This document shows, one piece after another, positions 1 through 64,000 of a stretch of 64,000 nucleotides of DNA. The stretch is taken from assembly GCF_004364165.1 (NCBI RefSeq), contig NZ_SOAY01000010.1, positions 523,098 to 587,097 of the forward strand, written 5' to 3'. The position numbers and the translations under genes were made by a program. Position 1 is the first letter of the stretch. Each line of letters opens with the position of its first letter. Origin of the DNA: Maribacter spongiicola (GTDB taxonomy: Bacteria > Bacteroidota > Bacteroidia > Flavobacteriales > Flavobacteriaceae). Below the pieces are notes generated by a model. That model was not told the origin of the DNA. It saw only the letters and a list, made by a program, of their open reading frames with translations, and did not search any database.

Positions 1-753
1 AAAAAACCTAGTAACCATATCTGTGATAAAAAATTCGGATTTTTTCAAAGTGAAAAACATATTTTTGACGAAGTAGCTCAAGATTTAGGTTTACCTATTA
101 GAAGTAATGACGGTACCATTTCATACGGTAGGCATCCGCTGACGTTTTTAGTAGAAGCTGCAGATGATATTTGCTATACCATTATTGATTTTGAAGACGG
201 AATTAACTTAGGTCTAATTTCTGAAGATTATGCCTTAGAATACCTTATAAAACTGGTTAAGGATACCATAAATACCAAGAAGTATAATTCTTTGGAGTAT
301 ATGGAAGACAGGCTTAGTTACCTTCGTGCCTTAGCCATAAACACGCTCATACAAGATGCTGTTTCTATATTCATTGAGAATGAAGAGCTGATTTTAAATG
401 GCAATTTTGAGGTCTCTTTATTAGATAAAAGCGGATTCAAAGCCCAGATCGAAGATATTATAAGCCTTAGCGTTCAAAAAATTTATCAGTCGCAAGAAGT
501 GGTAGAAAAAGAGATTGCCGGGTATACTATTATATCTGACATTTTAGATGTATATATTGCTGCCTTAATTGGTAAAATGAATAATAATGCATCTAACTAT
601 CACAAGTTGATTTTGAGAACTTTACCTGGTTTTTATCAGCAAACCAATATATCGCTTTACGAAATAGTTTTAAACACCTGTTGCTATGTTGCGAGTCTCT
701 CTGATAGCGCAGCAGTACATATTCACAATAAAATTAAAGGAAAACAACTTTAG
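1..753 (+). CDS. dgt: dGTP triphosphohydrolase (dGTPase), 3' part
   Basis: The reading frame is open from base 1, so the start lies before the window; 250 residues are visible. The stretch HPLTFLVEAADDICY followed by DFEDGIN (about residues 45-75 of the visible part) is the conserved core of HD-superfamily dGTPases, and the helical C-terminal region follows. The enzyme hydrolyses dGTP to deoxyguanosine and triphosphate in the cytoplasm. The catalytic HD motif must be upstream and is not visible. The stop codon overlaps the stop of the convergent DUF3078 gene by four bases. The family assignment is good; whether the N-terminal part is intact cannot be judged. Confidence 0.88.
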   Translation, partial: KKPSNHICDKKFGFFQSEKHIFDEVAQDLGLPIRSNDGTISYGRHPLTFLVEAADDICYTIIDFEDGINLGLISEDYALEYLIKLVKDTINTKKYNSLEYMEDRLSYLRALAINTLIQDAVSIFIENEELILNGNFEVSLLDKSGFKAQIEDIISLSVQKIYQSQEVVEKEIAGYTIISDILDVYIAALIGKMNNNASNYHKLILRTLPGFYQQTNISLYEIVLNTCCYVASLSDSAAVHIHNKIKGKQL

Positions 754-1877
754 AAGCCGTACAAGATACCAACACCTAATACTTGCTTAAATTGAATTTT
801 TGGTACGCCTGGGTTTACTATAGTTCCATTATCGTTTTTGACTACGTCAAAAAGAATATCATCATCATAAATCATTTGTGTGCCTAGGCTTGTGCTAATG
901 AACTTATTTACTTTCATGTTTAGGGTCAGTTCCCAGTCCACATCAATATTACCAAAGCTTTTAATGTAATCGGTATAGAGATTTAGCCTGTTGTTTAATT
1001 CAATATTATCGGCGATGTTAATATTAAAATTATTGGTAATTAATATTCCAATTTCTAACAAATGATTTTCTCCGGGTGTTATAATGTTTCCATCGGCATC
1101 TAAAATGGCTTCTTGTACACCAAAGGAGCCATTGTCAGCTAAATCTTGGTCTAATACAAATGTCGATTTTTGAGTTAATGGTGATAAGTAAAGATTAAAC
1201 TTTTCATCTTTGGTTATATAAGAGGTACCTGCACCAAAAAGTAGATAGCCAGGTGCCATAAAACGAGATATAGGTGTGTCTCTATCCGGGTATTTATAAC
1301 CATTTGAGAATTGGGTGTTAAAGTTTAGTTGAACGGAATAGAACCAGCGGCTGGTGTTGTCTTTTTTAAAGCCCAAATTAGAACTTAAACGTATTACATC
1401 TTCCGTCTTTCTAAGTTTGCGACCTTCTTGGGCATTTAATCCGTAGCGTAATTCAAGATTATTTTCCCATTGAAAATTGCTGAATTTATATTTTCTTGCA
1501 AATTTTAAAAATCCTAATCCACTAACGGCATTATCACCACCCGCATTCCAATTGACAAAGGCAACTTCGCTAATATTGATACCGAAGCTATTTTCATTTT
1601 CCCAAAACGATGGTATTCTAAATCTATTAAACCCTTTTTGCAAGGTTTTAGTTTTTTTGAAGTCTATATTGGGTATTTGAAGATTTACATCTTTTCTAGG
1701 AGAATAAATTTTATCTACCGTTCTGCGAATTACAATGGTATCTATGGCAACACTGTCTACGGTAACACTATCTACTATTATTGGTGCAGGTATGGTATCT
1801 TGACCGTAAGTTACTAAAGTCACCAAAAAGAGTAACGAACATAAACTCTTAACGATTTTTGAAGCTATTCTATTCAT
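750..1877 (-). CDS. DUF3078 outer-membrane beta-barrel-like protein
   Basis: 375 residues with an N-terminal signal peptide (hydrophobic run ending near VTYGQ). The central part, with FWENENSFGINISEVAFVNW and NWNAGGDNAVSG, is the recognisable DUF3078 signature common in Bacteroidota. The rest has the alternating aromatic pattern of a beta-barrel (FSNFQWENNLELRYG) and ends in an aromatic residue, GILYGF, as barrel proteins do. Function is unknown. The start codon overlaps the dxs stop as ATGA (1874-1877), so it is probably translationally coupled to dxs. Whether this has meaning for isoprenoid synthesis or is only operon packing is unclear. Confidence 0.85.
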   Translation of the reverse strand: MNRIASKIVKSLCSLLFLVTLVTYGQDTIPAPIIVDSVTVDSVAIDTIVIRRTVDKIYSPRKDVNLQIPNIDFKKTKTLQKGFNRFRIPSFWENENSFGINISEVAFVNWNAGGDNAVSGLGFLKFARKYKFSNFQWENNLELRYGLNAQEGRKLRKTEDVIRLSSNLGFKKDNTSRWFYSVQLNFNTQFSNGYKYPDRDTPISRFMAPGYLLFGAGTSYITKDEKFNLYLSPLTQKSTFVLDQDLADNGSFGVQEAILDADGNIITPGENHLLEIGILITNNFNINIADNIELNNRLNLYTDYIKSFGNIDVDWELTLNMKVNKFISTSLGTQMIYDDDILFDVVKNDNGTIVNPGVPKIQFKQVLGVGILYGF

Positions 1878-3640
1878 AAAAATTGTTGTACATATTTTTT
1901 AACGGATGTTTTATCTATCCCTGCTTTTATATACAGTTTCTCGGTAACACCATGGGTTATAAACGCATCTGGAATGCCAAATATCTTAATTATTTTATGG
2001 ATTCCAATAGTATTTGCGAATTCTAACAAACCACTTCCAAATCCGCCAATTGCTGAACTGTCTTCTAAGGTGATAATATGATCGAATTTCTTCAGAATTC
2101 CTTCTAATAAATCCGTATCCAATGGTTTTATAAATGGGAAATTATAATGCGCGATTGCAGGGGTATTATCCAATTCATGTATTAGTTCAGAAACCATATT
2201 ACCGATAGGCCCTGTGCTTAAAATGGCAATTTTGGTTCCTTCTTTTAAAAGTTGCGCTTCGCCAATATTCAGTTTTTTCATCGGTACTTGCCAGTTTACT
2301 TCATTTCCTCGTCCACGCGGATATCTTATAGCAATAGGATGTTCTAAACCTAATTGTGCCGTGTACATGATGTTTCTTAACTCTATTTCATTCATAGGTG
2401 AAAAAATAATCAAGTTAGGAATGCATCTTAAGTATGAAATATCAAATACACCATGATGTGTAGGGCCATCCTCACCTACTAATCCTGCACGATCTAAGCA
2501 GAAAATTACGGGTAGATTCTGTATGGCTACATCGTGTATGATTTGATCGTATGCTCGCTGTAAAAAAGTAGAGTAAATATTACAGAATACAACTAAACCG
2601 TCGGTTGCCATGCCTGCGGCCATGGTTACCGCATGCTGTTCTGCAATACCAACATCGAAAGCTCTTTCAGGTAGCGCATCCATCATAAATTTTAATGAAC
2701 TACCTGTTGGCATAGCGGGTGTAATTCCTACTATTTTTTCATTTTTTACCGCAAGTTCTACTAAAGTCTTCCCGAATACATCTTGAAACTTAGGTGGTTC
2801 AATGGTATTGGTTTTCTTTTGTAGCTCACCAGTTTGTTTATCAAACTTACCAGGTGCATGGTAGGTAACCTGGTTTTCTTCTGCCTTTTGTAACCCTTTT
2901 CCTTTTGTGGTGATTACATGTAACAATTTAGGACCTTCTATATTTTTTAAACGTTCTAATTCTTTGACCAAAGCTGGCAAGTCATGACCGTCAATTGGTC
3001 CAGTATAATTGAAATTAAGGCACTCGAAAATATTTTCTTCTTTTGCGGTACCTGTTTTTACATTGGTCAGGTATTTTTTTAATGCACCAACACTTGGGTC
3101 TATACCCATAGCATTATCGTTGAGTACGACAAGAATATTCGCATTGGTTACACCAGCATGGTTTAAGCCTTCAAATGCCATACCGCTTGCTATAGATGCA
3201 TCGCCAATAACTGCAATATGTTGTCTTCTTAATTTTCCTTGTAATTGTGCTGCCAAAGCCATGCCTAACAATGCTGAAATAGAGGTAGAACTATGCCCTG
3301 TACCAAAAGCATCGTATTCGCTTTCTTGCATTTTAGGGAAGCCACTTATGCCACCAAATTGTCTATTGGTATCAAAGACGTTTTTTCTGCCGGTCAGTAT
3401 TTTATGGCCGTATGCTTGGTGGCCTACATCCCATATTAGCTTGTCTATGGGTGTGTTGAACACATAATGTATTGCTATGGTCAATTCTATAACACCTAAA
3501 CTGGCGCCTAAATGCCCTTCTTTTACAGAAATAATATCAATAATGAACTTACGTAATTCAACAGCCAGTTGCTCTAAATCCTTTACTGATAAAGTTTTTA
3601 GATCGTTAGATGATTTGATATGTTCTAGTATCGATTTCAA
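1874..3640 (-). CDS. dxs: 1-deoxy-D-xylulose-5-phosphate synthase
   Basis: 588 residues. It condenses pyruvate and glyceraldehyde 3-phosphate to DXP, the first step of the MEP isoprenoid pathway, using thiamine diphosphate. Visible signatures are WDVGHQAYGHKILTGR (about residues 70-85), the TPP/Mg region GDASIASGMAFEGLN with LVVLNDN after it, and in the pyrimidine-binding half FDVGIAEQHAVTMAAGMA and EDGPTHHG. Length is normal for the family. The start is a TTG at 3640; no ATG or GTG lies in frame between it and the promoter box at 3660-3667. It is followed by a DUF3078 gene with ATGA overlap. A lycopene cyclase and a polyprenyl synthase elsewhere in the window use the product pathway. Confidence 0.96.
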   Translation of the reverse strand: MKSILEHIKSSNDLKTLSVKDLEQLAVELRKFIIDIISVKEGHLGASLGVIELTIAIHYVFNTPIDKLIWDVGHQAYGHKILTGRKNVFDTNRQFGGISGFPKMQESEYDAFGTGHSSTSISALLGMALAAQLQGKLRRQHIAVIGDASIASGMAFEGLNHAGVTNANILVVLNDNAMGIDPSVGALKKYLTNVKTGTAKEENIFECLNFNYTGPIDGHDLPALVKELERLKNIEGPKLLHVITTKGKGLQKAEENQVTYHAPGKFDKQTGELQKKTNTIEPPKFQDVFGKTLVELAVKNEKIVGITPAMPTGSSLKFMMDALPERAFDVGIAEQHAVTMAAGMATDGLVVFCNIYSTFLQRAYDQIIHDVAIQNLPVIFCLDRAGLVGEDGPTHHGVFDISYLRCIPNLIIFSPMNEIELRNIMYTAQLGLEHPIAIRYPRGRGNEVNWQVPMKKLNIGEAQLLKEGTKIAILSTGPIGNMVSELIHELDNTPAIAHYNFPFIKPLDTDLLEGILKKFDHIITLEDSSAIGGFGSGLLEFANTIGIHKIIKIFGIPDAFITHGVTEKLYIKAGIDKTSVKKYVQQFL

Positions 3641-3659
3641 ACTGTGGTTATATTGGAGA

Positions 3660-3667
3660 CAAAAATA
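3660..3667 (-). promoter_or_regulatory. -7 box TATTTTTG for dxs
   Basis: A match to the Bacteroidetes TAnnTTTG element, reading toward dxs. It would start transcription about 14 bases before the TTG start. It lies 24 bases from the oppositely oriented tadA box, so the two promoters share their upstream DNA. The -33 element is weak. Confidence 0.5.
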
Positions 3668-3690
3668 CTTTTTTAAAAATGAAACTATCG

Positions 3691-3698
3691 TATTTTTG
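3691..3698 (+). promoter_or_regulatory. -7 box TATTTTTG for tadA
   Basis: A match to TAnnTTTG, ending 5 bases before the tadA ATG at 3704. Transcription from it would give an almost leaderless mRNA. Confidence 0.45.
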
Positions 3699-3703
3699 AG
3701 CTT

Positions 3704-4147
3704 ATGCTTTTACCTTACGATGATACTTATTTTATGAAAAAGGCGCTACAAGAAGCAGAATATGCATTTGAAGCTGGCGAGGTGCCTGTAGGTGCAGTTA
3801 TTGTAGTCCAAGATAGAATCATTGCCAGAGCACATAATCTTACTGAGAAACTAAACGATGTTACCGCACATGCCGAAATGCAGGCGATTACTTCTGCCGC
3901 TAATTTTCTAGGCGGAAAGTATTTAAAAGATTGTACGTTGTATGTAACCTTAGAGCCGTGCCAAATGTGTGCTGGTGCGTTGTATTGGAGTCAGATTGGT
4001 AAAATCGTTTATGGGGCTACAGATGAACAGCGTGGTTGCCGAGTCATGGGAACAACTCTTCACCCTAGAACTAAAATGATCGGTGGTATTCTTGCAGATG
4101 AAGCGGCTAGTTTATTACAGCAATTTTTTGTGGAGAAAAGAAAATAG
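3704..4147 (+). CDS. tadA: tRNA-specific adenosine deaminase TadA
   Basis: 147 residues. It deaminates adenosine 34 to inosine in tRNA-Arg(ACG). The zinc site of the cytidine-deaminase fold is complete: H56-A-E58 (HAE) and P85-C86-x-x-C89 (PCQMC). Length and the N-terminus PYDDTYFMKKAL fit flavobacterial TadA, which supports the ATG at 3704 over the internal Met11. It stands alone, divergent from dxs, and is followed by a rho-independent terminator at 4168-4201. Other deaminases of this fold (guanine or cytosine deaminase) are less likely given the length and the motif spacing. Confidence 0.92.
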   Translation: MLLPYDDTYFMKKALQEAEYAFEAGEVPVGAVIVVQDRIIARAHNLTEKLNDVTAHAEMQAITSAANFLGGKYLKDCTLYVTLEPCQMCAGALYWSQIGKIVYGATDEQRGCRVMGTTLHPRTKMIGGILADEAASLLQQFFVEKRK

Positions 4148-4167
4148 GAAATCGAGTTAAAATGAAC

Positions 4168-4201
4168 AACCACGCAAGAGCGTGGTTATCTAATTTTTTT
4201 A
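4168..4201 (+). terminator. Rho-independent terminator after tadA
   Basis: The perfect 8-bp stem AACCACGC/GCGTGGTT (4168-4175 and 4180-4187) with loop AAGA is followed by a T-rich run up to 4201. It lies 20 bases after the tadA stop and before the convergent cold-shock gene. Confidence 0.85.
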
Positions 4202-4217
4202 GTGAGAAAGACTATTT

Positions 4218-4409
4218 TTAAAGCACCTGCACTTGTCCGGCAACAGTACCTTTTCTTCCTTCTTCCTCCTCATAACTCACTTTATCACCTTCTCTAATTT
4301 CCGTGCCATGTAAAGCGGTGGCGTGAACAAAAATATCTTTTCCAGTTTCTTCATTGGTTATAAACCCATAACCTTTAGATTCATTGTAAAATTTGACGGT
4401 ACCAATCAT
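4218..4409 (-). CDS. Cold-shock domain protein (CspA family)
   Basis: 63 residues, one cold-shock OB-fold. It begins MIGTVKFYNESKGYGFI and continues with KDIFVHATAL, which are the RNP1 (KGYGFI) and RNP2 (DIFVH) nucleic-acid-binding motifs. It binds single-stranded RNA or DNA as an RNA chaperone. The acidic insert SYEEEEGRKG is typical of short flavobacterial Csp proteins. An untranslated region of about 70 bases separates it from the next upstream gene; I see no clear TAnnTTTG box there. Confidence 0.93.
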   Translation of the reverse strand: MIGTVKFYNESKGYGFITNEETGKDIFVHATALHGTEIREGDKVSYEEEEGRKGTVAGQVQVL

Positions 4410-4479
4410 TGTATTGAAATTTTAATGTTAACATTCTAATTTACAATATTTTAAGATTCATTGGTAGGGTTTTGAACTA

Positions 4480-4746
4480 TTATTTTATCGGATTGTCTTG
4501 ATTATCAGTCTTTCTAGGTTCTTTTCCTTGCATTTTTCGCACATTTTCATCGGTAAGCATGTAATCATTGAATTTTTTACCCTTGCTCTCTTTTATTAGA
4601 AAAAGTGGCATGGCTATTAAAAATAGCAATAAGGTGCCTGAGCCTATATATCGATGTGATAGTGCTTCTTCACCGGTATCTAAATTGAATCCGTAAATGA
4701 TTAATCCGATCGAGACTAATACTATAGCGATAATTATATATTTCAT
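4480..4746 (-). CDS. Small two-helix membrane protein, unknown function
   Basis: 88 residues with two predicted membrane helices (about residues 2-20, IIIAIVLVSIGLIIYGF, and 35-52, GSGTLLLFLIAMPLFLI) and a charged C-terminal tail of about 35 residues. I do not recognise a family. It starts 8 bases after the stop of the CLC-family gene and reads the same way, so the two are probably co-transcribed. An accessory role for the CLC protein is possible but is only inferred from position. Confidence 0.7.
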   Translation of the reverse strand: MKYIIIAIVLVSIGLIIYGFNLDTGEEALSHRYIGSGTLLLFLIAMPLFLIKESKGKKFNDYMLTDENVRKMQGKEPRKTDNQDNPIK

Positions 4747-4754
4747 GAGTTATT

Positions 4755-6539
4755 TTACTTTGTGAATTTTATAAGTTCTCTTCTGTAAGCGGTCAATAGT
4801 TTTGATTTTGAAACAAAGCCCATATATTTTCCGTTTTTGACGACAGGTAAATTCCATGCGCCACTATCTTGAAATTTTTGCATTACAATTTGCATACTGT
4901 CCAGCCCATAATAAATATGATCGGGTGCTTTGTGGGTAAATGTTTCCACCTTTGTAGTGTTGTACAATTTGGTATCGAACATAAACTCCCTAATATCATC
5001 CAATAAAATAATACCCAAAAACATGTGATTTGCATCTACTACTGGAAAAATATTTCGTGTTGATTTGGCAACGGAATCATGTAGCATTTCACCCAAGGTC
5101 ATTTCTGGGTTTACGATTTTGAAGTTGGTTTCTATCACAGTATCAAGGTCCATAAGGGTTAGCACAGCTTGATCTTTATTGTGTGTTAGTAAATCGCCAC
5201 TTTCAGCTAATTCTCTGGTGTAAATCGTATAATCTACGGTGTTTTTGGTGATAATGTATGATATAGATGCGGTAATCATCAGAGGAACAAAAAGTGCATA
5301 ACCACCCGTTATTTCTGCAATAAGGAAAATTGCGGTCAACGGCGCATGTTGTACACCGGCAATAAGACCCGCCATGCCTATAAGGGTGAAGTTACTTTCA
5401 GATACCGAAAATCCTAATCCTGAATTGTTAATCAATTTAGCTACGACATTCCCTAAAGCACTACCCATTACCATTGTTGGTATGAAAATTCCACCCGCAC
5501 CACCGGCAGCCAAAGTAGTGGTCATCGCTACTGCCTTAAAAATTGTGATGCCGAATAATAGAGCAATTACCACCCAAATATTAGCGATGTAGGCATCGAA
5601 TGGAGTTTTGCCTAAAGCTTTAATATGATCGCCGATTAAAAGGTCGTTGATAAATGAAAAACCTTCACCATACAGTGGAGGAATCATATATAGCATAATA
5701 CCTATAGCTAGACCGCCTACTAAAAGCCTATATTTCGGACTTTTCAATGGCTTAAAAAGGTTAATGATACCAAAGTACATTTTTGTAAAGTAGATAGATG
5801 CTACTGCTGTACCTACGCCGAGAAGAACATAAAACAAAGTATCCTTCACTTCAAATGGCTCACTAATGGAGAAATTGAACAATACCTCGTTGCCCATGAA
5901 GAAGTAGGAGGTAAGTACACCACTAATCGATGCCAACAATAACGGTAACATAGATATCATAGTCAGGTCTAGACTAAATACTTCTACCGCAAAAATGATA
6001 GCGGCAATCGGCGATTGAAATATAGATGATATTGCACCTGCCGATGCGCAGGCAATTAATAAAGACCGCGTTTTAGAATTTATGTGAAAGAGCTTACCTA
6101 AATTAGAGCTTAATGCTGCGCCTGTAGCCACTGCCGGACCCAATAACCCTACTGATCCACCAAAACCAACAGTTAACGGAGCGATAATAAGCTGGGTGTA
6201 CATCTGCTTCGCGTCGATATTTGCCTTGTTTCTTGATAAGGAAAATAGAATGGAAGAAACAGCATGTTTTAATTTCTCTTTATGAATGTATTTTACATAA
6301 AGATATACCAACGTAAGACCTATAATTGGTAGAATAAAATACAACTGATTACTTGAGAAAATAATCCCTTTTTCAAGAGACGCTTCAATAAAATAAGTAA
6401 TGTTTTTGAGGGTTACAGATGCCAAACCAGCTAAAAGCCCAACTATTACACTTAAGATGTAAATGAAGGTTTTTTGAGAGATATGTTTATATCTCCATTT
6501 GTAAATACTTTTTAATATTTTATTTCTTTGGATGGGCAT
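4755..6539 (-). CDS. CLC-family chloride channel/transporter with CBS domain pair
   Basis: 594 residues. Membrane segments run from about residue 25 to 430, followed by two cytoplasmic CBS modules (about 450-590, for example NIFPVVDANHMFLGIILLDDIREF and NLPVVKNGKYMGFVSKS). The CLC core is recognised by FGGSVGLLGPAVATG (about 126-140), PIAAIIFAVEVF (177-188) and HAPLTAIFLIAEITGGY. The position of the gating glutamate in the usual GxExP motif is Leu133 here (G131-L-L-G-P135), and the position of the internal proton glutamate is Val187. The protein may thus be an ungated or uncoupled anion pathway. The family is sure; the transport mode is open. Confidence 0.92.
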   Translation of the reverse strand: MPIQRNKILKSIYKWRYKHISQKTFIYILSVIVGLLAGLASVTLKNITYFIEASLEKGIIFSSNQLYFILPIIGLTLVYLYVKYIHKEKLKHAVSSILFSLSRNKANIDAKQMYTQLIIAPLTVGFGGSVGLLGPAVATGAALSSNLGKLFHINSKTRSLLIACASAGAISSIFQSPIAAIIFAVEVFSLDLTMISMLPLLLASISGVLTSYFFMGNEVLFNFSISEPFEVKDTLFYVLLGVGTAVASIYFTKMYFGIINLFKPLKSPKYRLLVGGLAIGIMLYMIPPLYGEGFSFINDLLIGDHIKALGKTPFDAYIANIWVVIALLFGITIFKAVAMTTTLAAGGAGGIFIPTMVMGSALGNVVAKLINNSGLGFSVSESNFTLIGMAGLIAGVQHAPLTAIFLIAEITGGYALFVPLMITASISYIITKNTVDYTIYTRELAESGDLLTHNKDQAVLTLMDLDTVIETNFKIVNPEMTLGEMLHDSVAKSTRNIFPVVDANHMFLGIILLDDIREFMFDTKLYNTTKVETFTHKAPDHIYYGLDSMQIVMQKFQDSGAWNLPVVKNGKYMGFVSKSKLLTAYRRELIKFTK

Positions 6540-6654
6540 GTTTGAGCCATATCAGTGATATGGTTCAAAGGTATTTAATTACTTGCTATGATTTTAGCTT
6601 TAAGTTCTTCTAAATCTTCAAGATAAATTCCAGATGAGGTTTCCATAGCAAAAA

Positions 6655-6688
6655 CAAAAAAATCCTGCTCAGCGGCAGGATTTTTTTA
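6655..6688 (-). terminator. Rho-independent terminator after aspS
   Basis: The 8-bp stem AATCCTGC/GCAGGATT (6661-6668 and 6675-6682) with a 6-base loop is flanked by A/T runs on both sides, so it can work in both directions. It ends the aspS transcript about 22 bases after the stop codon. Confidence 0.85.
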
Positions 6689-6709
6689 ATATTATTTTGT
6701 CAAGATTAA

Positions 6710-8464
6710 TTATTCTTGAATGTCTAACTTCAAACTCAATTCTTTCAATTGTGCATTATCAATAGGTGCAGGTGCATCGATCATAACATCTCTACCACTA
6801 TTGTTTTTAGGGAAAGCAATAAAATCTCTGATAGTTTCTTGTCCGCCTAAAATAGATACAAGTCTATCTAAACCAAATGCTAATCCACCATGTGGTGGTG
6901 CACCGTATTGGAAAGCATCCATCAGAAAGCCGAATTGTGCTTTTGCTTCTTCAGGTGTAAAACCTAAATGCTTGAACATTGTTGCTTGCATATCTTTATC
7001 GTGAATACGAATAGATCCACCGCCTATTTCGTTTCCGTTCAATACAAGATCATAAGCGTTTGCACGTACTGCACCTGGATCAGTATCCAGTAATTCTAAC
7101 TGACCTGGTTTTGGCGATGTAAACGGGTGGTGCATGGCATGGTAATGTCCGGTTTCTTCATCAAGCTCCAATAATGGGAAATCAACTACCCATAATGGTG
7201 CGAATTCGTTGGGTTTTCTAAGTCCTAGTCTCGTTGCCATTTCCATACGTAAGGCACTTAACTGTGTTCTTGTTTTATTGGCATCACCAGAAAGTACGCA
7301 GATAAGATCACCTGGTTTAGCACCAGTTGCTGCTGCCCACTTAGCTAAATCGTCTTGGTCGTAGAATTTATCTACGGTAGATTTAAAGCTTCCGTCTTCA
7401 TTACATTTTACATAAACCATTCCGTTAGCTCCAACTTGCGGGCGTTTTACCCAGTTGACTAATGCATCTAATTCCTTTCTAGTATATTCTGCAGCATCTG
7501 GTACGGCAATACCTACTACTAATTCGGCAGAATTAAAAACTCCGAATTCTTTATGTTGTGCTACAGTATTGAGTTCAGCGAATTCCATCCCAAAACGAAT
7601 ATCTGGCTTATCGTTACCATATTTAGCCATGGCATCGTCATAAGTCATTCTTGGGAACGAATCGATTTCAACACCGTTCACTTCTTTTAAAAGGTACTTT
7701 GTTAAGTTTTCGAATACGTTAAGTATATCTTCTTGCTCAACAAAAGCCATTTCACAATCTATCTGTGTAAACTCTGGCTGTCTGTCGGCACGTAAATCTT
7801 CATCTCTAAAACACTTTACAATCTGAAAGTATTTATCCATACCACCAACCATAAGTAATTGCTTAAATGTTTGTGGTGATTGTGGCAATGCGTAAAATTG
7901 CCCTTCGTTCATACGACTAGGTACAACGAAATCACGAGCACCTTCTGGTGTCGATTTTATTAAATACGGAGTCTCCACTTCTATAAAGCCTTCGCCCGAT
8001 AAAAATTTACGAACTTCCATAGTTACCTTACTTCTAAAAATAAGATTGTTTTTTACAGGATTTCTACGGATGTCTAAATATCTATATTTCATTCTAAGGT
8101 CTTCACCACCATCGGTTTCATTCTCGATAGTGAATGGCGGAGTCTTAGATTCGTTTAGAATGGTAAGTTCGGAAACCAAAACCTCAATATTACCTGTTGG
8201 GATGTTAGCATTTTTAGAAGCTCTTTCAATAACCTCACCCTTTATTTGAATAACAAACTCTCTACCTAAATTTCTTGCCTGCTCTAGTAACTCTGCATTT
8301 GTTCGGTCTTCATCAAGTACGAGTTGTGTAATACCATAGCGATCTCTTAAATCTACCCAAACAACGAAACCTTTGTCTCTAGTTTTGGCTACCCAACCAG
8401 ATAGTGTAACCGTTTGGCCAATATGTGATTCTCTTAATTCCCCGCAGGAATGGCTTCTATACAT
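6710..8464 (-). CDS. aspS: Aspartate--tRNA ligase
   Basis: 584 residues, a class II synthetase of the long bacterial type. An N-terminal anticodon-binding OB fold (about 1-110: [20 protein letters not shown]) precedes the catalytic core with motif 2 ([19 protein letters not shown], about 215-235), the bacterial GAD insertion (about 280-420) and motif 3 ([16 protein letters not shown] near the C-terminus). It charges tRNA-Asp in the cytoplasm. It cannot be decided from sequence whether it is discriminating or also acts on tRNA-Asn. Single-gene unit with its own terminator. Confidence 0.97.
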
Positions 8465-8486
8465 AACATGTGCTTTATTGAAAGGG

Positions 8487-8494
8487 CAAATTTA
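8487..8494 (-). promoter_or_regulatory. -7 box TAAATTTG for aspS
   Basis: A match to TAnnTTTG reading toward aspS, 22 bases before its ATG. The -33 element is weak. Confidence 0.45.
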
Positions 8495-8721
8495 AGAAGT
8501 CTATTTCATTAAAGATCTATATTAGATGCACGTTTTATAGGATGACCGGTTTGGTAGATATGAAATTGAATTTTACCTAACTACCTCAAAAACAATTATA
8601 TACAGTTTCAATGTAAATTTAATGTTATGTAAAAGTTACCTAAACATTGATTAATTGCAAAATAATTGTATCTTTATCTCGTTAGAATATTGTAGAATAA
8701 TAATCCCAAAAAAAATATATC

Positions 8722-9069
8722 ATGAAAAAATTCTTAATTATAGCTGTAATGGCATTGTCTTTAGGAGCATATGCTCAGGTTGATCCTACTTTTGAAAAAG
8801 AAGGTGATAAAGTAAAAGCAACTTACTTTCACGCAAATGGAGAAAAGTCTCAAGAAGGATACTTTTTAAATGAGAAGTTAGAAGGTGAATGGAAAATGTT
8901 CAACGAAAAAGGTGAGAAAATTGCCATGGGTAATTACGAGAACGGTGTTAGAACTGGTACGTGGTTATTCTGGGAAGGCGATGTAAAAAGCGAAGTAAGT
9001 TTTGATAACAACAGAATTGCAAGTGTTTCTAAAGCTGGCAAAAAAGATCCTGTTGTTAGTAATAAATAG
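8722..9069 (+). CDS. Secreted MORN/YwqK-like repeat protein
   Basis: 115 residues with a signal peptide (KKFLIIAVMALSLGAYAQ). The mature part holds about three MORN-like repeats of the form Y-x-x-G-x-x-x-x-G-x-W: YFHANGEKSQEGYF, LEGEWKMFNEKGEKIAMGNY and RTGTWLFWEGD. Such short proteins in Bacteroidota are often labelled YwqK-family antitoxin, a name without functional support here; no toxin gene is adjacent. A periplasmic or outer-membrane location is likely. It is a single-gene unit ending in the terminator at 9086-9121. Confidence 0.8.
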   Translation: MKKFLIIAVMALSLGAYAQVDPTFEKEGDKVKATYFHANGEKSQEGYFLNEKLEGEWKMFNEKGEKIAMGNYENGVRTGTWLFWEGDVKSEVSFDNNRIASVSKAGKKDPVVSNK

Positions 9070-9085
9070 ACTAACTAACTCAAAT

Positions 9086-9121
9086 AAAAAGCCCGTATCA
9101 ATTATGATACGGGCTTTTTTT
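9086..9121. terminator. Bidirectional terminator between two convergent genes
   Basis: A near-perfect 15-bp stem with 4-base loop (9086-9100 / 9105-9119, core GCCCGTATCA/TGATACGGGC) has A-runs on one side and T-runs on the other. It serves the MORN-like gene on the plus strand and the RND efflux operon on the minus strand. Confidence 0.9.
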
Positions 9122-9142
9122 ATGCAATTAATTTAAAGTGTA

Positions 9143-12100
9143 TTATGCTACACTTTCAAGTCGTTCATTCGAATCTTTACTCTTGTTTCCAAAACTGCTA
9201 AACTTTACCTTAATACGGTATACGATATTAAATAGTACCGGTACAATGATTAAGGTTAAGAAGGTAGCTACGATTAATCCGAAGATTACCGTCCAAGCTA
9301 ATGGTCCCCAGAATATTACGTTATCACCACCAATATAAATATGTGGATTAAACTCTGAGAACAATGCAAAGAAATCAATATTTAAACCGATTGCAAGCGG
9401 AATCAATCCTAAAACTGTTGTAATGGCAGTTAATATTACCGGTCGTAATCTTGCCTTACCACCTACGATCATGGAATCTGTTGCATCATCCATCGTTAAC
9501 AGATCACTGTCTTCTATACCAAGACGCACTTTTTTACGATCTATCAGAATTTGGGTATAATCGAGCAGTACCACTCCGTTATTTACCACAATACCGGCTA
9601 ATGAGATAATACCCATCATGGTCATCATAATTACAAAAGACCATCCGGTGATCATCAATCCTCCAAATACGCCGATAAAGCTTAAGAAAATGGCAATCAT
9701 AATAATCAATGGCTTAGAGATACCACCAAATTGGAATATTAAAATAAGCATAATCAATCCTAATCCGGAGAAAAAAGCACCTACTAGGAAAGCTTGTTGC
9801 TTAGCTTGCTCTTCTAACTGACCTGTATAATCGATTTTAACGGTAGCGGGAGTTCCGTCAAAACTTCCCATTTCATTTTGAATTTCAGCAACAATTGCCC
9901 CGGCATCTGTAAAGCCAGGTTTTAATCCGGAGTAAATAGTTACTACTCTTTTACCATCGCGGTGTTTAATGGCGCTATAACCAGACGTGTTTTTTTCGGT
10001 TGCTACTGCAGAAATTGGAATCTCTTTAATCTGTCCGTTAGAAGGATCTCTAAAAATGATATTCTGATTGAACAGCGCACTTTTATTGTATCTCAAATCT
10101 TCATTGAATCTGATGTTGATATCATAATCTTCACCATCTTCTTTATAAACACCTGCTTTTTCACCAAAAATAGAACGTCTTAACTGATTACCAACTTGAC
10201 CAACGGCAACACCTAATTCCCCCGCTTTTTCGCGATCCACAATTACTTGCATAGCTGGTTTGCCTTTGTTTACATCAATCTTCAATTCTTCAATACCAGC
10301 AATGTTTTTGGTATTAATGAAGTTTTTAATGTCTTCGGCAGTATTGATCAGTTCATCATAGTCATTGCCTTCAAGCTCAATATTAATAGGAAAACCAGCT
10401 GGCGGACCATTGGCATCTTTCTCTACCGATATGGCAACACCAGGATAAATACCCTGTAATGCGGCCTGAACACGCCCTCTTATATCTTCGGTATTTAAAC
10501 CATTACGAAATTTATACTCGCTAAAGTTTACGGTTACCTTACCCTTATGTGGCATTTCGGCAGATGAACCACCATCGGTAAGTGGATTGCCGGCACCTTC
10601 ACCTACTACAGATACAGCAGAGGCCATCATAAAGTTTTCACCCTTTTCATTCTTGTACATATCATCATTCATGATAGCGTACACTTGGTTTTCTACCTCT
10701 TTAGTAATCTCATTGGTCTTTTCAATAGAAGTACCTTCAGGGTATTCTACATACACATAGATTTCATTTGGTTTGTTATCTGGGAAAAATTCAATTTTTG
10801 TACGACCGCTACCAACAGACATACCAAATAACATGAATACACCTATCAACATTAAAAATGTAATACCAAAATACCAGTATACATTGCTACCTCTTAAGGC
10901 ATGCTTTAAACGACGCTCATACCAATTTTCAAAGCGCGCCATAGTTCTCTTTTGAAATCGTATAGCTGAACCTTTAATAATGTATTTATAAGCCCAAAAC
11001 ATTATGGCGGTAAGTATAAGTACAGAACCCAAGCCACGCATAGCACCACCAAAAAGTAGTATTAATGCTCCTAGACCACCAAGAATAACACTCATTCTAA
11101 TCAATTGCTTTAAGGTCAGTTCTTTTTCATCTGTACTCATGAATTTAGAAACTAACATAGAATTCATGAAAATTGCCACGAATAATGACGAGCCCAATAC
11201 TACGGAAAGTGTAATAGGGAAGTAAATCATAAACTGCCCAAAAATACCAGGCCAAAGTCCCAATGGAACGAATGCTGCAACTGTGGTTGCTGTCGATATA
11301 ATAATAGGGTAGGCAATTTCACCAATACCTTTTTTAGCAGCTTCGGTTCTTGACAAACCTTCATCCATTAATCGGTAAACGTTTTCCACCACAACAATAC
11401 CGTTATCTACTAACATACCAAGCCCCATGATCATTCCGAAAAGGATCATCGTGTTTAGGGTATAACCTAGCCATGATAATATGACGAATGACATGAACAT
11501 GGACATAGGTATCGCGAAACCAACGAATAACGCATTTCTAAAGCCTAAGAAGAACATTAAAACGGTTACTACAAGTATAATACCGAAGATGATATTGTTA
11601 ACCAAATCATCAACTTGATTGAGCGTACGAGTAGAAGAATCATTAGCAATTGAGATATTTAAATCTGGTGGAAAGTAATTTGCTTTCTCCTTCTTTACTA
11701 ATTCCTTTATTTTATCTGCTGCAGAAATAGAGTTTCTACCGGCTCTCTTTTTAACATCGAGCATTACTACGTTGTTTCCGAATTCTCGAGCATAGGTAGT
11801 TTTGTCTTTTGCTTGAAAGTTAATAGTCGCAATATCTTTTAAGTATACGGCGCCATTTTCAGATTTAACCACGAAGTTGTTCAATTCTTTAGGGTCTTCT
11901 ACTTCGCCTAGAATACGAATGGTACGTCTTTGCCCCACAGTTTTTAAATTACCGGCAGACATCGTCATATTACCATTGCTAATAGCACTTATCACATCTT
12001 GAAAGCTGATTTTAGCAGCCATCATTTTGTAAATGTCGACACCGACTTCAACTTCTAAATCTTGTGCACCACGTATATCTGCTTGTTTAATTTCTGGTAA

Positions 12101-12646
12101 GTCTTCTACTTCATCTTGTAAATATTCAGCAAACTCTTTCAACTTTTCTACAGGGTAATCTCCTGTGAAATTGATATTCATAATAGGTACTTCTTCAGAG
12201 AAATTGAGGTCGAACACATTTGGTTCTACCTTGGCACCATTGAAAGTAGGCCAGTCTTCACTCGCTTTTTCACTATCTACTTCATCTTTTACCTTTTGCT
12301 TAGCTTGCTCAACGGTAATGTCCTCGTCAAATTCTATGGTTAAAATAGCGTAATCTTCTTGAGAAGTTGAGGTAATTTCTACTACGTTGCTAATATTCTT
12401 TAACCGATCCTCTAAAGGGTCTGTAATCAGTTTTTCAATATCTTCGGCAGTGTTACCTGGGTAAGGTGTACTAATATAGATTTTGGTCTCTATAATTTCA
12501 GGAAAATCTTCTCTGGGCATCGCCATATAGGCGCTGAATCCCAACCAAAGAAAAATAGCAATCATCACATAAATAACCGAGGGGTTATCAATGGCCCAAG
12601 ACGATAAACCGAATTCCTTATCGGCGTTCTTTTGTACTTTGCTCAT
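9143..12646 (-). CDS. RND-family efflux pump, inner-membrane subunit
   Basis: 1167 residues with the AcrB/MexB plan: TM1 near residues 20-38, a large periplasmic porter domain, TM2-6 (about 340-560), a second porter domain, and TM8-12 (about 930-1140). The TM4 motif GMLVDNGIVVVENVYR carries the acidic residue of the proton relay. It sits 6 bases downstream of its adaptor gene. Substrate cannot be named; the sequence looks like the HAE1/hydrophobe branch rather than the heavy-metal branch, but that is a judgement. It is the last gene of the operon repressed by the TetR protein at 15186-15791. Confidence 0.93.
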   Translation of the reverse strand: MSKVQKNADKEFGLSSWAIDNPSVIYVMIAIFLWLGFSAYMAMPREDFPEIIETKIYISTPYPGNTAEDIEKLITDPLEDRLKNISNVVEITSTSQEDYAILTIEFDEDITVEQAKQKVKDEVDSEKASEDWPTFNGAKVEPNVFDLNFSEEVPIMNINFTGDYPVEKLKEFAEYLQDEVEDLPEIKQADIRGAQDLEVEVGVDIYKMMAAKISFQDVISAISNGNMTMSAGNLKTVGQRRTIRILGEVEDPKELNNFVVKSENGAVYLKDIATINFQAKDKTTYAREFGNNVVMLDVKKRAGRNSISAADKIKELVKKEKANYFPPDLNISIANDSSTRTLNQVDDLVNNIIFGIILVVTVLMFFLGFRNALFVGFAIPMSMFMSFVILSWLGYTLNTMILFGMIMGLGMLVDNGIVVVENVYRLMDEGLSRTEAAKKGIGEIAYPIIISTATTVAAFVPLGLWPGIFGQFMIYFPITLSVVLGSSLFVAIFMNSMLVSKFMSTDEKELTLKQLIRMSVILGGLGALILLFGGAMRGLGSVLILTAIMFWAYKYIIKGSAIRFQKRTMARFENWYERRLKHALRGSNVYWYFGITFLMLIGVFMLFGMSVGSGRTKIEFFPDNKPNEIYVYVEYPEGTSIEKTNEITKEVENQVYAIMNDDMYKNEKGENFMMASAVSVVGEGAGNPLTDGGSSAEMPHKGKVTVNFSEYKFRNGLNTEDIRGRVQAALQGIYPGVAISVEKDANGPPAGFPINIELEGNDYDELINTAEDIKNFINTKNIAGIEELKIDVNKGKPAMQVIVDREKAGELGVAVGQVGNQLRRSIFGEKAGVYKEDGEDYDINIRFNEDLRYNKSALFNQNIIFRDPSNGQIKEIPISAVATEKNTSGYSAIKHRDGKRVVTIYSGLKPGFTDAGAIVAEIQNEMGSFDGTPATVKIDYTGQLEEQAKQQAFLVGAFFSGLGLIMLILIFQFGGISKPLIIMIAIFLSFIGVFGGLMITGWSFVIMMTMMGIISLAGIVVNNGVVLLDYTQILIDRKKVRLGIEDSDLLTMDDATDSMIVGGKARLRPVILTAITTVLGLIPLAIGLNIDFFALFSEFNPHIYIGGDNVIFWGPLAWTVIFGLIVATFLTLIIVPVLFNIVYRIKVKFSSFGNKSKDSNERLESVA

Positions 12647-12652
12647 CGATAT

Positions 12653-13819
12653 TTATTTTTTGATTTTTACTTTTTGACCATCTTTTACACTTCTGGCACC
12701 TTCTTTAATAATTTCGTTACCATCTGCTAAACCAGATAATACTTCAATATTCGCACCTTGTGTTCTACCAGTAATAATTACGCTTCTTTTTACCAAAGCC
12801 TCACCATCTGCATTAGGCTCTTCTGCAACGAAAACATATTGCTCACCATCTGCATTTTCTGAAATTATACTAGTCGGTATTAATATAGCGTCTTCACTTG
12901 TATAGTCGTTAATAGCGACTTTAGCAGAAAGATTCGGTTTAATTTTACCTTCTTTATTCGGTACAGGTATTTCAACTTCGAAAGATCTATTCGAAGGATT
13001 GATGAAATTGCCTGTCTCTCTAATTTTTGTAACAATACTATCACCCAAAACAGGAAAGTATACTAAAGCTTCTTTTCCTTTAGAAACGCTACCTAAATAT
13101 GTTTCTGGCACTTCTACCTCAATGTACATGTCAGAAAGATTTACAATACGAAATACCTCTGAACCTGGACCAGGGGCAACTACGGTGCCTTGGTCTTTTA
13201 TTACATTGTCAATAATACCAGAGAAAGGTGCTCTTATGGTAGACTTCCCTAATTGGCTCTGTGTTTGAGAAACCATATTCTCTGCAGCTTCATAATTGGT
13301 TTTAGCTTGTAAATATTGAATTTCTGAACCTATATTCTGGTTCCATAAACGCTCTTGACGCTCAAAAGTCGTTTTTGCCAAAGCAGCTTGAGATTTCAAT
13401 TGACTTACTTGGCTAGACATACCGCCATCATCAATAGTAGCTAATACTTGCCCTCTAGAAACTCTGTCACCTTCTTTAACATATACTCTTTGAAGCGTAC
13501 CCGCCATTTCTGGGTAGATCAGTACATTTTGCTTAGTAGAAACATCACCCTGTAATTCTAAGTAGTGGTTAAAAAGCTCTTTTTTTGCTGTTAATGTGTT
13601 TACCAATGGTAATTTCTCTTCATTACCCAAAACGGCTATTGCAGAATCTAAAGATTTTAATTGTGCATCAATCAGTTTTTGTTGTGAGGTTATATCATTT
13701 TTCTTAGCTCTTATTGCCTCTAAGTCTTGTTGTGCAATGATATCGGCTACCGATTGCTCACCACTGCCACATGAGTATATGCCAACGGTTGTAATTAATA
13801 AAATTAGTATTTTCTTCAT
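12653..13819 (-). CDS. RND efflux periplasmic adaptor (membrane fusion protein)
   Basis: 388 residues; a lipoprotein by its signal (LLITTVGIYSCGSGEQ, acylated Cys17). A coiled-coil hairpin (about 30-75 and again 130-190) surrounds a split lipoyl/barrel-sandwich domain (VYVKEGDRVSRGQVLATIDD; STIRAPFSGIIDNV), followed by beta-barrel and membrane-proximal domains. It links the RND pump to the TolC-like channel. Gene order TetR-TolC-adaptor-RND with gaps of 0, 25 and 6 bases marks one operon. Confidence 0.93.
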   Translation of the reverse strand: MKKILILLITTVGIYSCGSGEQSVADIIAQQDLEAIRAKKNDITSQQKLIDAQLKSLDSAIAVLGNEEKLPLVNTLTAKKELFNHYLELQGDVSTKQNVLIYPEMAGTLQRVYVKEGDRVSRGQVLATIDDGGMSSQVSQLKSQAALAKTTFERQERLWNQNIGSEIQYLQAKTNYEAAENMVSQTQSQLGKSTIRAPFSGIIDNVIKDQGTVVAPGPGSEVFRIVNLSDMYIEVEVPETYLGSVSKGKEALVYFPVLGDSIVTKIRETGNFINPSNRSFEVEIPVPNKEGKIKPNLSAKVAINDYTSEDAILIPTSIISENADGEQYVFVAEEPNADGEALVKRSVIITGRTQGANIEVLSGLADGNEIIKEGARSVKDGQKVKIKK

Positions 13820-13844
13820 GATTGTATTTTTATTGATTGATTAT

Positions 13845-15185
13845 TTAGTCTTTTGTATTTAAAATGGTTTCCAATTCGGTCTTGTTATTAATTACCTCTA
13901 CCATTGATTGTAAGTATTCTTGTTGGGTAGCATACAATTGTGTTTGTGCCTGTCTCAATTCAAAACTGGTTGCAAGACCTTCTTTGTATTTGATTTGGTT
14001 TTTGTTTTCAATACGTTCAGATAATGTTAGGTTCTGCTTCGCAGTTTCGTAATTATCTATCGCCAGGGTATAATTGTTTTTAGCATTCTCTAACTGTAAT
14101 CTAATTTGTTGTTCAGCTTCGGTTAATTGTGTTTTTGATTTTTCTAAAGCAATTTTAGCGCGTTGGGTGCTGGCACTTCTTTTAAATGAACTAAAAATGG
14201 GAATGTTCAGGTCAAAACCTAAAATAGAAGAATCGAACCACTGTTGATCTCCGCTGAAAAAATCGAAGTTTTCTGAGAAAGCTGAACTACCATAATTTAC
14301 ATACACATTCAAAGTAGGTAGCGCACGACTTCTTGCTAATTTCCATTCAAAATAACGTTGTTCGTTTAAATTCTCGGCAAGTTTGTAATCTACATTATCA
14401 TTAATATTGAAGTCAAAACCAAGAATACTTAAATCCATTTTTGACATGGTAAGATCTTCTAGGTTCTCTTGTAATTGTGTTGGCGCATTTAGGTCAAGCC
14501 CCATACTTACATTCAACATTTGTAACGTAATATCCTTTAGTCTAAGAGCACTTTGTAACTGATTTTCTACAGATGATAGGGTAATTTGAAGTTGATCAAC
14601 ACTTTCTTCATCTCCAAGTCCGTTTTCAAATAACTTCGAAGTTTCAAAAAGATTTTTTTCGAGCGTGCTTTTGTTCTTTTCTAATATTTCTATGCTTTCT
14701 TCTGCTAAAAGTACGTTACCGTAAGCTTCAACAACTTGTTTTCTAACATCTAAATCTGTTTTCTCTTTATTGTTGTCACTGTAACTTAAAAAAGCCTTAG
14801 TTGCTTGAACACCTACAATGTATGAGCCATCAAATATTTGTTGGGTCAATGTTGCAGTTGCCGTTGCTGATTGTGGTTGAGAGAAAACTACAGGTATAAA
14901 TTCACCTGCTGCACCACCTACCAATTCTGCAGGCAGTAATGTTACAGGTTGTTTTAGTTGATTAGAGTACCCAACAGATCCATTAATCTGTGGAAGTCCG
15001 CCTGCTATAGTTTCCCATTTTTGCTTTTGGGCATCTATAATATCTCTATTCGCATTAATCGCCGAATAGTTGTTTTCTAACGCAAATTGAATCGCTTCTT
15101 CTAATGTAAACGAATAGGTTTGCTCTTGTGAATATCCTAGACTAATACTTAGAATAGTGATTAAGATTACTAATTGATTTCGCAT
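13845..15185 (-). CDS. TolC-family outer-membrane efflux channel
   Basis: 446 residues with a signal peptide (QLVILITILSISLGYSQ). Two OEP repeats of long helices are visible, for example YSFTLEEAIQFALENNYSAINANRDI in the first half and RAKIALEKSKTQLTEAEQQI followed by KEGLATSFELRQAQTQLY in the second. It would form the trimeric outer-membrane exit duct for the neighbouring RND pump. It starts directly after the TetR stop, so the regulator is co-transcribed with the pump genes it probably controls. Confidence 0.93.
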   Translation of the reverse strand: MRNQLVILITILSISLGYSQEQTYSFTLEEAIQFALENNYSAINANRDIIDAQKQKWETIAGGLPQINGSVGYSNQLKQPVTLLPAELVGGAAGEFIPVVFSQPQSATATATLTQQIFDGSYIVGVQATKAFLSYSDNNKEKTDLDVRKQVVEAYGNVLLAEESIEILEKNKSTLEKNLFETSKLFENGLGDEESVDQLQITLSSVENQLQSALRLKDITLQMLNVSMGLDLNAPTQLQENLEDLTMSKMDLSILGFDFNINDNVDYKLAENLNEQRYFEWKLARSRALPTLNVYVNYGSSAFSENFDFFSGDQQWFDSSILGFDLNIPIFSSFKRSASTQRAKIALEKSKTQLTEAEQQIRLQLENAKNNYTLAIDNYETAKQNLTLSERIENKNQIKYKEGLATSFELRQAQTQLYATQQEYLQSMVEVINNKTELETILNTKD

Positions 15186-15791
15186 TTATTCTTGATTTGA
15201 ATTGATGATATTATTTAATATGGTTTTTCCTTTTGGTGTTACAATACCTCTAATATGGTATTCTAAAAATGAGTCCATAAGTTTGCCTATCGGAAATTGT
15301 TCTAAGGGAAACATGTTTTGGTCTTTTATACTATTTAGACCGGTAAAATAGATACGAGCAACAAACTCCGGATTTATATTGTCTCTAAACAAGCCTTGTT
15401 TTAAACCGCCTTCAACATTCAATAATATGCACTTATGCATTTTATCGAATTGCATAAGCTTCAGGTTTTTATGAATTTTCGGATAGTATTTCATTAATTG
15501 ATACTGAGGAGAGCTTTTTTCATCATTTAAATGAGACATTACATATTTTTTAATCTCATATAATTCTTCAATAGCGTTTTTCTCCATCGCTATAATCAGG
15601 TCAATACCATCACTTAAATCGCAGAACTTATTCATTACGCAATCTTCCACTAACGAAGTCTTATTACTGTACTCGCTGTATATGGTTTTTTTAGACATGC
15701 CGATTTCATTGGCAATATCGTCCATGGTAATACTCTTAAAACCACGCTCTAAGAAAAGCTGTGAAGCCGTATCCCTAATTTTTTCTTTCAT
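15186..15791 (-). CDS. TetR/AcrR-family transcriptional regulator
   Basis: 201 residues. An N-terminal TetR helix-turn-helix (KIRDTASQLFLERGFKSITMDDIANEIGMSKKTIYSEYSNKTSLVE, about 3-50) precedes a helical ligand/dimer domain. It is the first gene of the efflux operon and is predicted to repress it. A 9-bp inverted repeat 22 bases before its start (15813-15840) is the likely operator. The promoter box at 15800-15807 lies so close to the ATG that the mRNA would have almost no leader. Confidence 0.93.
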   Translation of the reverse strand: MKEKIRDTASQLFLERGFKSITMDDIANEIGMSKKTIYSEYSNKTSLVEDCVMNKFCDLSDGIDLIIAMEKNAIEELYEIKKYVMSHLNDEKSSPQYQLMKYYPKIHKNLKLMQFDKMHKCILLNVEGGLKQGLFRDNINPEFVARIYFTGLNSIKDQNMFPLEQFPIGKLMDSFLEYHIRGIVTPKGKTILNNIINSNQE

Positions 15792-15799
15792 AACGGCTG

Positions 15800-15807
15800 C
15801 AAATATA
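15800..15807 (-). promoter_or_regulatory. -7 box TATATTTG for the TetR-RND operon
   Basis: Exact TAnnTTTG match reading toward tetR. The predicted transcription start lies about 3 bases before the ATG at 15791. The inverted repeat at 15813-15840 fills the spacer just upstream, where a bound repressor would block RNA polymerase. Confidence 0.6.
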
Positions 15808-15812
15808 CATCA

Positions 15813-15840
15813 GGAAACTTTAGAAACTAAAAAAGTTTCC
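15813..15840. promoter_or_regulatory. TetR operator: GGAAACTTT-N10-AAAGTTTCC
   Basis: A perfect 9-bp inverted repeat (15813-15821 and 15832-15840) separated by 10 bases. Size and place (between the -33 and -7 elements of the operon promoter) are as expected for autorepression by the TetR-family protein. Confidence 0.7.
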
Positions 15841-16100
15841 AAAGTTTTACAATTTTTTAATGTTCGGTAGTTTTTCAACGATTTTTTGAGAGATTCGTAA
15901 CTAGCTATATAGCTTTAATGACTTGATGCTAGACCTTTGGTTTTTTGAAAATACCTGTCTGCGCTATTATACATAGAAGGTATAAAAGCGTTTTAAAATG
16001 TATGAATTAGAAAAGTTGAGGTATGAAATACTGATGTATTTTGAAGTAGGTATTCTTAAAACAAATTGATTGTAATGGCCTTTAGTAAAGTAAAATAAGC
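15841..16100. other. Intergenic stretch with no recognisable gene
   Basis: Between the efflux operon promoter and the end of the haloperoxidase cluster I see only AT-rich DNA. There is no coding pattern I trust and no strong hairpin terminator for the cluster ending at 16101. Confidence 0.6.
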
Positions 16101-17798
16101 TTATTGCCTTTTTCTTTTTGCTACAAAATAGAGAACAACAAGTGATAATAAAGCGCCAATTAAGTACCATATATTAGAAATTTCTTCTTTCGGTTGATTG
16201 ATTTCGACAATTTCTAATTGTTGATTAGCTTTTATGTTGGTTAGTATTTGAGTATTGCCGCCTGTCCAGTTAACAATTACAGAATCAACAACGGTATTAT
16301 CTCCCAAGCCAAAATGTGCGATCACCGAATTTTGTGATAAATGGCTAGATCCACCACCATCAATTTCTCTAATAATTCTTTTTCCATTGGCAACTACAGT
16401 TATGCGAGAGCCAATGCCATTTGCTTCAGAATCCAAACCTTTAAGTGCAACTTTTAGCCAATTACCTTTTTCTAGGTCATTTCTAAAAAGTCGAGTGGTA
16501 GATGCTATGGGGTAATTTAGAATCGGTTGTTGATTTACAACTAGTAAATCCATATCACCATCATTATCCATATCAAAAATGACCGAACCTCTACCGATAC
16601 CGTAATCGTTAATGGCTAGTTCTCTGCCTTTTTCTGTATACGTATTATCATTGTTCTCAAAATAGAAATTACCCATAGGTGTACAATTCGGATTCAGATC
16701 TCCGTTAGAAACAAACAGATCTAAATCTTCATCATGATCAAAATCAGCAAAATTTGCACCCCAACTAATTGCAAGATTGTAAGTGCCTAATTCCTTAGCC
16801 TTGTCAACAAACGGTTTACCGATACCTTGGTTCTCCATTAGCATATTGAACTTGATGTTGGTAATGTAATAATCCATCCACCCATCACCATTATAATCGC
16901 CAACTGCTGCACCCATGGCGTTTATTTTCAAGTCCATTTCGGTTTCCTTACTAGCATCATCAAAATGGTCATCAGGATACTCATTTCGGTATAGAAAATT
17001 AGGAACTGCTTTATAGCCAAAATCTTGATTCACCAACAAGTCTTGATCTTGGTCATTATCATAGTCGGTAAAAACTCCACCAAAACCAAAGCCTTTATGT
17101 CCTAAACCATATGCATCATACACGTTTTCGAAACTTTTACCTCCTTTATTTTCTAGTAAATAACTTCTAGCGGTTTGGTTCGCACTAACTATGGTAGCAT
17201 CTTTTATAATACCCAATTTGCCGGTAAATTCTTGAAAATAATTACCCACAAATAAATCAGGATATCCATCTGCATTAAAATCGCCAAAACTTGGTCCTGT
17301 ACTGAAGGAGTTTAAGTCTTCTAATCCGTATTCATTCGTTACATCTTTAAAGGTGATATCTCCATTATTTAAGAAGAGTAAATTTTTAGCTCTTGGTATT
17401 ACGCTTTTACCATCGGTAGTAGTAATGGTGGTGACGAACAAATCTCTATATCCATCTTTATTAATATCAGCACTTACGACACCTTGGGTAACAAACTCAT
17501 CTGTAACTTCTAGTCCAGAATTTTTAAAAACATCTTTGAAAGTACCGTCACCATTGTTAAGGTATAGTCGGTCAGATTTTATACCACTCGTTATATATAA
17601 ATCTTCGTAACCGTCATTATTTACATCGAATACGGTAACACCACCGCCAAAAGTACCTTCATAGACTTCATATTGGTGGTCAATACCAGCAGCTTCCGAA
17701 ACATCCGTAAAAGATTGTTGCGCATAGCTCATCAATCCGAATAATAGAAAGAATATGCTGCTGCTTATTTTAATAAGGGCTGAATTATTTTTTATCAT
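16101..17798 (-). CDS. FG-GAP/VCBS repeat protein with UnbV domain and C-terminal membrane anchor
   Basis: 565 residues: signal peptide (SSIFFLLFGLMSYAQ), about seven FG-GAP repeats with calcium-type DxNxDGxxDL loops (DVNNDGYEDLYITSG, DFNADGYPDLFVGNY, DYNGDGWMDYYIT and others) that would fold as a beta-propeller, then an ASPIC/UnbV domain (about 440-515: GSRITVVANGKRI to SVIVNWTGG). It ends with one hydrophobic helix and a KRKRQ tail (about 540-565), which is not usual for these secreted proteins and suggests inner-membrane anchoring. Its start overlaps the haloperoxidase stop by 14 bases, so it is the last gene of the SusCD-haloperoxidase cluster. Function unknown. Confidence 0.87.
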   Translation of the reverse strand: MIKNNSALIKISSSIFFLLFGLMSYAQQSFTDVSEAAGIDHQYEVYEGTFGGGVTVFDVNNDGYEDLYITSGIKSDRLYLNNGDGTFKDVFKNSGLEVTDEFVTQGVVSADINKDGYRDLFVTTITTTDGKSVIPRAKNLLFLNNGDITFKDVTNEYGLEDLNSFSTGPSFGDFNADGYPDLFVGNYFQEFTGKLGIIKDATIVSANQTARSYLLENKGGKSFENVYDAYGLGHKGFGFGGVFTDYDNDQDQDLLVNQDFGYKAVPNFLYRNEYPDDHFDDASKETEMDLKINAMGAAVGDYNGDGWMDYYITNIKFNMLMENQGIGKPFVDKAKELGTYNLAISWGANFADFDHDEDLDLFVSNGDLNPNCTPMGNFYFENNDNTYTEKGRELAINDYGIGRGSVIFDMDNDGDMDLLVVNQQPILNYPIASTTRLFRNDLEKGNWLKVALKGLDSEANGIGSRITVVANGKRIIREIDGGGSSHLSQNSVIAHFGLGDNTVVDSVIVNWTGGNTQILTNIKANQQLEIVEINQPKEEISNIWYLIGALLSLVVLYFVAKRKRQ

Positions 17799-19146
17799 TG
17801 TTCTTCCATTCTAGGGCATAAACATTTTTAGCGATTTCAACCCCTTTTTCTAAACCTACTTCGTTGTCTAATTGTGTGTGTATGCCACCATAAAATCTAG
17901 AATCTGCTGTTTCTAGTGCGGCATCCCAAAAGGTGTCGAATGACCGAATTACAAAATCAGTTTCTTTGAGTTCATCCCGTTCTCTACCTTCATGAGCTCT
18001 GTCTGTAAAAGTAAATTCTTTGCCAAAGTTATGCTCTAAAACTGTTGCTGCTGCAGCTGCTTGAATCGCATGCCCGGAGGGAAATGATGGAAAAGGTGGG
18101 TCGGGCCAGAAGGACTCCCATTCTTCATCAATATATTTTGGAATAAAGGTATTTGGTCGTTCCGTAAAGAACTGATATTTCCATTTCCAGCAATTCACGA
18201 AAGCATCTGATACTGCCATCCCTAATTGAGCGTATATTTTAGCACTTTCGATAAGCGAGATGTCATGCCCATCTATAGCCAAGGTGGCAAAATAATAAGA
18301 ATGCCCTGGTGGCGTAAAACTAACATCTGGATCATCGCCCCACCAAATAGCAGCTTCTTTTTCTAGCTGTGTCAATTCTAAATCTTTCAAATATACATTT
18401 TCAAACTGCTTGTAATACGGTGAACCAACAGTTGTGTCATACGGAATCATCTTTGGGTCTTCAAGTTCTTTATTTGTGGATGCGAAAGTTCTGTTTTCTC
18501 CCCAATGTGGGTGTAATGGGTGGTGGCTGAACGATTGTGCGAATAATGGTGGTTTCCAAGCGCCTGGTCGATTTGGGTGTATCATGGTTTTATCGAAATT
18601 ATGAAGGTATCCTCTATGCCCGCCATCTGTTTTTGACCATTCGAAAATAGTTTGTGCGACAGATTTACCAAAAGCCACAGAACGTGAAACGGTTTCTTCA
18701 TCTAAACCATTTTGAAATTGAGTAAATATCACTTGTTCTAGAGAGTCAATTTTTTTAATATTTTCTTCGGATGTTTGAACGTAGATATTCTTTAGAATTT
18801 CAGATTGCCCGGCATTTAATGCCAACACCCAATTATATTCCTTAGAGTCATCTGCCATAGGAAGCATTTCTAACCCTTTCAATTGACCGTTCATTGATTT
18901 ATATTCAGTGAAACCTGGTACAATTGCCTCATACATGGTTAGCCCAGTATAGCCAAATGCCCTAGATGCAAAAGTGGGGGAGTTCGAGGGCGTATATCTA
19001 GTAATGAACAAGGTCATATTTGCCCATTCTAAAGCAACTTCTTTATCACTCATTTTCGACTGCTCGTTTGTAGAGCATGCCATTGTAAGCAAGAGCAGCA
19101 GTACGGTAGAAATTCTTATAAGTGTTTTATTTATGGTACTAGTCAT
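17785..19146 (-). CDS. Vanadium-dependent haloperoxidase-family lipoprotein (PAP2 fold)
   Basis: 453 residues; lipoprotein signal with Cys24 (LLLLLTMACSTNEQ). All vanadate-site motifs of vanadium haloperoxidases are present with the classic spacing: K323-x6-R330-P331, P-S357-G358-H359, and S-R417-x5-H423 (SRFYGGIHTQLD). These match the lysine, two arginines, serine-glycine-histidine and axial histidine known from the fungal chloroperoxidase. The related acid phosphatases (PAP2) use the same site for phosphate, so phosphatase activity cannot be excluded. It lies in one transcription unit between two FG-GAP/UnbV genes, downstream of SusC/SusD. Confidence 0.88.
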   Translation of the reverse strand: MTSTINKTLIRISTVLLLLLTMACSTNEQSKMSDKEVALEWANMTLFITRYTPSNSPTFASRAFGYTGLTMYEAIVPGFTEYKSMNGQLKGLEMLPMADDSKEYNWVLALNAGQSEILKNIYVQTSEENIKKIDSLEQVIFTQFQNGLDEETVSRSVAFGKSVAQTIFEWSKTDGGHRGYLHNFDKTMIHPNRPGAWKPPLFAQSFSHHPLHPHWGENRTFASTNKELEDPKMIPYDTTVGSPYYKQFENVYLKDLELTQLEKEAAIWWGDDPDVSFTPPGHSYYFATLAIDGHDISLIESAKIYAQLGMAVSDAFVNCWKWKYQFFTERPNTFIPKYIDEEWESFWPDPPFPSFPSGHAIQAAAAATVLEHNFGKEFTFTDRAHEGRERDELKETDFVIRSFDTFWDAALETADSRFYGGIHTQLDNEVGLEKGVEIAKNVYALEWKNNDKK

Positions 19147-19160
19147 CGTTATTTAAAGAG

Positions 19161-22100
19161 CTATTTTAAAAGTTTATAGGTTTCAGTTGCTGCACCGTAA
19201 CTGGTTAATATAAGTTCATCATTTATCAATACTGCATGGGTGTTACTTCCTTTTATTGAAAGTCCAGATTTTGGTTGCGATACATATTTAAAAGTACCGT
19301 TGCCGTCACCTAAAAGTACTGTGCCGTAGTTGGCATCAAACTTCCCTATTCTCAGTTTATAAAAATCATTGTTGCCTAAAAGTAGCAAATCTATATTACC
19401 GTCATTGTTGAAATCTGAACTTATAATTTCTGAAATAGGAGCGTATTGCGCTTGAACAGGTAATGGTATGTTTTGGTATTTGCCATTTGAGTTGCTCATT
19501 AAAACGGTAGTTTCTTGATGGGTAATTACCAATTTACTGGCCTTCTGCATTTCAGTTTCAGTAAAAATATCTGACAATGTTGCATCGGCATATTTTTCAT
19601 AACTATTAAACTGTTGTCGTTTACCTGAAAGTTGACCTAACAATTCATCTCTTGTGATATAGGGGTAACTAGTGCCATCCATATAAAAATTCAAAATAGG
19701 ATCTACAGAGCCATTATTGTCAAAATCTGAATAATACAATTCAGCTGGAGTATCGTTGCTCAATTTAAATTGAGTATTGCCACCTATATTACCTGCAATT
19801 ATATCTGGTTTACCATCTTTATTAAGGTCAGTTACATGTAGGCTGGTCCATAATCCAGATAATGTTTCCTCAAAAAACTGATTTGTTTCATTCATTAATT
19901 TACCATTTTTATTGAGGTAAATAGAAATAGGCATCCAATCACCAACAACTATTAAATCTTCTTTTTTATCACCGTCCATATCCGCCCAAACAGCATCGCC
20001 GGTTATCCCTAAGTTTTTAAATTCTGGTTGAATATCATCGGTCTTGTCCGTGAAATTGCCTTTACCATCATTTATCAAAATATAGCTGCTAGATGATTCA
20101 GGAAAACGACCTGGAGTTATAGATCCGCCAACGAATATATCTAAAAAGGTATCGTCGTTTACATCTGAAAAAGCAACTGATCCTGTGCTTGTTTGTATAC
20201 TTGGTAGTGCAGATTCAGATTTTACAAAACTTCCTTTCCCATCACCTAAATACAATCGGTCTTGTAATAAAGGGTCATTTTGGGTAAAGTTATGATAGCC
20301 ACCACTGGCAACGTATATGTCTAAGTTGCCATCATTGTTTACATCAAAAAGTGCGATGTCTGAATCAAAATGTGCTTTGTCTACATCAAAGTTTAAATTG
20401 ACTTTTTGAGTAAATTTCTTATTGTTGGTCTGTATAAATATGGATGTTACTTGCCCAATGCCACCACCAATGACAATATCTTCTAATCCGTCATTATTAA
20501 TATCTCCCTTCGCCATTGGCGGACCATCATGAGATACTTGTTTTAATAAAAGTGATTGCCTTTTAAAGTCATTTACTGATGATGATCGGTGCTGGTAATT
20601 AATAACACTTGCAATCTTTGAAAATAAGACCTCTGATTCATCTTTTGTTAAAACTGTTTTTTTTGCATTACTTTCTTCAAGTACCAATAATTGATTTGTA
20701 GAAACTTGTGAAAGGGTTTCTTTTTTACCCGAATTCCAATTGATTACTAGGGAATCTATTGTAGTGTTATCAGCCAATCCAAAATGTAAAATGGGCGAAA
20801 CAGTTGATAGATAACCTTGAGTGGGCATTTGTTCAATTACTTGAGTTTCTCCATTACTGAAAATACTTACTTTAGAACCAATACCATTTGTATTTTTATC
20901 GCTTCCTTTAAGTTCTACACTCAAATAGTTATTGGTTTCATTTGGCGAATCGTTTCTGTAAATAAAAGCCGGTTTATTGATGTTATTTACCACTAGATCC
21001 AAATCACCATCATTATCTAAATCGGTATATATAGCGCCGTTACTATTCGCGGGTTGATCCATGCCAGCACCTTTAGTATTGTCTATAAAATTTACGCCGT
21101 CTTTATTGCTGTAAAAGAAATTGTTTAGGTTAGATGCTGGCATTTCTTTAATTAATTCTAAAACATCTTGTCGTTGTAACCTGCCTTTAGATTTTACGTA
21201 ACTATCCATGTAGTTGATGAAATCTAAATTGGTGTAGTCTCTGAAATATCCGTTAGAAATAAATAAATCTTTAAATCCGTCATTATCGAAATCTGCAAAT
21301 AGTGGAGCCCAGCTCCAGTCTGTATTTGAGATACCTGATAACTGACCTATTTCACTAAAGGTGTCATCACCATTGTTCAATTGTAGCATGTTACGCATGT
21401 ATTGATGATGAAATCCGCTTCTTATATTTAAATCAAATTTTTCATAATTATCGGGAGATAAAAGTAACTTTTGGCGTTTGTTATCTTTTGGTAACATGTC
21501 TAATGTGAAAATATCTTGTAGCCCGTCATTATTAATATCCGCCACATTATTTCCCATTGAGAAGTGACTTGTGTGTCCCATTTGGCTGCCCAGTTGGTCT
21601 GTAAATGTTCCGTTTTGATTATTGATGTACAAGTAATCTGGCACGGTGTAGTCATTAGAAATGTAGAAATCTTGCCATCCGTCGTTATTGATATCACTTA
21701 TGGCAATACCTAATCCGTAGGTTAGGGCAGAACCACTTATACCTGCTTTTTCGGTGATGTCGTAAAATTTATTATCTCTTTGTTCAAATAGACGAGTACC
21801 TTGAAACGGGTCGTCTTTTTTTAAAAATTCTTTTGTGCTTACTTCATTTAATACTGGTAATGATTTCGGATTATGGTTTAATAACAGCATGTCTAAATCT
21901 CCATCTTTATCATAATCAAAAAAATAGCCTTGGTTACTGAATGCGGCACTTGCCAAACCATATGCTTCAGCTTGTTCTTTAAAAATGGGAATGTTATTAG
22001 CGTCGTTACCTTGATTAATAAAAAGTTGATTTTTACGCTTAGCATCTGGCAATGCGCCTGAATAACATAGGTATAGGTCTAATTTACCGTCGCCGTTTAC

Positions 22101-22505
22101 GTCTGCTGACGTAATACCTGTTTTCCAAGGTCCTGGTCTACCGGTGACTTTTGAAATTACGGTTACATCTTTAAAAGTAAAATCGCCTTCATTTAAATAG
22201 AACTTATTTTCCCCCATATTAGAGGTGAAATATAAATCTTGTAATCCGTCATTATTAAAGTCTCCCGTAGCTACGCCACCACCATTATATAAGTACTCAT
22301 ATACCAATACATTAGCATTTAGTCCTTCTTTTAAAGTGTTCTGAAAAGTAACGTTAGTTTCATTTTCAGATAAAAGAGTAAAAAGAGATGGTTTTTCTGG
22401 CTTGCTAATAGTAGCCGTTACTTCATCTTTTTTAGGCTTTTCTGTACAACTTTGAAGAAGTGTTGTACCTATAATAAGAAAATAGAGAGTTAGATTTTTT
22501 GTCAT
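19161..22505 (-). CDS. Large FG-GAP/UnbV repeat lipoprotein
   Basis: 1114 residues; lipoprotein signal (YFLIIGTTLLQSCTEKP). Two sets of FG-GAP repeats (about 70-510 and 660-1080), each rich in D-x-N-x-D-G-x-x-D calcium-type loops, flank an ASPIC/UnbV domain (about 535-605: NGIGSKVSIFSNGETQ to DSLVINWNSGKK). It would form two surface beta-propellers. It follows SusD by 67 bases and precedes the haloperoxidase by 14 bases. Proteins of this build sit with SusC/SusD pairs in many Bacteroidota, sometimes where a SusE-like surface binding protein would be. The ligand is unknown. Confidence 0.87.
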   Translation of the reverse strand: MTKNLTLYFLIIGTTLLQSCTEKPKKDEVTATISKPEKPSLFTLLSENETNVTFQNTLKEGLNANVLVYEYLYNGGGVATGDFNNDGLQDLYFTSNMGENKFYLNEGDFTFKDVTVISKVTGRPGPWKTGITSADVNGDGKLDLYLCYSGALPDAKRKNQLFINQGNDANNIPIFKEQAEAYGLASAAFSNQGYFFDYDKDGDLDMLLLNHNPKSLPVLNEVSTKEFLKKDDPFQGTRLFEQRDNKFYDITEKAGISGSALTYGLGIAISDINNDGWQDFYISNDYTVPDYLYINNQNGTFTDQLGSQMGHTSHFSMGNNVADINNDGLQDIFTLDMLPKDNKRQKLLLSPDNYEKFDLNIRSGFHHQYMRNMLQLNNGDDTFSEIGQLSGISNTDWSWAPLFADFDNDGFKDLFISNGYFRDYTNLDFINYMDSYVKSKGRLQRQDVLELIKEMPASNLNNFFYSNKDGVNFIDNTKGAGMDQPANSNGAIYTDLDNDGDLDLVVNNINKPAFIYRNDSPNETNNYLSVELKGSDKNTNGIGSKVSIFSNGETQVIEQMPTQGYLSTVSPILHFGLADNTTIDSLVINWNSGKKETLSQVSTNQLLVLEESNAKKTVLTKDESEVLFSKIASVINYQHRSSSVNDFKRQSLLLKQVSHDGPPMAKGDINNDGLEDIVIGGGIGQVTSIFIQTNNKKFTQKVNLNFDVDKAHFDSDIALFDVNNDGNLDIYVASGGYHNFTQNDPLLQDRLYLGDGKGSFVKSESALPSIQTSTGSVAFSDVNDDTFLDIFVGGSITPGRFPESSSSYILINDGKGNFTDKTDDIQPEFKNLGITGDAVWADMDGDKKEDLIVVGDWMPISIYLNKNGKLMNETNQFFEETLSGLWTSLHVTDLNKDGKPDIIAGNIGGNTQFKLSNDTPAELYYSDFDNNGSVDPILNFYMDGTSYPYITRDELLGQLSGKRQQFNSYEKYADATLSDIFTETEMQKASKLVITHQETTVLMSNSNGKYQNIPLPVQAQYAPISEIISSDFNNDGNIDLLLLGNNDFYKLRIGKFDANYGTVLLGDGNGTFKYVSQPKSGLSIKGSNTHAVLINDELILTSYGAATETYKLLK

Positions 22506-22572
22506 TTGCTTAAAAGTAAAAGATCTATCCCAAAAAAGGATAGATCTTTAATTTAACTCAATTTAAACTAAA

Positions 22573-24450
22573 CTAATAACCCGGATTCTGAATCAATAGG
22601 TTATTTCTGTTGATTTCATCTCTACTAATAGGCATGAAATACATTTTGTCATCCCAGGTTCTGGTTTCATTATCATTATTATCAACAACGGTATACGTGT
22701 AATCATATACTGATGTGTCATATTGATAAGGAGTTCTTGGTGTAGCACCTGCTTTAAGTGCCGCAGTTACTTTCATTACTTTAATACCTCTACCCAATGT
22801 TTGATCTGCAATCATCCATCTTCTAGCATCGTGAAATCTATGTTCTTCATAAGCTAATTCAACTCTTCGTTCATTGATATAGGCTTCTAAAAGATCAGAT
22901 CCAGATGCAGTAATTGCAGGCATACCGGCTCTAAAACGAATTTTGTTTAACCAGTTTCTAGCTTCACCTTCATCACCCAAAGCAATTGAGGCTTCTACAT
23001 AATTCAATATTACTTCAGTATAACGAATAAATGGCCATGGCACAACCTGTGCACTTGATTGATTATCAACTAATGACGGGTCTGAATCAATGAATTTACG
23101 AACATAATATCCTGTTCTACTTCCATTCCAGTTTTCGATAGGTGAATCACGCATGTCAACACCTGCAATAATTCCGCCACTACCATCTGCATAGGTACCA
23201 GTTTGAATTTCATCATAAGGATCAATAGCAGCCACATCATCTGGTCTTGGTTTCCATGGAGCACCATCGTAAAGAACGGTTGCAGCTAGTCTAGGGTCTC
23301 TATTCTCATAAGGTGCTGCAGCATGCTCAGGGTTGCTCCAATCGAAATCGGTACCATCCATCATTTGGTAATCATCTACTAATTGTTGAATTGGTGTATT
23401 ACCTGCCCAGTTGTGGTAACCATTTGGACCATTATTGATTCCTTGGTGAATACCACCCAGCGGCCAGTTGCTTTCAGCGGTAAATAAAGGTGAATGTGTT
23501 CTTTCGAATAAAAGTTCAGATCTTGCAGCAGCATCGCCAACAGCACTACCACCTCCCATAGCAATAGAGATATAAGTTTCTTTTGCGTCTTCAGCACTTG
23601 CTGGTGCAGTTAAGTCTAGTTTGTAACCGGTTGTTGCATCTAATACAGCCTTGGCAGCAGTTTTAGCTGCATTCCATCTTGCATCTCTGTCCCCAGAAGT
23701 ATATGCAACCAATTCTAAATTTGAATATCCACCCAATGTTGCCGATTTTGCGCTTGCTGTAGGTCCGTCGCGTAAATCACTTGCTGCATAGGTAAGTACT
23801 CTAGATTTTAATCCCATAGCACTTAACATCGAAGCTCTACCCGGTGTTACATCTTTACCGTCTAACAATGAAATTGCTTTGTCTAAATCATCAGTAACGA
23901 AAGTTACGTTGTCAGCGTAAGTACCTCTTGCTATAGTGTAGTCGTCATCTAGACCATAAGGAGTGTCTATCAATGGTGCACTACCATAATAACGCATTAA
24001 TTGATGATAATAATAAGCTCTTAAAAAATGAGATTCACCTAGTAATCTATCTTTTAAAGTTTGATCATCAAACCCTGCGTTTGGTAACTCTTGTATGGCG
24101 ATATTCGCTTTTCGAATAGCCAAGTACAACTCGTTCCATTGTGGAATGATATTTACATTCCCCGTACCTGACGGAGAAAGTGAACCTTCTGTAATAACAT
24201 TTACACCTCTACCAGAGTGCGTAAACATTGCTTCGTCTGTTAATGAAGATAAACCCTCTTCCTCAAATCCTCCATAGCCTAAAGATGCATATACATTAAA
24301 TACAAAAGCTTCTGATAAAGCCCCATCTGCCCAAGTGGCATCTGCGGAAATTGCATCTAACGGTGAAGTTTCTAAAAAATCTTCATTACACGAAATAGGT
24401 ACTAACGCCAGCGTTAGTAAGCCTAAAAGTACTAATTTTCTTTTTTTCAT
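22573..24450 (-). CDS. SusD/RagB-family nutrient-binding outer-membrane lipoprotein
   Basis: 625 residues; signal peptide ending at the lipobox cysteine of VPISCNEDFLETSP, which is the typical SusD opening. The TPR-like helical scaffold is recognisable (DRLLGESHFLRAYYYHQLMRYYG near 135-160) and the C-terminal SusD signature is present (INERRVELAYEEHRFHDARRW, about 525-545, and MYFMPISRDEINRNN at the end). It caps the SusC channel on the cell surface and binds the substrate. It is encoded 9 bases after susC. The substrate is not evident, since no glycoside hydrolase is adjacent. Confidence 0.95.
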   Translation of the reverse strand: MKKRKLVLLGLLTLALVPISCNEDFLETSPLDAISADATWADGALSEAFVFNVYASLGYGGFEEEGLSSLTDEAMFTHSGRGVNVITEGSLSPSGTGNVNIIPQWNELYLAIRKANIAIQELPNAGFDDQTLKDRLLGESHFLRAYYYHQLMRYYGSAPLIDTPYGLDDDYTIARGTYADNVTFVTDDLDKAISLLDGKDVTPGRASMLSAMGLKSRVLTYAASDLRDGPTASAKSATLGGYSNLELVAYTSGDRDARWNAAKTAAKAVLDATTGYKLDLTAPASAEDAKETYISIAMGGGSAVGDAAARSELLFERTHSPLFTAESNWPLGGIHQGINNGPNGYHNWAGNTPIQQLVDDYQMMDGTDFDWSNPEHAAAPYENRDPRLAATVLYDGAPWKPRPDDVAAIDPYDEIQTGTYADGSGGIIAGVDMRDSPIENWNGSRTGYYVRKFIDSDPSLVDNQSSAQVVPWPFIRYTEVILNYVEASIALGDEGEARNWLNKIRFRAGMPAITASGSDLLEAYINERRVELAYEEHRFHDARRWMIADQTLGRGIKVMKVTAALKAGATPRTPYQYDTSVYDYTYTVVDNNDNETRTWDDKMYFMPISRDEINRNNLLIQNPGY

Positions 24451-24459
24451 GATTTTTTT

Positions 24460-27400
24460 TTAAAATGTTAAACTAAAACCTGTGTTAATAATTGACTGTT
24501 GTGGGTAGAACTGACCACTATTACTAGTCGATTCAGGATCGTAGATATCTTGAGCTGCCCATGTAGCCAAGTTAAGGCCGCTCATGTATACCTTAAAATT
24601 AGAAAGTCCGAACTGACTTATCATTTCTGACGGGAAATTATATGCTAGTTGAACGTTCTTAAGTCTTAAATAATCTTTACTGAAAAGGTTGTAGGTATTA
24701 TTACCATAATCACCACCTGTATAATACGTATCTCCACGACTCGCTAGTCTTGGGTGAACGCTACTTGGGTTGTCTGGGCTCCATCTGTTATCGAAACTGT
24801 ATTTTAAGAAGTTCCCAATATCTCCAGATTCTGTTTGAATAAATAATTTAGCACCTGTTGCACCTTGTAATAAAACTGAAAGGTCAAAGTTCTTGTAAGA
24901 AGCATTGAATGTAACTCCAAAGTTAAAATTAGGATTGATACTATTTTTAATTCTTACTTGATCTAGATCATTAATAGCACCATCACCATTAATATCTTTA
25001 AACTTCATGTCACCTGGCTCTAATAGTGGCTTAACAGCGCTGTAGTCTAAAGTATTTGCACTAACTGCCGCTTCGTCAATGAACACCCCATCTGATTCAT
25101 ACACTAGGTACGATCCAATCGGTTTTCCTTCTTGTAGTTGATAGTCTGGAGCCCCAGGAATTTCATCTAAGAATTCAACACTGTTTTGTGCGTAACCACC
25201 GTTAACACCAACATCCCATTTGAAACCATCAACATTGCCACCAAAATAATTTAAAGCAAATTCAAATCCTTCGTTATTAACTTTACCCGCGTTTACAGGT
25301 GGTAGTAGTGCGGAGATACCAGAAGAACCCGGTGTAGAACCTGTTTTTTGAATTAGAATTTGATCACGCTTGTTTAAAAAGTATTCTAATGTGAAGCTCA
25401 GTTTACCATCAAGCACTATACCATCTAAACCAATGTTATAGTTTTTTGCGCGCTCCCAAGTAAAGCTAGGATTGGCCAATAGGTTTTCGAATAATGTAGT
25501 TTGTACTTGACCATTTATAGGGTATTGTCCAAACTCATAAATAGATTGATATGCATATTCCTGTAATTCATCGTCAGTAATTTCTCCATCACCATTTGTG
25601 TCAAAGGAAACTTGGTCATTACCCATTTCTCCGTATGATGCTCTAAGTTTTAAGTAGCTTATAGAATCTACATTGAACCAATCTTCATTATTTATATTCC
25701 AACCAAGTAATAAACCTGGGAAGAATCCAAAACGATCATTACCCGGGAAAATATAAGAACCATCATACCTCCAAATAAACTCAGCTAAGTATTTTTCTTT
25801 AAAGTTATATTGAGCACGACCATAGTAACCTAAACGTGTTCTATTGTAACCGAAACCATCAGTTTCTTGTGCAATTTCGCCACCAACACCAAGTTGATCA
25901 ACCGCTGTAGAGAGATAGTTTCTTCTAAATGCCGAGAAAAATTCTCCTTGAAAATTTTCACGTGTTATACCTGCTAAAAGACCAATATTATGATCTTCAC
26001 CAATGGTTTTATCATAAGTTAGTATACCAGTAAGGTTGGTATTTAGTACATTGTTAGATGATTGTAATAATCTCGCATCGGTAAAATTTGAACGTATAGA
26101 CCCACTTAGTTCAGGTACTCCTGTAGCGATATAATTCGCACGATCTAATGAATAAAGTGTCCATGGTGTTTGCCATAATTTTCTACGTAACTGGCTTTGA
26201 TCTACACCTGCGGTTAAGTTTAGTTTAAGGCCTTCAACCCAGGGGTTTGTAATATCAACTGATCCAGTAAATTGTAAGAAATCTGTCGGTTGCTTGTCAT
26301 AACCGGTAGCATTGGTAGTAACAACAACTGGTTGTTGTCCATTTTCAATATCTGGTCCTGGTAATCCGTTTGGCCAGATTGCTGGTTCGTTTGGTCTACC
26401 TCTCATTAACATTCTAAAAATAGCACCTGCCCCTTCAGTAGGGAAAGTTCTATCTTCTTTTCTATAGGCCATACTCAACTTTGTTGAAATATAGTCGTTG
26501 ATTTTAGCTTCGGTATTCAATCTAAAATTATATTGCTGATACCTATTCGCTGAATTCTTGTAGATAGCACCTTGATCAGAATATCCTAAAGAGGCATAAT
26601 ATTTCAAATCTTCATTACCACCACTTATAGATAAATTGTGTCTTTGTTGTTCTGCCCAATCTTTAAATGTTGCACCGAACCAATCTGTGTCTGGGTATAA
26701 CCATGGATCTGCACTAGTTCTATGATTATTAACTGTTTCTGGGCTAAAGGCTGCATTTACAGTTTCTGCAGGACTACTGCCGGGGATGGTATAGCTACCA
26801 GACGTTTGAAAGGCAGTACTTGCATTACCCCATTGCGATGCTGGTATATTACTATTGTAAATTGCCAGTTCGTTCATTATAGTTTGGTACTCTACCGCAC
26901 TAGCCATTTCAGGAGTTCTTGTTGGTCTTGTAAGTCCGAAATCAGCTTTATAGTTTATTTGCATTTTGCCAACTTTACCAGATTTAGTGGTTACTATAAT
27001 TGCACCGTTTGCAGCTCTTGCTCCATAAATGGCAGCAGAAGCATCTTTTAAAACAGAGATATTGGCAATGTCATCTGCGTTGATACGACCTATACCACCA
27101 TCTCTATCTGGTATACCATCAATTACGATTAATGGTTGGTTGTTTCCTAAAGTGTTTGTACCACGAATACTAATAGTAGATTCGTCATTACCAGGCTCAC
27201 CACTGGTTTGTACGATTACTACCCCAGGTAGTCTACCTGCAAGTGAGTTAGATACACTAATAGCGGGTGAACTTTCAAGAACAGGGCCTTGTACCGCTGT
27301 TACAGCACCGGTTACGGTTGCTTTTTTCTGGGTACCATAACCAACGACAACTACTTCGTCAAGGTTGGCAACGTCTTCTTCTAAAGAAACATTGATAGTG

Positions 27401-27711
27401 CCCTGGTTGTTTACAGGTACCACAGCGGTTTTGAAACCTATGTAGCTAAATCGTAAACTGGTACTGCCATCCTCTACGGTAATCGTAAAGTTACCGTCAA
27501 AATCTGCTTGTACCCCTGTTGTTGGGTTGTTGGCATCTATGACAGATACCCCCGGTAACGGCATGTTATCTGAAGCCGATGTAACGGTACCAGAAATGGT
27601 TGTCTGTGCGTGGAGACTCATGAAGAGAAAGCCACTAAAAAATAAAATCATCGTTAAGCTTGCATGATTTCGAATCATGGAAAACTTAGGAAAGTTTTTT
27701 TGATAATTCAT
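24460..27711 (-). CDS. SusC/RagA-family TonB-dependent outer-membrane transporter
   Basis: 1083 residues. Signal peptide (MILFFSGFLFMSLHAQ), CarboxypepD_reg-like domain (about 38-115: ISGTVTSASDNMPLPGVSV), plug with the SusC signature (VVVGYGTQKKATVTGAV; then DISVLKDASAAIYGARAANGAIIVTTK type sequence), and a 22-strand barrel ending in an aromatic residue (NTGFSLTF). It imports a ligand too large for porins with energy from TonB. First gene of the cluster; the divergent GntR-type regulator probably controls it. An alternative start at Met12 would give a more usual signal length. Confidence 0.96.
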   Translation of the reverse strand: MNYQKNFPKFSMIRNHASLTMILFFSGFLFMSLHAQTTISGTVTSASDNMPLPGVSVIDANNPTTGVQADFDGNFTITVEDGSTSLRFSYIGFKTAVVPVNNQGTINVSLEEDVANLDEVVVVGYGTQKKATVTGAVTAVQGPVLESSPAISVSNSLAGRLPGVVIVQTSGEPGNDESTISIRGTNTLGNNQPLIVIDGIPDRDGGIGRINADDIANISVLKDASAAIYGARAANGAIIVTTKSGKVGKMQINYKADFGLTRPTRTPEMASAVEYQTIMNELAIYNSNIPASQWGNASTAFQTSGSYTIPGSSPAETVNAAFSPETVNNHRTSADPWLYPDTDWFGATFKDWAEQQRHNLSISGGNEDLKYYASLGYSDQGAIYKNSANRYQQYNFRLNTEAKINDYISTKLSMAYRKEDRTFPTEGAGAIFRMLMRGRPNEPAIWPNGLPGPDIENGQQPVVVTTNATGYDKQPTDFLQFTGSVDITNPWVEGLKLNLTAGVDQSQLRRKLWQTPWTLYSLDRANYIATGVPELSGSIRSNFTDARLLQSSNNVLNTNLTGILTYDKTIGEDHNIGLLAGITRENFQGEFFSAFRRNYLSTAVDQLGVGGEIAQETDGFGYNRTRLGYYGRAQYNFKEKYLAEFIWRYDGSYIFPGNDRFGFFPGLLLGWNINNEDWFNVDSISYLKLRASYGEMGNDQVSFDTNGDGEITDDELQEYAYQSIYEFGQYPINGQVQTTLFENLLANPSFTWERAKNYNIGLDGIVLDGKLSFTLEYFLNKRDQILIQKTGSTPGSSGISALLPPVNAGKVNNEGFEFALNYFGGNVDGFKWDVGVNGGYAQNSVEFLDEIPGAPDYQLQEGKPIGSYLVYESDGVFIDEAAVSANTLDYSAVKPLLEPGDMKFKDINGDGAINDLDQVRIKNSINPNFNFGVTFNASYKNFDLSVLLQGATGAKLFIQTESGDIGNFLKYSFDNRWSPDNPSSVHPRLASRGDTYYTGGDYGNNTYNLFSKDYLRLKNVQLAYNFPSEMISQFGLSNFKVYMSGLNLATWAAQDIYDPESTSNSGQFYPQQSIINTGFSLTF

Positions 27712-27791
27712 AAAGTTAGTTGTTACAGTTGTTAGTTATTGTTGTTGACATTAGCATCATAATCTCATGGAAGCATTTTGAGAAAAAGACT

Positions 27792-27811
27792 ATGATACAC
27801 TATGCTACCAT
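27792..27811. promoter_or_regulatory. Possible operator ATGATACACTATGCTACCAT
   Basis: An imperfect palindrome with half-sites ATGnTA and TAnCAT, lying over the predicted susC transcription start. It is a candidate site for the divergently encoded GntR/ligand-domain regulator. Confidence 0.35.
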
Positions 27812-27814
27812 AAA

Positions 27815-27822
27815 CAAATATA
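27815..27822 (-). promoter_or_regulatory. -7 box TATATTTG for the susC cluster
   Basis: Exact TAnnTTTG match on the minus strand, with an AT-rich -33 region (TTTA) 19 bases upstream. It would drive the five-gene susC-susD-FG-GAP-haloperoxidase-FG-GAP unit. Confidence 0.5.
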
Positions 27823-28156
27823 TAAATTAATGTTAATTTAATAAATTTTGCTGGTATATTTTTTGAATATGATATTTGAATTATGAAATATTATGAATTT
27901 ATCAGTATTAACTTTTTATTAAGATTCGGTATTTACAGGGGTTTTGCCAAGTTTTGAACTGAATTTTAAGATTTAATATTTTTTTTGAAAATTTAATCGA
28001 TTTTATTTTTGAGCCCATTTGTTATAGGATTATGAAAAATATTGGCCTAATAATCGGTTAAGGAAAACACTAATATTCAACGCTAGTAAAATGGAAGAAA
28101 CTTTTATATAGTTTATTAAATTGTATATTGTCGCTTTCAAATTCGATCTATGATTT

Positions 28157-29173
28157 ATGGCGGTTATTAGAAAAATTTTAAGCCTAACCCACAATAATAA
28201 CCTTACAAAACATGAACAATTAGTTCAGGGGGTAATTGAGTCTATTGAAGATGGTAAATTATCTGTAGGTGATCAATTACCCTCCATAAACATTATGGTT
28301 GAAGAAATTGGTTATGCCCGTAAAACTATTTTTAAAGCGTACGAAGAACTTAAGAATAGAGGCTTGATCGAGTCGCGACAATTAAAGGGTTATTTTGTAA
28401 TTAGTCAAGCTACGAATATTACAAAAAGAATGGCCTTAATCTTATTCGCCTTTCAAAGTTATCAAGAAGAATTTTATAAAACATTTCGTAAAGAGATGGG
28501 TAGGAGATTTCAAATCGACGTATTTTTTCACCATAATAATCTTACTGTATTCGAAACAATTCTTACCAATATCAACGGTAAATATGGTATGTATGTAATT
28601 GCTTCTATGCAGCATCAAAAAGTTATTCCCTTATTAGAACAAATCGAGCCTAAAAAACTACTGCTGGTCGATAGATATTTAGATTTGGGTAAGTCGATTT
28701 CTTATATTTCTCAAGAGTTTGAAAATGTAATTTATAATTCTTTGGTGCAGTTGCTTCCTCAAATAAAAAAGTACAAAAAAATCATCTTATATTTTAACGA
28801 AGAAACTGATTATTCTCCGATTTCCATTAAAAAGGCCTTTGAAAAATTCTTGAAAGATTATTCGATAAATGGTATGGTCAAGAATCATTATTCAATTGGT
28901 TCTGCTACTAAAGGCTATCTATATTTTGCACTAGGAGATACTATTTTATGGCACATATTGCGAGATTCTGTACGAAAAAAGCTAAAAATTGGAGAGGATA
29001 TTGGTATTTTGTCTCAAAATGATAATGTATCCAAAGAAATTGTGTTTGGCGGAATAACGACCATTTCTACAGATTTTAATGAAATGGCAAAAATGGCGGC
29101 TAAGCATTTAAAAAACGATAGTATAACTCAGATAATTATGCCTTCTAGATTAATAAAAAGATCTTCTTTATAA
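28157..29173 (+). CDS. GntR-type regulator with LacI-like ligand domain
   Basis: 338 residues. N-terminal GntR winged helix (about 18-85: QLVQGVIESIEDGKLSVGDQLPSINIMVEEIGYARKTIFKAYEELKNRGLI) fused to a C-terminal periplasmic-binding-protein-like domain (about 95-330; for example DIGILSQNDNVSKEIVFGGITTISTDFNEMAKMAAKHL, the usual LacI/PBP ending). Regulators of this build (FucR/AraR type) sense sugars in Bacteroidota. It is divergent from susC with 445 bases between them, so it very likely controls the SusCD-haloperoxidase cluster. The inducer is unknown, but a sugar-like ligand is the family expectation. Confidence 0.88.
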   Translation: MAVIRKILSLTHNNNLTKHEQLVQGVIESIEDGKLSVGDQLPSINIMVEEIGYARKTIFKAYEELKNRGLIESRQLKGYFVISQATNITKRMALILFAFQSYQEEFYKTFRKEMGRRFQIDVFFHHNNLTVFETILTNINGKYGMYVIASMQHQKVIPLLEQIEPKKLLLVDRYLDLGKSISYISQEFENVIYNSLVQLLPQIKKYKKIILYFNEETDYSPISIKKAFEKFLKDYSINGMVKNHYSIGSATKGYLYFALGDTILWHILRDSVRKKLKIGEDIGILSQNDNVSKEIVFGGITTISTDFNEMAKMAAKHLKNDSITQIIMPSRLIKRSSL

Positions 29174-29287
29174 ATCTTTTCACCATCAACTATTATTCTA
29201 TTTTCTTGACTGTAATTTTTTTTAAAATCGTTAGCCTTAGATGTGGTTCTTCAATGCAGAAAAGAGGAGAATCAATCTTAATTGTTC

Positions 29288-29295
29288 TATTTTTG
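29288..29295 (+). promoter_or_regulatory. -7 box TATTTTTG for the polyprenyl synthase gene
   Basis: TAnnTTTG match 16 bases before the ATG at 29312. It supports that ATG over the TTG codon three codons upstream. Confidence 0.45.
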
Positions 29296-29311
29296 AATAA
29301 AATTGCGAACA

Positions 29312-30286
29312 ATGCACACTATTAATGAATATCGAGAAGAGTTTATTGCGTATTTGGACTCAAAAAAAATTACAAAGGAACCTAGAAACCTTTATGAGCC
29401 TATTACTTATATTCTTGGTTTAGGTGGAAAGCGCTTGAGACCGGTTTTAGTGTTAATGACCGCTGAAATTTTTAAAGGCGATTTTAAAAATGCTTTAGAT
29501 GCTGCCCTGGCAATTGAAGTATTTCATAATTTTTCTTTAGTGCATGATGATATTATGGATGATGCTCCTGTTCGTAGGGGTGAAACTACCGTTCATGAAA
29601 AATGGGATATAAACACTGGTATTCTATCTGGTGATGCGATGTTAATTTTGGCATATCAGCTTTTTGAAAATTATGAACCCAATGTATTTAGAGATCTTGC
29701 CAAGTTATTTAGTAAAACAGCATTAGAAGTTTGCGAGGGTCAACAGTATGATGTCGATTTTGAAACAAGAGATGATGTCATGTTACCTGAATATTTAAAA
29801 ATGATTGAGTACAAAACTGCTGTTCTCGTTGCAGCTGCTCTTAAAATGGGAGCTATTGTTGCCGGTGCTTCGGATACTGCACAAGAGAAAATGTATAGTT
29901 TTGGATTAAATCTTGGTATTGCGTTTCAATTGCAGGATGATTATTTAGATGTATTTGGTGATCCAGAAACCTTTGGTAAGCAAGTTGGTGGAGATATCAT
30001 TGAGAATAAGAAAACGTACTTATATTTAAAAGCATTGAATTCTGGTTCTGAAATGATGACAAAAGAACTTGAACATCTATATTCTATTCAGCCAAAAGAA
30101 TCAGAAGCTAAAATAAGTGCGGTACGTTCTATATTTGAAAAGACAGAAGCAGATAAGGCAACTAAGGTAGCAATAGCCGACTATACGGCAAGGGCATTCG
30201 ACGTTCTTGAAGAAATGGAAATAGAGCCTGAAAATAAAGAGTTATTAAAGCAATTTGGTGAAAACCTGATGAATAGAACGGTTTAA
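29312..30286 (+). CDS. Polyprenyl diphosphate synthase (farnesyl/geranylgeranyl type)
   Basis: 324 residues from the ATG at 29312; a TTG three codons earlier is possible but less likely. Both aspartate-rich motifs are present: FARM in LVHDDIMDDAPVRRG (about residues 78-92) and SARM in FQLQDDYLDVFGD (about 210-222), with the substrate-binding GGKRLRP near residue 42. It builds allylic diphosphates from IPP. The two bulky residues before the FARM (SLVH) do not let me decide chain length; a geranylgeranyl product for carotenoids fits the convergent crtY gene, which overlaps its stop by four bases. Confidence 0.93.
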   Translation: MHTINEYREEFIAYLDSKKITKEPRNLYEPITYILGLGGKRLRPVLVLMTAEIFKGDFKNALDAALAIEVFHNFSLVHDDIMDDAPVRRGETTVHEKWDINTGILSGDAMLILAYQLFENYEPNVFRDLAKLFSKTALEVCEGQQYDVDFETRDDVMLPEYLKMIEYKTAVLVAAALKMGAIVAGASDTAQEKMYSFGLNLGIAFQLQDDYLDVFGDPETFGKQVGGDIIENKKTYLYLKALNSGSEMMTKELEHLYSIQPKESEAKISAVRSIFEKTEADKATKVAIADYTARAFDVLEEMEIEPENKELLKQFGENLMNRTV

Positions 30287-31425
30287 AATAGCCTTCTAAA
30301 TAGCGCTTTTATAAATGGGGTTTTCGGACAAGAATTTATGTAAATAAAATCTTCTTTTAAGCTAGTTTTTTCATCTAGAAATTTAAATACCATTTGTGGT
30401 TTCATAGCTTTAAAAATAGATTCGAAAATTGCGTGTCCGTTACCATTATTATGATGCAAAACATCTAAAAAGAGCATATCATAAAACCAGAATTTATTTT
30501 TTAATTTCATTTTTTGAAGTGGCTCGCCTTGCTTTATGTGTTCAATTAATTTCGGAATCTTATTTGCAGTACTCATTAAGGTGTAGCCTGTACTGGGTTT
30601 TGCCCATCCGCCTGCGGTACCTATATATCGTATTCTTTTGGTGTGGTGTTCTCTAAAGTCATAAGCGGTCATGGGTATACTACCCGCTTCCTTTTCAATA
30701 ATTTCGTACGTATCGCATTGAAAACGGTCTACTATATATTCTTTTATCGCCGCTTCATATTCGCCTTTTGGCAGTAATTGTTCTGAAAATAATGTGTATT
30801 CAATCAACGCCGTGTTATTTGAATAGGGCAGTACATACATAAAACGGGTATTTCCTTTTTGAGGGATGGAAAAATCCATATAAGTAACTTCATGGGTATT
30901 GAAAATTGGCTTTTCAGTTTTAATTACCCAGCCTACAAAATGCTGCTGCAGCACTGGATATTTTTTTTGATCGGTCGCCATTTTATAGTCAAAAAGACTA
31001 TTAAAAAGGTATTTGCCAGTATAGATGTTATTTGTAGTGTTTACAATAACCTCGGTGGCGGACTCCCTTAAGTCTACCAATGCTTCTTGAACGAAAGTGA
31101 TATTTGATGATTCTTTGATTCGACCTAAATAATGATTGTAAAAATCAATACTGCGTATCATTTTATAAGAATACGGGGCAATGGCTGTTCTCTTGATAAT
31201 ATCGTCTCCTTGAAAATGAATTGTCGCCCATTTTTTATGTACAATATTTTCGAATTGACCTTTGCCTTCTTCCCAAAAACACCATGTTCTATCATTGCTA
31301 TTTTTAGCGTCTTTGTCTAGAAGTAATATCTTTTTATGATCAAAAAACGAATCATTGAGCATAGCATCAGCCAATAATAAACCTGATGCACCTGCGCCTA
31401 TAATGATATAATCGAATTCGTTCAT
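30283..31425 (-). CDS. crtY: Lycopene beta-cyclase (CrtY/CrtL family)
   Basis: 380 residues. N-terminal FAD/NAD-binding Rossmann motif (DYIIIGAGASGLLLADAML, residues 4-22), the lycopene cyclase signature NDRTWCFWEEG (about 43-53), and the C-terminal TAGGWAKPSTGYTLMSTA (about 270-290). It converts lycopene to beta-carotene, the precursor of the zeaxanthin usual in marine flavobacteria. It is convergent with the polyprenyl synthase. A repeated structured element (31441-31536) lies just before its start, in antisense orientation to this gene. Confidence 0.94.
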   Translation of the reverse strand: MNEFDYIIIGAGASGLLLADAMLNDSFFDHKKILLLDKDAKNSNDRTWCFWEEGKGQFENIVHKKWATIHFQGDDIIKRTAIAPYSYKMIRSIDFYNHYLGRIKESSNITFVQEALVDLRESATEVIVNTTNNIYTGKYLFNSLFDYKMATDQKKYPVLQQHFVGWVIKTEKPIFNTHEVTYMDFSIPQKGNTRFMYVLPYSNNTALIEYTLFSEQLLPKGEYEAAIKEYIVDRFQCDTYEIIEKEAGSIPMTAYDFREHHTKRIRYIGTAGGWAKPSTGYTLMSTANKIPKLIEHIKQGEPLQKMKLKNKFWFYDMLFLDVLHHNNGNGHAIFESIFKAMKPQMVFKFLDEKTSLKEDFIYINSCPKTPFIKALFRRLF

Positions 31426-31440
31426 GAATTTTTAAAACAT

Positions 31441-31536
31441 TGCTCGATAATCGAGATTTAAATGCTCCGAGGCTTGCCTCGAAATATTATTGTTGTTGAC
31501 TTACAAATGCCTCGTGGGTTACCCCGAGGTTGTTTA
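31441..31536 (+). repeat. Structured intergenic repeat, copy 1
   Basis: 96 bases with three hairpins: CTCGATAATCGAG (31443-31455), CGAGGC-TT-GCCTCG (31468-31481) and CCTCG...CGAGG (31510-31529). The same layout is found at 52474-52571. The outer hairpins are nearly identical and the middle stem differs by a compensatory base-pair exchange. It lies between two minus-strand genes, opposite to their direction, whereas copy 2 runs with its neighbours. Confidence 0.75.
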
Positions 31537-31595
31537 CACAGGGTGTTACATACTGAGAATATCAAAAATACGAAATAGTAGTTGTTTTTTTGTTC

Positions 31596-33878
31596 TTAAT
31601 TCAACGTGTAACGTAATCCTAGAAATGAACGTATGCCTTGGTTAGGTCCGTATACATAAGTTGGATCAAAAGTCAATGCATTTGGGTTGTTTGGTGTCGC
31701 AACTGCATTACCATTGGTATCAAAAATTACTTCTTTGTCAAATGGGTCATTTGCACGTGCTATGATAAACGGATTTCCCCTATTTGGGGTCCAATCTAAT
31801 AAGTTTTTAACTCCGCCATAGAACTCGAAATTCTTCAATCCATCGTAGGTAAATTGAATGTTTTGAATACTCCACGCTGGTGAAAAATCGCTTCTAGGAT
31901 CACTTTCGCCTAAAGTTGGTAAACGCATTGGTCCGTATAAATTTCCGGTGTAATCAACCGATAAATTCCAAGTACGAATATCATAGCTAATACTCCAGTT
32001 TGCTGAATAACTTTCTGTAAGAATTTGCCTTTTTTTTACCCCACCTTCCGTATTACTGACATCTTGTATGGTACCACCTACCATAAATTTTAATCCGTTG
32101 TAGAAAGCCACGTCTACATTGGCACTAACCCCTTTTGAAATGGATGTTCCTTTTAAATTATCATATATGATCAGATTAGGGTTTGTGTCGTAATCTGGAA
32201 TGATCACATTTTGAAAATTAGTATAAAACAAAGAGGCATCAATGCTTACAAAAGTGCCATTGTCACCATAGATTTTCTTTAAGTAATTCAAGTTGACATT
32301 AAACGAACGCTCTGGCTTTAATTCTTCGGCAATGATCACATCTCGCGAGCCTGTTAATGCAGCATGATCCTCGGTAAAAAGATTAACTACTCTAAAACCT
32401 GTACCGGCATTTAAACGAATAATGTCATTATCAGTGAATTTAAAACGATATGCCCCTCGTGGAGTAAAAATGTTACCGTGGCGGTCATCATAATCGTAAC
32501 GACCACCTAAAAGTAAAGAGTGCTTTTTATTAAATGCTATTTCATCTTGCAGAAATAAACTCGGTATTACAACTTCGTCTGCTTGGTTATCAGTGCCATC
32601 GGTATTTAAGGTCGCTGGTGTGTTGTCATCATAATAATTGTAACGCAATGCCGTACCTGCTAAAAGGCTATGTTTACCTATGGTTTTATCCCAAGTTAGT
32701 TGTGTAAAACCTATTCTTTGATCTGCTAGGTATGGTACATCGCCATAAACAGAATTTTGTTTGTGGTCGTTATATGAAAAAGAAAGCATTAGTTGCTCTT
32801 CTACCGGTAATTGATATTTACCTAGAACTTCCCATCTGCGGGTATAAATACTTTCGCCGTAAATTTCATCCCCTCCTCTAAAATCAGGTGTCCACTGCAT
32901 TTCGCCACCCCATCGATCTTCGTAAAAAAAGCGTCCGGCTAACGAAAGAATACGTGAGTTATTTCTAGTAAAATTCCATTTTTGAAAAACCGAAATACGG
33001 TCTTGTAATGTTAGGTCTGTAAAATTATCCCCGTTATTATCAATTGGGTTGTCATACTTAAAATAGTTGGCTCCTAAGAGCACATTAGTCTTTTTGCCAA
33101 TATTAAATTTTGTACCTACATCAAGGTTAAGTTCTCCCCATGAGGTAACAAAACTATCAGCGAAAAAATCTGGTGCAGACAAATTATTTTTCGTGATGAT
33201 GTTTATGAGCCCACCTACGGCTTCACTTCCGTAAAGGGTAGAAGCAGGGCCTTTAACTACTTCAATTTGTTCAATAAGTGAGTTGGGTATACCAGATAAT
33301 CCATAAACGGTACCTAGACCACTAACAATTGGCATGCCGTCAATGAGTACTAAAGTATACGGCCCTTCTAGTCCATTAATATGAATATCACCCGTATTAC
33401 AAACGTTACAGTTTATTTGTGGTCTAACACCGTTTACATTTTGCAAAGCTTCAAAAATACTAGCCGTTGGGTTTTTCTTGAAGAAAGTTGGTTTATAGAC
33501 TTCTACAGGCACCGGACTCTCTAATCTACTTACAGGCTTTAAGGTTCCGGTAACGACCATTTCATCTAAAGATTCGGTAGAAGGCGATAGGCTAATATTA
33601 ACGATTTCATCTTCGCCATCGGCAATTGTAATTGTTTTGTAATGTTTTTCGAAACCAATGGTAGAAGCTATTAACGTGTATTTTCCTGCGGGAATATTTT
33701 TTAAAGTGTACTGTCCATTTTCATCAGAAGCAGTACCAATTTCGGTTCCCTTTAAATAAATATTTACATAGGCTTCTGTACCATCATTTGATGAAACCGT
33801 GCCAGATATCTTAGAATTCTGCGCGCTTATTATCCCGAAAGATAAAACAGAGCAAGCAAAAAATATTATTTTAAGCAT
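31596..33878 (-). CDS. TonB-dependent receptor, probable metal or metallophore importer
   Basis: 760 residues: signal peptide (IIFFACSVLSFGIISAQ), CarboxypepD_reg-like domain (about 22-105), plug (about 125-235, with YTLVLIDGMPIVSGL and VVKGPASTLYGSEAVGGLINIITKN), then a barrel ending GLRYTLN. The plug holds a Cys157-x-x-Cys160 pair (INCNVCNTGDIHI) that could bind a metal. It is divergent from an MntR/DtxR regulator and a ZIP transporter, and an 18-bp palindrome overlaps its start codon. A role in manganese, zinc or iron uptake is inferred from this context. Confidence 0.9.
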   Translation of the reverse strand: MLKIIFFACSVLSFGIISAQNSKISGTVSSNDGTEAYVNIYLKGTEIGTASDENGQYTLKNIPAGKYTLIASTIGFEKHYKTITIADGEDEIVNISLSPSTESLDEMVVTGTLKPVSRLESPVPVEVYKPTFFKKNPTASIFEALQNVNGVRPQINCNVCNTGDIHINGLEGPYTLVLIDGMPIVSGLGTVYGLSGIPNSLIEQIEVVKGPASTLYGSEAVGGLINIITKNNLSAPDFFADSFVTSWGELNLDVGTKFNIGKKTNVLLGANYFKYDNPIDNNGDNFTDLTLQDRISVFQKWNFTRNNSRILSLAGRFFYEDRWGGEMQWTPDFRGGDEIYGESIYTRRWEVLGKYQLPVEEQLMLSFSYNDHKQNSVYGDVPYLADQRIGFTQLTWDKTIGKHSLLAGTALRYNYYDDNTPATLNTDGTDNQADEVVIPSLFLQDEIAFNKKHSLLLGGRYDYDDRHGNIFTPRGAYRFKFTDNDIIRLNAGTGFRVVNLFTEDHAALTGSRDVIIAEELKPERSFNVNLNYLKKIYGDNGTFVSIDASLFYTNFQNVIIPDYDTNPNLIIYDNLKGTSISKGVSANVDVAFYNGLKFMVGGTIQDVSNTEGGVKKRQILTESYSANWSISYDIRTWNLSVDYTGNLYGPMRLPTLGESDPRSDFSPAWSIQNIQFTYDGLKNFEFYGGVKNLLDWTPNRGNPFIIARANDPFDKEVIFDTNGNAVATPNNPNALTFDPTYVYGPNQGIRSFLGLRYTLN

Positions 33879-33895
33879 CTAAAATTAATTTTAGA
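33878..33895. promoter_or_regulatory. 18-bp perfect palindrome TCTAAAATTAATTTTAGA
   Basis: Abuts the TonB-receptor -7 box (33896-33903) and reaches the first base of its start codon, so a bound protein would cover the transcription start. It is the best candidate for the binding site of the MntR/DtxR-like protein encoded 60 bases away. A Fur-type site is the alternative. Confidence 0.6.
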
Positions 33896-33903
33896 CAAAG
33901 CTA
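33896..33903 (-). promoter_or_regulatory. -7 box TAGCTTTG for the TonB receptor
   Basis: TAnnTTTG match with a T-rich -33 region about 20 bases upstream. The leader would be about 12 bases. Confidence 0.5.
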
Positions 33904-33929
33904 AAAAATTGTTTTTACGTATAAAAATG

Positions 33930-33937
33930 TATTTTTG
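33930..33937 (+). promoter_or_regulatory. -7 box TATTTTTG for the MntR-like gene
   Basis: TAnnTTTG match 18 bases before the ATG at 33956. It overlaps the TTG at 33935, an argument against that codon as the translation start. Confidence 0.5.
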
Positions 33938-33955
33938 TGTTTATATTGTTTTAAT

Positions 33956-34618
33956 ATGACATTATCTGAAGAAGATTACATAAAAGCTATTTATCATTTA
34001 AGCGAGTTTAATAGTACCTCTGTTGCCACCAATGCAATAGCCGAGCAGATGCAAACGAAGCCATCATCAGTTACCGATATGGTTAAAAAGCTATCTGAGA
34101 AGTCTTTGGTAAATTATAAAAAGTACCAAGGTGTGTCACTTTCTGAAAAAGGACGGCTGGTGGCATTATCCATCATCAGAAAACATCGTTTATGGGAAGT
34201 TTTTTTAGTTGATAAATTAAATTTTTCTTGGGATGAGGTTCATGTTGTGGCCGAACAATTAGAGCATATAAAGAGTGATACTTTAATAGATAAATTAGAT
34301 GCCCATTTAGGATACCCAAAAGTAGATCCACACGGGGATCCGATTCCTAATAAAGACGGAGTGTTTACCAAATCAATTAAAAAATTGATTAGTGAATTAC
34401 CTGTAGGCAGTCAAGGTGTTTGTGTTGGAGTAAATGACTCATCTGCAGCTTTTTTAAAGTTTTTAGATAAAAATAAAATCGCCCTGGGCGATACTTTTAA
34501 AATATTGGAAATTGAGGAGTTCGATGGTTCCGTTACCATTTCTACACGGTCGGGATCTATCAGAATATCTAAACAGATTGCAACAAATTTATATTTAGAT
34601 ATAGTAGATGAAGAGTAG
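33956..34618 (+). CDS. mntR: DtxR/MntR-family metal-dependent regulator
   Basis: 220 residues from ATG 33956. N-terminal winged helix (LSEEDYIKAIYHLSEF to VTDMVKKLSEKSLV, about 3-60), dimerisation/metal domain with RKHRLWEVFLVDKL and VAEQLEHI (about 76-108; His, Glu ligands of the family) and PHGDPIPNKDG, and a C-terminal FeoA/SH3-like domain (about 145-215). It senses Mn2+ or Fe2+ and represses uptake genes when metal is plentiful. It is followed after 26 bases by a ZIP transporter and is divergent from a TonB receptor with an 18-bp palindrome. Mn versus Fe specificity cannot be settled here. Confidence 0.92.
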   Translation: MTLSEEDYIKAIYHLSEFNSTSVATNAIAEQMQTKPSSVTDMVKKLSEKSLVNYKKYQGVSLSEKGRLVALSIIRKHRLWEVFLVDKLNFSWDEVHVVAEQLEHIKSDTLIDKLDAHLGYPKVDPHGDPIPNKDGVFTKSIKKLISELPVGSQGVCVGVNDSSAAFLKFLDKNKIALGDTFKILEIEEFDGSVTISTRSGSIRISKQIATNLYLDIVDEE

Positions 34619-34644
34619 TTTTTAACTGATTAATTTTTGAATTG

Positions 34645-35466
34645 ATGGATGAAATTATAGCGTATTTTGAATCAATAGACCCAGTATTGGCTGCGTTTTA
34701 TGCGACATTATTTACTTGGGGACTAACAGCTGCCGGTGCCGCGTTGGTTTTTCTATTTAAAACATTGAACCGTGCTGTCTTAGATGGTATGTTAGGTTTT
34801 ACTGGTGGGGTAATGGTAGCCGCAAGTTTTTGGAGCCTTTTGGCGCCTGGTATAGAAATGAGCCCAGGTGAAGGATTTGTAAAGGTAATACCCGCAGCTA
34901 TTGGGTTTTTCTTAGGTGCAATGTTCATTTTTGGATTGGATAAAGTGCTACCTCATTTACACATAAATTTTAAGGAAAGTGAAGTAGAAGGCGTAAAGAC
35001 CCCGTGGCATAGAACTACGTTGTTGACTTTGGCAATTACATTACATAACATACCTGAAGGTTTGGCAGTAGGTGTTCTTTTTGGTGGTGTAGCTGCAGGT
35101 TTTGAAGGTGCCTCAATTGGTGGTGCGGTAGCTTTGGCACTTGGTATAGGTCTTCAAAACTTTCCCGAAGGGTTTGCGGTAGCTATGCCATTACGTAGGC
35201 ATGGGTTAAGTAGAACAAAAAGTTTTATGTTTGGTCAGGCATCCGCACTTGTTGAGCCTATCGCTGCGGTATTAGGTGCTTGGGCGGTAATGACCTTTCA
35301 GCCTATTTTACCTTATGCTCTTTCTTTTGCCGCTGGTGCTATGATATTTGTTGTCGTAGAGGAAGTTATACCAGAAACACAGCAAGATAAATACACCGAT
35401 ATTGCCACCATGGGCTTCATTGGAGGCTTCATTATTATGATGACTTTAGATGTTGGTTTAGGGTAA
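34645..35466 (+). CDS. ZIP-family divalent metal transporter
   Basis: 273 residues from the ATG at 34645 (a TTG precedes it). About eight membrane helices; the metal-site signatures HNIPEGLAVGVLFGG (TM4) and NFPEGFAVAMPLRRHG (TM5) are those of the ZupT/GufA branch. In TM5 the usual His of HNxPEG is Gln-Asn (LQNFPEG), as in other GufA-type members. It imports Zn2+, Mn2+ or Fe2+ across the inner membrane. It is co-transcribed with the MntR-like gene, and together with the TonB receptor forms a two-membrane uptake route. Confidence 0.93.
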   Translation: MDEIIAYFESIDPVLAAFYATLFTWGLTAAGAALVFLFKTLNRAVLDGMLGFTGGVMVAASFWSLLAPGIEMSPGEGFVKVIPAAIGFFLGAMFIFGLDKVLPHLHINFKESEVEGVKTPWHRTTLLTLAITLHNIPEGLAVGVLFGGVAAGFEGASIGGAVALALGIGLQNFPEGFAVAMPLRRHGLSRTKSFMFGQASALVEPIAAVLGAWAVMTFQPILPYALSFAAGAMIFVVVEEVIPETQQDKYTDIATMGFIGGFIIMMTLDVGLG

Positions 35467-35585
35467 GCTTATAGTTTATTCTAGTGCTAATAATTTATGG
35501 TCCAATATTTTTAATGAACCGGTAATTTAATATCGATTTTAACGTTAAAGGCATTAGTATAGTTAACTTCATACTTTAAAATTTT

Positions 35586-36026
35586 ATGCATTCTTCTAAG
35601 AAAAGTTGGGTCTGGACAGTTATGTTGGTGATTACGGTTATATGCTGTGCATTTGTTTTGATTCTGCATACTAGAAATTGGGTAGGTAATGACGGTAATA
35701 ATCTTAATCTTCGTTCAGGTTTTTATAATGTAGAAATTCCTTTAAGCGAAATTGATAGTGTTGTTTTTGTCGAAAGAATTCCGCCAATGGAGCGTTTGCA
35801 TGGGTTCTCTGCTTTAGAAAAAGAGAAGGGTGTATTTAGGGAGTTTAAAGATTCGTTGACAGATAAAAAGGTTCGGGTTTTTATAGATAACATCAATCAG
35901 AATAAAGTGAAATTGGTTTATAAAGATTCAACTTATGTGTATTTTAACCTGAAAGACTCCGTTGAAACTGTTCAGTTATTTCAGCAGCTCAATGCTAAAA
36001 TGAGTGTTTTAAGTGAGCCTAATTAG
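35586..36026 (+). CDS. Membrane-anchored protein with possible bacterial PH-like domain
   Basis: 146 residues. One N-terminal helix (VWTVMLVITVICCAFVLIL, about 9-27), then a beta-rich domain with YNVEIPLSEIDSVVFVERIPPMERLHGFSALEKEKGVFREF, which resembles bacterial PH domains (PF10882-like) in the order of an I/V-rich strand, an R-x-x-G-F turn and a G-x-F strand. I cannot name a function. It stands alone between the ZIP transporter and the DUF2141 gene, all on the plus strand. Confidence 0.65.
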   Translation: MHSSKKSWVWTVMLVITVICCAFVLILHTRNWVGNDGNNLNLRSGFYNVEIPLSEIDSVVFVERIPPMERLHGFSALEKEKGVFREFKDSLTDKKVRVFIDNINQNKVKLVYKDSTYVYFNLKDSVETVQLFQQLNAKMSVLSEPN

Positions 36027-36120
36027 ATCGCTGAAGGATTATAAGGATAGAGTTTAGTAGTGAAGTAATCATTTGGCATAACTATTGAAACAATTCTAGA
36101 TTTTAGAACTATTTGTAAAG

Positions 36121-36540
36121 ATGAAAAAAAATTTATTATTGCTATTTTTTTTAAGCTTCATAGCCACAGGAGTTTTTGCACAACATAATGTTAGTGTAAG
36201 TATTGATGGAGTTACCTCTGAAAAAGGAAATATCTGTTTTGCTGTTTATAATGATGAAGATTCTTTTTTAAAATTCGATAAAGTTTTCAAATCTGGTTCT
36301 GAGAAAGCAGTTAAAGGAAAAACAGCTTTTAATATCTCAGATTTACCTGATGGTGATTACGCAATCGCCATTTTTCATGATGCAAATGGCAATGAGAACT
36401 TAGATACTAATATGCTTGGAATTCCAAAAGAACAAATTGCTTTTTCGAAAGGAAAAATGAAAATGTTCGGTCCGCCAAAATATAAGGAATGTGTGTTTAC
36501 TGTAAATTCTAATATGGAGATGAATATTAGTTTGCAGTAG
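36121..36540 (+). CDS. DUF2141 secreted protein
   Basis: 139 residues with signal peptide (NLLLLFFLSFIATGVFAQ). The mature domain shows the DUF2141 pattern: NVSVSIDGVTSEKGNICFAVYN, FNISDLPDGDYAIAIFHDANGNENLDTNMLGIPKE and GPPKYKECVFTV. Beta-sandwich fold expected in the periplasm or outside the cell; the function of the family is not known. Single gene. Confidence 0.88.
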   Translation: MKKNLLLLFFLSFIATGVFAQHNVSVSIDGVTSEKGNICFAVYNDEDSFLKFDKVFKSGSEKAVKGKTAFNISDLPDGDYAIAIFHDANGNENLDTNMLGIPKEQIAFSKGKMKMFGPPKYKECVFTVNSNMEMNISLQ

Positions 36541-36644
36541 AACTTTCAAGTGTTGTCAAATATTTCTTTCCAACTAACTAAGTTGCTTAATTTTTTATTG
36601 ATTTGAATCTAAAGAAATCAGGAAATTTAAACTAGAATTTATAT

Positions 36645-36941
36645 TTATCCTCCAATAGTCCAACTATTTGTTGACGAGCTGTAAGTATTAGATTCCCCAA
36701 GACCTAATCCATACCAAACAATATAAGTAGAGTCATTTTCCAATTGATAAAAAGCAGGACCTTCCATAGCTTCTTTCAGACCAATTTCTGATATTTTCTT
36801 TGGAAATCTTCCATTTTCCTTTTTAAATCTTTCGACCTTTTGAATTAATATATTGGCATATTCTTCCTTCTCGTCTTTAAAAGTACAGCTGTACATAATC
36901 AGAAATAAAACTATAACTAATATTTTAAAATATGTTTTCAT
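36645..36941 (-). CDS. Small putative lipoprotein, unknown function
   Basis: 98 residues; signal with lipobox (LVIVLFLIMYSCTFKD, Cys19). The mature part has a helix (ANILIQKVERFKKENGRFPKKISEIG) resembling the soluble part of pseudopilin-like proteins, followed by a short beta region with VWYGLGLGES. No family recognised. It follows the TonB-plug-like lipoprotein gene by 23 bases on the same strand. Confidence 0.6.
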   Translation of the reverse strand: MKTYFKILVIVLFLIMYSCTFKDEKEEYANILIQKVERFKKENGRFPKKISEIGLKEAMEGPAFYQLENDSTYIVWYGLGLGESNTYSSSTNSWTIGG

Positions 36942-36964
36942 TTTTAATTAGAGAATATTATAAT

Positions 36965-37363
36965 TTAATAGTTTGTAATTTTAACTACCCCATTAGAACC
37001 TTGGGTGCCGTAACCCGCAGCATCTGCGCCAGATAGAATAACTATTTTCTTTACATTATAACTATCTATCAGTTCATTGACGGAATGAAACGAATTACCG
37101 ATTACTTGATTATTTAAAACGTATAATGGTTCCTGATTTCCGCCAGAATCGAACGAGTTCGTCGTTTTGTTTAAAATAGGAACATTGTTTTGTAGCACGA
37201 TACCCGGTTTTTGTCTTATACGTTGTAATAGCGAAATATTGGCTCTATTCTTTTCTCTTAATTCAGTATCTAATGATGATTTGTCTTTGGTTGTACTTTT
37301 CGTAGGGCCACAACTACACAATAGAATTACTGCTGTTAAGCAAAGAGAGAGATAGGTTTTCAT
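36965..37363 (-). CDS. Stand-alone TonB-plug-like lipoprotein
   Basis: 132 residues; lipobox at LTAVILLCSCGPTKS (Cys17). The C-terminal half (about 75-132) follows the TonB receptor plug pattern: PLYVLNNQVIGNSF, then VKKIVILSGADAAGYGTQGSNGVVKITNY, the equivalent of the plug motif ending YGsrgaNGVilIttk. There is no barrel, and the frame is not a cut receptor because it has its own lipoprotein signal and a stop right after the motif. Such plug-only proteins occur in Bacteroidota; their role is not established. Confidence 0.75.
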   Translation of the reverse strand: MKTYLSLCLTAVILLCSCGPTKSTTKDKSSLDTELREKNRANISLLQRIRQKPGIVLQNNVPILNKTTNSFDSGGNQEPLYVLNNQVIGNSFHSVNELIDSYNVKKIVILSGADAAGYGTQGSNGVVKITNY

Positions 37364-37413
37364 TTTTCTTGGATAATGGTTTCTGTAATTTATGAATTAA
37401 AAGGAGATGACAG

Positions 37414-37421
37414 TATCTTTG
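37414..37421 (+). promoter_or_regulatory. -7 box TATCTTTG for the DUF423 gene
   Basis: TAnnTTTG match 12 bases before the ATG at 37434. Confidence 0.4.
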
Positions 37422-37433
37422 AATTAAAAAGAT

Positions 37434-37820
37434 ATGGTTTTAGTTGCGCAATTGGTAGGAGCTCTGTTGGGTTTGTTAGCTGTAATATTTGGTGCTTTTG
37501 GTGCACATTTACTTAAGAAAACATTTACAGCGGATCAATTGAATAGTTTTGAAACGGGAGTAAAATATCAAATGTACCATGCACTTTTGATACTGATGCT
37601 GAGCTTTAACCTTAATCTAGAAACGGGTCTAGAGAAAGCTATTATCTATTGTTTAATTATTGGAACAATCCTATTTTCTTTTAGTATCTACGGATTATGT
37701 ATATCTGCATCCAAAGGGAAAAAAATAAAAATCCTAGGTCCAATAACCCCTCTTGGCGGACTCTTTTTAGTAGTAGGCTGGGGGTTATTATTCTATAGTT
37801 TTATTAAGAACTTAATTTAA
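37434..37820 (+). CDS. DUF423 small membrane protein
   Basis: 128 residues, four predicted membrane helices. The DUF423 signature is clear: GALLGLLAVIFGAFGAHLLKK near the N-terminus, FETGVKYQMYHALLIL in the middle and ITPLGGLFLVVGWGLLF at the end. Inner-membrane protein of unknown function found across bacteria. It ends one base before the stop of the convergent gene at 37822. Confidence 0.9.
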   Translation: MVLVAQLVGALLGLLAVIFGAFGAHLLKKTFTADQLNSFETGVKYQMYHALLILMLSFNLNLETGLEKAIIYCLIIGTILFSFSIYGLCISASKGKKIKILGPITPLGGLFLVVGWGLLFYSFIKNLI

Positions 37821-37821
37821 T

Positions 37822-39360
37822 TTATTCGGAAGAGGTAGCGGTAAATTCTTTAATCGCTTTATTCGGTTCCATAATAGCATACCCTTCCCAGAATGTTGGA
37901 TCATATTTAGGCATGTAGATGGGTAGTATGGTATTATTTTCTGTAAATCCATCAAAAGTAGCCTGACTAATATTTTCTGATTCAAAAACGATTATTTCAT
38001 TTTTTACAACATTTATAAATACAAAATCCATATCTCCAGATAATTCGTTCTGCTTATTTCTACCTTTTACAATTCTATTTTTTTCAAATATCTTTAAAGG
38101 TCTTTTTATGCCAAAACGTTCGCCTATCTCAGATTCATAATAGTGTAAACTGTAATGCCCATTAGCACTTTTATTATAAATTATTTTTCCTTTAGATAAG
38201 TATTTATTGGTCGAGATTCCTAATAAACTAAACTTACTAACGGGTTTTACATTGCTGTAATCTATTTGTATTACAGCGAAATCGTCTGCATTGATATATA
38301 GTGTACCTTCAAAATCGGCTGATCCATCTGGTTTAAAAGAGATTACATACACAGCGTCATCGCCTAAATATGTGAATTCATTAAGCGTATAATTGTATTT
38401 TCTAGATTTGAGTATAAAATTAAGATCGCTACCATCTTGAGTAGGTAATCCATTTAATATGGAACCTAAATTGTTTCTTTTCCAAGATGCAAAGTTTTTT
38501 TGCCGTTCCTCTTTATCTTTTTTCTTTTTCTCGAGTTCTGCATTTAATGCAGCTACATCTGTTGAGTCTACGTCTTCTTTAAAAAGTTCATTGACTTCTT
38601 CAGCATCTATTTTAAAGGATAATAATCCGGATTTAATTTTAAAATATGATCCAGGCTTTACATTTTCTTTTAAGATGGAGTTAAATTTTTCTTCCATCTT
38701 TTCTTGATTAAGAGTGGTGTTTTTATCGTACAATTTAGACGCTTTCAACAAATCTAATTTTTGTGATTCTTTATCATAATTACCATATAAATCACCCACT
38801 AATTCTTGATAATAAGCATCATTTTTAGGTACAGTGGAAATGATGCTATCAATAAACTGTTGGTTTAAAACATCTATAGAAGATTTTTTAACCTTAAAAT
38901 TACTTTTGGTCCAACGGTCAAAATATGATGATCTATGAAACAACCGTTTTTTAGTGAGATTATTGGTATAGTTCTTTTCTAAATTATCCTCAACGAAATC
39001 CATTATCTCATCGGCCGTATAATTTTTGTTAGATACAATAACCTCTCGTAATTCAATCGATTTAGGCGCTAGTACTATTTTTGTAGTAGTAAATTCAGCA
39101 ATTGGTTTGGAAAGTGTTTTATAACCAATAGATGAAATAGTTAAGGAGTCAGACTCAGTAATAGTTTCGTTTAAAAAGAAGTTGAACTTACCTTCCTCAT
39201 TGGTAATAACACCTTTATCTTTTATTTGAATCGTTGCGAATGGTATGGGTTGTTGGCTAACACTATCAATAACAGTTGCACTTAGGCTTTGTGCATTGGC
39301 GTTAAATAGGTGGAAAATTAGAAATGTAAAAAAAGCTACAAGAGGTAATTTTTTGTTCAT
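37822..39360 (-). CDS. Carboxypeptidase-regulatory-like domain envelope protein
   Basis: 512 residues with a signal peptide (AFFTFLIFHLFNANAQ). A CarboxypepD_reg-like beta-sandwich occupies about 25-110 (SATVIDSVSQQPIPFATIQIKDKGVITNEEGKFNF), as at the front of TonB receptors, but no plug or barrel follows. A charged helical region (about 255-290) and a beta-rich C-terminal part (FTYLGDDAVYVISFKPDGSADFEGTLYINADDFAVIQIDY) come after it. Similar proteins are common and uncharacterised in Flavobacteriia. Probably periplasmic or outer-membrane associated. Confidence 0.8.
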   Translation of the reverse strand: MNKKLPLVAFFTFLIFHLFNANAQSLSATVIDSVSQQPIPFATIQIKDKGVITNEEGKFNFFLNETITESDSLTISSIGYKTLSKPIAEFTTTKIVLAPKSIELREVIVSNKNYTADEIMDFVEDNLEKNYTNNLTKKRLFHRSSYFDRWTKSNFKVKKSSIDVLNQQFIDSIISTVPKNDAYYQELVGDLYGNYDKESQKLDLLKASKLYDKNTTLNQEKMEEKFNSILKENVKPGSYFKIKSGLLSFKIDAEEVNELFKEDVDSTDVAALNAELEKKKKDKEERQKNFASWKRNNLGSILNGLPTQDGSDLNFILKSRKYNYTLNEFTYLGDDAVYVISFKPDGSADFEGTLYINADDFAVIQIDYSNVKPVSKFSLLGISTNKYLSKGKIIYNKSANGHYSLHYYESEIGERFGIKRPLKIFEKNRIVKGRNKQNELSGDMDFVFINVVKNEIIVFESENISQATFDGFTENNTILPIYMPKYDPTFWEGYAIMEPNKAIKEFTATSSE

Positions 39361-39392
39361 AGGTTCGATTATTCTTACGCAATCTAGACGAA

Positions 39393-39400
39393 CAAATGTA
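39393..39400 (-). promoter_or_regulatory. -7 box TACATTTG upstream of the 37822-39360 gene
   Basis: TAnnTTTG match, 32 bases before the ATG. Confidence 0.4.
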
Positions 39401-39465
39401 AGTAACGTTACAATTTTAGAAACTGTTAGGAACGTTTTAAATAAATATTAACAATAATCTAAACC

Positions 39466-39609
39466 CTAATGACAGCCGCAACCATCTTGACCACAGGCTT
39501 TTGAAGTCTCCTTTTTGCTAGACCAAATAGATTTTGGAATAAAAAATTTAGTAACTATATAACCAACAGAAATAGCTAAAGTGATGTAAACCAAGATGTG
39601 TTGTATCAT
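39466..39609 (-). CDS. FeoB-associated Cys-rich membrane protein
   Basis: 47 residues, reading MIQHILVYITLAISVGYIV at the start: one membrane helix (about 3-20), a basic linker with SSKKETS, and the tail CGQDGCGCH with three cysteines. This is the shape of the small FeoB-associated Cys-rich proteins (FeoC-like in position) of Bacteroidota. It begins 6 bases after the feoB stop on the same strand. It may aid FeoB assembly or bind iron; the role is not proven for the family. Confidence 0.85.
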   Translation of the reverse strand: MIQHILVYITLAISVGYIVTKFFIPKSIWSSKKETSKACGQDGCGCH

Positions 39610-39615
39610 GTGTTT

Positions 39616-41802
39616 TTATTTTAATAATTGATAGGCTATTAAAGCAACAATATAAGCAAATAGGCTCATAAATACTAGTTGTCCCGCAGGCCATTTCCAA
39701 GAATTCGTTTCTCTTTTTACTACAGCCAATGTACTCATACATTGCATGGCAAATGCATAAAATAGCAGTAGCGAAACACCAGATGCCAAATTAAACAGTG
39801 GTTTTTGTGTTCTAGGGTTTACCTCTGCGGCCATTCTATTTTTTATGGTCTCTTCCTCATCATTACCTACGCTGTAAATAGTAGCCAATGTGCCGACAAA
39901 AACTTCTCTAGCAGCAAATGAGGTGATAACGGCAATACCAATTTTCCAATCATAACCTAGTGGTCTTACAATAGGTTCTATTGCTTTACCCATATGGCCC
40001 ATATAAGAGTGCTCTAGTTTATACCCTGCTATTTCTTGCGCTAATGCGCGTTCTTCAAGTTCTTTTTGTTGGTCAGATGCATTTGGGTTGTTAATATCTA
40101 AACCATCTTGATGGGTGTCAAAATAAATTTCACTACTGGTACTGAAACCTTCTTGTTCTACGCGGTTGGTTACAATAGTCTCTGCATTTTTAAACTCGTC
40201 AGAAGATCCGTTAGAGCCTAAGAACCATAGAATTATTGAAATTGCCAAGATGATTTTACCTGCACCAAAAACAAAACTTTTAGTCTTTTCAAGAACGGTA
40301 TAGCCTACGTTTTTAAGCAATGGTAATTTGTAATTCGGCATTTCTACCACGAAAAAAGATTTGCTCTTGATCTTAAGTATTTTATTTAAGATTACTGCCG
40401 ATAGAATAGCAGCTCCAAAACCCATTAAGTACAATGACATTAAGGTTAGTGCTTTATAGCTTAAGCCTAAAAAGCTGCCTTCGGGTATGACCAAGGCTAT
40501 GATAATCAGGTATACGGGTAATCGTGCAGAACAGGTTGTAAACGGAGTTACTAATATGGTAATTAATCGTTCTTTCCAATTTTCAATGGTTCTGGTGGCC
40601 ATCACTGCAGGTATAGCACAAGCGGTACCCGAAATTAACGGAACAACACTTTTACCACTTAAACCGAACGGACGCATTATCCTATCCATTAAAAATACAA
40701 CCCTACTCATATAGCCTGTTTCTTCTAGCAAGGCAATGAATAAGAACAAAAATGCTATCTGTGGAATAAAAATGACTATACCACCAATACCAGATAAAAT
40801 GCCCTCTGCAATTAGGTTTGTGAAAACCCCTGGTGGCAATGTGTTTTTTACCCATTCTGTAGCTGATGCAAAAAAACCGTCAATAAGATCCATCGGGTAT
40901 TCGCTCCATCCATAAATGGCTTGAAATATGGTTAATAAAATTAGAAAGAATATAAGGTAGCCAAATACTTTATGTGTTAGCACCTTGTCTAAAGTTGCTC
41001 TAAAACCTTTGGCAGCATTAACGTCAACCTTATAGGTTTCTTTTAAAATTCCGTTTATAAACTGGTATCTTAAAATTGTTTCTTTCTGTTGAAGACGCTT
41101 TAATTCAGATTTAGATTTGGTGGCAAATGATGTGGCATCTTTAAATAATGTCTTTTCAAGAGGCATAAAATTGACATCTTGAGTAATAACCAGCCATAGT
41201 TTGTACACATCTTCTTTTGGGAAGGTGGTAGAAAGTTTCTCAAAATAATCGGGTGCAATTACAGAGATGTTTACATTTTGCGTTTTTGGTAAACTCTTAT
41301 AATCGGCAATTAATTCTCTTAGTTTTTCTATACCCGTTTCTTTACGGGTACTAACCAATGCAATTTTTGAGTTTAATTTTTTTTCTAGTAATTCTATATC
41401 TATGGTAATGCCTTTTCGAGACATACGGTCGGCCATGTTAATGACCAGTATAGTAGGTATTTTTAAATCTTTTATTTGTGTAAAAAGAAGAAGATTTCGC
41501 TTAAGGTTCTCAACATCAGAAACAACAATGGCAACATCTGGGTGGTCTTTGTCATTTTTATTAAGCAGCAACTCGACAGCAACACTTTCATCTAACGAAG
41601 TAGTATTTAAACTATAAGTACCAGGTAAATCTAAAATATGGGCTTTTACACCTCGTGGGAGTTTACAGATTCCTTCTTTTTTCTCAACGGTAATACCTGG
41701 GTAGTTACCTACTTTCTGGTTTAAGCCGGTAAGCTGATTAAAAACCGATGTTTTACCGGTGTTCGGGTTCCCGATAAGGGCTACATTGATTTGTTTGCTC
41801 AT
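39616..41802 (-). CDS. feoB: Ferrous iron transporter FeoB
   Basis: 728 residues. N-terminal GTPase domain with P-loop G11NPNTGKT18, switch/G3 DLPGTYSL (about 59-66) and G4 NMADR (about 122-126), a helical GDI-like linker, then the membrane part with two Gate motifs (SGTACAIPAVMATRTI about 395-410; FAAREVFVGTLA near 640). It imports Fe2+ across the inner membrane, driven or gated by GTP. The start overlaps the feoA stop as ATGA (41799-41802), so it is translationally coupled. Order feoA-feoB-Cys-rich peptide. Confidence 0.97.
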   Translation of the reverse strand: MSKQINVALIGNPNTGKTSVFNQLTGLNQKVGNYPGITVEKKEGICKLPRGVKAHILDLPGTYSLNTTSLDESVAVELLLNKNDKDHPDVAIVVSDVENLKRNLLLFTQIKDLKIPTILVINMADRMSRKGITIDIELLEKKLNSKIALVSTRKETGIEKLRELIADYKSLPKTQNVNISVIAPDYFEKLSTTFPKEDVYKLWLVITQDVNFMPLEKTLFKDATSFATKSKSELKRLQQKETILRYQFINGILKETYKVDVNAAKGFRATLDKVLTHKVFGYLIFFLILLTIFQAIYGWSEYPMDLIDGFFASATEWVKNTLPPGVFTNLIAEGILSGIGGIVIFIPQIAFLFLFIALLEETGYMSRVVFLMDRIMRPFGLSGKSVVPLISGTACAIPAVMATRTIENWKERLITILVTPFTTCSARLPVYLIIIALVIPEGSFLGLSYKALTLMSLYLMGFGAAILSAVILNKILKIKSKSFFVVEMPNYKLPLLKNVGYTVLEKTKSFVFGAGKIILAISIILWFLGSNGSSDEFKNAETIVTNRVEQEGFSTSSEIYFDTHQDGLDINNPNASDQQKELEERALAQEIAGYKLEHSYMGHMGKAIEPIVRPLGYDWKIGIAVITSFAAREVFVGTLATIYSVGNDEEETIKNRMAAEVNPRTQKPLFNLASGVSLLLFYAFAMQCMSTLAVVKRETNSWKWPAGQLVFMSLFAYIVALIAYQLLK

Positions 41803-42044
41803 ATAACCACATTATCTTCAATAATATCTAGTGCTATATGTAAAGCCATTTCTCTTCTTATGGCAATATGCGATCCGTTGACATTGATATATATGGGATC
41901 ATTTAAAGGAGCTACTTGCACTAATTCTACTATATTGCCAGGTAAACAACCTAGCTCAAGTAGCTTTATAGGTAGTAAGTTTTCGGTGAATTCTTTAATA
42001 ATTCCCCTTTGACCTCTTTTTAAATGTGCGACTGTAGTTTCCAA
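41799..42044 (-). CDS. feoA: Ferrous iron transport protein FeoA
   Basis: 81 residues, a small SH3-like protein: TTVAHLKRGQRGIIKEF, ELGCLPGNIVELVQVAPLNDPIYINVNG, then the conserved IAIRREMALHI. It acts with FeoB at the cytoplasmic face. The start codon is TTG at 42044: an in-frame stop lies just upstream and the sequence from there matches FeoA N-termini. It is coupled to feoB by ATGA overlap. Confidence 0.93.
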   Translation of the reverse strand: METTVAHLKRGQRGIIKEFTENLLPIKLLELGCLPGNIVELVQVAPLNDPIYINVNGSHIAIRREMALHIALDIIEDNVVI

Positions 42045-42070
42045 TCTTTATTTAGATTCATTATAAGTAA

Positions 42071-42078
42071 CAAAAGTA
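42071..42078 (-). promoter_or_regulatory. -7 box TACTTTTG for feoAB
   Basis: TAnnTTTG match with TTTC 19 bases upstream as a one-mismatch -33 element. The leader would be about 20 bases. I see no convincing Fur box. Confidence 0.5.
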
Positions 42079-42149
42079 AAGCAAATAATTCAATTAGGAA
42101 ATTAATACATCTTAAATCTAATGCTGCTGTACTGTCTTACTTTAAAGGT

Positions 42150-42833
42150 TTACTTGTTGTTTTCGTCGTAAGACTTTTTTAAAATTTCAATGTCGGCCAA
42201 AATCTTATCGATATCTTCTTTCTTGGTACCATCATAGAAACCCCGAATTCTCTTTTTCTTATCTACCAAAATAAAATTTTCGGTGTGTATCATATCAAAC
42301 GGTCCGCCATCACCATCGGTTTTTACTGCCAAATACGATTTACGGGCAAGTTCATAGATTTGTTTTTTATCACCCGTAACTAAATTCCATGTTGCATCGT
42401 CTACCCCTTTTTCTAGGGCATATTTCTTAAGTTGAGCTACAGAATCAATTTCTGGTGTTACCGAGTGTGATAATATCATTACATCAGAATCATTACCAAG
42501 GGCTTTTTGTAGATCGACCATATTCTTGGTCATTATGGGGCAAATAGTAGGGCAGGTGGTAAAGAAGAAATCGGCAACGTAAATTTTATCCTTATAATTA
42601 TCTTGAGTAATTGTTTCGCCATTTTGGTTGGTCAATGAGAAATCGGCGATAGTATGGTATTTTCTAACATGCTGGATCTCTTCAGCAACCAATTCTGCAT
42701 TTACCATAGCAGGCGAATATACCGGTAAAAGCTTTACAGGTTGTAAGGCATTATAGAAAAGATACATGATAACTGCAGAAATAGGCAGTAGTACGAGACC
42801 GAATAATTTGAATTTAGCGAAAAAAGAACGCAT
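42150..42833 (-). CDS. SCO1/SenC/PrrC-family copper chaperone
   Basis: 227 residues. N-terminal membrane anchor (LVLLPISAVIMYLFYNAL, about 13-30), then a thioredoxin-like fold with the copper ligands of the family: C-P-T-I-C in FFTTCPTICPIMTKNM (about 90-105) and the distal histidine in MIHTENFILVD. It delivers copper to the CuA site of cytochrome c oxidase subunit II from the periplasmic side. It is a single gene here, with no oxidase genes in the window. Confidence 0.93.
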   Translation of the reverse strand: MRSFFAKFKLFGLVLLPISAVIMYLFYNALQPVKLLPVYSPAMVNAELVAEEIQHVRKYHTIADFSLTNQNGETITQDNYKDKIYVADFFFTTCPTICPIMTKNMVDLQKALGNDSDVMILSHSVTPEIDSVAQLKKYALEKGVDDATWNLVTGDKKQIYELARKSYLAVKTDGDGGPFDMIHTENFILVDKKKRIRGFYDGTKKEDIDKILADIEILKKSYDENNK

Positions 42834-42845
42834 AAGAATTTTTTA

Positions 42846-42853
42846 CAAAGGTA
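42846..42853 (-). promoter_or_regulatory. -7 box TACCTTTG for the SCO gene
   Basis: TAnnTTTG match 12 bases before the ATG. Confidence 0.45.
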
Positions 42854-42960
42854 CGCTAGGGCTATTTGTTTTTCAAGTGAATTGACCCTAACAGCTAATA
42901 AATTATTCATAAAATACCACTCCCTCAGTGTGTTTCTTTTTTTTAGCGGTTGTAAAAATG

Positions 42961-42968
42961 TACTTTTG
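42961..42968 (+). promoter_or_regulatory. -7 box TACTTTTG for rseP
   Basis: TAnnTTTG match. It lies inside any longer reading of the gene and so supports translation from the ATG at 42996. Confidence 0.5.
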
Positions 42969-42995
42969 TGCGATTTTAATTTTCAGGAAAAAAGA

Positions 42996-44348
42996 ATGAG
43001 CCCCATTATAATAAAGACAATACAATTTTTTTTAAGCCTTTCTATACTTATAGTACTACACGAGTTAGGGCATTTTATACCAGCTAAATATTTTAAGACC
43101 AGAGTAGAGAAATTCTATTTGTTCTTTGATGTGAAATTTTCACTATTTAAAAAAAAGATAGGGGAGACCGAATACGGTATTGGATGGTTGCCTTTAGGTG
43201 GATATGTGAAAATATCTGGAATGATAGATGAAAGCATGGATAAAGAAGCCATGGCAGAAGAACCTAAGGAGTGGGAATTTAGAAGTAAACCGGCTTGGCA
43301 ACGTTTAATTATCATGTTAGGTGGTGTTACGGTTAATTTCGTTTTAGCAGTTATTATATTTATTGGTTTGGCTTACGCTTATGGTGAGCAATACATAGCA
43401 AACGATAGTTTAAAGGATGGTATCTGGGTAACTGATACTACATTGGGGGATGCCCTGGGTGTTCAGACTGGTGATAAAATTATAGCTGTAGATGACAAAA
43501 AAATAGTGTCTATATATACAATAGTTCCAGAAGTGGTTTATGGCGAAAGAATTACAATTGAACGTGATGGGAATATTATAGAAAAGGAAATTCCAGTTGA
43601 TTTTATTGAAACCATTTCTAATAATAAAGAGAATGCAAGATTCATTAGTCAAAGAAGCCCTTTCATAATAAATGCAATACCAGAGAATTCTCCTAATAAA
43701 GATACAGGATTTGAAAAAGGTGATGCTTTAATTGAAGTTGAAGGAAATACTGTTGAGTATTTAGATGAGGTAAGTCCTTTATTAGAAATCTATAAAGGGG
43801 AAACTGTAAATGTTGTAGTTAGAAGAAATGGTTCAAGTTTACCATTAGAAGCCAAGATATCTGATGAGGGTAAAATTGGCGTATCGTTGGGGTATGATAA
43901 TTTGGAAGATTATGAAAAAGAAGGTTATTTTCAAGTAAAGCAATTAGACTACACGTTCATAGAATCTATCCCGGCAGGATGGAATAAAGGAGTTAAAACC
44001 CTTACAGATTATATTAAGGGGATGAAGAAGATCTTCAATCCGGATACAGGTGCTTATAAAGAGGTAGGTGGTTTTGCAGCCATTGGTGGTATGTTTCCAG
44101 ATACCTGGAACTGGCCACAATTTTGGGCTACAACTGCGTTTATATCCATTATTCTAGCATTTATGAATATACTGCCAATACCTGCATTAGATGGCGGACA
44201 TGTTATGTTTTTGCTTTATGAAATGGTTACTGGTAGAAAGCCAAGCGATAAATTTTTAGAGTACGCACAAATCACCGGATTCTTTATTTTAATAGCCTTA
44301 TTACTGTTCGCAAATGGTAACGATTTGTATAAATGGATATTTAAATAA
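42996..44348 (+). CDS. rseP: RIP metalloprotease RseP (site-2 protease)
   Basis: 450 residues from ATG 42996, preceded by AGGAAAAAAG; the frame is open further upstream but the promoter box at 42961 and the hydrophobic first helix argue for this start. Zinc motif H22-E-L-G-H26 in TM1, second motif PIPALDGGHVMF near residue 410 (LDG ligand Asp), and two PDZ-like domains between (about 130-300, for example NAIPENSPNKDTGFEKGDALIEVEG). It cleaves membrane-bound anti-sigma factors or signal peptides within the membrane. Confidence 0.94.
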   Translation: MSPIIIKTIQFFLSLSILIVLHELGHFIPAKYFKTRVEKFYLFFDVKFSLFKKKIGETEYGIGWLPLGGYVKISGMIDESMDKEAMAEEPKEWEFRSKPAWQRLIIMLGGVTVNFVLAVIIFIGLAYAYGEQYIANDSLKDGIWVTDTTLGDALGVQTGDKIIAVDDKKIVSIYTIVPEVVYGERITIERDGNIIEKEIPVDFIETISNNKENARFISQRSPFIINAIPENSPNKDTGFEKGDALIEVEGNTVEYLDEVSPLLEIYKGETVNVVVRRNGSSLPLEAKISDEGKIGVSLGYDNLEDYEKEGYFQVKQLDYTFIESIPAGWNKGVKTLTDYIKGMKKIFNPDTGAYKEVGGFAAIGGMFPDTWNWPQFWATTAFISIILAFMNILPIPALDGGHVMFLLYEMVTGRKPSDKFLEYAQITGFFILIALLLFANGNDLYKWIFK

Positions 44349-44365
44349 AAAAAATAATTTATTTA

Positions 44366-44396
44366 TTTGGAGACTTTTAAAAAACCATTATATTTG
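44366..44396 (+). promoter_or_regulatory. Promoter of tRNA-Asn, TTTG-N19-TATATTTG
   Basis: Perfect Bacteroidetes housekeeping promoter: -33 TTTG at 44366-44369, exactly 19 bases, -7 TATATTTG at 44389-44396. The tRNA begins 76 bases downstream. Confidence 0.85.
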
Positions 44397-44471
44397 CACC
44401 CGCTTTAGGAAGCTAAAGCAATTAAGTATTGCAAAATACAAGTCAAAAAAAGACTTTAAAATAACATAAAT

Positions 44472-44545
44472 TCCTCCTTAGCTCAGTTGGTTAGAGCATC
44501 TGACTGTTAATCAGAGGGTCCTTGGTTCGAGCCCAAGAGGAGGAG
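44472..44545 (+). tRNA. tRNA-Asn (anticodon GTT)
   Basis: 74 bases with the full cloverleaf: acceptor TCCTCCT/AGGAGGA, D-loop TAGCTCAGTTGGTTAGAGCA, anticodon loop CTGTTAA with GTT, T-arm CTTGG-TTCGAGC-CCAAG and discriminator G. The CCA end is not encoded. Followed by a terminator at 44558-44590. Confidence 0.97.
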
Positions 44546-44557
44546 CAAAAAGCGAAA

Positions 44558-44590
44558 GCCTTATCAGAAATGATAAGGCCTTTTTGTTTT
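44558..44590 (+). terminator. Rho-independent terminator after tRNA-Asn
   Basis: Stem GCCTTATCA/TGATAAGGC (44558-44566 and 44571-44579), loop GAAA, followed by CTTTTTGTTTTT. Confidence 0.9.
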
Positions 44591-44785
44591 TAACCAATAC
44601 TAGTTAGGCTATATATAGGCTTTTATAAATTCTGCTTTATCTCATAAAATCAATACTTCAATTTAAAATCTAAAATTCGGTGCGCTATTCTGTATCCTGT
44701 TTATAATTTTAGACATCAGTGGTGTAAATAATGAAATGGAATTGCACTTTTTTAATTGGGAAAATTCATCGCCAATCTTTTTCAA

Positions 44786-44793
44786 TATCTTTG
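44786..44793 (+). promoter_or_regulatory. -7 box TATCTTTG for the acyl-CoA carboxylase operon
   Basis: TAnnTTTG match 32 bases before the biotin-carrier ATG at 44826. Confidence 0.4.
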
Positions 44794-44825
44794 GTAAACA
44801 CTCATACTGGTTTATAATATAAAAT

Positions 44826-45305
44826 ATGTCAAACTATTTAATTACCGTAAACGAAGAAGAACTACAAGTTACTAGTAGCGATGTCGATGCTTTAGATAGC
44901 ATAAATGTCGATGCAAAAAACCTTCATGTTTTAGATAATAATAGCGCTTTTCAAGTAGAGATTGTCCATTCCGATTTTTTGAACAAGACTATTTTATTGT
45001 CTATCAACGGAAATATGTATGATATAAAACTGGAAGATGAGTACGATCAGCAGGTCAAAAAAATGGGATTGCTGGCGTTTACGACTCAAAAACTAAATGA
45101 GGTAAAAGCACCAATGCCTGGGTTAATTGTTGATGTAATGGTTGAGGTAGGGCAAGTGATTGTAGCAGGTACTCCCTTATTGGTTTTGTCTGCAATGAAA
45201 ATGGAAAATATTATTCTTGCCCAAGGCGAGGGAGTTATTAAATCTATTGAGATTAAGAAAGACGATGCTGTAGAAAAAGGGCAGCTGATTATTGAAATGG
45301 AATAG
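44826..45305 (+). CDS. Biotin carboxyl carrier protein of acyl-CoA carboxylase
   Basis: 159 residues. The C-terminal biotinyl domain (about 90-159) carries the biotin attachment motif S-A-M-K125-M in VLSAMKMENIILAQGEG, with the flanking KAPMPGLIVDVMVEVGQVI hairpin. The N-terminal part (about 1-85) is the extra domain seen in carriers of propionyl-CoA or related carboxylases. It moves carboxyl-biotin between the biotin carboxylase (next gene) and the carboxyltransferase (third gene). Confidence 0.93.
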   Translation: MSNYLITVNEEELQVTSSDVDALDSINVDAKNLHVLDNNSAFQVEIVHSDFLNKTILLSINGNMYDIKLEDEYDQQVKKMGLLAFTTQKLNEVKAPMPGLIVDVMVEVGQVIVAGTPLLVLSAMKMENIILAQGEGVIKSIEIKKDDAVEKGQLIIEME

Positions 45306-45411
45306 AAAATAAATTAAGGTATCCTTATGGGATTTTAGAATATGAAAATTTTAAATATTCGAGAAAAGTTCCCATTAGTTAAATCTCTATTATCGAGTAA
45401 ATTAAGTTTTA

Positions 45412-46884
45412 ATGAAGAAAATACTAATAGCGAATAGAGGTGAAATAGCTTTACGAATAATGAAAACTGCTCAGAAAATGGGAATTAAAACAGTTGCCGT
45501 TTATTCAGAAGTCGATCGCCATTCGCCTCACGTAAAATTTGCCGATGAAGCAGTATTGTTAGGTCCTGCGCCATCATCAGAATCTTATCTGGTCATGGAG
45601 AAAGTTATCAATGCGGCAAAGACTACTGGAGCAGAGGGTATACACCCAGGTTACGGATTTCTAAGCGAAAATGCGGTATTCGCACAAATGGTTGAGGATA
45701 ATGGTTTTGTGTTTATTGGGCCCAAACCTCATGCCATTAAGGTTATGGGGAATAAGCTAGCGGCGAAAGAAGCGGTTCGTGATTATGATATTCCAATGGT
45801 GCCTGGTATTGAAGAGGCTATAACCGATGTTGCATTAGCTGAAAAAGTAGCGAAGCAAATAGGCTTTCCTATTTTAATAAAGGCTTCTGCAGGTGGTGGC
45901 GGTAAAGGTATGCGCGTTGTGGAAAACTTGAAAGATCTACCAGAACAAATGGATAGAGCTATCAGTGAAGCACTAGCTGCATTTGGTGATGGCTCTGTTT
46001 TTATAGAAAAGTACGTAGGCTCTCCCAGACATATAGAAATTCAAGTATTGGCCGATACGCATGGCAATACGGTTCATTTATTTGAACGGGAATGTAGTGT
46101 GCAAAGAAGGCATCAAAAAGTGGTGGAGGAAGCTCCGTCAGCAGTTTTGACTCCTGAAATTAGAAAAGCGATGGGTGAAGCTGCTATTAAAGTGGCAAAG
46201 GCGTGTGATTATGTAGGTGCTGGTACGGTGGAATTTTTACTTGATGAAAAGAAGAATTTTTATTTCTTAGAAATGAATACGAGGTTGCAGGTTGAGCATC
46301 CGGTGTCTGAGTTAATATCTGGTATTGATTTGGTAGAGCAACAAATAAAAGTAGCCCGTGGCGAAAAGTTGGCTTTTACCCAAGAGGATCTAAAAATAAC
46401 GGGTCATGCGCTTGAAGTTCGTGTGTATGCAGAAGATCCGTTGGCTAATTTTATGCCGAGTATCGGTACGTTATCTACTTATAAAACTCCTGTAGGAGAG
46501 GGTATTCGTGTTGATGATGGCTTCGAAGAAGGTATGGAGGTTCCCATTTATTATGATCCTATGATTTCTAAGTTGATTACCTATGGAAAAAATAGGGAAG
46601 AGGCTATTCAGTTAATGATAAAGGCTATTGATAATTATAAAGTAGAAGGTGTTGCAACAACTTTGTCTTTTGGCAAATTTGTATGTGAGCATGAGGCTTT
46701 TACATCAGGGAATTTCGATACACATTTTGTCAAAAACTACTATTCTCCAGAGCATTTAGAAAAGCAATATGCTGAAGAAAGAAGACTAGCGGCATTAGTT
46801 GCTTTAAAGCTGTATTTAGAAAATGATGCAATAGTAAAAATTCCAACGAAGGTTTCTTCGAATTGGAAGAAGAGTAGAGCTTAG
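45412..46884 (+). CDS. accC: Biotin carboxylase subunit of acyl-CoA carboxylase
   Basis: 490 residues: pre-ATP-grasp domain starting MKKILIANRGEIALRIMKTA, ATP-grasp with the glycine-rich loop KASAGGGGKGMRVV (about 160-175), the active-site segment EMNTRLQVEHPVSE (about 290-303), and the C-terminal domain with GHALEVRVYAEDP. It carboxylates the biotin carrier with bicarbonate and ATP. It is about 35 residues longer than E. coli AccC, with a C-terminal tail, as in the alpha subunits of propionyl-CoA carboxylases. The gap to the carrier gene is 106 bases. Confidence 0.95.
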   Translation: MKKILIANRGEIALRIMKTAQKMGIKTVAVYSEVDRHSPHVKFADEAVLLGPAPSSESYLVMEKVINAAKTTGAEGIHPGYGFLSENAVFAQMVEDNGFVFIGPKPHAIKVMGNKLAAKEAVRDYDIPMVPGIEEAITDVALAEKVAKQIGFPILIKASAGGGGKGMRVVENLKDLPEQMDRAISEALAAFGDGSVFIEKYVGSPRHIEIQVLADTHGNTVHLFERECSVQRRHQKVVEEAPSAVLTPEIRKAMGEAAIKVAKACDYVGAGTVEFLLDEKKNFYFLEMNTRLQVEHPVSELISGIDLVEQQIKVARGEKLAFTQEDLKITGHALEVRVYAEDPLANFMPSIGTLSTYKTPVGEGIRVDDGFEEGMEVPIYYDPMISKLITYGKNREEAIQLMIKAIDNYKVEGVATTLSFGKFVCEHEAFTSGNFDTHFVKNYYSPEHLEKQYAEERRLAALVALKLYLENDAIVKIPTKVSSNWKKSRA

Positions 46885-46911
46885 AATTGCAAATTGATTT
46901 GAAAAATTAGA

Positions 46912-48453
46912 ATGAAAGATAATAAACAGATACTAGCAGAGAAACTGGCATTGGCTAAATTAGGTGGTGGTCAAGCTCGTATTGATAAACAGCACGCCAA
47001 AGGAAAGTTAACTGCTCGTGAACGTGTTCATTTTTTATTAGATGAGGGTTCATTTGAAGAAATGGGCGCTTTGGTTACACACCGTACTAAAGATTTTGGC
47101 ATGGAAAAACAAGTTTTCTATGGTGACGGAGTGGTAACAGGTTACGGTACTATCAACGGAAGACAAGTTTGCGTTTTTGCACAAGATTTTACAATTTTTG
47201 GTGGTGCGCTATCTGAAACGCATGCCGAAAAAATCTGTAAAATTATGGATATGGCCATGAAGATAGGTGTACCTATGATTGGTCTGAATGATAGTGGAGG
47301 AGCCCGAATTCAAGAAGGGGTTCGTTCTTTAGGTGGATATGCAGATATTTTTCATAAAAACGTAATGGCATCGGGGGTAATTCCGCAGATTTCTGCTATA
47401 ATGGGACCTTGTGCAGGTGGTGCAGTTTACTCGCCTGCAATGACCGATTTTACCTTAATGGTAGAGAACTCTAGTTATATGTTCGTTACCGGCCCGAATG
47501 TGGTGAAAACGGTAACAAATGAAGAAGTGACATCGGAAGAATTGGGTGGTGCATTAACGCATGCAACTAAATCTGGTGTTACGCATTTGACTGCAGCTAA
47601 CGATATTCAATGTATCAATCAGATTAAGCAGATGATCAGCTACATGCCTCAGAATTGTGAGGATAAACCGACCGATATACCATTTGAGCCAGGTAATGAA
47701 GTTCGTGATGTACTAGAGGATATTGTTCCTGAAAATGCAAATCAACCTTACGATATGCGTCACGTCATCAACGGAATTATTGATGAAGATACCTTCTTTG
47801 AAATTCATGAAGCGTATGCTGATAATATTGTTGTGGGCTTTGCACGGTTAGGCGGTAAAAGTATTGGTATTGTTGCCAATCAGCCTATTAGTTTGGCTGG
47901 TGTTTTAGATGTTGATAGTTCTAAAAAGGCAGCACGTTTTACTCGTTTTTGCGATTGTTTCAATATTCCGTTATTAGTATTGGTAGATGTACCTGGATTT
48001 TTACCCGGTACGGATCAAGAATGGAACGGAATTATAACTAACGGAGCAAAATTATTATATGCTTTAAGTGAAGCAACAGTGCCTAAAGTAACGGTTATTA
48101 CGCGAAAAGCGTACGGTGGTGCGTATGATGTAATGAACTCTAAACATATTGGAGCTGATTTAAATTACGCGTGGCCAGGTGCAGAAATTGCAGTAATGGG
48201 CGCAAAGGGAGCGAGTGAAATTATTTTTAAGAAAGAAATAAGTGCTTCTGATGATCCTGTGGCGAAATTGGCTGAAAAAGAGGCAGAATATGCAGACTTA
48301 TTTGCTAACCCATATAGCGCTGCACAAAGAGGGTTCATAGATGAAGTAATTCTACCAAAAGATACCAGAAGAAAACTAATAAAAGCATATACAATGCTAG
48401 AGAATAAAGTGGCTACTTTACCAAAGAAGAAGCATGGTAATATTCCGTTATAA
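46912..48453 (+). CDS. Acyl-CoA (probably propionyl-CoA) carboxylase beta subunit
   Basis: 513 residues, crotonase-fold carboxyltransferase: [24 protein letters not shown] (about 123-147), [16 protein letters not shown] (about 163-180) and, in the second half, [19 protein letters not shown] and [19 protein letters not shown]. It transfers CO2 from biotin to the acyl-CoA. Overall it looks like PccB rather than AccA/AccD, and the methylmalonyl-CoA mutase genes at 61827-64000 fit propionyl-CoA as substrate. Methylcrotonyl- or acetyl-CoA cannot be fully excluded. Confidence 0.94.
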
Positions 48454-48505
48454 TATTCGGCATTTTAAAAGTGGATGTCTACCTGTTTTAAGAGGTCATG
48501 TAGCT

Positions 48506-49531
48506 TTACACCATCAAAGAAGAATCCCTAACGATAAGGCTGGTTTTAATCTCAACGGTTTTTGTCATTACATCATTGGTAGGGTTTTCTAGTTCTTGAA
48601 TTAAAAAACGGACTGCGGTACGTCCTATTTTATCGCCAGGTTGATCGACTGTGGTTAATGCGGGACTTACGATGGTGGAGTTGATGGAGTTGCTAAAACC
48701 TACAACGGCTATTTCTTCAGGTATTTTTACCTTGAATTTATGTAGTGCCTTTATTGCGCCGATGGCAGCATTATCTGTTATTGCGAAAATGGCATCAGGG
48801 CGCTTCTTCATGCTTAAAAGAATGTTGGTCAATCGTCTTCCGTTTCCTAATGAAATATCTTCTGTACTTAAAATTAGTTTATCGCGCACTGGTATACCAT
48901 ATTTATTTAAAGCTCTTAAATAACCAGCATACCTTTTTTCAGAATTATAAGAGTTTTCTGTTTCCTTAATTATAGCAATACGCTGTTTACCCAATTCAAT
49001 TAAATGCTCAACGGCATTGAATGCAGCTTCCTCTTCATTGATTACAACTTGTGTACAGGGTATTTTACTTGACACTTTATCGAACAGGACTATAGGTATG
49101 CGGTTTAATATTTTTAATATTTCTTCAACATTGATTGTCTTTCTGGACAATGACATCAATACACCATCGACACCAAATTGTGTCATGGTGTTTAGCATTT
49201 CTACCTGTTTTATCTCATTATTATTCGATTCTGAAATAATAACACGATATCCGCGTAGTTCGGCTTCCTCTAAAATTCCCTTTAATATAGTTGAGGTAAA
49301 CAAATGAGATATGTTTGGTACGATGACCCCAAGTATATGAGTTTCACGAGATCGAAAGCCTCTTGCAAATAAATTGGGTACATAATTCATTTGCTTAGCT
49401 AGCTTTCGAACCCTTTCTTTCGTCTCTTGGCTAATATCTGGGTGATCATTCAGTGCCCTAGAAACTGTGGAAATTGATAGACTCAATTCTTTAGATAATT
49501 CTTTTAATGTAGTATTTCTTTTTTTGCTCAC
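48506..49531 (-). CDS. LacI-family regulator of the glycosyl-glycerate locus
   Basis: 341 residues, GTG start. LacI helix-turn-helix with hinge (TLKELSKELSLSISTVSRALNDHPDISQETKERVRKLA, about 8-45, then YVPNLFARGFRS), followed by the periplasmic-binding-like sensor domain with ILGVIVPNISHLFTSTILKGI and VVGFSNSINSTIVSPALTTVDQP. It is divergent from the TonB receptor; two overlapping palindromes GCAAACGTTTG (49590-49615) lie between and are classic LacI/CcpA-type sites. It probably controls itself and the genes up to the glycerate kinase. Confidence 0.94.
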   Translation of the reverse strand: MSKKRNTTLKELSKELSLSISTVSRALNDHPDISQETKERVRKLAKQMNYVPNLFARGFRSRETHILGVIVPNISHLFTSTILKGILEEAELRGYRVIISESNNNEIKQVEMLNTMTQFGVDGVLMSLSRKTINVEEILKILNRIPIVLFDKVSSKIPCTQVVINEEEAAFNAVEHLIELGKQRIAIIKETENSYNSEKRYAGYLRALNKYGIPVRDKLILSTEDISLGNGRRLTNILLSMKKRPDAIFAITDNAAIGAIKALHKFKVKIPEEIAVVGFSNSINSTIVSPALTTVDQPGDKIGRTAVRFLIQELENPTNDVMTKTVEIKTSLIVRDSSLMV

Positions 49532-49563
49532 GATTGAATATCAATGAATTATAATTATTTTAT

Positions 49564-49595
49564 CAGAAATACAATACTACAAAATAAATTGCAAA
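49564..49595 (-). promoter_or_regulatory. Predicted lacI promoter, -33 TTTG inside the operator
   Basis: -7 TATTTCTG (49564-49571, one mismatch to TAnnTTTG), 20 bases, -33 TTTG (49592-49595). The -33 element lies within the operator, which suggests autorepression. Confidence 0.4.
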
Positions 49596-49615
49596 CGTTT
49601 GTGCAAACGTTTGCA
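49590..49615. promoter_or_regulatory. Tandem LacI-family operators
   Basis: Two overlapping palindromic sites: TGCAAACGTTTGTG (49590-49603) and TGCAAACGTTTGCA (49602-49615, perfect 14-bp palindrome). Their centres are 12 bases apart, a bit more than one helical turn, so two dimers would bind on nearly the same face. CG at the centre is the LacI-family hallmark. Confidence 0.8.
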
Positions 49616-49632
49616 TTGATATTTCGTTAATA

Positions 49633-49666
49633 TTTGGTTAATAGAATGCTATATTCATATAATTTG
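49633..49666 (+). promoter_or_regulatory. Predicted promoter of the TonB-receptor operon
   Basis: -33 TTTG (49633-49636), 21 bases, then TATAATTTG (49658-49666), an imperfect -7 box with one extra base. It lies 17 bases downstream of the LacI operators, so the operators are upstream of this promoter rather than on it. Confidence 0.4.
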
Positions 49667-49726
49667 GTCTCACAATCAACGATTTGATAATTTAAATCGA
49701 TTCAACTTAAAAAAAACTCAAACATT

Positions 49727-52402
49727 ATGAAGAAAATTATTTTTGCGGTAATCGGACTTCTTATCAGTGCAGGCTCCTTTGCACAGACCGATATTTCAGG
49801 AACCGTAACAGACAGTTCAGGAGAGCCAATTCCCGGTGCTAACATTTTAATTACAGGTAGTACATCGGGTACAACATCAGATTTTGATGGTAATTTCACT
49901 TTTTCAACAGATCTTACTGGTGCTCAAATACTACGTGTATCATATATAGGGTTTACATCTGTTGATAAATCTTTAAACTTAAATGGTACAGCACAGACGG
50001 TAAATGTAATGCTACAAGAAGGTGGTCAGCAACTAGATGAAGTTGTACTTACAGCTTCTAGTACATTTCGTTCTCAAAAGCAGGCACCATTGTCAATTAG
50101 TTCGGTGAAAATGGCAGAGATTACTAAGCTCTCTGCAAACAGCCAGGCAGATATTCTAAGAAGTGTACCTGGTATTACCGCTGAAGGTGGTGGTGGTGAA
50201 ACGGCAAGTAACATATTCGTTAGAGGTTTACCTTCTGGTGGTCAGTATGTTTTTAACCCTTTACAGTATGACGGTATGCCTTTGATTAGTTCTTTCGGAC
50301 TAAACTCTTCTGCGCACGATGTCTATGCAAGACCAGATATAGGTTTTAAAGGTGTTGAATTTGTTCGTGGTGGTGCAGCTGTATTATATGGTGCAGGTTC
50401 TGTTGCCGGTATTATCAACTACACAAGTAAAACAGGTGATACCAACCCTGGTAATATTATCAATATTGAAGTTGCCAACCAAGGTAGAATTAAAACAGAT
50501 TTCTATTCTGGTGGTCAGCTAGGTGGTGAAGATTCTAATACATACTATGCTTTTACAGGTTTTGTACGTCATGATAGAGGTCCTATCGACGTAGGTTTAC
50601 CAACTAAGGGTGTTCAATTTAGAGGTAATATCAAAAAGAAATTCGATAACGGTTCTTTTACCTTAAGCGGACAATTTATAGACGATAAAGCTCAATTTTA
50701 TCTTCCTATACCATTAAGTGGTGGTAGCAGAGAGCGTATAAATGGTAATGATGGTAACCCAGTTGAACAGTTGTTATCTGGTGACTTAGCGAATACTTCA
50801 TTCAATACTCCTGGTGGAACTTACAATAGCCCTATAGCTGATGGTGTTTCTACTACTGGTGGTTATTTAATGGGAGATTTCAATTACAGATTTGAAGATG
50901 ACCTTAAGTTGACTTCTAAAATCAAGTATGCTAACTACAAGCACAATTTCGCTCTTTATGTTGGTGGAAATGGTGCAAACGGAAACCCTATCACGCTTAA
51001 TAATTACGTAGAAAGTATCGCTCCTGGTAACTTAGGGTATACTGCTGCTTACCAAAGTGGATCAGGTTCTCAAATTAATGGTAACGATTTAGTAATCGAT
51101 AATTTACATGTGGATCGTTTACGCCCAATGACAGATTACTCTGGTGAGATCAATTTGACAAAATCTATTGAAACAGCAAATGGTGGTAACCATAACATTA
51201 CTGTTGGTTCTTATATCGCTCGTACAGAGGCTGAAGATGTTAACTATCAGTACAGAGTATTGACAGAATTCAATAACAACCCACAATTGGTAAACTTAAA
51301 TTATACCGATGCTGATGGTAATAATGTAGTGTATTCTCAAGGCGGACTTTATAACCGTATTGGTCAGACAGCTAATAACTTTCTTTCTCAAAATAGAGTG
51401 GCATTATATGTTACAGATGAGATGATCTTAGACAGATGGCGTTTTGATGTTGGTTTCAGATGGGAACATACAGATGGTATCAACAGTCGTGGTGGTATTA
51501 TGAGCGAAACAGTTTATAATACTCCAGATATCACAACAGAACTTAGCGATGTACAAACTGCAGATGGTTCTTTCTTAAGAACTGAAGTAAATGCAAGTGC
51601 TTGGGCATTGTCTTTAGCTGGTTTGTATGAGTTAACTGAAACAACCAACCTATATGCTAACTTCTCTAAAGGATATTTCTTTCCACAATTAAGAGGTTTT
51701 GCTCCGGTACCTGGTATTTCTGAAAGTCCTTACGATGCTGAAAATATTATTCAATTTGAAGCTGGTGCCAAATTCGGAAACCAGAAATTCTCAGGATCTG
51801 TTGCAGGGTACTATGTAGGTCTTAAAGATCGTATATCTATTCGCCAAGCAATTGTTGGTGGTCAATTGATCGATGAAACAAGAGCAGAGCAAAATACTAG
51901 GACTATAGGTATTGAGGCTACTTGGGATTATACCCTTGCACAGTTCTTAAAACTTAGAGGTAATGCTACTTATCAAAATCATGAAATTACCAAAAACACC
52001 GATTTCGATTTAGTAAACGGTACGTCTACAGAAGCTAATGTTGGTAACGAATTGGCAAGACAGCCAAACTTATTGGGCGGATTAGGATTGTACTATGACA
52101 ATGCTGCTTTCGATGCAAATTTTGGATTCAATTACACTGGTGCAAAGTTTACAGATGATACGAATAATATAGAATTAGATGCCATAACAATTGGTAGACT
52201 AGGTGCTGGTTATACATTCTCAAAACAAGACGCTAATCAGTCGCTTCGTTTAGGTGTATCAGTTTTTAATCTATTCGATAGTGATGGTATCACAGAAGGT
52301 AATCCTAGAGCTGGTTCAGCTGGTCAAACAGAATCTGAGTTTTTTGTTGGAAGACCAATTTTACCTAGAAGATTGTTCGTAACGGCAACCTTCAATTTCT
52401 AG
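49727..52402 (+). CDS. TonB-dependent receptor of the glycosyl-glycerate locus
   Basis: 891 residues: signal peptide (IIFAVIGLLISAGSFAQ), CarboxypepD_reg-like domain (about 22-105), plug (about 125-240; SQADILRSVPGITAEGG, FVRGGAAVLYGAGSVAGIINYTSK) and a barrel ending RRLFVTATFNF. It is built like FecA/siderophore-type receptors and has no SusD partner, so it would import a small ligand. A LacI regulator is divergent and a glycosidase, symporter and glycerate kinase are downstream, so a glycosylated small solute is the inferred ligand. Confidence 0.93.
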   Translation: MKKIIFAVIGLLISAGSFAQTDISGTVTDSSGEPIPGANILITGSTSGTTSDFDGNFTFSTDLTGAQILRVSYIGFTSVDKSLNLNGTAQTVNVMLQEGGQQLDEVVLTASSTFRSQKQAPLSISSVKMAEITKLSANSQADILRSVPGITAEGGGGETASNIFVRGLPSGGQYVFNPLQYDGMPLISSFGLNSSAHDVYARPDIGFKGVEFVRGGAAVLYGAGSVAGIINYTSKTGDTNPGNIINIEVANQGRIKTDFYSGGQLGGEDSNTYYAFTGFVRHDRGPIDVGLPTKGVQFRGNIKKKFDNGSFTLSGQFIDDKAQFYLPIPLSGGSRERINGNDGNPVEQLLSGDLANTSFNTPGGTYNSPIADGVSTTGGYLMGDFNYRFEDDLKLTSKIKYANYKHNFALYVGGNGANGNPITLNNYVESIAPGNLGYTAAYQSGSGSQINGNDLVIDNLHVDRLRPMTDYSGEINLTKSIETANGGNHNITVGSYIARTEAEDVNYQYRVLTEFNNNPQLVNLNYTDADGNNVVYSQGGLYNRIGQTANNFLSQNRVALYVTDEMILDRWRFDVGFRWEHTDGINSRGGIMSETVYNTPDITTELSDVQTADGSFLRTEVNASAWALSLAGLYELTETTNLYANFSKGYFFPQLRGFAPVPGISESPYDAENIIQFEAGAKFGNQKFSGSVAGYYVGLKDRISIRQAIVGGQLIDETRAEQNTRTIGIEATWDYTLAQFLKLRGNATYQNHEITKNTDFDLVNGTSTEANVGNELARQPNLLGGLGLYYDNAAFDANFGFNYTGAKFTDDTNNIELDAITIGRLGAGYTFSKQDANQSLRLGVSVFNLFDSDGITEGNPRAGSAGQTESEFFVGRPILPRRLFVTATFNF

Positions 52403-52433
52403 AAGAAGTTGTGTTAGTTTAAGTTTAATTGTT

Positions 52434-52475
52434 AAACACATTGGTAGTTGGAGAATTGCCAATGTGTTTTATTTA
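52434..52475 (+). terminator. Hairpin after the TonB receptor gene
   Basis: Stem AAACACATTGG/CCAATGTGTTT (52434-52444 and 52459-52469), 14-base loop, then TATTTA. The T-run is short, so it may only lower read-through from the receptor gene into the catabolic genes. It is followed at once by the structured repeat. Confidence 0.6.
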
Positions 52476-52571
52476 CTCGATAATCGAGAATTAAATGCAC
52501 TGACGCTTGCGTCGAAATATTAATTATGTTTTCAATTTAATGCCTCGCGGGCTTGTCCCGAGGTTATTTAC
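52474..52571 (+). repeat. Structured intergenic repeat, copy 2
   Basis: 98 bases with the same three hairpins as 31441-31536: CTCGATAATCGAG (52476-52488), GACGC-TT-GCGTC (52502-52513) and CCTCG...CGAGG. In the middle stem a G-C pair of copy 1 is a C-G pair here, so the structure is kept while the sequence changed. It lies between the TonB receptor gene and the glycosidase gene and reaches to 9 bases before the glycosidase ATG. Confidence 0.75.
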
Positions 52572-52579
52572 TAGATAAT

Positions 52580-53893
52580 ATGAACGAAGAATTATATAAA
52601 AAAGCAATTGCAGTTTTAGATGCAAATTTTCAAGAAGGCGGATTTACTATACCTAGTGCTGGTTTATACCCTTTTCAATGGAAGTGGGATTCTGGATTTA
52701 TTGCTATAGGTTTTGCCCATTACGATGTTGAAAAGGCAAAGGCTGAAATGAGAACCTTGCTAGATGCGCAATGGGAAAATGGTTTTATACCTCATATCGT
52801 TTTTCATACAGATAACGATTCTTATTTTCCTGGGGCAGATTTTCATCAATCTGAATTACATCCCTTATCCTCCAAAAAATATAGGTCTACGGGTATGACC
52901 CAGCCACCGGTAACGGGTTTTGTGCTGCAAGAAATGTATCGTATTGCAGAAGACAAGGAAGATATGCTCAACTATATCAAAGAGGATATCGATAAAGTTT
53001 TTGAAAATCATGTGTATTTCTATGAAAATAGAGATCCGCAAAATGAAGGTTTGGTATACATCTATCACAACTGGGAATCTGGTACAGATAATTCTCCTGT
53101 TTGGGATGATATCTGGAAGACTATGAATCCGCCAGAATATACTTTTGTAAGAAAAGATACTACGCATGTAGACGCTTCTCAGCGTCCGACCAAAAGAGAG
53201 TATGATCACTATTTGCACATCATAGATATAGCCAAGCAAAACAATTATGATGATGCCAAAATAGCAGAGCTTTCTCCATTTTTGGTTCAAGATCCTTTAT
53301 TTAATGCCATGTTGATTAAATCTAATCAAGCATTAATAGAATTATATGAACTAATTGGTGGTAACGAAGAGAAAATTAAGACCATTCTAAAGTGGCAAGC
53401 TAAAAGTATTAAAAGCTTTAATGAAAAGTTATTTGATGCTGAATTAGGTGCTTATGTCCACTACGATTTAAGAAATGAAAAACCTATAAGACACATAACC
53501 TCTTCATCTTTTTCTCCATTATTTGCAAATATTCCTTCACCAGAAAGAGCTAAGGTTTTGGTGAAAACTATGATGGATAAGTTTGGTGGAGACGATAAAT
53601 ATTTATGTGCCTCTTTCGACCCTACAAACGATCGATTTAATCCTAAAAAATACTGGAGAGGTCCTGTTTGGATCAACATGAACTGGATGCTTTTTCTAGG
53701 ACTTAAAAATTATGGATTTGCAGATGTTGCGGCACGTATGAAGCATGATAGTATTGAGCTTATAGAGAAATATGGTTTTTACGAGTATTTTGATTGTAGA
53801 AAAAACACTGGTGAAGATAATACCCCTGGTTATGGTGGAAATAACTTTTCTTGGAGTGCCGCTTTGTTTATTGATATGGTGAATACCGATTAA
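52580..53893 (+). CDS. GH63/MGH1-like glycoside hydrolase (probable mannosyl- or glucosylglycerate hydrolase)
   Basis: 437 residues from the ATG at 52580; the frame is open upstream but runs through the repeat. (alpha/alpha)6-barrel of clan GH-G with the GH63 signatures LYPFQWKWDSGFIAIGFAHYD (about 30-48), YHNWESGTDNSPVWDD with the expected general acid D170, and YEYFDCRKNTGED...FSWSAALF with candidate base E412. From memory, the Thermus mannosylglycerate hydrolase uses Asp and Glu at almost these positions (167 and 411). There is no signal peptide, so it acts in the cytoplasm after import. The glycerate kinase in the same operon supports a glycerate-releasing activity. Other GH63 substrates remain possible. 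Confidence 0.85.
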   Translation: MNEELYKKAIAVLDANFQEGGFTIPSAGLYPFQWKWDSGFIAIGFAHYDVEKAKAEMRTLLDAQWENGFIPHIVFHTDNDSYFPGADFHQSELHPLSSKKYRSTGMTQPPVTGFVLQEMYRIAEDKEDMLNYIKEDIDKVFENHVYFYENRDPQNEGLVYIYHNWESGTDNSPVWDDIWKTMNPPEYTFVRKDTTHVDASQRPTKREYDHYLHIIDIAKQNNYDDAKIAELSPFLVQDPLFNAMLIKSNQALIELYELIGGNEEKIKTILKWQAKSIKSFNEKLFDAELGAYVHYDLRNEKPIRHITSSSFSPLFANIPSPERAKVLVKTMMDKFGGDDKYLCASFDPTNDRFNPKKYWRGPVWINMNWMLFLGLKNYGFADVAARMKHDSIELIEKYGFYEYFDCRKNTGEDNTPGYGGNNFSWSAALFIDMVNTD

Positions 53894-53910
53894 ATTTTAT
53901 ACCTGAGTTT

Positions 53911-54504
53911 ATGCAACTGGATTTTGAGACAAATTACGTTTTAGAGAATGATGTCGTAAAACTGGTTCCATTACAAAAGAAGCATTACGCTCCTTTGCTC
54001 AATATATCAAAAGAAAAAAATCTTTGGACATACTTTCTTGGTCCTTCAAATGGGCTAAATAGGTTTGAAGATTATATTGATGAAGCCATTGCCAATCGTA
54101 TCGATAAATTGGAATATCCCTTTGCAGTGTTGGATAAAGCTAAAAATGAATTTGCTGGTTGTACTCGGTTTTTTAGTTATTCAAAAGACCTGAAAGGAAT
54201 TAGGATTGGATATACTTGGTATGGTAAAAATTTTAGGGGCACAGGTGTAAATAAGAATTGTAAATATCTAATGATGCAGTTCGCTTTTGAGCAACTCTTG
54301 GTAGAGAGAATCGGTTTAGGTGCGCACGCGGAAAATAAGTTAAGTATTGCAGCGATGAAAAGTATTGGTTGTGTACATGAAGGTAGCGTTCGTAACCTTT
54401 TTCCTTCTATTGATTATCAAGGAAGAGCTGATGCCGAGCTGTTTGGAATCTTATCCAATGAATGGCATAGCAATATTAAAGGAGTTTTAAATAACAAATT
54501 ATGA
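53911..54504 (+). CDS. GNAT-family N-acetyltransferase (RimJ/RimL-like)
   Basis: 197 residues. GNAT fold: VVKLVPLQKKHYAPLLNISK at the N-terminus, the acetyl-CoA region GYTWYGKNFRGTGVNKNCKYLMMQFAFEQL (about 110-140; the usual R/Q-x-x-G-x-G is RGTGVN), then RIGLGAHAENKLSIAAMKSIGCVHEG, the RimJ/RimL type motif. It lies 17 bases after the glycosidase gene and overlaps the next small gene as ATGA. Its role in the locus is unknown; it may acetylate a sugar or an amino group in the pathway, or detoxify a by-product. Confidence 0.88.
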   Translation: MQLDFETNYVLENDVVKLVPLQKKHYAPLLNISKEKNLWTYFLGPSNGLNRFEDYIDEAIANRIDKLEYPFAVLDKAKNEFAGCTRFFSYSKDLKGIRIGYTWYGKNFRGTGVNKNCKYLMMQFAFEQLLVERIGLGAHAENKLSIAAMKSIGCVHEGSVRNLFPSIDYQGRADAELFGILSNEWHSNIKGVLNNKL

Positions 54505-54587
54505 ATTACATTGACTACATTATAGTCGCTTTTTATGTGCTAGGTATCGTTAGTGTCGGCATATTAATTAAAAAAAATAAAAACTAG
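54501..54587 (+). CDS. 28-residue membrane microprotein resembling TM1 of the adjacent symporter
   Basis: The ORF starts at the ATG that overlaps the acetyltransferase stop (ATGA, 54501-54504) and ends 3 bases before the symporter ATG. It encodes MNYIDYIIVAFYVLGIVSVG plus a basic tail rich in Lys and Asn. The symporter begins MNYVDYIIIVVYLVGFLGLG. About 12 of the first 26 positions are identical and most others are conservative, while several identical residues use different codons, for example GAC/GAT and TAC/TAT. This pattern, and the coupling on both sides, suggests a translated peptide under selection rather than a chance ORF. Likely a duplicated first helix that assists the symporter; function unproven. 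Confidence 0.7.
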   Translation: MNYIDYIIVAFYVLGIVSVGILIKKNKN

Positions 54588-54590
54588 GAT

Positions 54591-56195
54591 ATGAATTACG
54601 TTGATTATATAATTATTGTCGTTTACCTAGTGGGTTTTTTAGGATTGGGCTTTATGTTCAAGGATAATAATACGGGTGGAGATTACTTTTTAGGTGGTCG
54701 TAAAACATCATGGTTGCCTTTAAGTTTATCGGCAATGGCTACCCAATTATCTGCTATTAGCTTTATTTCTGCACCTGCTTTTGTTGGTCTAAAAGAAGGT
54801 GGTGGTATGCAATGGCTTACCTATGAATTAGGTGTACCATTGGCAATGGCATTTTTATTAATTGCAGTGCTACCAACGTTATATAAGTCGGGTATTGTTA
54901 GTGTTTATGAATACTTAGAAACACGATTCGACGCTTCTTCTCGATTATTGATAAGCTTTGTTTTTCAAATTAGTAGATCGGTAGCTACAGGGGTTATGGT
55001 CTATACCATGGCGTTAATTTTACAAGCTACTATCGGCTTAGAGTTTTGGATTTCTATTCTAATTATTGGTCTTATAACCATGGTTTATTCTTTTCAGGGC
55101 GGAATGAAGGCAGTGATATGGGGAGATGTCATTCAAATGAGTATCCTATTTATTGGTATTATCATTTGTTTGTATTTCGGATTTAGTGAACTCGGCGGAG
55201 TAGATAATTTTCTAACCCATGTTGATACCGATAGAATTACTGCAGTAGATTTCAGCAAATGGGGCTTCAATAATGCCGATGGTAATGATGAATTCGGATT
55301 TTGGCCCATGGTAATTGGAGGATTCTTTCTATATGCTTCTTACTATGGTACTGATCAAACGCAATCACAACGATTGTTGTCATCTAGTAGCATGTCTAAC
55401 CTTAAAAAATTGATGATGGCGAACGGACTCCTTCGTTTTCCGTTTACGTTGACTTACTGTATCATGGGTCTTGTGTTGGGTACATTATTATTGCAAGATG
55501 TAACTTTTCAAGAGCAGATGGAAACGGTGTATCAAGCGAATATTGGTTCTCTAGCAGGTAAAAAGGCAGATTTAATGGTGCCGGTTTTTATCATAAAATA
55601 TCTTCCTAATGGAGTGATAGGTATTTTGATTGTGGCTATAATGTCTGCAGCAATGTCTACATTGAGTTCTACAGTGAATTCTTTATCTGCTGTAACTATG
55701 GAGGATTTTGTGAAAAGATTCAACCCTAATATGCCTGATAAAAAATACATGACCTACTCAAAATTACTATCAATTTTTTGGGGTCTGGTATGTCTGTTCT
55801 TTGCATTTTTTGCGGGTAATATAGAAGGTACTGTAATAGAAGTTATTAATAAGATAAGTTCCGTCTTCTACGGTCCTATTTTAGCAGCTTTTATTTTGGC
55901 AATTCTTACTAAAAGAACACATGCCCTTGGTGCCAATATCGGTATCGTAGTAGGGGTGTTGTTCAATATTTACTTATGGCTATACGTGCCACAAATATTT
56001 TGGTTCTGGTGGAATGCTTTAGGTTGCTTGGTGACAATTTTAGTTGCTCTTGCTCTGAGTTATACCGTAAAAAGTAAAGTGAACGAAGGTCTAGAGGTTA
56101 CCTATTACTCCGGTAAAAAAGAGGTAGCTATATTGCTAGGTTACTTTTTACTAATTGTATTGTTCAGTATTTCATTACCTAATATTTTGAATTAA
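54591..56195 (+). CDS. Sodium:solute symporter (SSS family)
   Basis: 534 residues, about 13-14 membrane helices. SSS signatures: DYFLGGRKTSWLPLSLSAMATQLSAISFISAPAFVG (about 30-65; the sodium-site region), VYEYLETRFDASSRLL, and AIMSAAMSTLSSTVNSLSAVTMEDFVKRF (about 345-375), the conserved TM8 sodium-binding serine/threonine region. It takes up a solute together with Na+ through the inner membrane, in line with a marine life. Position between a cytoplasmic glycosidase and a glycerate kinase suggests a glycosyl-glycerate as cargo. It starts 3 bases after the microprotein and ends 4 bases before glxK. Confidence 0.95.
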   Translation: MNYVDYIIIVVYLVGFLGLGFMFKDNNTGGDYFLGGRKTSWLPLSLSAMATQLSAISFISAPAFVGLKEGGGMQWLTYELGVPLAMAFLLIAVLPTLYKSGIVSVYEYLETRFDASSRLLISFVFQISRSVATGVMVYTMALILQATIGLEFWISILIIGLITMVYSFQGGMKAVIWGDVIQMSILFIGIIICLYFGFSELGGVDNFLTHVDTDRITAVDFSKWGFNNADGNDEFGFWPMVIGGFFLYASYYGTDQTQSQRLLSSSSMSNLKKLMMANGLLRFPFTLTYCIMGLVLGTLLLQDVTFQEQMETVYQANIGSLAGKKADLMVPVFIIKYLPNGVIGILIVAIMSAAMSTLSSTVNSLSAVTMEDFVKRFNPNMPDKKYMTYSKLLSIFWGLVCLFFAFFAGNIEGTVIEVINKISSVFYGPILAAFILAILTKRTHALGANIGIVVGVLFNIYLWLYVPQIFWFWWNALGCLVTILVALALSYTVKSKVNEGLEVTYYSGKKEVAILLGYFLLIVLFSISLPNILN

Positions 56196-56199
56196 AAAT

Positions 56200-57330
56200 A
56201 TGCCGATGAAATTTGTAATAGCTCCCGACAAGTTTAAAGGTTCCTTGACCGGATTCGAATTTTGCGATGCCGTAGAGGAAGGTATTAAAATGGTTTTTAA
56301 AGATGCCGAGATTATAAAAAGACCTTTGGCAGATGGCGGCGATGGTACTATGGAAGTCGCTAAGCATTATATAAAAGGAGATACCGTTACGGTAACTGTA
56401 AACGATCCTCTTTTTAGACCTATTAATGCTTCTTATTTATATTCTGACGTTACTAAAATAGCCTACATAGAAATGGCTGAAGCATCGGGATTAAAACTGC
56501 TGAACGTTGAGGAGTTTAATTGTATGGAAACCACCACATCTGGTACAGGTGAATTAATTTATGATGCATTAGAGAAAGGAGCTACAGAAATAATTTTGGG
56601 TATCGGCGGTAGTGCAACAAATGATGGCGGTATGGGTATGGCAAATGCTTTGGGATATCGTTTTTTAGATGAAGATGGACAAGAATTGAGTACTATCGGT
56701 AAAAATCTGTCAAAGGTGAAATCAATAGACGATTCCAATAAGCACAAAAGACTTAATTCAGTAAAGGTTAAAGTGGCTTGCGATGTTACCAATCCGTTTT
56801 ACGGTTTACAAGGCGCCGCTTATGTTTATGGGGCACAGAAAGGCGCTTCTGAAAATGAGATTATATTTCTAAATCAGGGTTTGTGCAATTTTGCAGAAAT
56901 AATTAAAAGTCGTTATAAAATCGATTTACAGAAAATAAGTGGCGCTGGTGCAGCTGGTGGTGTTGGCGGTGGCGCCCTTGTTTTTCTAAATGGCGAATTA
57001 ATATCTGGTAATAACTTAATAAAGGAACTAGCAGATTTTGATAACGTCATTAAAGGAGCCGACTGGATTATAACTGGTGAAGGTCAGCTAGACGAACAAA
57101 CACTTTCTGGTAAGACTATTGACGGCGTAGTTACTTCGGCAGCTTCTAGAAATATACCTGTTGCAGCCTTGTGTGGCTCGGTAAGTATAACCGTAGCACA
57201 ACAGAAAAAATTCGGACTAGCCTATGTTTCTTCCATAGTAAGAGGTATTTCTACATTAAAAGAAGCGATGAATAATAGCAGGGAAAATCTTGTAAATGCC
57301 TCGTATAATTTTGCAAGTTTATTGAAGTAA
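56200..57330 (+). CDS. glxK: Glycerate kinase (GlxK/GarK type I)
   Basis: 376 residues. Type I glycerate kinase signatures: FVIAPDKFKGSLTGFEFCDAVEEGI at the N-terminus, KRPLADGGDGTMEV (about 47-60), EIILGIGGSATNDGGMGMANALGYRF (about 128-155) and GAGAAGGVGGGALVFL. It phosphorylates D-glycerate, in this family usually to 2-phosphoglycerate, which enters glycolysis. Met3 (56206) is an alternative start. It is the last gene of the tight operon from 52580, and the strongest pointer to glycerate as a product of the glycosidase. Confidence 0.95.
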   Translation: MPMKFVIAPDKFKGSLTGFEFCDAVEEGIKMVFKDAEIIKRPLADGGDGTMEVAKHYIKGDTVTVTVNDPLFRPINASYLYSDVTKIAYIEMAEASGLKLLNVEEFNCMETTTSGTGELIYDALEKGATEIILGIGGSATNDGGMGMANALGYRFLDEDGQELSTIGKNLSKVKSIDDSNKHKRLNSVKVKVACDVTNPFYGLQGAAYVYGAQKGASENEIIFLNQGLCNFAEIIKSRYKIDLQKISGAGAAGGVGGGALVFLNGELISGNNLIKELADFDNVIKGADWIITGEGQLDEQTLSGKTIDGVVTSAASRNIPVAALCGSVSITVAQQKKFGLAYVSSIVRGISTLKEAMNNSRENLVNASYNFASLLK

Positions 57331-57587
57331 AGATTACTAATAGACCTTAATATAGCTTAAATTCATCTTACTAATTCAAGTGGAAACTGTACATCGTATT
57401 TTCCTTCTGGTAATTCTTAAAACCATTTAAGATAACCTCATAAGTTCCTTCTAAGTCAGAAGTAAAAAACTCAAAACTATAAGAGCTGTCCTTAATATCT
57501 AGACAGTTTCCCTTTTACCTTTTTGCCTTATTTTTAAGTCATATCCATTCATTACCAAAAACCTTTTTTAAGGGAGGTCATATCCCC
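57331..57587. other. Intergenic stretch after glxK
   Basis: No intact gene is visible. The minus strand holds a possible decayed gene (57371-57560, listed separately), an imperfect direct repeat TAATGAAATGGGGATATGAC / TAATGAATGGATATGAC, and on the plus strand the strong ribosome-binding-like AAGGGAGGT at 57570-57578 before the kinase. Confidence 0.5.
57371..57560 (-). pseudogene. Possible decayed gene remnant
   Basis: Two adjacent minus-strand frames read like one protein broken by a frameshift in a run AAAAGGGAAA near 57510: first MNGYDLKIRQKGK, then in another frame DLEGTYEVILNGFKNYQ followed by a short end and TAG at 57371-57373. The second part has the look of a C-terminal beta domain. 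No family is recognised and chance is a real alternative. Confidence 0.28.
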
Positions 57588-59945
57588 ATTTCATTACTTA
57601 TCAGTATTTTATTACTATTTTTAACATATATACTTGTTAAAATTAATAAATTGAGTCATTATCGTAATAATCCCCAGCTTTTGGAAAAGCATCACCAAAT
57701 ATTTATTGAACAAACGCCAACGGCTATAGCTATGTTAGATACCAATATGGTGTATTTAGCAGTGTCTAAACGGTGGTTAAAAGATTATAAATTAACGTAT
57801 GAAGATGTAGTTGGGCATTGTCATTACGACATTTTTCCAGAGATTGGTGATGATTGGAAAAAAGACCACCAGGAATGTCTAAAAGGAGCGGTTAACATAT
57901 GTGAGGAGGCACCATTTCCTCGTGCTGATGGTTCTATTCAATGGATTTATTGGGATGTACGACCATGGTATAATTTGGATGGTGAAATAGGTGGCTTACT
58001 TATGCATACTGGTGATATTACAGACCAAAAAGAAAAGGAACTTGAGAAAAAACGTGTTGAATCCATTTTAAATGATACGAGCGAAATTGCACGTATTTCA
58101 ACATGGGAAATAAACCTTTCTACTCAAGAGCTTTTATGGAATAAAATGGCCTATAAAATCTATGAAGTTGCAGATGATTTTAGACCAACAGTAGATGGTG
58201 CATTAGAATTTTTTAAATATGATGAGGATAGACAAGCTGCTAAAATTGCAATTCAAAATGCAATTGATTATGGTTCTGCTGTAGATATGGATGTAGAAAT
58301 GCTTACTGCAAAAGGGAATACTGTCTGGGCGAAAATTTTAGGTAAAGTAGAAAGTATATCTGGAGTGCCAATAAGATTTTATGGAATTTTACAAGATGTA
58401 AGTAAAATTAGGCTTACCGAGCAACTTCTTAATAAAGCAGATAAGGAATTAGAAGCTATATTCAATTCATCATCTATTGTAGTAATAACTACTGATAAAG
58501 ACGGAATCATTAATCGTTTTAATAATGGTGCAGAGAAATTGCTAGGGTATACCGCTGCAGAAATGATTGGTTTACAAAAACCGGAAATTTATCTCAGTGC
58601 AGAAGAATTAGATCAGTTCAAAAAAGATATTATAATAGAGTTTGGTAAAGATGCTACAGATATAAATTATAACTATAGAAACGAAAATATTAACGATACT
58701 AGACAATGGACTTATAAAAGAAAGGACGGCACTACCTTTCCGGTATTGTCAACAATAACAGCTGTTAATAATGAGAAGGGTATAAATGAAGGTTTTATTG
58801 CCGTAGCTACAGATATTTCAAAAATTAAAAAAGTAAAGGACGAACTGCATAGAAAAAATGACCTGTTAAATTTAGCCGAGAAAATTAGTTTAATGGGGCA
58901 TTGGCATTGGAATATCGTTGAAGATATCGCTATTTGGTCTGAAAATCTTTATGCTCTTTTGGATCATGTTGGAGAACCCTATACAATCGATTTTGAAACT
59001 TATTTTAACATGGTGCATGATGATGATAAGGAGCTTGTATTGCAACATTTTGAAAAAGCTAAAGAGGTGCAGGTATTTGGAAACCTTACACATAGAATTA
59101 TAACTTTTGCAGGTAATGTTAAAACCATTCAAATATTGGCGAATGTTATCTCAAATGACAAAGGGGAAACTGTTGAAATGATAGGTACTTGCCAAGATGT
59201 AACCGAATCTAAAAAAGCTGAACAGCGATTAATTGATGCTAAAGAAGAATTAGAAGTTGTTGCTCAAAAACTATCATATCAGAATAAACAACTTGCAGAT
59301 TTTACACACATTACCTCGCATAATTTAAGAGCACCGGTTGCGAACTTAAATTCATTGATGGAGATTTATAAGCTTTCAGAAAATGATGAAGAACGCAGAG
59401 ATATATTCGGTAAGTTTGATATGGTAATCGACCGCCTTACTTTAACATTGAATACATTAATAGAAGCGTTAAAAACGAAAATTAGCGATGCCCAAGAAGA
59501 ATTGGAAAATATAGACTTGAATGAAATTTTAGAAAATACGACGCAAACATTAAGTGGTGTAATTTTAACTTCAGGAGCAGTTGTAAAAGGAGATTTTACA
59601 GAAGTGTCGAATATCACTTATAATAAAATATATATGGAAAGTATTTTCCTTAATTTGATTGGCAATGCCATAAAGTACAAAGCAAAAGACAGGGCTCCAG
59701 AAATAATAGTACGGTCTAAGGTTAAGAATGGTAGAAATATTATTACATTTAGAGACAACGGATTGGGAATTGATCTTGATAAACATGGTCACAAATTATT
59801 CGGACTAAATAAGGTATTTCACAGACACCCAGATGCAAAAGGTGTTGGTTTGTTCCTTACAAAAACACAGGTTGAAGCAATGGGAGGCAATATTACAGCG
59901 ACCAGTGAAGTAAATGTGGGAACAACTTTCACAATAATTTTTTAA
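57588..59945 (+). CDS. PAS-domain sensor histidine kinase
   Basis: 765 residues from the TTG at 57651, or 786 if translation begins at a non-standard ATT at 57588, 10 bases after the Shine-Dalgarno-like AAGGGAGGT. The extra part reads SLLISILLLFLTYILVKIN, a good membrane helix, and no ATG, GTG or TTG precedes it in frame. About four PAS domains follow (roughly 15-130, 135-260, 265-390, 410-515), then a dimerisation helix with His557 (ITSHNLRAPVANL, counted from TTG) and an HATPase domain (NLIGNAIKYKAKD, FRDNGLGIDLDKHG, GVGLFLTKTQVEAMGG). It autophosphorylates and probably passes phosphate to the response regulator encoded 11 bases downstream. Signal unknown. Confidence 0.88.
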   Translation: MSLLISILLLFLTYILVKINKLSHYRNNPQLLEKHHQIFIEQTPTAIAMLDTNMVYLAVSKRWLKDYKLTYEDVVGHCHYDIFPEIGDDWKKDHQECLKGAVNICEEAPFPRADGSIQWIYWDVRPWYNLDGEIGGLLMHTGDITDQKEKELEKKRVESILNDTSEIARISTWEINLSTQELLWNKMAYKIYEVADDFRPTVDGALEFFKYDEDRQAAKIAIQNAIDYGSAVDMDVEMLTAKGNTVWAKILGKVESISGVPIRFYGILQDVSKIRLTEQLLNKADKELEAIFNSSSIVVITTDKDGIINRFNNGAEKLLGYTAAEMIGLQKPEIYLSAEELDQFKKDIIIEFGKDATDINYNYRNENINDTRQWTYKRKDGTTFPVLSTITAVNNEKGINEGFIAVATDISKIKKVKDELHRKNDLLNLAEKISLMGHWHWNIVEDIAIWSENLYALLDHVGEPYTIDFETYFNMVHDDDKELVLQHFEKAKEVQVFGNLTHRIITFAGNVKTIQILANVISNDKGETVEMIGTCQDVTESKKAEQRLIDAKEELEVVAQKLSYQNKQLADFTHITSHNLRAPVANLNSLMEIYKLSENDEERRDIFGKFDMVIDRLTLTLNTLIEALKTKISDAQEELENIDLNEILENTTQTLSGVILTSGAVVKGDFTEVSNITYNKIYMESIFLNLIGNAIKYKAKDRAPEIIVRSKVKNGRNIITFRDNGLGIDLDKHGHKLFGLNKVFHRHPDAKGVGLFLTKTQVEAMGGNITATSEVNVGTTFTIIF

Positions 59946-59956
59946 TTAGGCTTACT

Positions 59957-60373
59957 ATGAATGACGTTTTAAAAACATGTATTGTTGATGATGATTCGAT
60001 TTACCGTTTTACAATGGTAAAAGCATTAGAATCAACGAAATTCCCTATGGAAATAATGGCTTTTTCTGATGGTGAAGAGGCTATAAATTTTATGCTTGAT
60101 AATCTTGAAAAAGATTCTGTATTTCCTGATGTTATTTTCTTGGACATTGATATGCCAATCATGGACGGATTTCAGTTCATGGAAGAATATGTGAAAATTA
60201 AACCTAGAGTAGGTAAAAAAATCACTATCTATATGGTTTCGTCTTCATTAGATCCTGTAGATATAGAAAGGGCAAATAAAATTAGTGCAATTTCAGATTA
60301 TATCGTAAAACCAATTGGGTTAAATAGATTAAAAAATATTATTGAAGAATTATTGGAGGACCGTAGAAGCTAA
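59957..60373 (+). CDS. Single-domain response regulator (CheY-like)
   Basis: 138 residues, one receiver domain without an output domain. Acidic pocket D11-D12-D13, phosphoacceptor D63 (VIFLDIDMPIMDGF), Ser95-97 in YMVSSSLDP as the switch Ser/Thr, and K118 in DYIVKPIG. It follows the histidine kinase by 11 bases and is its likely partner. Receiver-only proteins of this kind are common downstream of multi-PAS kinases in Flavobacteriia and act through protein contacts. Confidence 0.93.
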   Translation: MNDVLKTCIVDDDSIYRFTMVKALESTKFPMEIMAFSDGEEAINFMLDNLEKDSVFPDVIFLDIDMPIMDGFQFMEEYVKIKPRVGKKITIYMVSSSLDPVDIERANKISAISDYIVKPIGLNRLKNIIEELLEDRRS

Positions 60374-60451
60374 CAAACCAAGAGATTGTTATAATCGCGT
60401 TTCAGGTTATCATTTGAATGAATCGAGTTAAGCTTAAAAGCTTGAACTGGG

Positions 60452-60459
60452 TATTTTTG
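60452..60459 (+). promoter_or_regulatory. -7 box TATTTTTG for the YqaE/PMP3 gene
   Basis: TAnnTTTG match 21 bases before the ATG at 60481. It falls inside a longer reading that starts at 60418, which argues for the shorter protein. Confidence 0.5.
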
Positions 60460-60480
60460 AACGAACCAAAAAATAATTCT

Positions 60481-60636
60481 ATGTCGCTTTTAACAATAAT
60501 TCTAAATATTTTATTACCTCCATTAGCTGTTTTTCTAAAACATGGTATAGGTACAACATTGTTGATCAGTATTTTATTGACTATGCTAGCTTGGTTGCCC
60601 GGTGTAATTCATGCTTTTGTTGTCAATCAAGAATAA
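60481..60636 (+). CDS. YqaE/PMP3-family small membrane protein
   Basis: 51 residues, two membrane helices: SLLTIILNILLPPLAVFLKHG (2-22) and TTLLISILLTMLAWLPGVIHAF (25-46). The LPPLAVFLKHG and WLPGVIHAF segments are the PMP3/YqaE signature. Members are linked to membrane potential and salt or cold stress. The start at 60481 gives the usual family length; an ATG at 60418 would add 21 polar residues not seen in the family. A strong terminator follows. Confidence 0.9.
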   Translation: MSLLTIILNILLPPLAVFLKHGIGTTLLISILLTMLAWLPGVIHAFVVNQE

Positions 60637-60684
60637 CTTACATACTTTATAGTTTTGCCTATATATTTGTTGGCAAAGACAAGT

Positions 60685-60736
60685 AAACCGCACTAATCTC
60701 CAATATCAATTGTTGGTTAGTGCGGTTTCTTTTTTT
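60685..60736 (+). terminator. Rho-independent terminator after the YqaE/PMP3 gene
   Basis: 12-bp stem AAACCGCACTAA/TTAGTGCGGTTT (60685-60696 and 60717-60728), extended by CCAA/TTGG, then CTTTTTTT. Confidence 0.9.
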
Positions 60737-60900
60737 AGCTTATTCTTTTGTCTGTATTTGAGAATCAGTTTCCTATTAACATTAATTATGATAATCAATC
60801 TGTTAAACCGTTCTTTTATATAATAACTTTGACTCGTTAGGTGTAAATAGCTCTTACGACTATTATTTTTTTAGCGATAGAATTCACCTACTGTTCCATT

Positions 60901-60908
60901 TAATTTTG
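60901..60908 (+). promoter_or_regulatory. -7 box TAATTTTG for the lipoprotein gene at 60914
   Basis: TAnnTTTG match ending 5 bases before the ATG; the mRNA would be almost leaderless. Confidence 0.4.
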
Positions 60909-60913
60909 AAGAC

Positions 60914-61720
60914 ATGAGTAAATTTTTAAGAATAGTTTTTGGTATTATATTTTTATTAAGTATTAGTTGTAAAGATGTTGATAAGCGCACTACTGGTGAA
61001 GCACATAGTAAAAAAGTTGCTCAAGAATTGAAGGAAGAGAAAACATCGGCTATTGTGCAAAATACTATAAAATCACATGGCGGTAGCTTTTACGATACCG
61101 CTAATTATGAGTTCGTATTTAGAAATAAAATGTACACTTTTAATAATAATGATGGATACCTATATCGTGTTAATTTTAAGGATAGTTTGCAAAATAATAT
61201 CGAAGATGTATTACAAAACGGTTCTTTTTCTAGAAAGGTCAATGATAAATTGGTAGATCTATCTGAGAAAGACATAGCAAAATATAGTAATGCCTTAAAT
61301 TCAGTTATTTATTTTGCCACGTTGCCACATAAACTAAATGATAAAGCGGTACAGAAAGAGGATGTTGGTGAAACCGTAATCAAAGGTGAAGATTACGATG
61401 TTATTAGGGTAACATTTGGTAAAGAAGGTGGTGGTACCGATCACGATGATGTTTTTATGTATTGGATAAATAAAAAATCGCACTACATAAATTATTTGGC
61501 ATATAGCTACAGTACCAATAATGGCGGTGTACGTTTTAGAAGTGCATATAACCCAAGAACTATAGACGGTATTCGTTTTCAAGATTATATCAATTGGGAA
61601 GCTCCTATTGGCACTCCGCTAAAAGAGCTTCCAGCTCTTTTAGAAAAAGAAGAGTTGAAAGAATTGTCTAGAATAGAAACGGAAGATGTTCGTAATCTTA
61701 ATGCGGAAGGTATAGAGTAG
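60914..61720 (+). CDS. Lipoprotein, DUF6503-like
   Basis: 268 residues; lipobox at FGIIFLLSISCKDVDK (Cys20). The mature part is beta-rich with YDVIRVTFGKEGGGTDHDDVFMYWINKKSHYINYLAY (about 160-197) and FRSAYNPRTIDGIRFQDYINW, which I recall as the DUF6503 pattern of Bacteroidota, related in fold to outer-membrane lipoprotein carriers such as LolA. A lipid-handling or envelope role is possible but not shown. It stands alone before the mutase genes. Confidence 0.72.
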   Translation: MSKFLRIVFGIIFLLSISCKDVDKRTTGEAHSKKVAQELKEEKTSAIVQNTIKSHGGSFYDTANYEFVFRNKMYTFNNNDGYLYRVNFKDSLQNNIEDVLQNGSFSRKVNDKLVDLSEKDIAKYSNALNSVIYFATLPHKLNDKAVQKEDVGETVIKGEDYDVIRVTFGKEGGGTDHDDVFMYWINKKSHYINYLAYSYSTNNGGVRFRSAYNPRTIDGIRFQDYINWEAPIGTPLKELPALLEKEELKELSRIETEDVRNLNAEGIE

Positions 61721-61749
61721 GGCCTTTTTAGAACACAATTTACTTATCG

Positions 61750-61757
61750 TATCTTTG
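61750..61757 (+). promoter_or_regulatory. -7 box TATCTTTG for mutAB
   Basis: TAnnTTTG match with TTTT 21 bases upstream. The leader to mutA would be about 64 bases. I see no B12-riboswitch fold in it, and it is too short for one. Confidence 0.45.
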
Positions 61758-61826
61758 AAAGACTGTGTTTGATACATTTTCAATGCACATTAAACGAACT
61801 TGTTTTTTAATTAAATTCCGTCTTGT

Positions 61827-63200
61827 ATGAAGGGTAAGACCTTATTTGAAAATTTTAATCCCATTTCTGAAAAAGAATGGAAACAGAAAATTCAATATGA
61901 TTTAAAGGGGAAAGATTATAATGAAGAAGTGGTATGGAATTCTCCTGAAGGTATTAAAGTAAAACCTTTTTACCATGCAGAAGATTTAGAGCATATAACA
62001 GTTACTTCTTCTCATATTACTTCTTGGAATATTGGTCAGGTTATCTACGCAGGTAATGCCATAATGGCTAATGAAAAAGCACTGAAATATATAGCAAAAG
62101 GGGCTGAAGCTATTAAATTTGTTATACCGACCGATGCAGTAGATACTTCAGTTATTTTGAACAATATTGATTTAAATGCAATCAATGTCTATTTTGATAT
62201 GCAATTTTTGTCTAAAGACTATATAACCCGAACACTAGATAAGGTTTCTAACGCTAATAAAATACATTTTCAAATAGACCCTATTGGTCATCTGGCAAAA
62301 TCTGGAAATTGGTATGAATCTATGCCTTCAGATATTAATCTAGTCAATGATTTAACAACACTTAATATTGATAATTTATTGAGTGTAGATGTTTCACTTT
62401 ACCAAAATGCCGGTTCAGATATGGTGCAACAATTGGCAAATGCCTTATCTCATGCCAATGAATATTTAAATATTTTACAAGAACGTGATAATCTCGCTAA
62501 ACTTAAAAGTGTAGATTTTAAGGTAGCTGTAGGTGGTAATTATTTCTTCGAAATCGCTAAGATAAAAGCGTTGCGCAATCTTTGGAGTGTTCTTGCACAG
62601 GCATATGAAATTGCTATTCCATGTCACATTATTACACAGCCTTCTAGACGAAATAAAACCATTTACGATTATAATGTAAACTTGCTTAGAACTACAACCG
62701 AATGTATGTCTGCGGTACTAGGTGGGTCTGATGCTGTATTTAATTTAAATTACAATTCTGAATATAAAAAGGATAATGATTTTGCAGAACGTATAGCTTT
62801 TAATCAGCTTATTCTATTAAAAGAAGAAAGCTATTTTGATAAGGTAGAAAACCCAGCTGAAGGCAGTTACTATATTGAAACAATAAGTACGCAATTAGCT
62901 GAGAAAGCCTTGATTTTGTTTAAGGCAATTGAAAAGGAAGGCGGATTCTTAAAACAGCTAAAAAATCATACCATTCAGAATAGAATTGCTGATAGTGCTC
63001 AAAAGCAACAAGAGAAATTTAATACGAAGAAAACTGTTTTGGTAGGTTCTAATGCCTACCAAAATGAGAATGATAAAATGGCACAAGAAATAGAACTCTA
63101 TCCGTTCGTAAAAAAGAATCCTAGAAAAACATTGATTACTCCGATTATCGAAAAACGATTGGCAGAAGAACTAGAGCAAAACCGTTTGTCACATGAGTAG
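61827..63200 (+). CDS. mutA: Methylmalonyl-CoA mutase, small (beta) subunit
   Basis: 457 residues. N-terminus [38 protein letters not shown] is typical of MutA. A TIM-barrel-like core follows with [26 protein letters not shown] and [21 protein letters not shown]. The cobalamin-binding domain present in MutB is absent and the protein is shorter than proteobacterial or actinobacterial MutA, as is usual in Bacteroidota. It is the non-catalytic partner of MutB. Its stop overlaps the mutB start by 8 bases. Confidence 0.93.
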
Positions 63201-64000
63201 AAAAGACTTGCAACATATTCAATTGAATGATTCTCGAGAACTAGGTAATACTCAGAAGAATAGTACCTCAGAAACCCAAGAATCAATGTTTACTACGGCA
63301 GAAACAATTTCATTAAAAAAGAAATATGCTAAAGAAGATATAGCCGATATCGAGCATTTAAATTTTGGTGCAGGTATACCGCCATTTTTGCGCGGACCCT
63401 ATTCGACCATGTATGTTTTACGCCCATGGACGATTAGACAATATGCCGGATTTTCAACGGCTAAAGAGAGTAATGAATTTTACAGAAAGAATTTAAAAGC
63501 AGGTCAGAAGGGGTTATCGGTCGCGTTTGATTTACCTACCCACAGAGGTTATGATAGTGATCATGAAAGAGTAGTGGGCGATGTTGGTAAAGCAGGTGTT
63601 GCCATAGATAGCGTTGAAGATATGAAAGTGCTCTTCGATGGTATTCCGTTAAATGAAATGTCGGTTTCTATGACCATGAATGGGGCGGTTCTTCCAATTA
63701 TGGCATTTTATATCGTGGCTGCTGAAGAGCAGGGCGTTTCGTTAGATAAGTTAGCGGGTACCATACAAAACGATATTCTTAAAGAATTTATGGTGCGTAA
63801 CACCTATATCTATCCGCCAAAACCATCTATGCAATTGGTGGCAGACATATTTGAATATACCAGTAAGCACATGCCAAAATTCAATAGTATCAGTATTTCT
63901 GGATATCACATGCACGAAGCGGGTGCCCCGGCTCATTTAGAGTTGGCGTATACGCTTTCTGACGGATTAGAATATATAAGAACTGGAATAAAAGCGGGAT
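63193..64000 (+). CDS. mutB: Methylmalonyl-CoA mutase, large (alpha) subunit, 5' part
   Basis: 269 residues visible; the gene runs past the window end. ATG at 63193 lies within the last codons of mutA. Substrate-binding residues of the TIM barrel are clear: [34 protein letters not shown] (about 60-95), [57 protein letters not shown] and [23 protein letters not shown]. With coenzyme B12 it turns (R)-methylmalonyl-CoA into succinyl-CoA, completing propionyl-CoA use together with the carboxylase at 44826-48453. The B12-binding domain would lie outside the window. Confidence 0.96.

Follow-up and report, generated by a model that had tools for sequence, protein, structure and literature searches.

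A predicted mannosylglycerate import and cleavage operon in Maribacter spongiicola and other Flavobacteriaceae

A 64,000-nt stretch of Maribacter spongiicola DNA (assembly GCF_004364165.1, contig NZ_SOAY01000010.1, positions 523,098-587,097; hereafter the window) carries an operon whose genes would import and split a glycosyl-glycerate. Mannosylglycerate is, in our view, quite probably a main natural substrate of this operon, a reading that overlaps with that of a generalist operon weighed below. This compound, 2-O-alpha-D-mannosyl-D-glycerate, also called digeneaside, serves red algae as an osmolyte. The evidence, all of it taken from the sequence, consists of gene content, conserved gene order, the operator, active-site residues, predicted fold and linkage to isomerase genes. 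The first-pass annotation of this DNA had proposed a glycosyl-glycerate import-and-split operon, and that proposal is well supported by the fold and residues of the hydrolase and by the pairing of kinase and hydrolase genes kept in flavobacteria.

In the pathway that we infer, as regards its substrate, direction of transport, inducer and mannose route, a LacI repressor would occupy two palindromes 12 bp apart until released by an inducer, either the glycoside or a product. The glycoside would cross the outer membrane through a TonB-dependent receptor and enter the cytoplasm intact through a Na+-coupled SSF symporter. There a GH63/MGH1-type enzyme would split mannosylglycerate by inversion, with D170 as acid and E402 as base, into mannose and D-glycerate. 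A glycerate kinase would convert the glycerate to phosphoglycerate, which would pass into glycolysis, and the mannose would be handled by a sugar kinase and a mannose-6-phosphate isomerase encoded elsewhere in the genome, the isomerase being encoded within the operon in some relatives. If this is true, red algal digeneaside would feed a recognisable group of flavobacteria, and an older homology-based prediction would become a directly testable question of mannosyl versus glucosyl substrate. Furthermore, the operator could be used in reporter assays, and the operon could serve as a metagenome marker of mannosylglycerate turnover.

Gene order, operator and conservation

The divergent LacI-family gene (48506..49531, minus strand; PF00356, 46.9 bits; PF13377, 114.5 bits) likely encodes the local regulator of the hydrolase operon. 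It is followed by a candidate tandem operator (49590..49615), made of two 14-bp TGCAAACGTTTGCA-type palindromes spaced 12 bp apart with a 2-bp overlap. The plus strand then carries the genes for the TonB-dependent receptor (49727..52402; PF00593, 92 bits; PF07715; PF13715), the GH63/MGH1-type hydrolase (52580..53893; 437 aa from its ATG, an alternative TTG start being possible 9 codons upstream), a GNAT N-acetyltransferase (53911..54504; PF13302, 56.5 bits), a small ORF (54501..54587), the SSF-family Na+/solute symporter (54591..56195; PF00474, 155.8 bits; TIGR00813, 256 bits, cut-off 184) and a PF02595-type glycerate kinase (56200..57330). All these elements, from repressor and double operator to microprotein, symporter and kinase, lie where the first-pass annotation had placed them, and its gaps of 17, -4, 3 and 4 bases between hydrolase, GNAT, small ORF, symporter and kinase genes were obtained again on recomputation.

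The receptor had been described as lacking a SusD partner, in agreement with the absence of a SusD-sized ORF between the receptor and hydrolase genes; the window's ORF list holds none beside the receptor. Its score against the SusC/RagA model TIGR04056, 107 bits, is under the cut-off of 368, and its N-terminus consists of a CarboxypepD_reg-like domain followed by the plug. It is the probable outer-membrane entry route of the glycoside. Between the receptor and hydrolase genes lies a terminator-like hairpin (52434..52469, plus strand) with 16 pairs and, after them, a U-rich tail; hairpins resembling it were found in most of 18 relatives folded, and it is possibly a partial terminator.

With at most one mismatch, the TGCAAACGTTTGCA-type 14-mer occurs once in the 4.46-Mb genome, in the region 49590-49615, and the control, the pattern read backwards, gave 2 and 2 occurrences. 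The operator thus stands out by its place and conservation and not by excess. Paired AAACGTTT cores at 12-bp spacing, with at most two mismatches in all, were present in 64 of 70 loci, the window included, and in 0-7 of the 70 for any one of the other spacings between 9 and 25 bp. When up to four mismatches were allowed, the corresponding figures were 69/70 at 12 bp and 16-60/70 at the other spacings, with 87/1400 in shuffles. The best single palindrome of each locus had 0-3 mismatches in 69 of the 70. The double operator of the first-pass annotation is real, its 12-bp-spaced pair being kept in most of these loci.

Gene neighbourhoods were compared in 81 loci, in 20 further flavobacterial loci and in 14 loci outside Flavobacteriaceae. 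Among the 81, the symporter is present in 79, the kinase in 77, the receptor in 71 and the LacI repressor in 70; the order hydrolase-symporter-kinase occurs in 77 and all five genes in 65, and flanking genes vary from genus to genus. The 20 further loci have the symporter in every case and the kinase in 18. The first-pass annotation had staked its proposal in advance on the adjacency of kinase and hydrolase genes in related genomes, and the two occur together in 77/81 and 18/20 flavobacterial loci and in 0/14 outside the family. Carriers of the hydrolase amount to 58 of the 395 Flavobacteriaceae genomes sampled (window genome included), spread patchily over 44 of 203 genera sampled. Some of them, Flavobacterium and Frigoriflavimonas, are by name neither marine nor algal. 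A few cassettes are damaged: symporter and kinase are short in L040, the symporter is in pieces in L081 and the receptor is split in L009.

The kinase exceeds the cut-offs of TIGR00045 (429.4 bits against 168.45) and PF02595 (454 against 23.3), falls below the narrower equivalogs PRK09932 (327 of 625) and PRK10342 (322 of 686), and matches PDB 3cwc with E 2e-83. A second glycerate kinase is encoded at a separate site of the genome, beside a PF00939 symporter, which suggests that the operon kinase is dedicated. The GNAT gene is an optional operon member, found directly 3' of the hydrolase gene in 24/81 loci, in the window alone among the nine loci of its Maribacter clade, and in L115, a locus from a different family. 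The 28-aa product of the small ORF would form a single helix and resembles the first helix, at the N-terminus, of the symporter; the ORF is present in 9/9 loci of the window's Maribacter clade, with mean pS 0.65 and pN 0.16. It would lend itself to study as a microprotein that possibly arose from a transporter. We put forward only tentatively, as a rather unlikely extension, the idea that non-PTS scavenging of intact mannosylglycerate by receptor, Na+ symporter, GH63 enzyme and kinase, with an isomerase in some, is widespread in bacteria and turns this osmolyte into a specific red alga-Flavobacteriaceae currency, and that in the Maribacter clade a microprotein of the membrane, some 28 residues long, was copied from the first helix of the symporter, is kept by selection and may tune the symporter or its translation.

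Class, fold and active site of the hydrolase

The hydrolase covers the whole PF22422 domain (MGH1-like GH63; 1-356, 311.5 bits, cut-off 27) and has no evident signal peptide. By sequence its closest PDB relative is the Thermus mannosylglycerate hydrolase 2z07 (E 1e-93), and chains of mycobacterial glucosylglycerate hydrolases rank next (6g3n, 1e-63; 5ohc, 2e-62). Its AlphaFold model (pLDDT 85) aligned with 4wva, the Thermus enzyme, at Z 50.4 (41% identity, 411 residues, rmsd 2.0), with 5ohz, the Mycolicibacterium hassiacum enzyme MhGgH, at Z 45.6 (31% identity), and with other GH63/GH37 enzymes at Z 32.5 or less, YgjK and trehalases giving 28-32.5. The model has the (alpha/alpha)6 barrel with cap described for 4wva/5ohc-type enzymes in PMC6608630. 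The first-pass annotation had suggested this structural comparison with the Thermus and Mycolicibacterium hydrolases; contact residues are kept as well. Residues 61-110 (mean pLDDT 59-69) and 161-220 (68-79) are the less sure parts of the model, and several contact residues lie there.

Alignment predicts D170 as the acid and E402 as the base. E402 aligns with Glu419 of MhGgH and is E in all sequences of the flavobacterial set, which comprises 101 (the window hydrolase and 100 relatives). The first-pass annotation was thus right about the acid and wrong about the base, for which it had named E412, a position in a variable loop that is E in only 10/38. All 13 catalytic and contact residues tested, from a list given in PMC6608630, are present in the window hydrolase. 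Y30, W34, W36, D37, Y82, D170, R202, Y208, Y358, W359 and E402 are found in 101/101 of the set and 15/15 other sequences, Q108 in 101/101 and 13/15, and H72 in 99/101 and 13/15; the glycerate-site residues Y30, W34, Y82, R202 and Y358 are thereby invariant in the total of 116. For MhGgH, residue numbers in the PDB chain are higher by 2 than those in PMC6608630, consistent with an extra Gly-Ala. Its Gln434 is replaced by Phe in the window hydrolase, in 2z07 and throughout the 116 sequences, which is no mark of mannose since the mycobacterial chain 6g3n also has Phe there. We predict an inverting mannosylglycerate hydrolase; fold and residues do not discriminate a mannosyl from a glucosyl substrate.

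Mannose or glucose

Genes of mannose-6-phosphate isomerase type, of two kinds, lie directly 3' of the kinase gene in 12 of the 81 loci. In six it is a class I ManA (gap -4 to 3), over the TIGR00218 cut-off in all 3 scanned, and in two of these six genomes (L044 and L063) the operon ManA is the sole PF20511 match. In six other loci it is a cupin of mannose-P-isomerase type (gap -4 to 14), a call based on PF01050 over cut-off in the one that was Pfam-scanned and on clustering in the rest; the two cupins scanned with NCBIfam scored 33 and 30 bits against the only isomerase models that they matched, far under the cut-off of 373. All six cupin loci fall within one supported 10-row branch and may therefore represent one event. 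A ROK-family gene lies downstream in L027 (gap 61). The other 69 of the 81 loci, window included, have no isomerase gene in the operon, and the window operon has no mannose kinase gene; the window genome has one ManA above the TIGR00218 cut-off and one ROK-family gene.

Outside the family, mpgS and mpgP adjoin the hydrolase homologue in 4/14 loci (L120, L121, L123 and L127). MpgS is absent from the window genome, the 81 loci and the 20 further loci, so that endogenous turnover by the MpgS route is unlikely. Together, the isomerase linkage, the mpgS/mpgP neighbours and the genome's own ManA without MpgS favour imported mannosylglycerate (digeneaside) over glucosylglycerate. The isomerase-type genes after the kinase, and the hydrolase homologues beside mannosylglycerate synthase and phosphatase genes, are new here.

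That the natural substrate is glucosylglycerate from marine picocyanobacteria, with glucose and D-glycerate as products, seems to us improbable. Some Prochlorococcus and Synechococcus strains make this compound (PMC6753628), MhGgH, which prefers it, has the same active site as the window hydrolase, and the NCBIfam glucosylglycerate hydrolase equivalog NF047898 matches the latter at 330.8 bits. However, this score is under the curated cut-off of 550, the hydrolase is nearer to the Thermus enzyme than to MhGgH in both sequence and fold, isomerase-type genes, unneeded for glucose, have joined the operon in 12/81 loci, and homologues adjoin mpgS/mpgP in the four outside-family loci. Both glycosyl-glycerates might instead be natural, as anionic osmolytes scavenged from any lysed alga or cyanobacterium, which would fit the patchy occurrence over 44/203 genera and the report that the Thermus and Selaginella relatives split the two with similar efficiency (PMC6608630). 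This overlaps with the mannosylglycerate reading, and we judge it conceivable, on balance unlikely; against it, the isomerase linkage points to mannose as the main burden.

The Trehalase and Glyco_hydro_63 Pfam matches of the hydrolase, weak yet over their cut-offs, might indicate a neutral, trehalose- or kojibiose-like disaccharide, with the kinase serving another pathway, but this is very improbable given the invariant glycerate-site residues, the Z of 28-32.5 for YgjK and trehalases against 50, and the presence of the kinase in the cluster in 77/81 and 18/20 loci. MhGgH likely recycles the cell's own compatible solute, as opposed to food (PMC6608630), and the mpgS/mpgP-linked homologues perhaps do so too; for the window operon such a role is hardly credible, with MpgS missing from its genome and from the 81 and 20 loci, and with an outer-membrane receptor and a symporter in the operon.

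Comparison with known systems

Barbeyron et al. (2016, Environ Microbiol 18:4610) reportedly predicted digeneaside-degradation genes in Zobellia galactanivorans. The first-pass claim that no Bacteroidota locus of this build had been described is doubtful, since homologues of the Zobellia genes were reported in Maribacter dokdonensis 62-1 in 2021 (PMC8072126), and digeneaside is named among further possible substrates in PMC6298971. The published locus shares the predicted substrate and comes from the same or a related genus, and the five Zobellia loci compared here (L019, L021, L023, L024 and L026) are syntenic, in the order LacI-TBDT-GH-SSF-GK; the published Zobellia locus is likely an operon of this type. 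Our literature search found no isomerase, operator or microprotein evidence for a flavobacterial digeneaside locus.

The Thermus thermophilus mannosylglycerate hydrolase (4wva, 2z07; GH63) is alike in fold, identity, catalytic pair and contacts; the Maribacter enzyme differs in being encoded together with a receptor, a symporter and a kinase in an import operon that is under regulation. MhGgH shares fold, catalytic pair and glycerate-site residues and differs in its lower identity and in Gln434; it acts as cells recover from nitrogen starvation, and glucosylglycerate is its better substrate by almost tenfold (PMC6608630). SusCD-type PULs likewise combine a TonB receptor carrying a CarboxypepD_reg domain with a neighbouring sugar hydrolase and a regulator, whereas the Maribacter locus is without SusD, its hydrolase is not evidently secreted and its cargo would be a small molecule. 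The mng system of E. coli (MngR/MngA/MngB) has the same proposed food; its MngB is a GH38 enzyme whose cleavage yields mannose-6-phosphate. It too is under repressor control, as the title of Sampaio et al. 2004 indicates, and import in E. coli is by the PTS, through MngA EIIABC (PMC8490865). A Pfam scan found no PTS or GH38 protein among the operon proteins of Maribacter, which, unlike E. coli, has a TonB receptor, a Na+ symporter and a GH63 enzyme in their place.

The operon and the active site of its hydrolase

Checking of ORFs and profiles in the window bore out the gene list and intergenic gaps on which the first-pass annotation had proposed a glycosyl-glycerate locus. The operon comprises a LacI regulator (48506-49531, minus strand; Pfam match), a TonB receptor (49727-52402; Pfam plug, barrel and CarboxypepD_reg), the hydrolase (52580-53893; MGH1-like glycoside hydrolase, PF22422, 311.5 bits), a GNAT gene (53911-54504; Pfam Acetyltransf_3), a small ORF, a symporter (54591-56195; Pfam SSF) and a glycerate kinase (56200-57330; Pfam Gly_kinase, 454 bits). 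By reading of the sequence, the receptor begins with a signal-like stretch and the hydrolase (MNEELYKKAI...) is without one. The genome measures 4.46 Mb in 18 contigs, and the hydrolase is nearest to other Maribacter sequences, with identity up to 95%. Two other readings were dropped on gene content: that of a SusCD PUL, the operon being without SusD, and that of an E. coli-like PTS/GH38 route, which is absent from the operon; PMC8490865 names E. coli MngA as the known importer.

Among solved structures, phmmer placed the Thermus mannosylglycerate hydrolase 2z07 best (1e-93), followed by the mycobacterial enzyme (6g3n, 1e-63; 5ohc, 2e-62). An AlphaFold2 model built from 38 relatives (pLDDT 85.1, pTM 0.90) matched 4wva with Z 50.4 over 411 residues (rmsd 2.0, 41% identity) and the Mycolicibacterium hassiacum glucosylglycerate hydrolase (MhGgH, 5ohz) with Z 45.6 over 426 residues (31% identity); YgjK and trehalases ranked lower, at Z 28-32.5. 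The catalytic residues Asp182 and Glu419 of MhGgH and its glycosyl and glycerate contacts, as listed in PMC6608630, correspond by position to D170, E402, Y30, W34, W36, D37, H72, Y82, Q108, R202, Y208, Y358 and W359. All 13 are invariant in 101 flavobacterial sequences (the 81 loci of the first set and 20 further loci) save H72 (99/101), and in 15 more distant sequences save H72 and Q108 (13/15 each). The base is E402; E412, earlier put forward for this role, lies in a variable loop.

The small ORF (54501-54587) encodes MNYIDYIIVAFYVLGIVSVGILIKKNKN, similar to the first 28 residues of the symporter, MNYVDYIIIVVYLVGFLGLGFMFKDNNT. Every one of the nine loci that form the window's clade on the hydrolase tree (the window, L009-L015 and L018) has it; 45 of the 78 inner branches of this tree are starred, and that of this clade is not (support 93/95). 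Seven of the nine copies have 28 codons and stop 3 bases before the symporter; that of L013 has 26 codons and ends 10 bases before it, and in L009 the frame runs on beyond the symporter's start. Outside the nine loci none was seen by a pattern search, which also missed L009, L014 and L015, and reading of the sequence showed none in L016, L017 and L020. Between loci, mean pS is 0.65 and pN 0.16, a pN/pS of about 0.24 from nine related, non-independent sequences of 26 codons with no null model; the first 26 codons of the symporter give pS 0.62 and pN 0.02. These values fit a coding sequence under loose selection, and we infer that it may have been born by partial duplication of the symporter gene.

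Distribution and gene order

The first set consisted of the best 80 of 116 relatives from one species-genome scan plus the window, and its counts consequently favour close kin. The window's GNAT and kinase proteins served as phmmer queries for calling these two genes in the other loci. Of the 81 loci, 79 contain the SSF gene, 77 the kinase, 71 the receptor and 70 LacI; the succession hydrolase, symporter, kinase holds in 77, and 65 have the full set of five genes. Two loci, L062 and L080, are cut off within the operon; SSF and kinase are missing from L082, and the kinase from L088. GNAT lies directly 3' of the hydrolase in 24 of the 81 and, within the nine-locus clade, in the window alone. Flanking genes beyond the operon differ by genus. 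In L072 (Wenyingzhuangia heitensis) a GH97 gene at 11257-13260 lies between hydrolase and symporter; it scores 666 bits with the NCBIfam alpha-galactosidase model, below the cut-off of 800. Floridoside is a galactosyl-glycerol of red algae, and would be a fitting extra substrate for that locus.

In a wider sample, the hydrolase (E <= 1e-60) was found in 58 of 395 Flavobacteriaceae genomes and 44 of 203 genera, and in two of the four genomes listed for the window's own genus, the window's included, so that it is an accessory trait. Twenty further loci taken from these 58 (18 matches under 59% identity, at 52-58%, and two others picked) have SSF in 20/20 and the kinase in 18/20; in L148 a GntP-family permease (5396-6724) occupies the kinase's place. 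The second branch of the hydrolase (L133-L150, 52-58% identical) retains the hydrolase-SSF-kinase core but has neither LacI nor a receptor of the window's type. The 20 stretches L133-L152 carry a MurQ-like gene in 15, among them one within a long ORF and one 8 kb off, a different TonB receptor in 16 and DUF4249 genes in 16. The SIS-domain gene of this branch had been considered as a sugar sensor, and was dropped because its NCBIfam match is MurQ-like (324 bits against a cut-off of 302). Across the phylum 20 of 392 genomes gave a match, eight being of the same family. Of the 15 outside-family matches of this sample, 14 were read: SSF lies beside the hydrolase in three (the receptor too in two) and the kinase in none.

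SSF and kinase each fall into two score classes, combined as high/high in 49 loci, low/low in 18, low/high in eight, and two with fragments. The classes separate L034-L054 from L049 and L059-L061, and split even Cellulophaga species (L059 versus L036-L039). Possibly these two genes were replaced in place while the gene order stayed fixed.

Regulatory sequences

A 26-bp tandem palindrome (49590-49615) lies between the LacI and receptor genes and is made up of two palindromes that share 2 bp and keep a constant 12-bp spacing. The region from LacI to the next gene is readable in 70 loci, and in 69 of them the best 14-mer has 0-3 mismatches; shuffled controls reached 3 mismatches in 25 of 1400 and fewer in none. 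In 64 of the 70, two AAACGTTT cores lie at the 12-bp spacing with no more than two mismatches in total. Genome-wide, the 14-mer with at most one mismatch occurs once, at the window site (backward control, 2 and 2), so there are no other close copies, and weaker sites are possible. The pair could be bound by two LacI dimers or in another mode.

Between the receptor and hydrolase genes, a strong terminator-like hairpin of 16 pairs with a U-rich tail is found at 52434-52469. The region holds 10 terminator-like sites where shuffled versions of it hold 5.1, and the 177-nt gap folds with a z of -5.07. In 16 of 18 relatives the first 70 nt 3' of the receptor gene fold at -14.8 kcal/mol or below; L019 and L028 fold weakly. 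Relatives including Maribacter, Arenibacter, Allomuricauda and Pseudozobellia have similar hairpins. The hairpin may leave more receptor mRNA than enzyme mRNA. An Rfam scan of 48400-57800 gave no family at gathering score.

The sugar and the relation to known loci

The operon probably serves mannosylglycerate (digeneaside); glucosylglycerate is the less likely alternative. The fold does not tell which, since, according to PMC6608630, the enzymes of Thermus and Selaginella handle the two glycosyl-glycerates with similar efficiency. MhGgH contacts glucose through Gln434; all 116 sequences and 2z07 have Phe at this position, as does chain 6g3n, so the position does not tell the sugar either, and Phe was dropped as a mannose mark.

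It is established that mannose, unlike glucose, requires mannose-6-phosphate isomerase. A class I ManA gene lies directly 3' of the kinase in six of the 81 loci (three scanned against a cut-off of 116 bits, at 173, 156 and 148 bits). Whole-genome searches found a single PF20511 match in two of these six genomes (L044, L063) and one or two more in each of the other four. In six other loci a 171-aa cupin takes this place; one scanned with Pfam matched PF01050 (40.3 bits, cut-off 23.6), and two scanned with NCBIfam were both below cut-off. The remaining 69 of 81 operons have no isomerase-type gene, which counts against the mannose reading. The window's genome has ManA elsewhere (184 bits; matched by PF20511, not by PF01238), one ROK gene, and a second glycerate kinase adjoining a PF00939 symporter. 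In L027 a ROK-family gene lies directly 3' of the kinase, after a 61-base gap. The ManA loci stand at four places on the hydrolase tree (Spongiivirga, Aquimarina, Winogradskyella and Lutibacter); one gain followed by losses is possible, the label count of one change leaving out 69 unlabelled rows.

Turnover of the cell's own mannosylglycerate was dropped as a role, as mannosyl-3-phosphoglycerate synthase (MpgS) was not found in the window's genome. In another family of the phylum, four of the 14 outside-family loci (L120, L121, L123 and L127) carry MpgS and phosphatase (MpgP) genes beside the hydrolase homologue, one confirmed by curated models; these are possibly make-and-break cassettes for mannosylglycerate.

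Searches of open-licence papers turned up no Bacteroidota locus of this type that had been tested biochemically. Maribacter dokdonensis 62-1 has homologues of the Zobellia digeneaside-degradation genes of Barbeyron et al. 2016, as stated in PMC8072126, and digeneaside appears among further possible substrates in PMC6298971. The operon is best described as a well-supported candidate for a type of locus that had been predicted before, and what is new relative to the earlier prediction is the evidence on its sugar.
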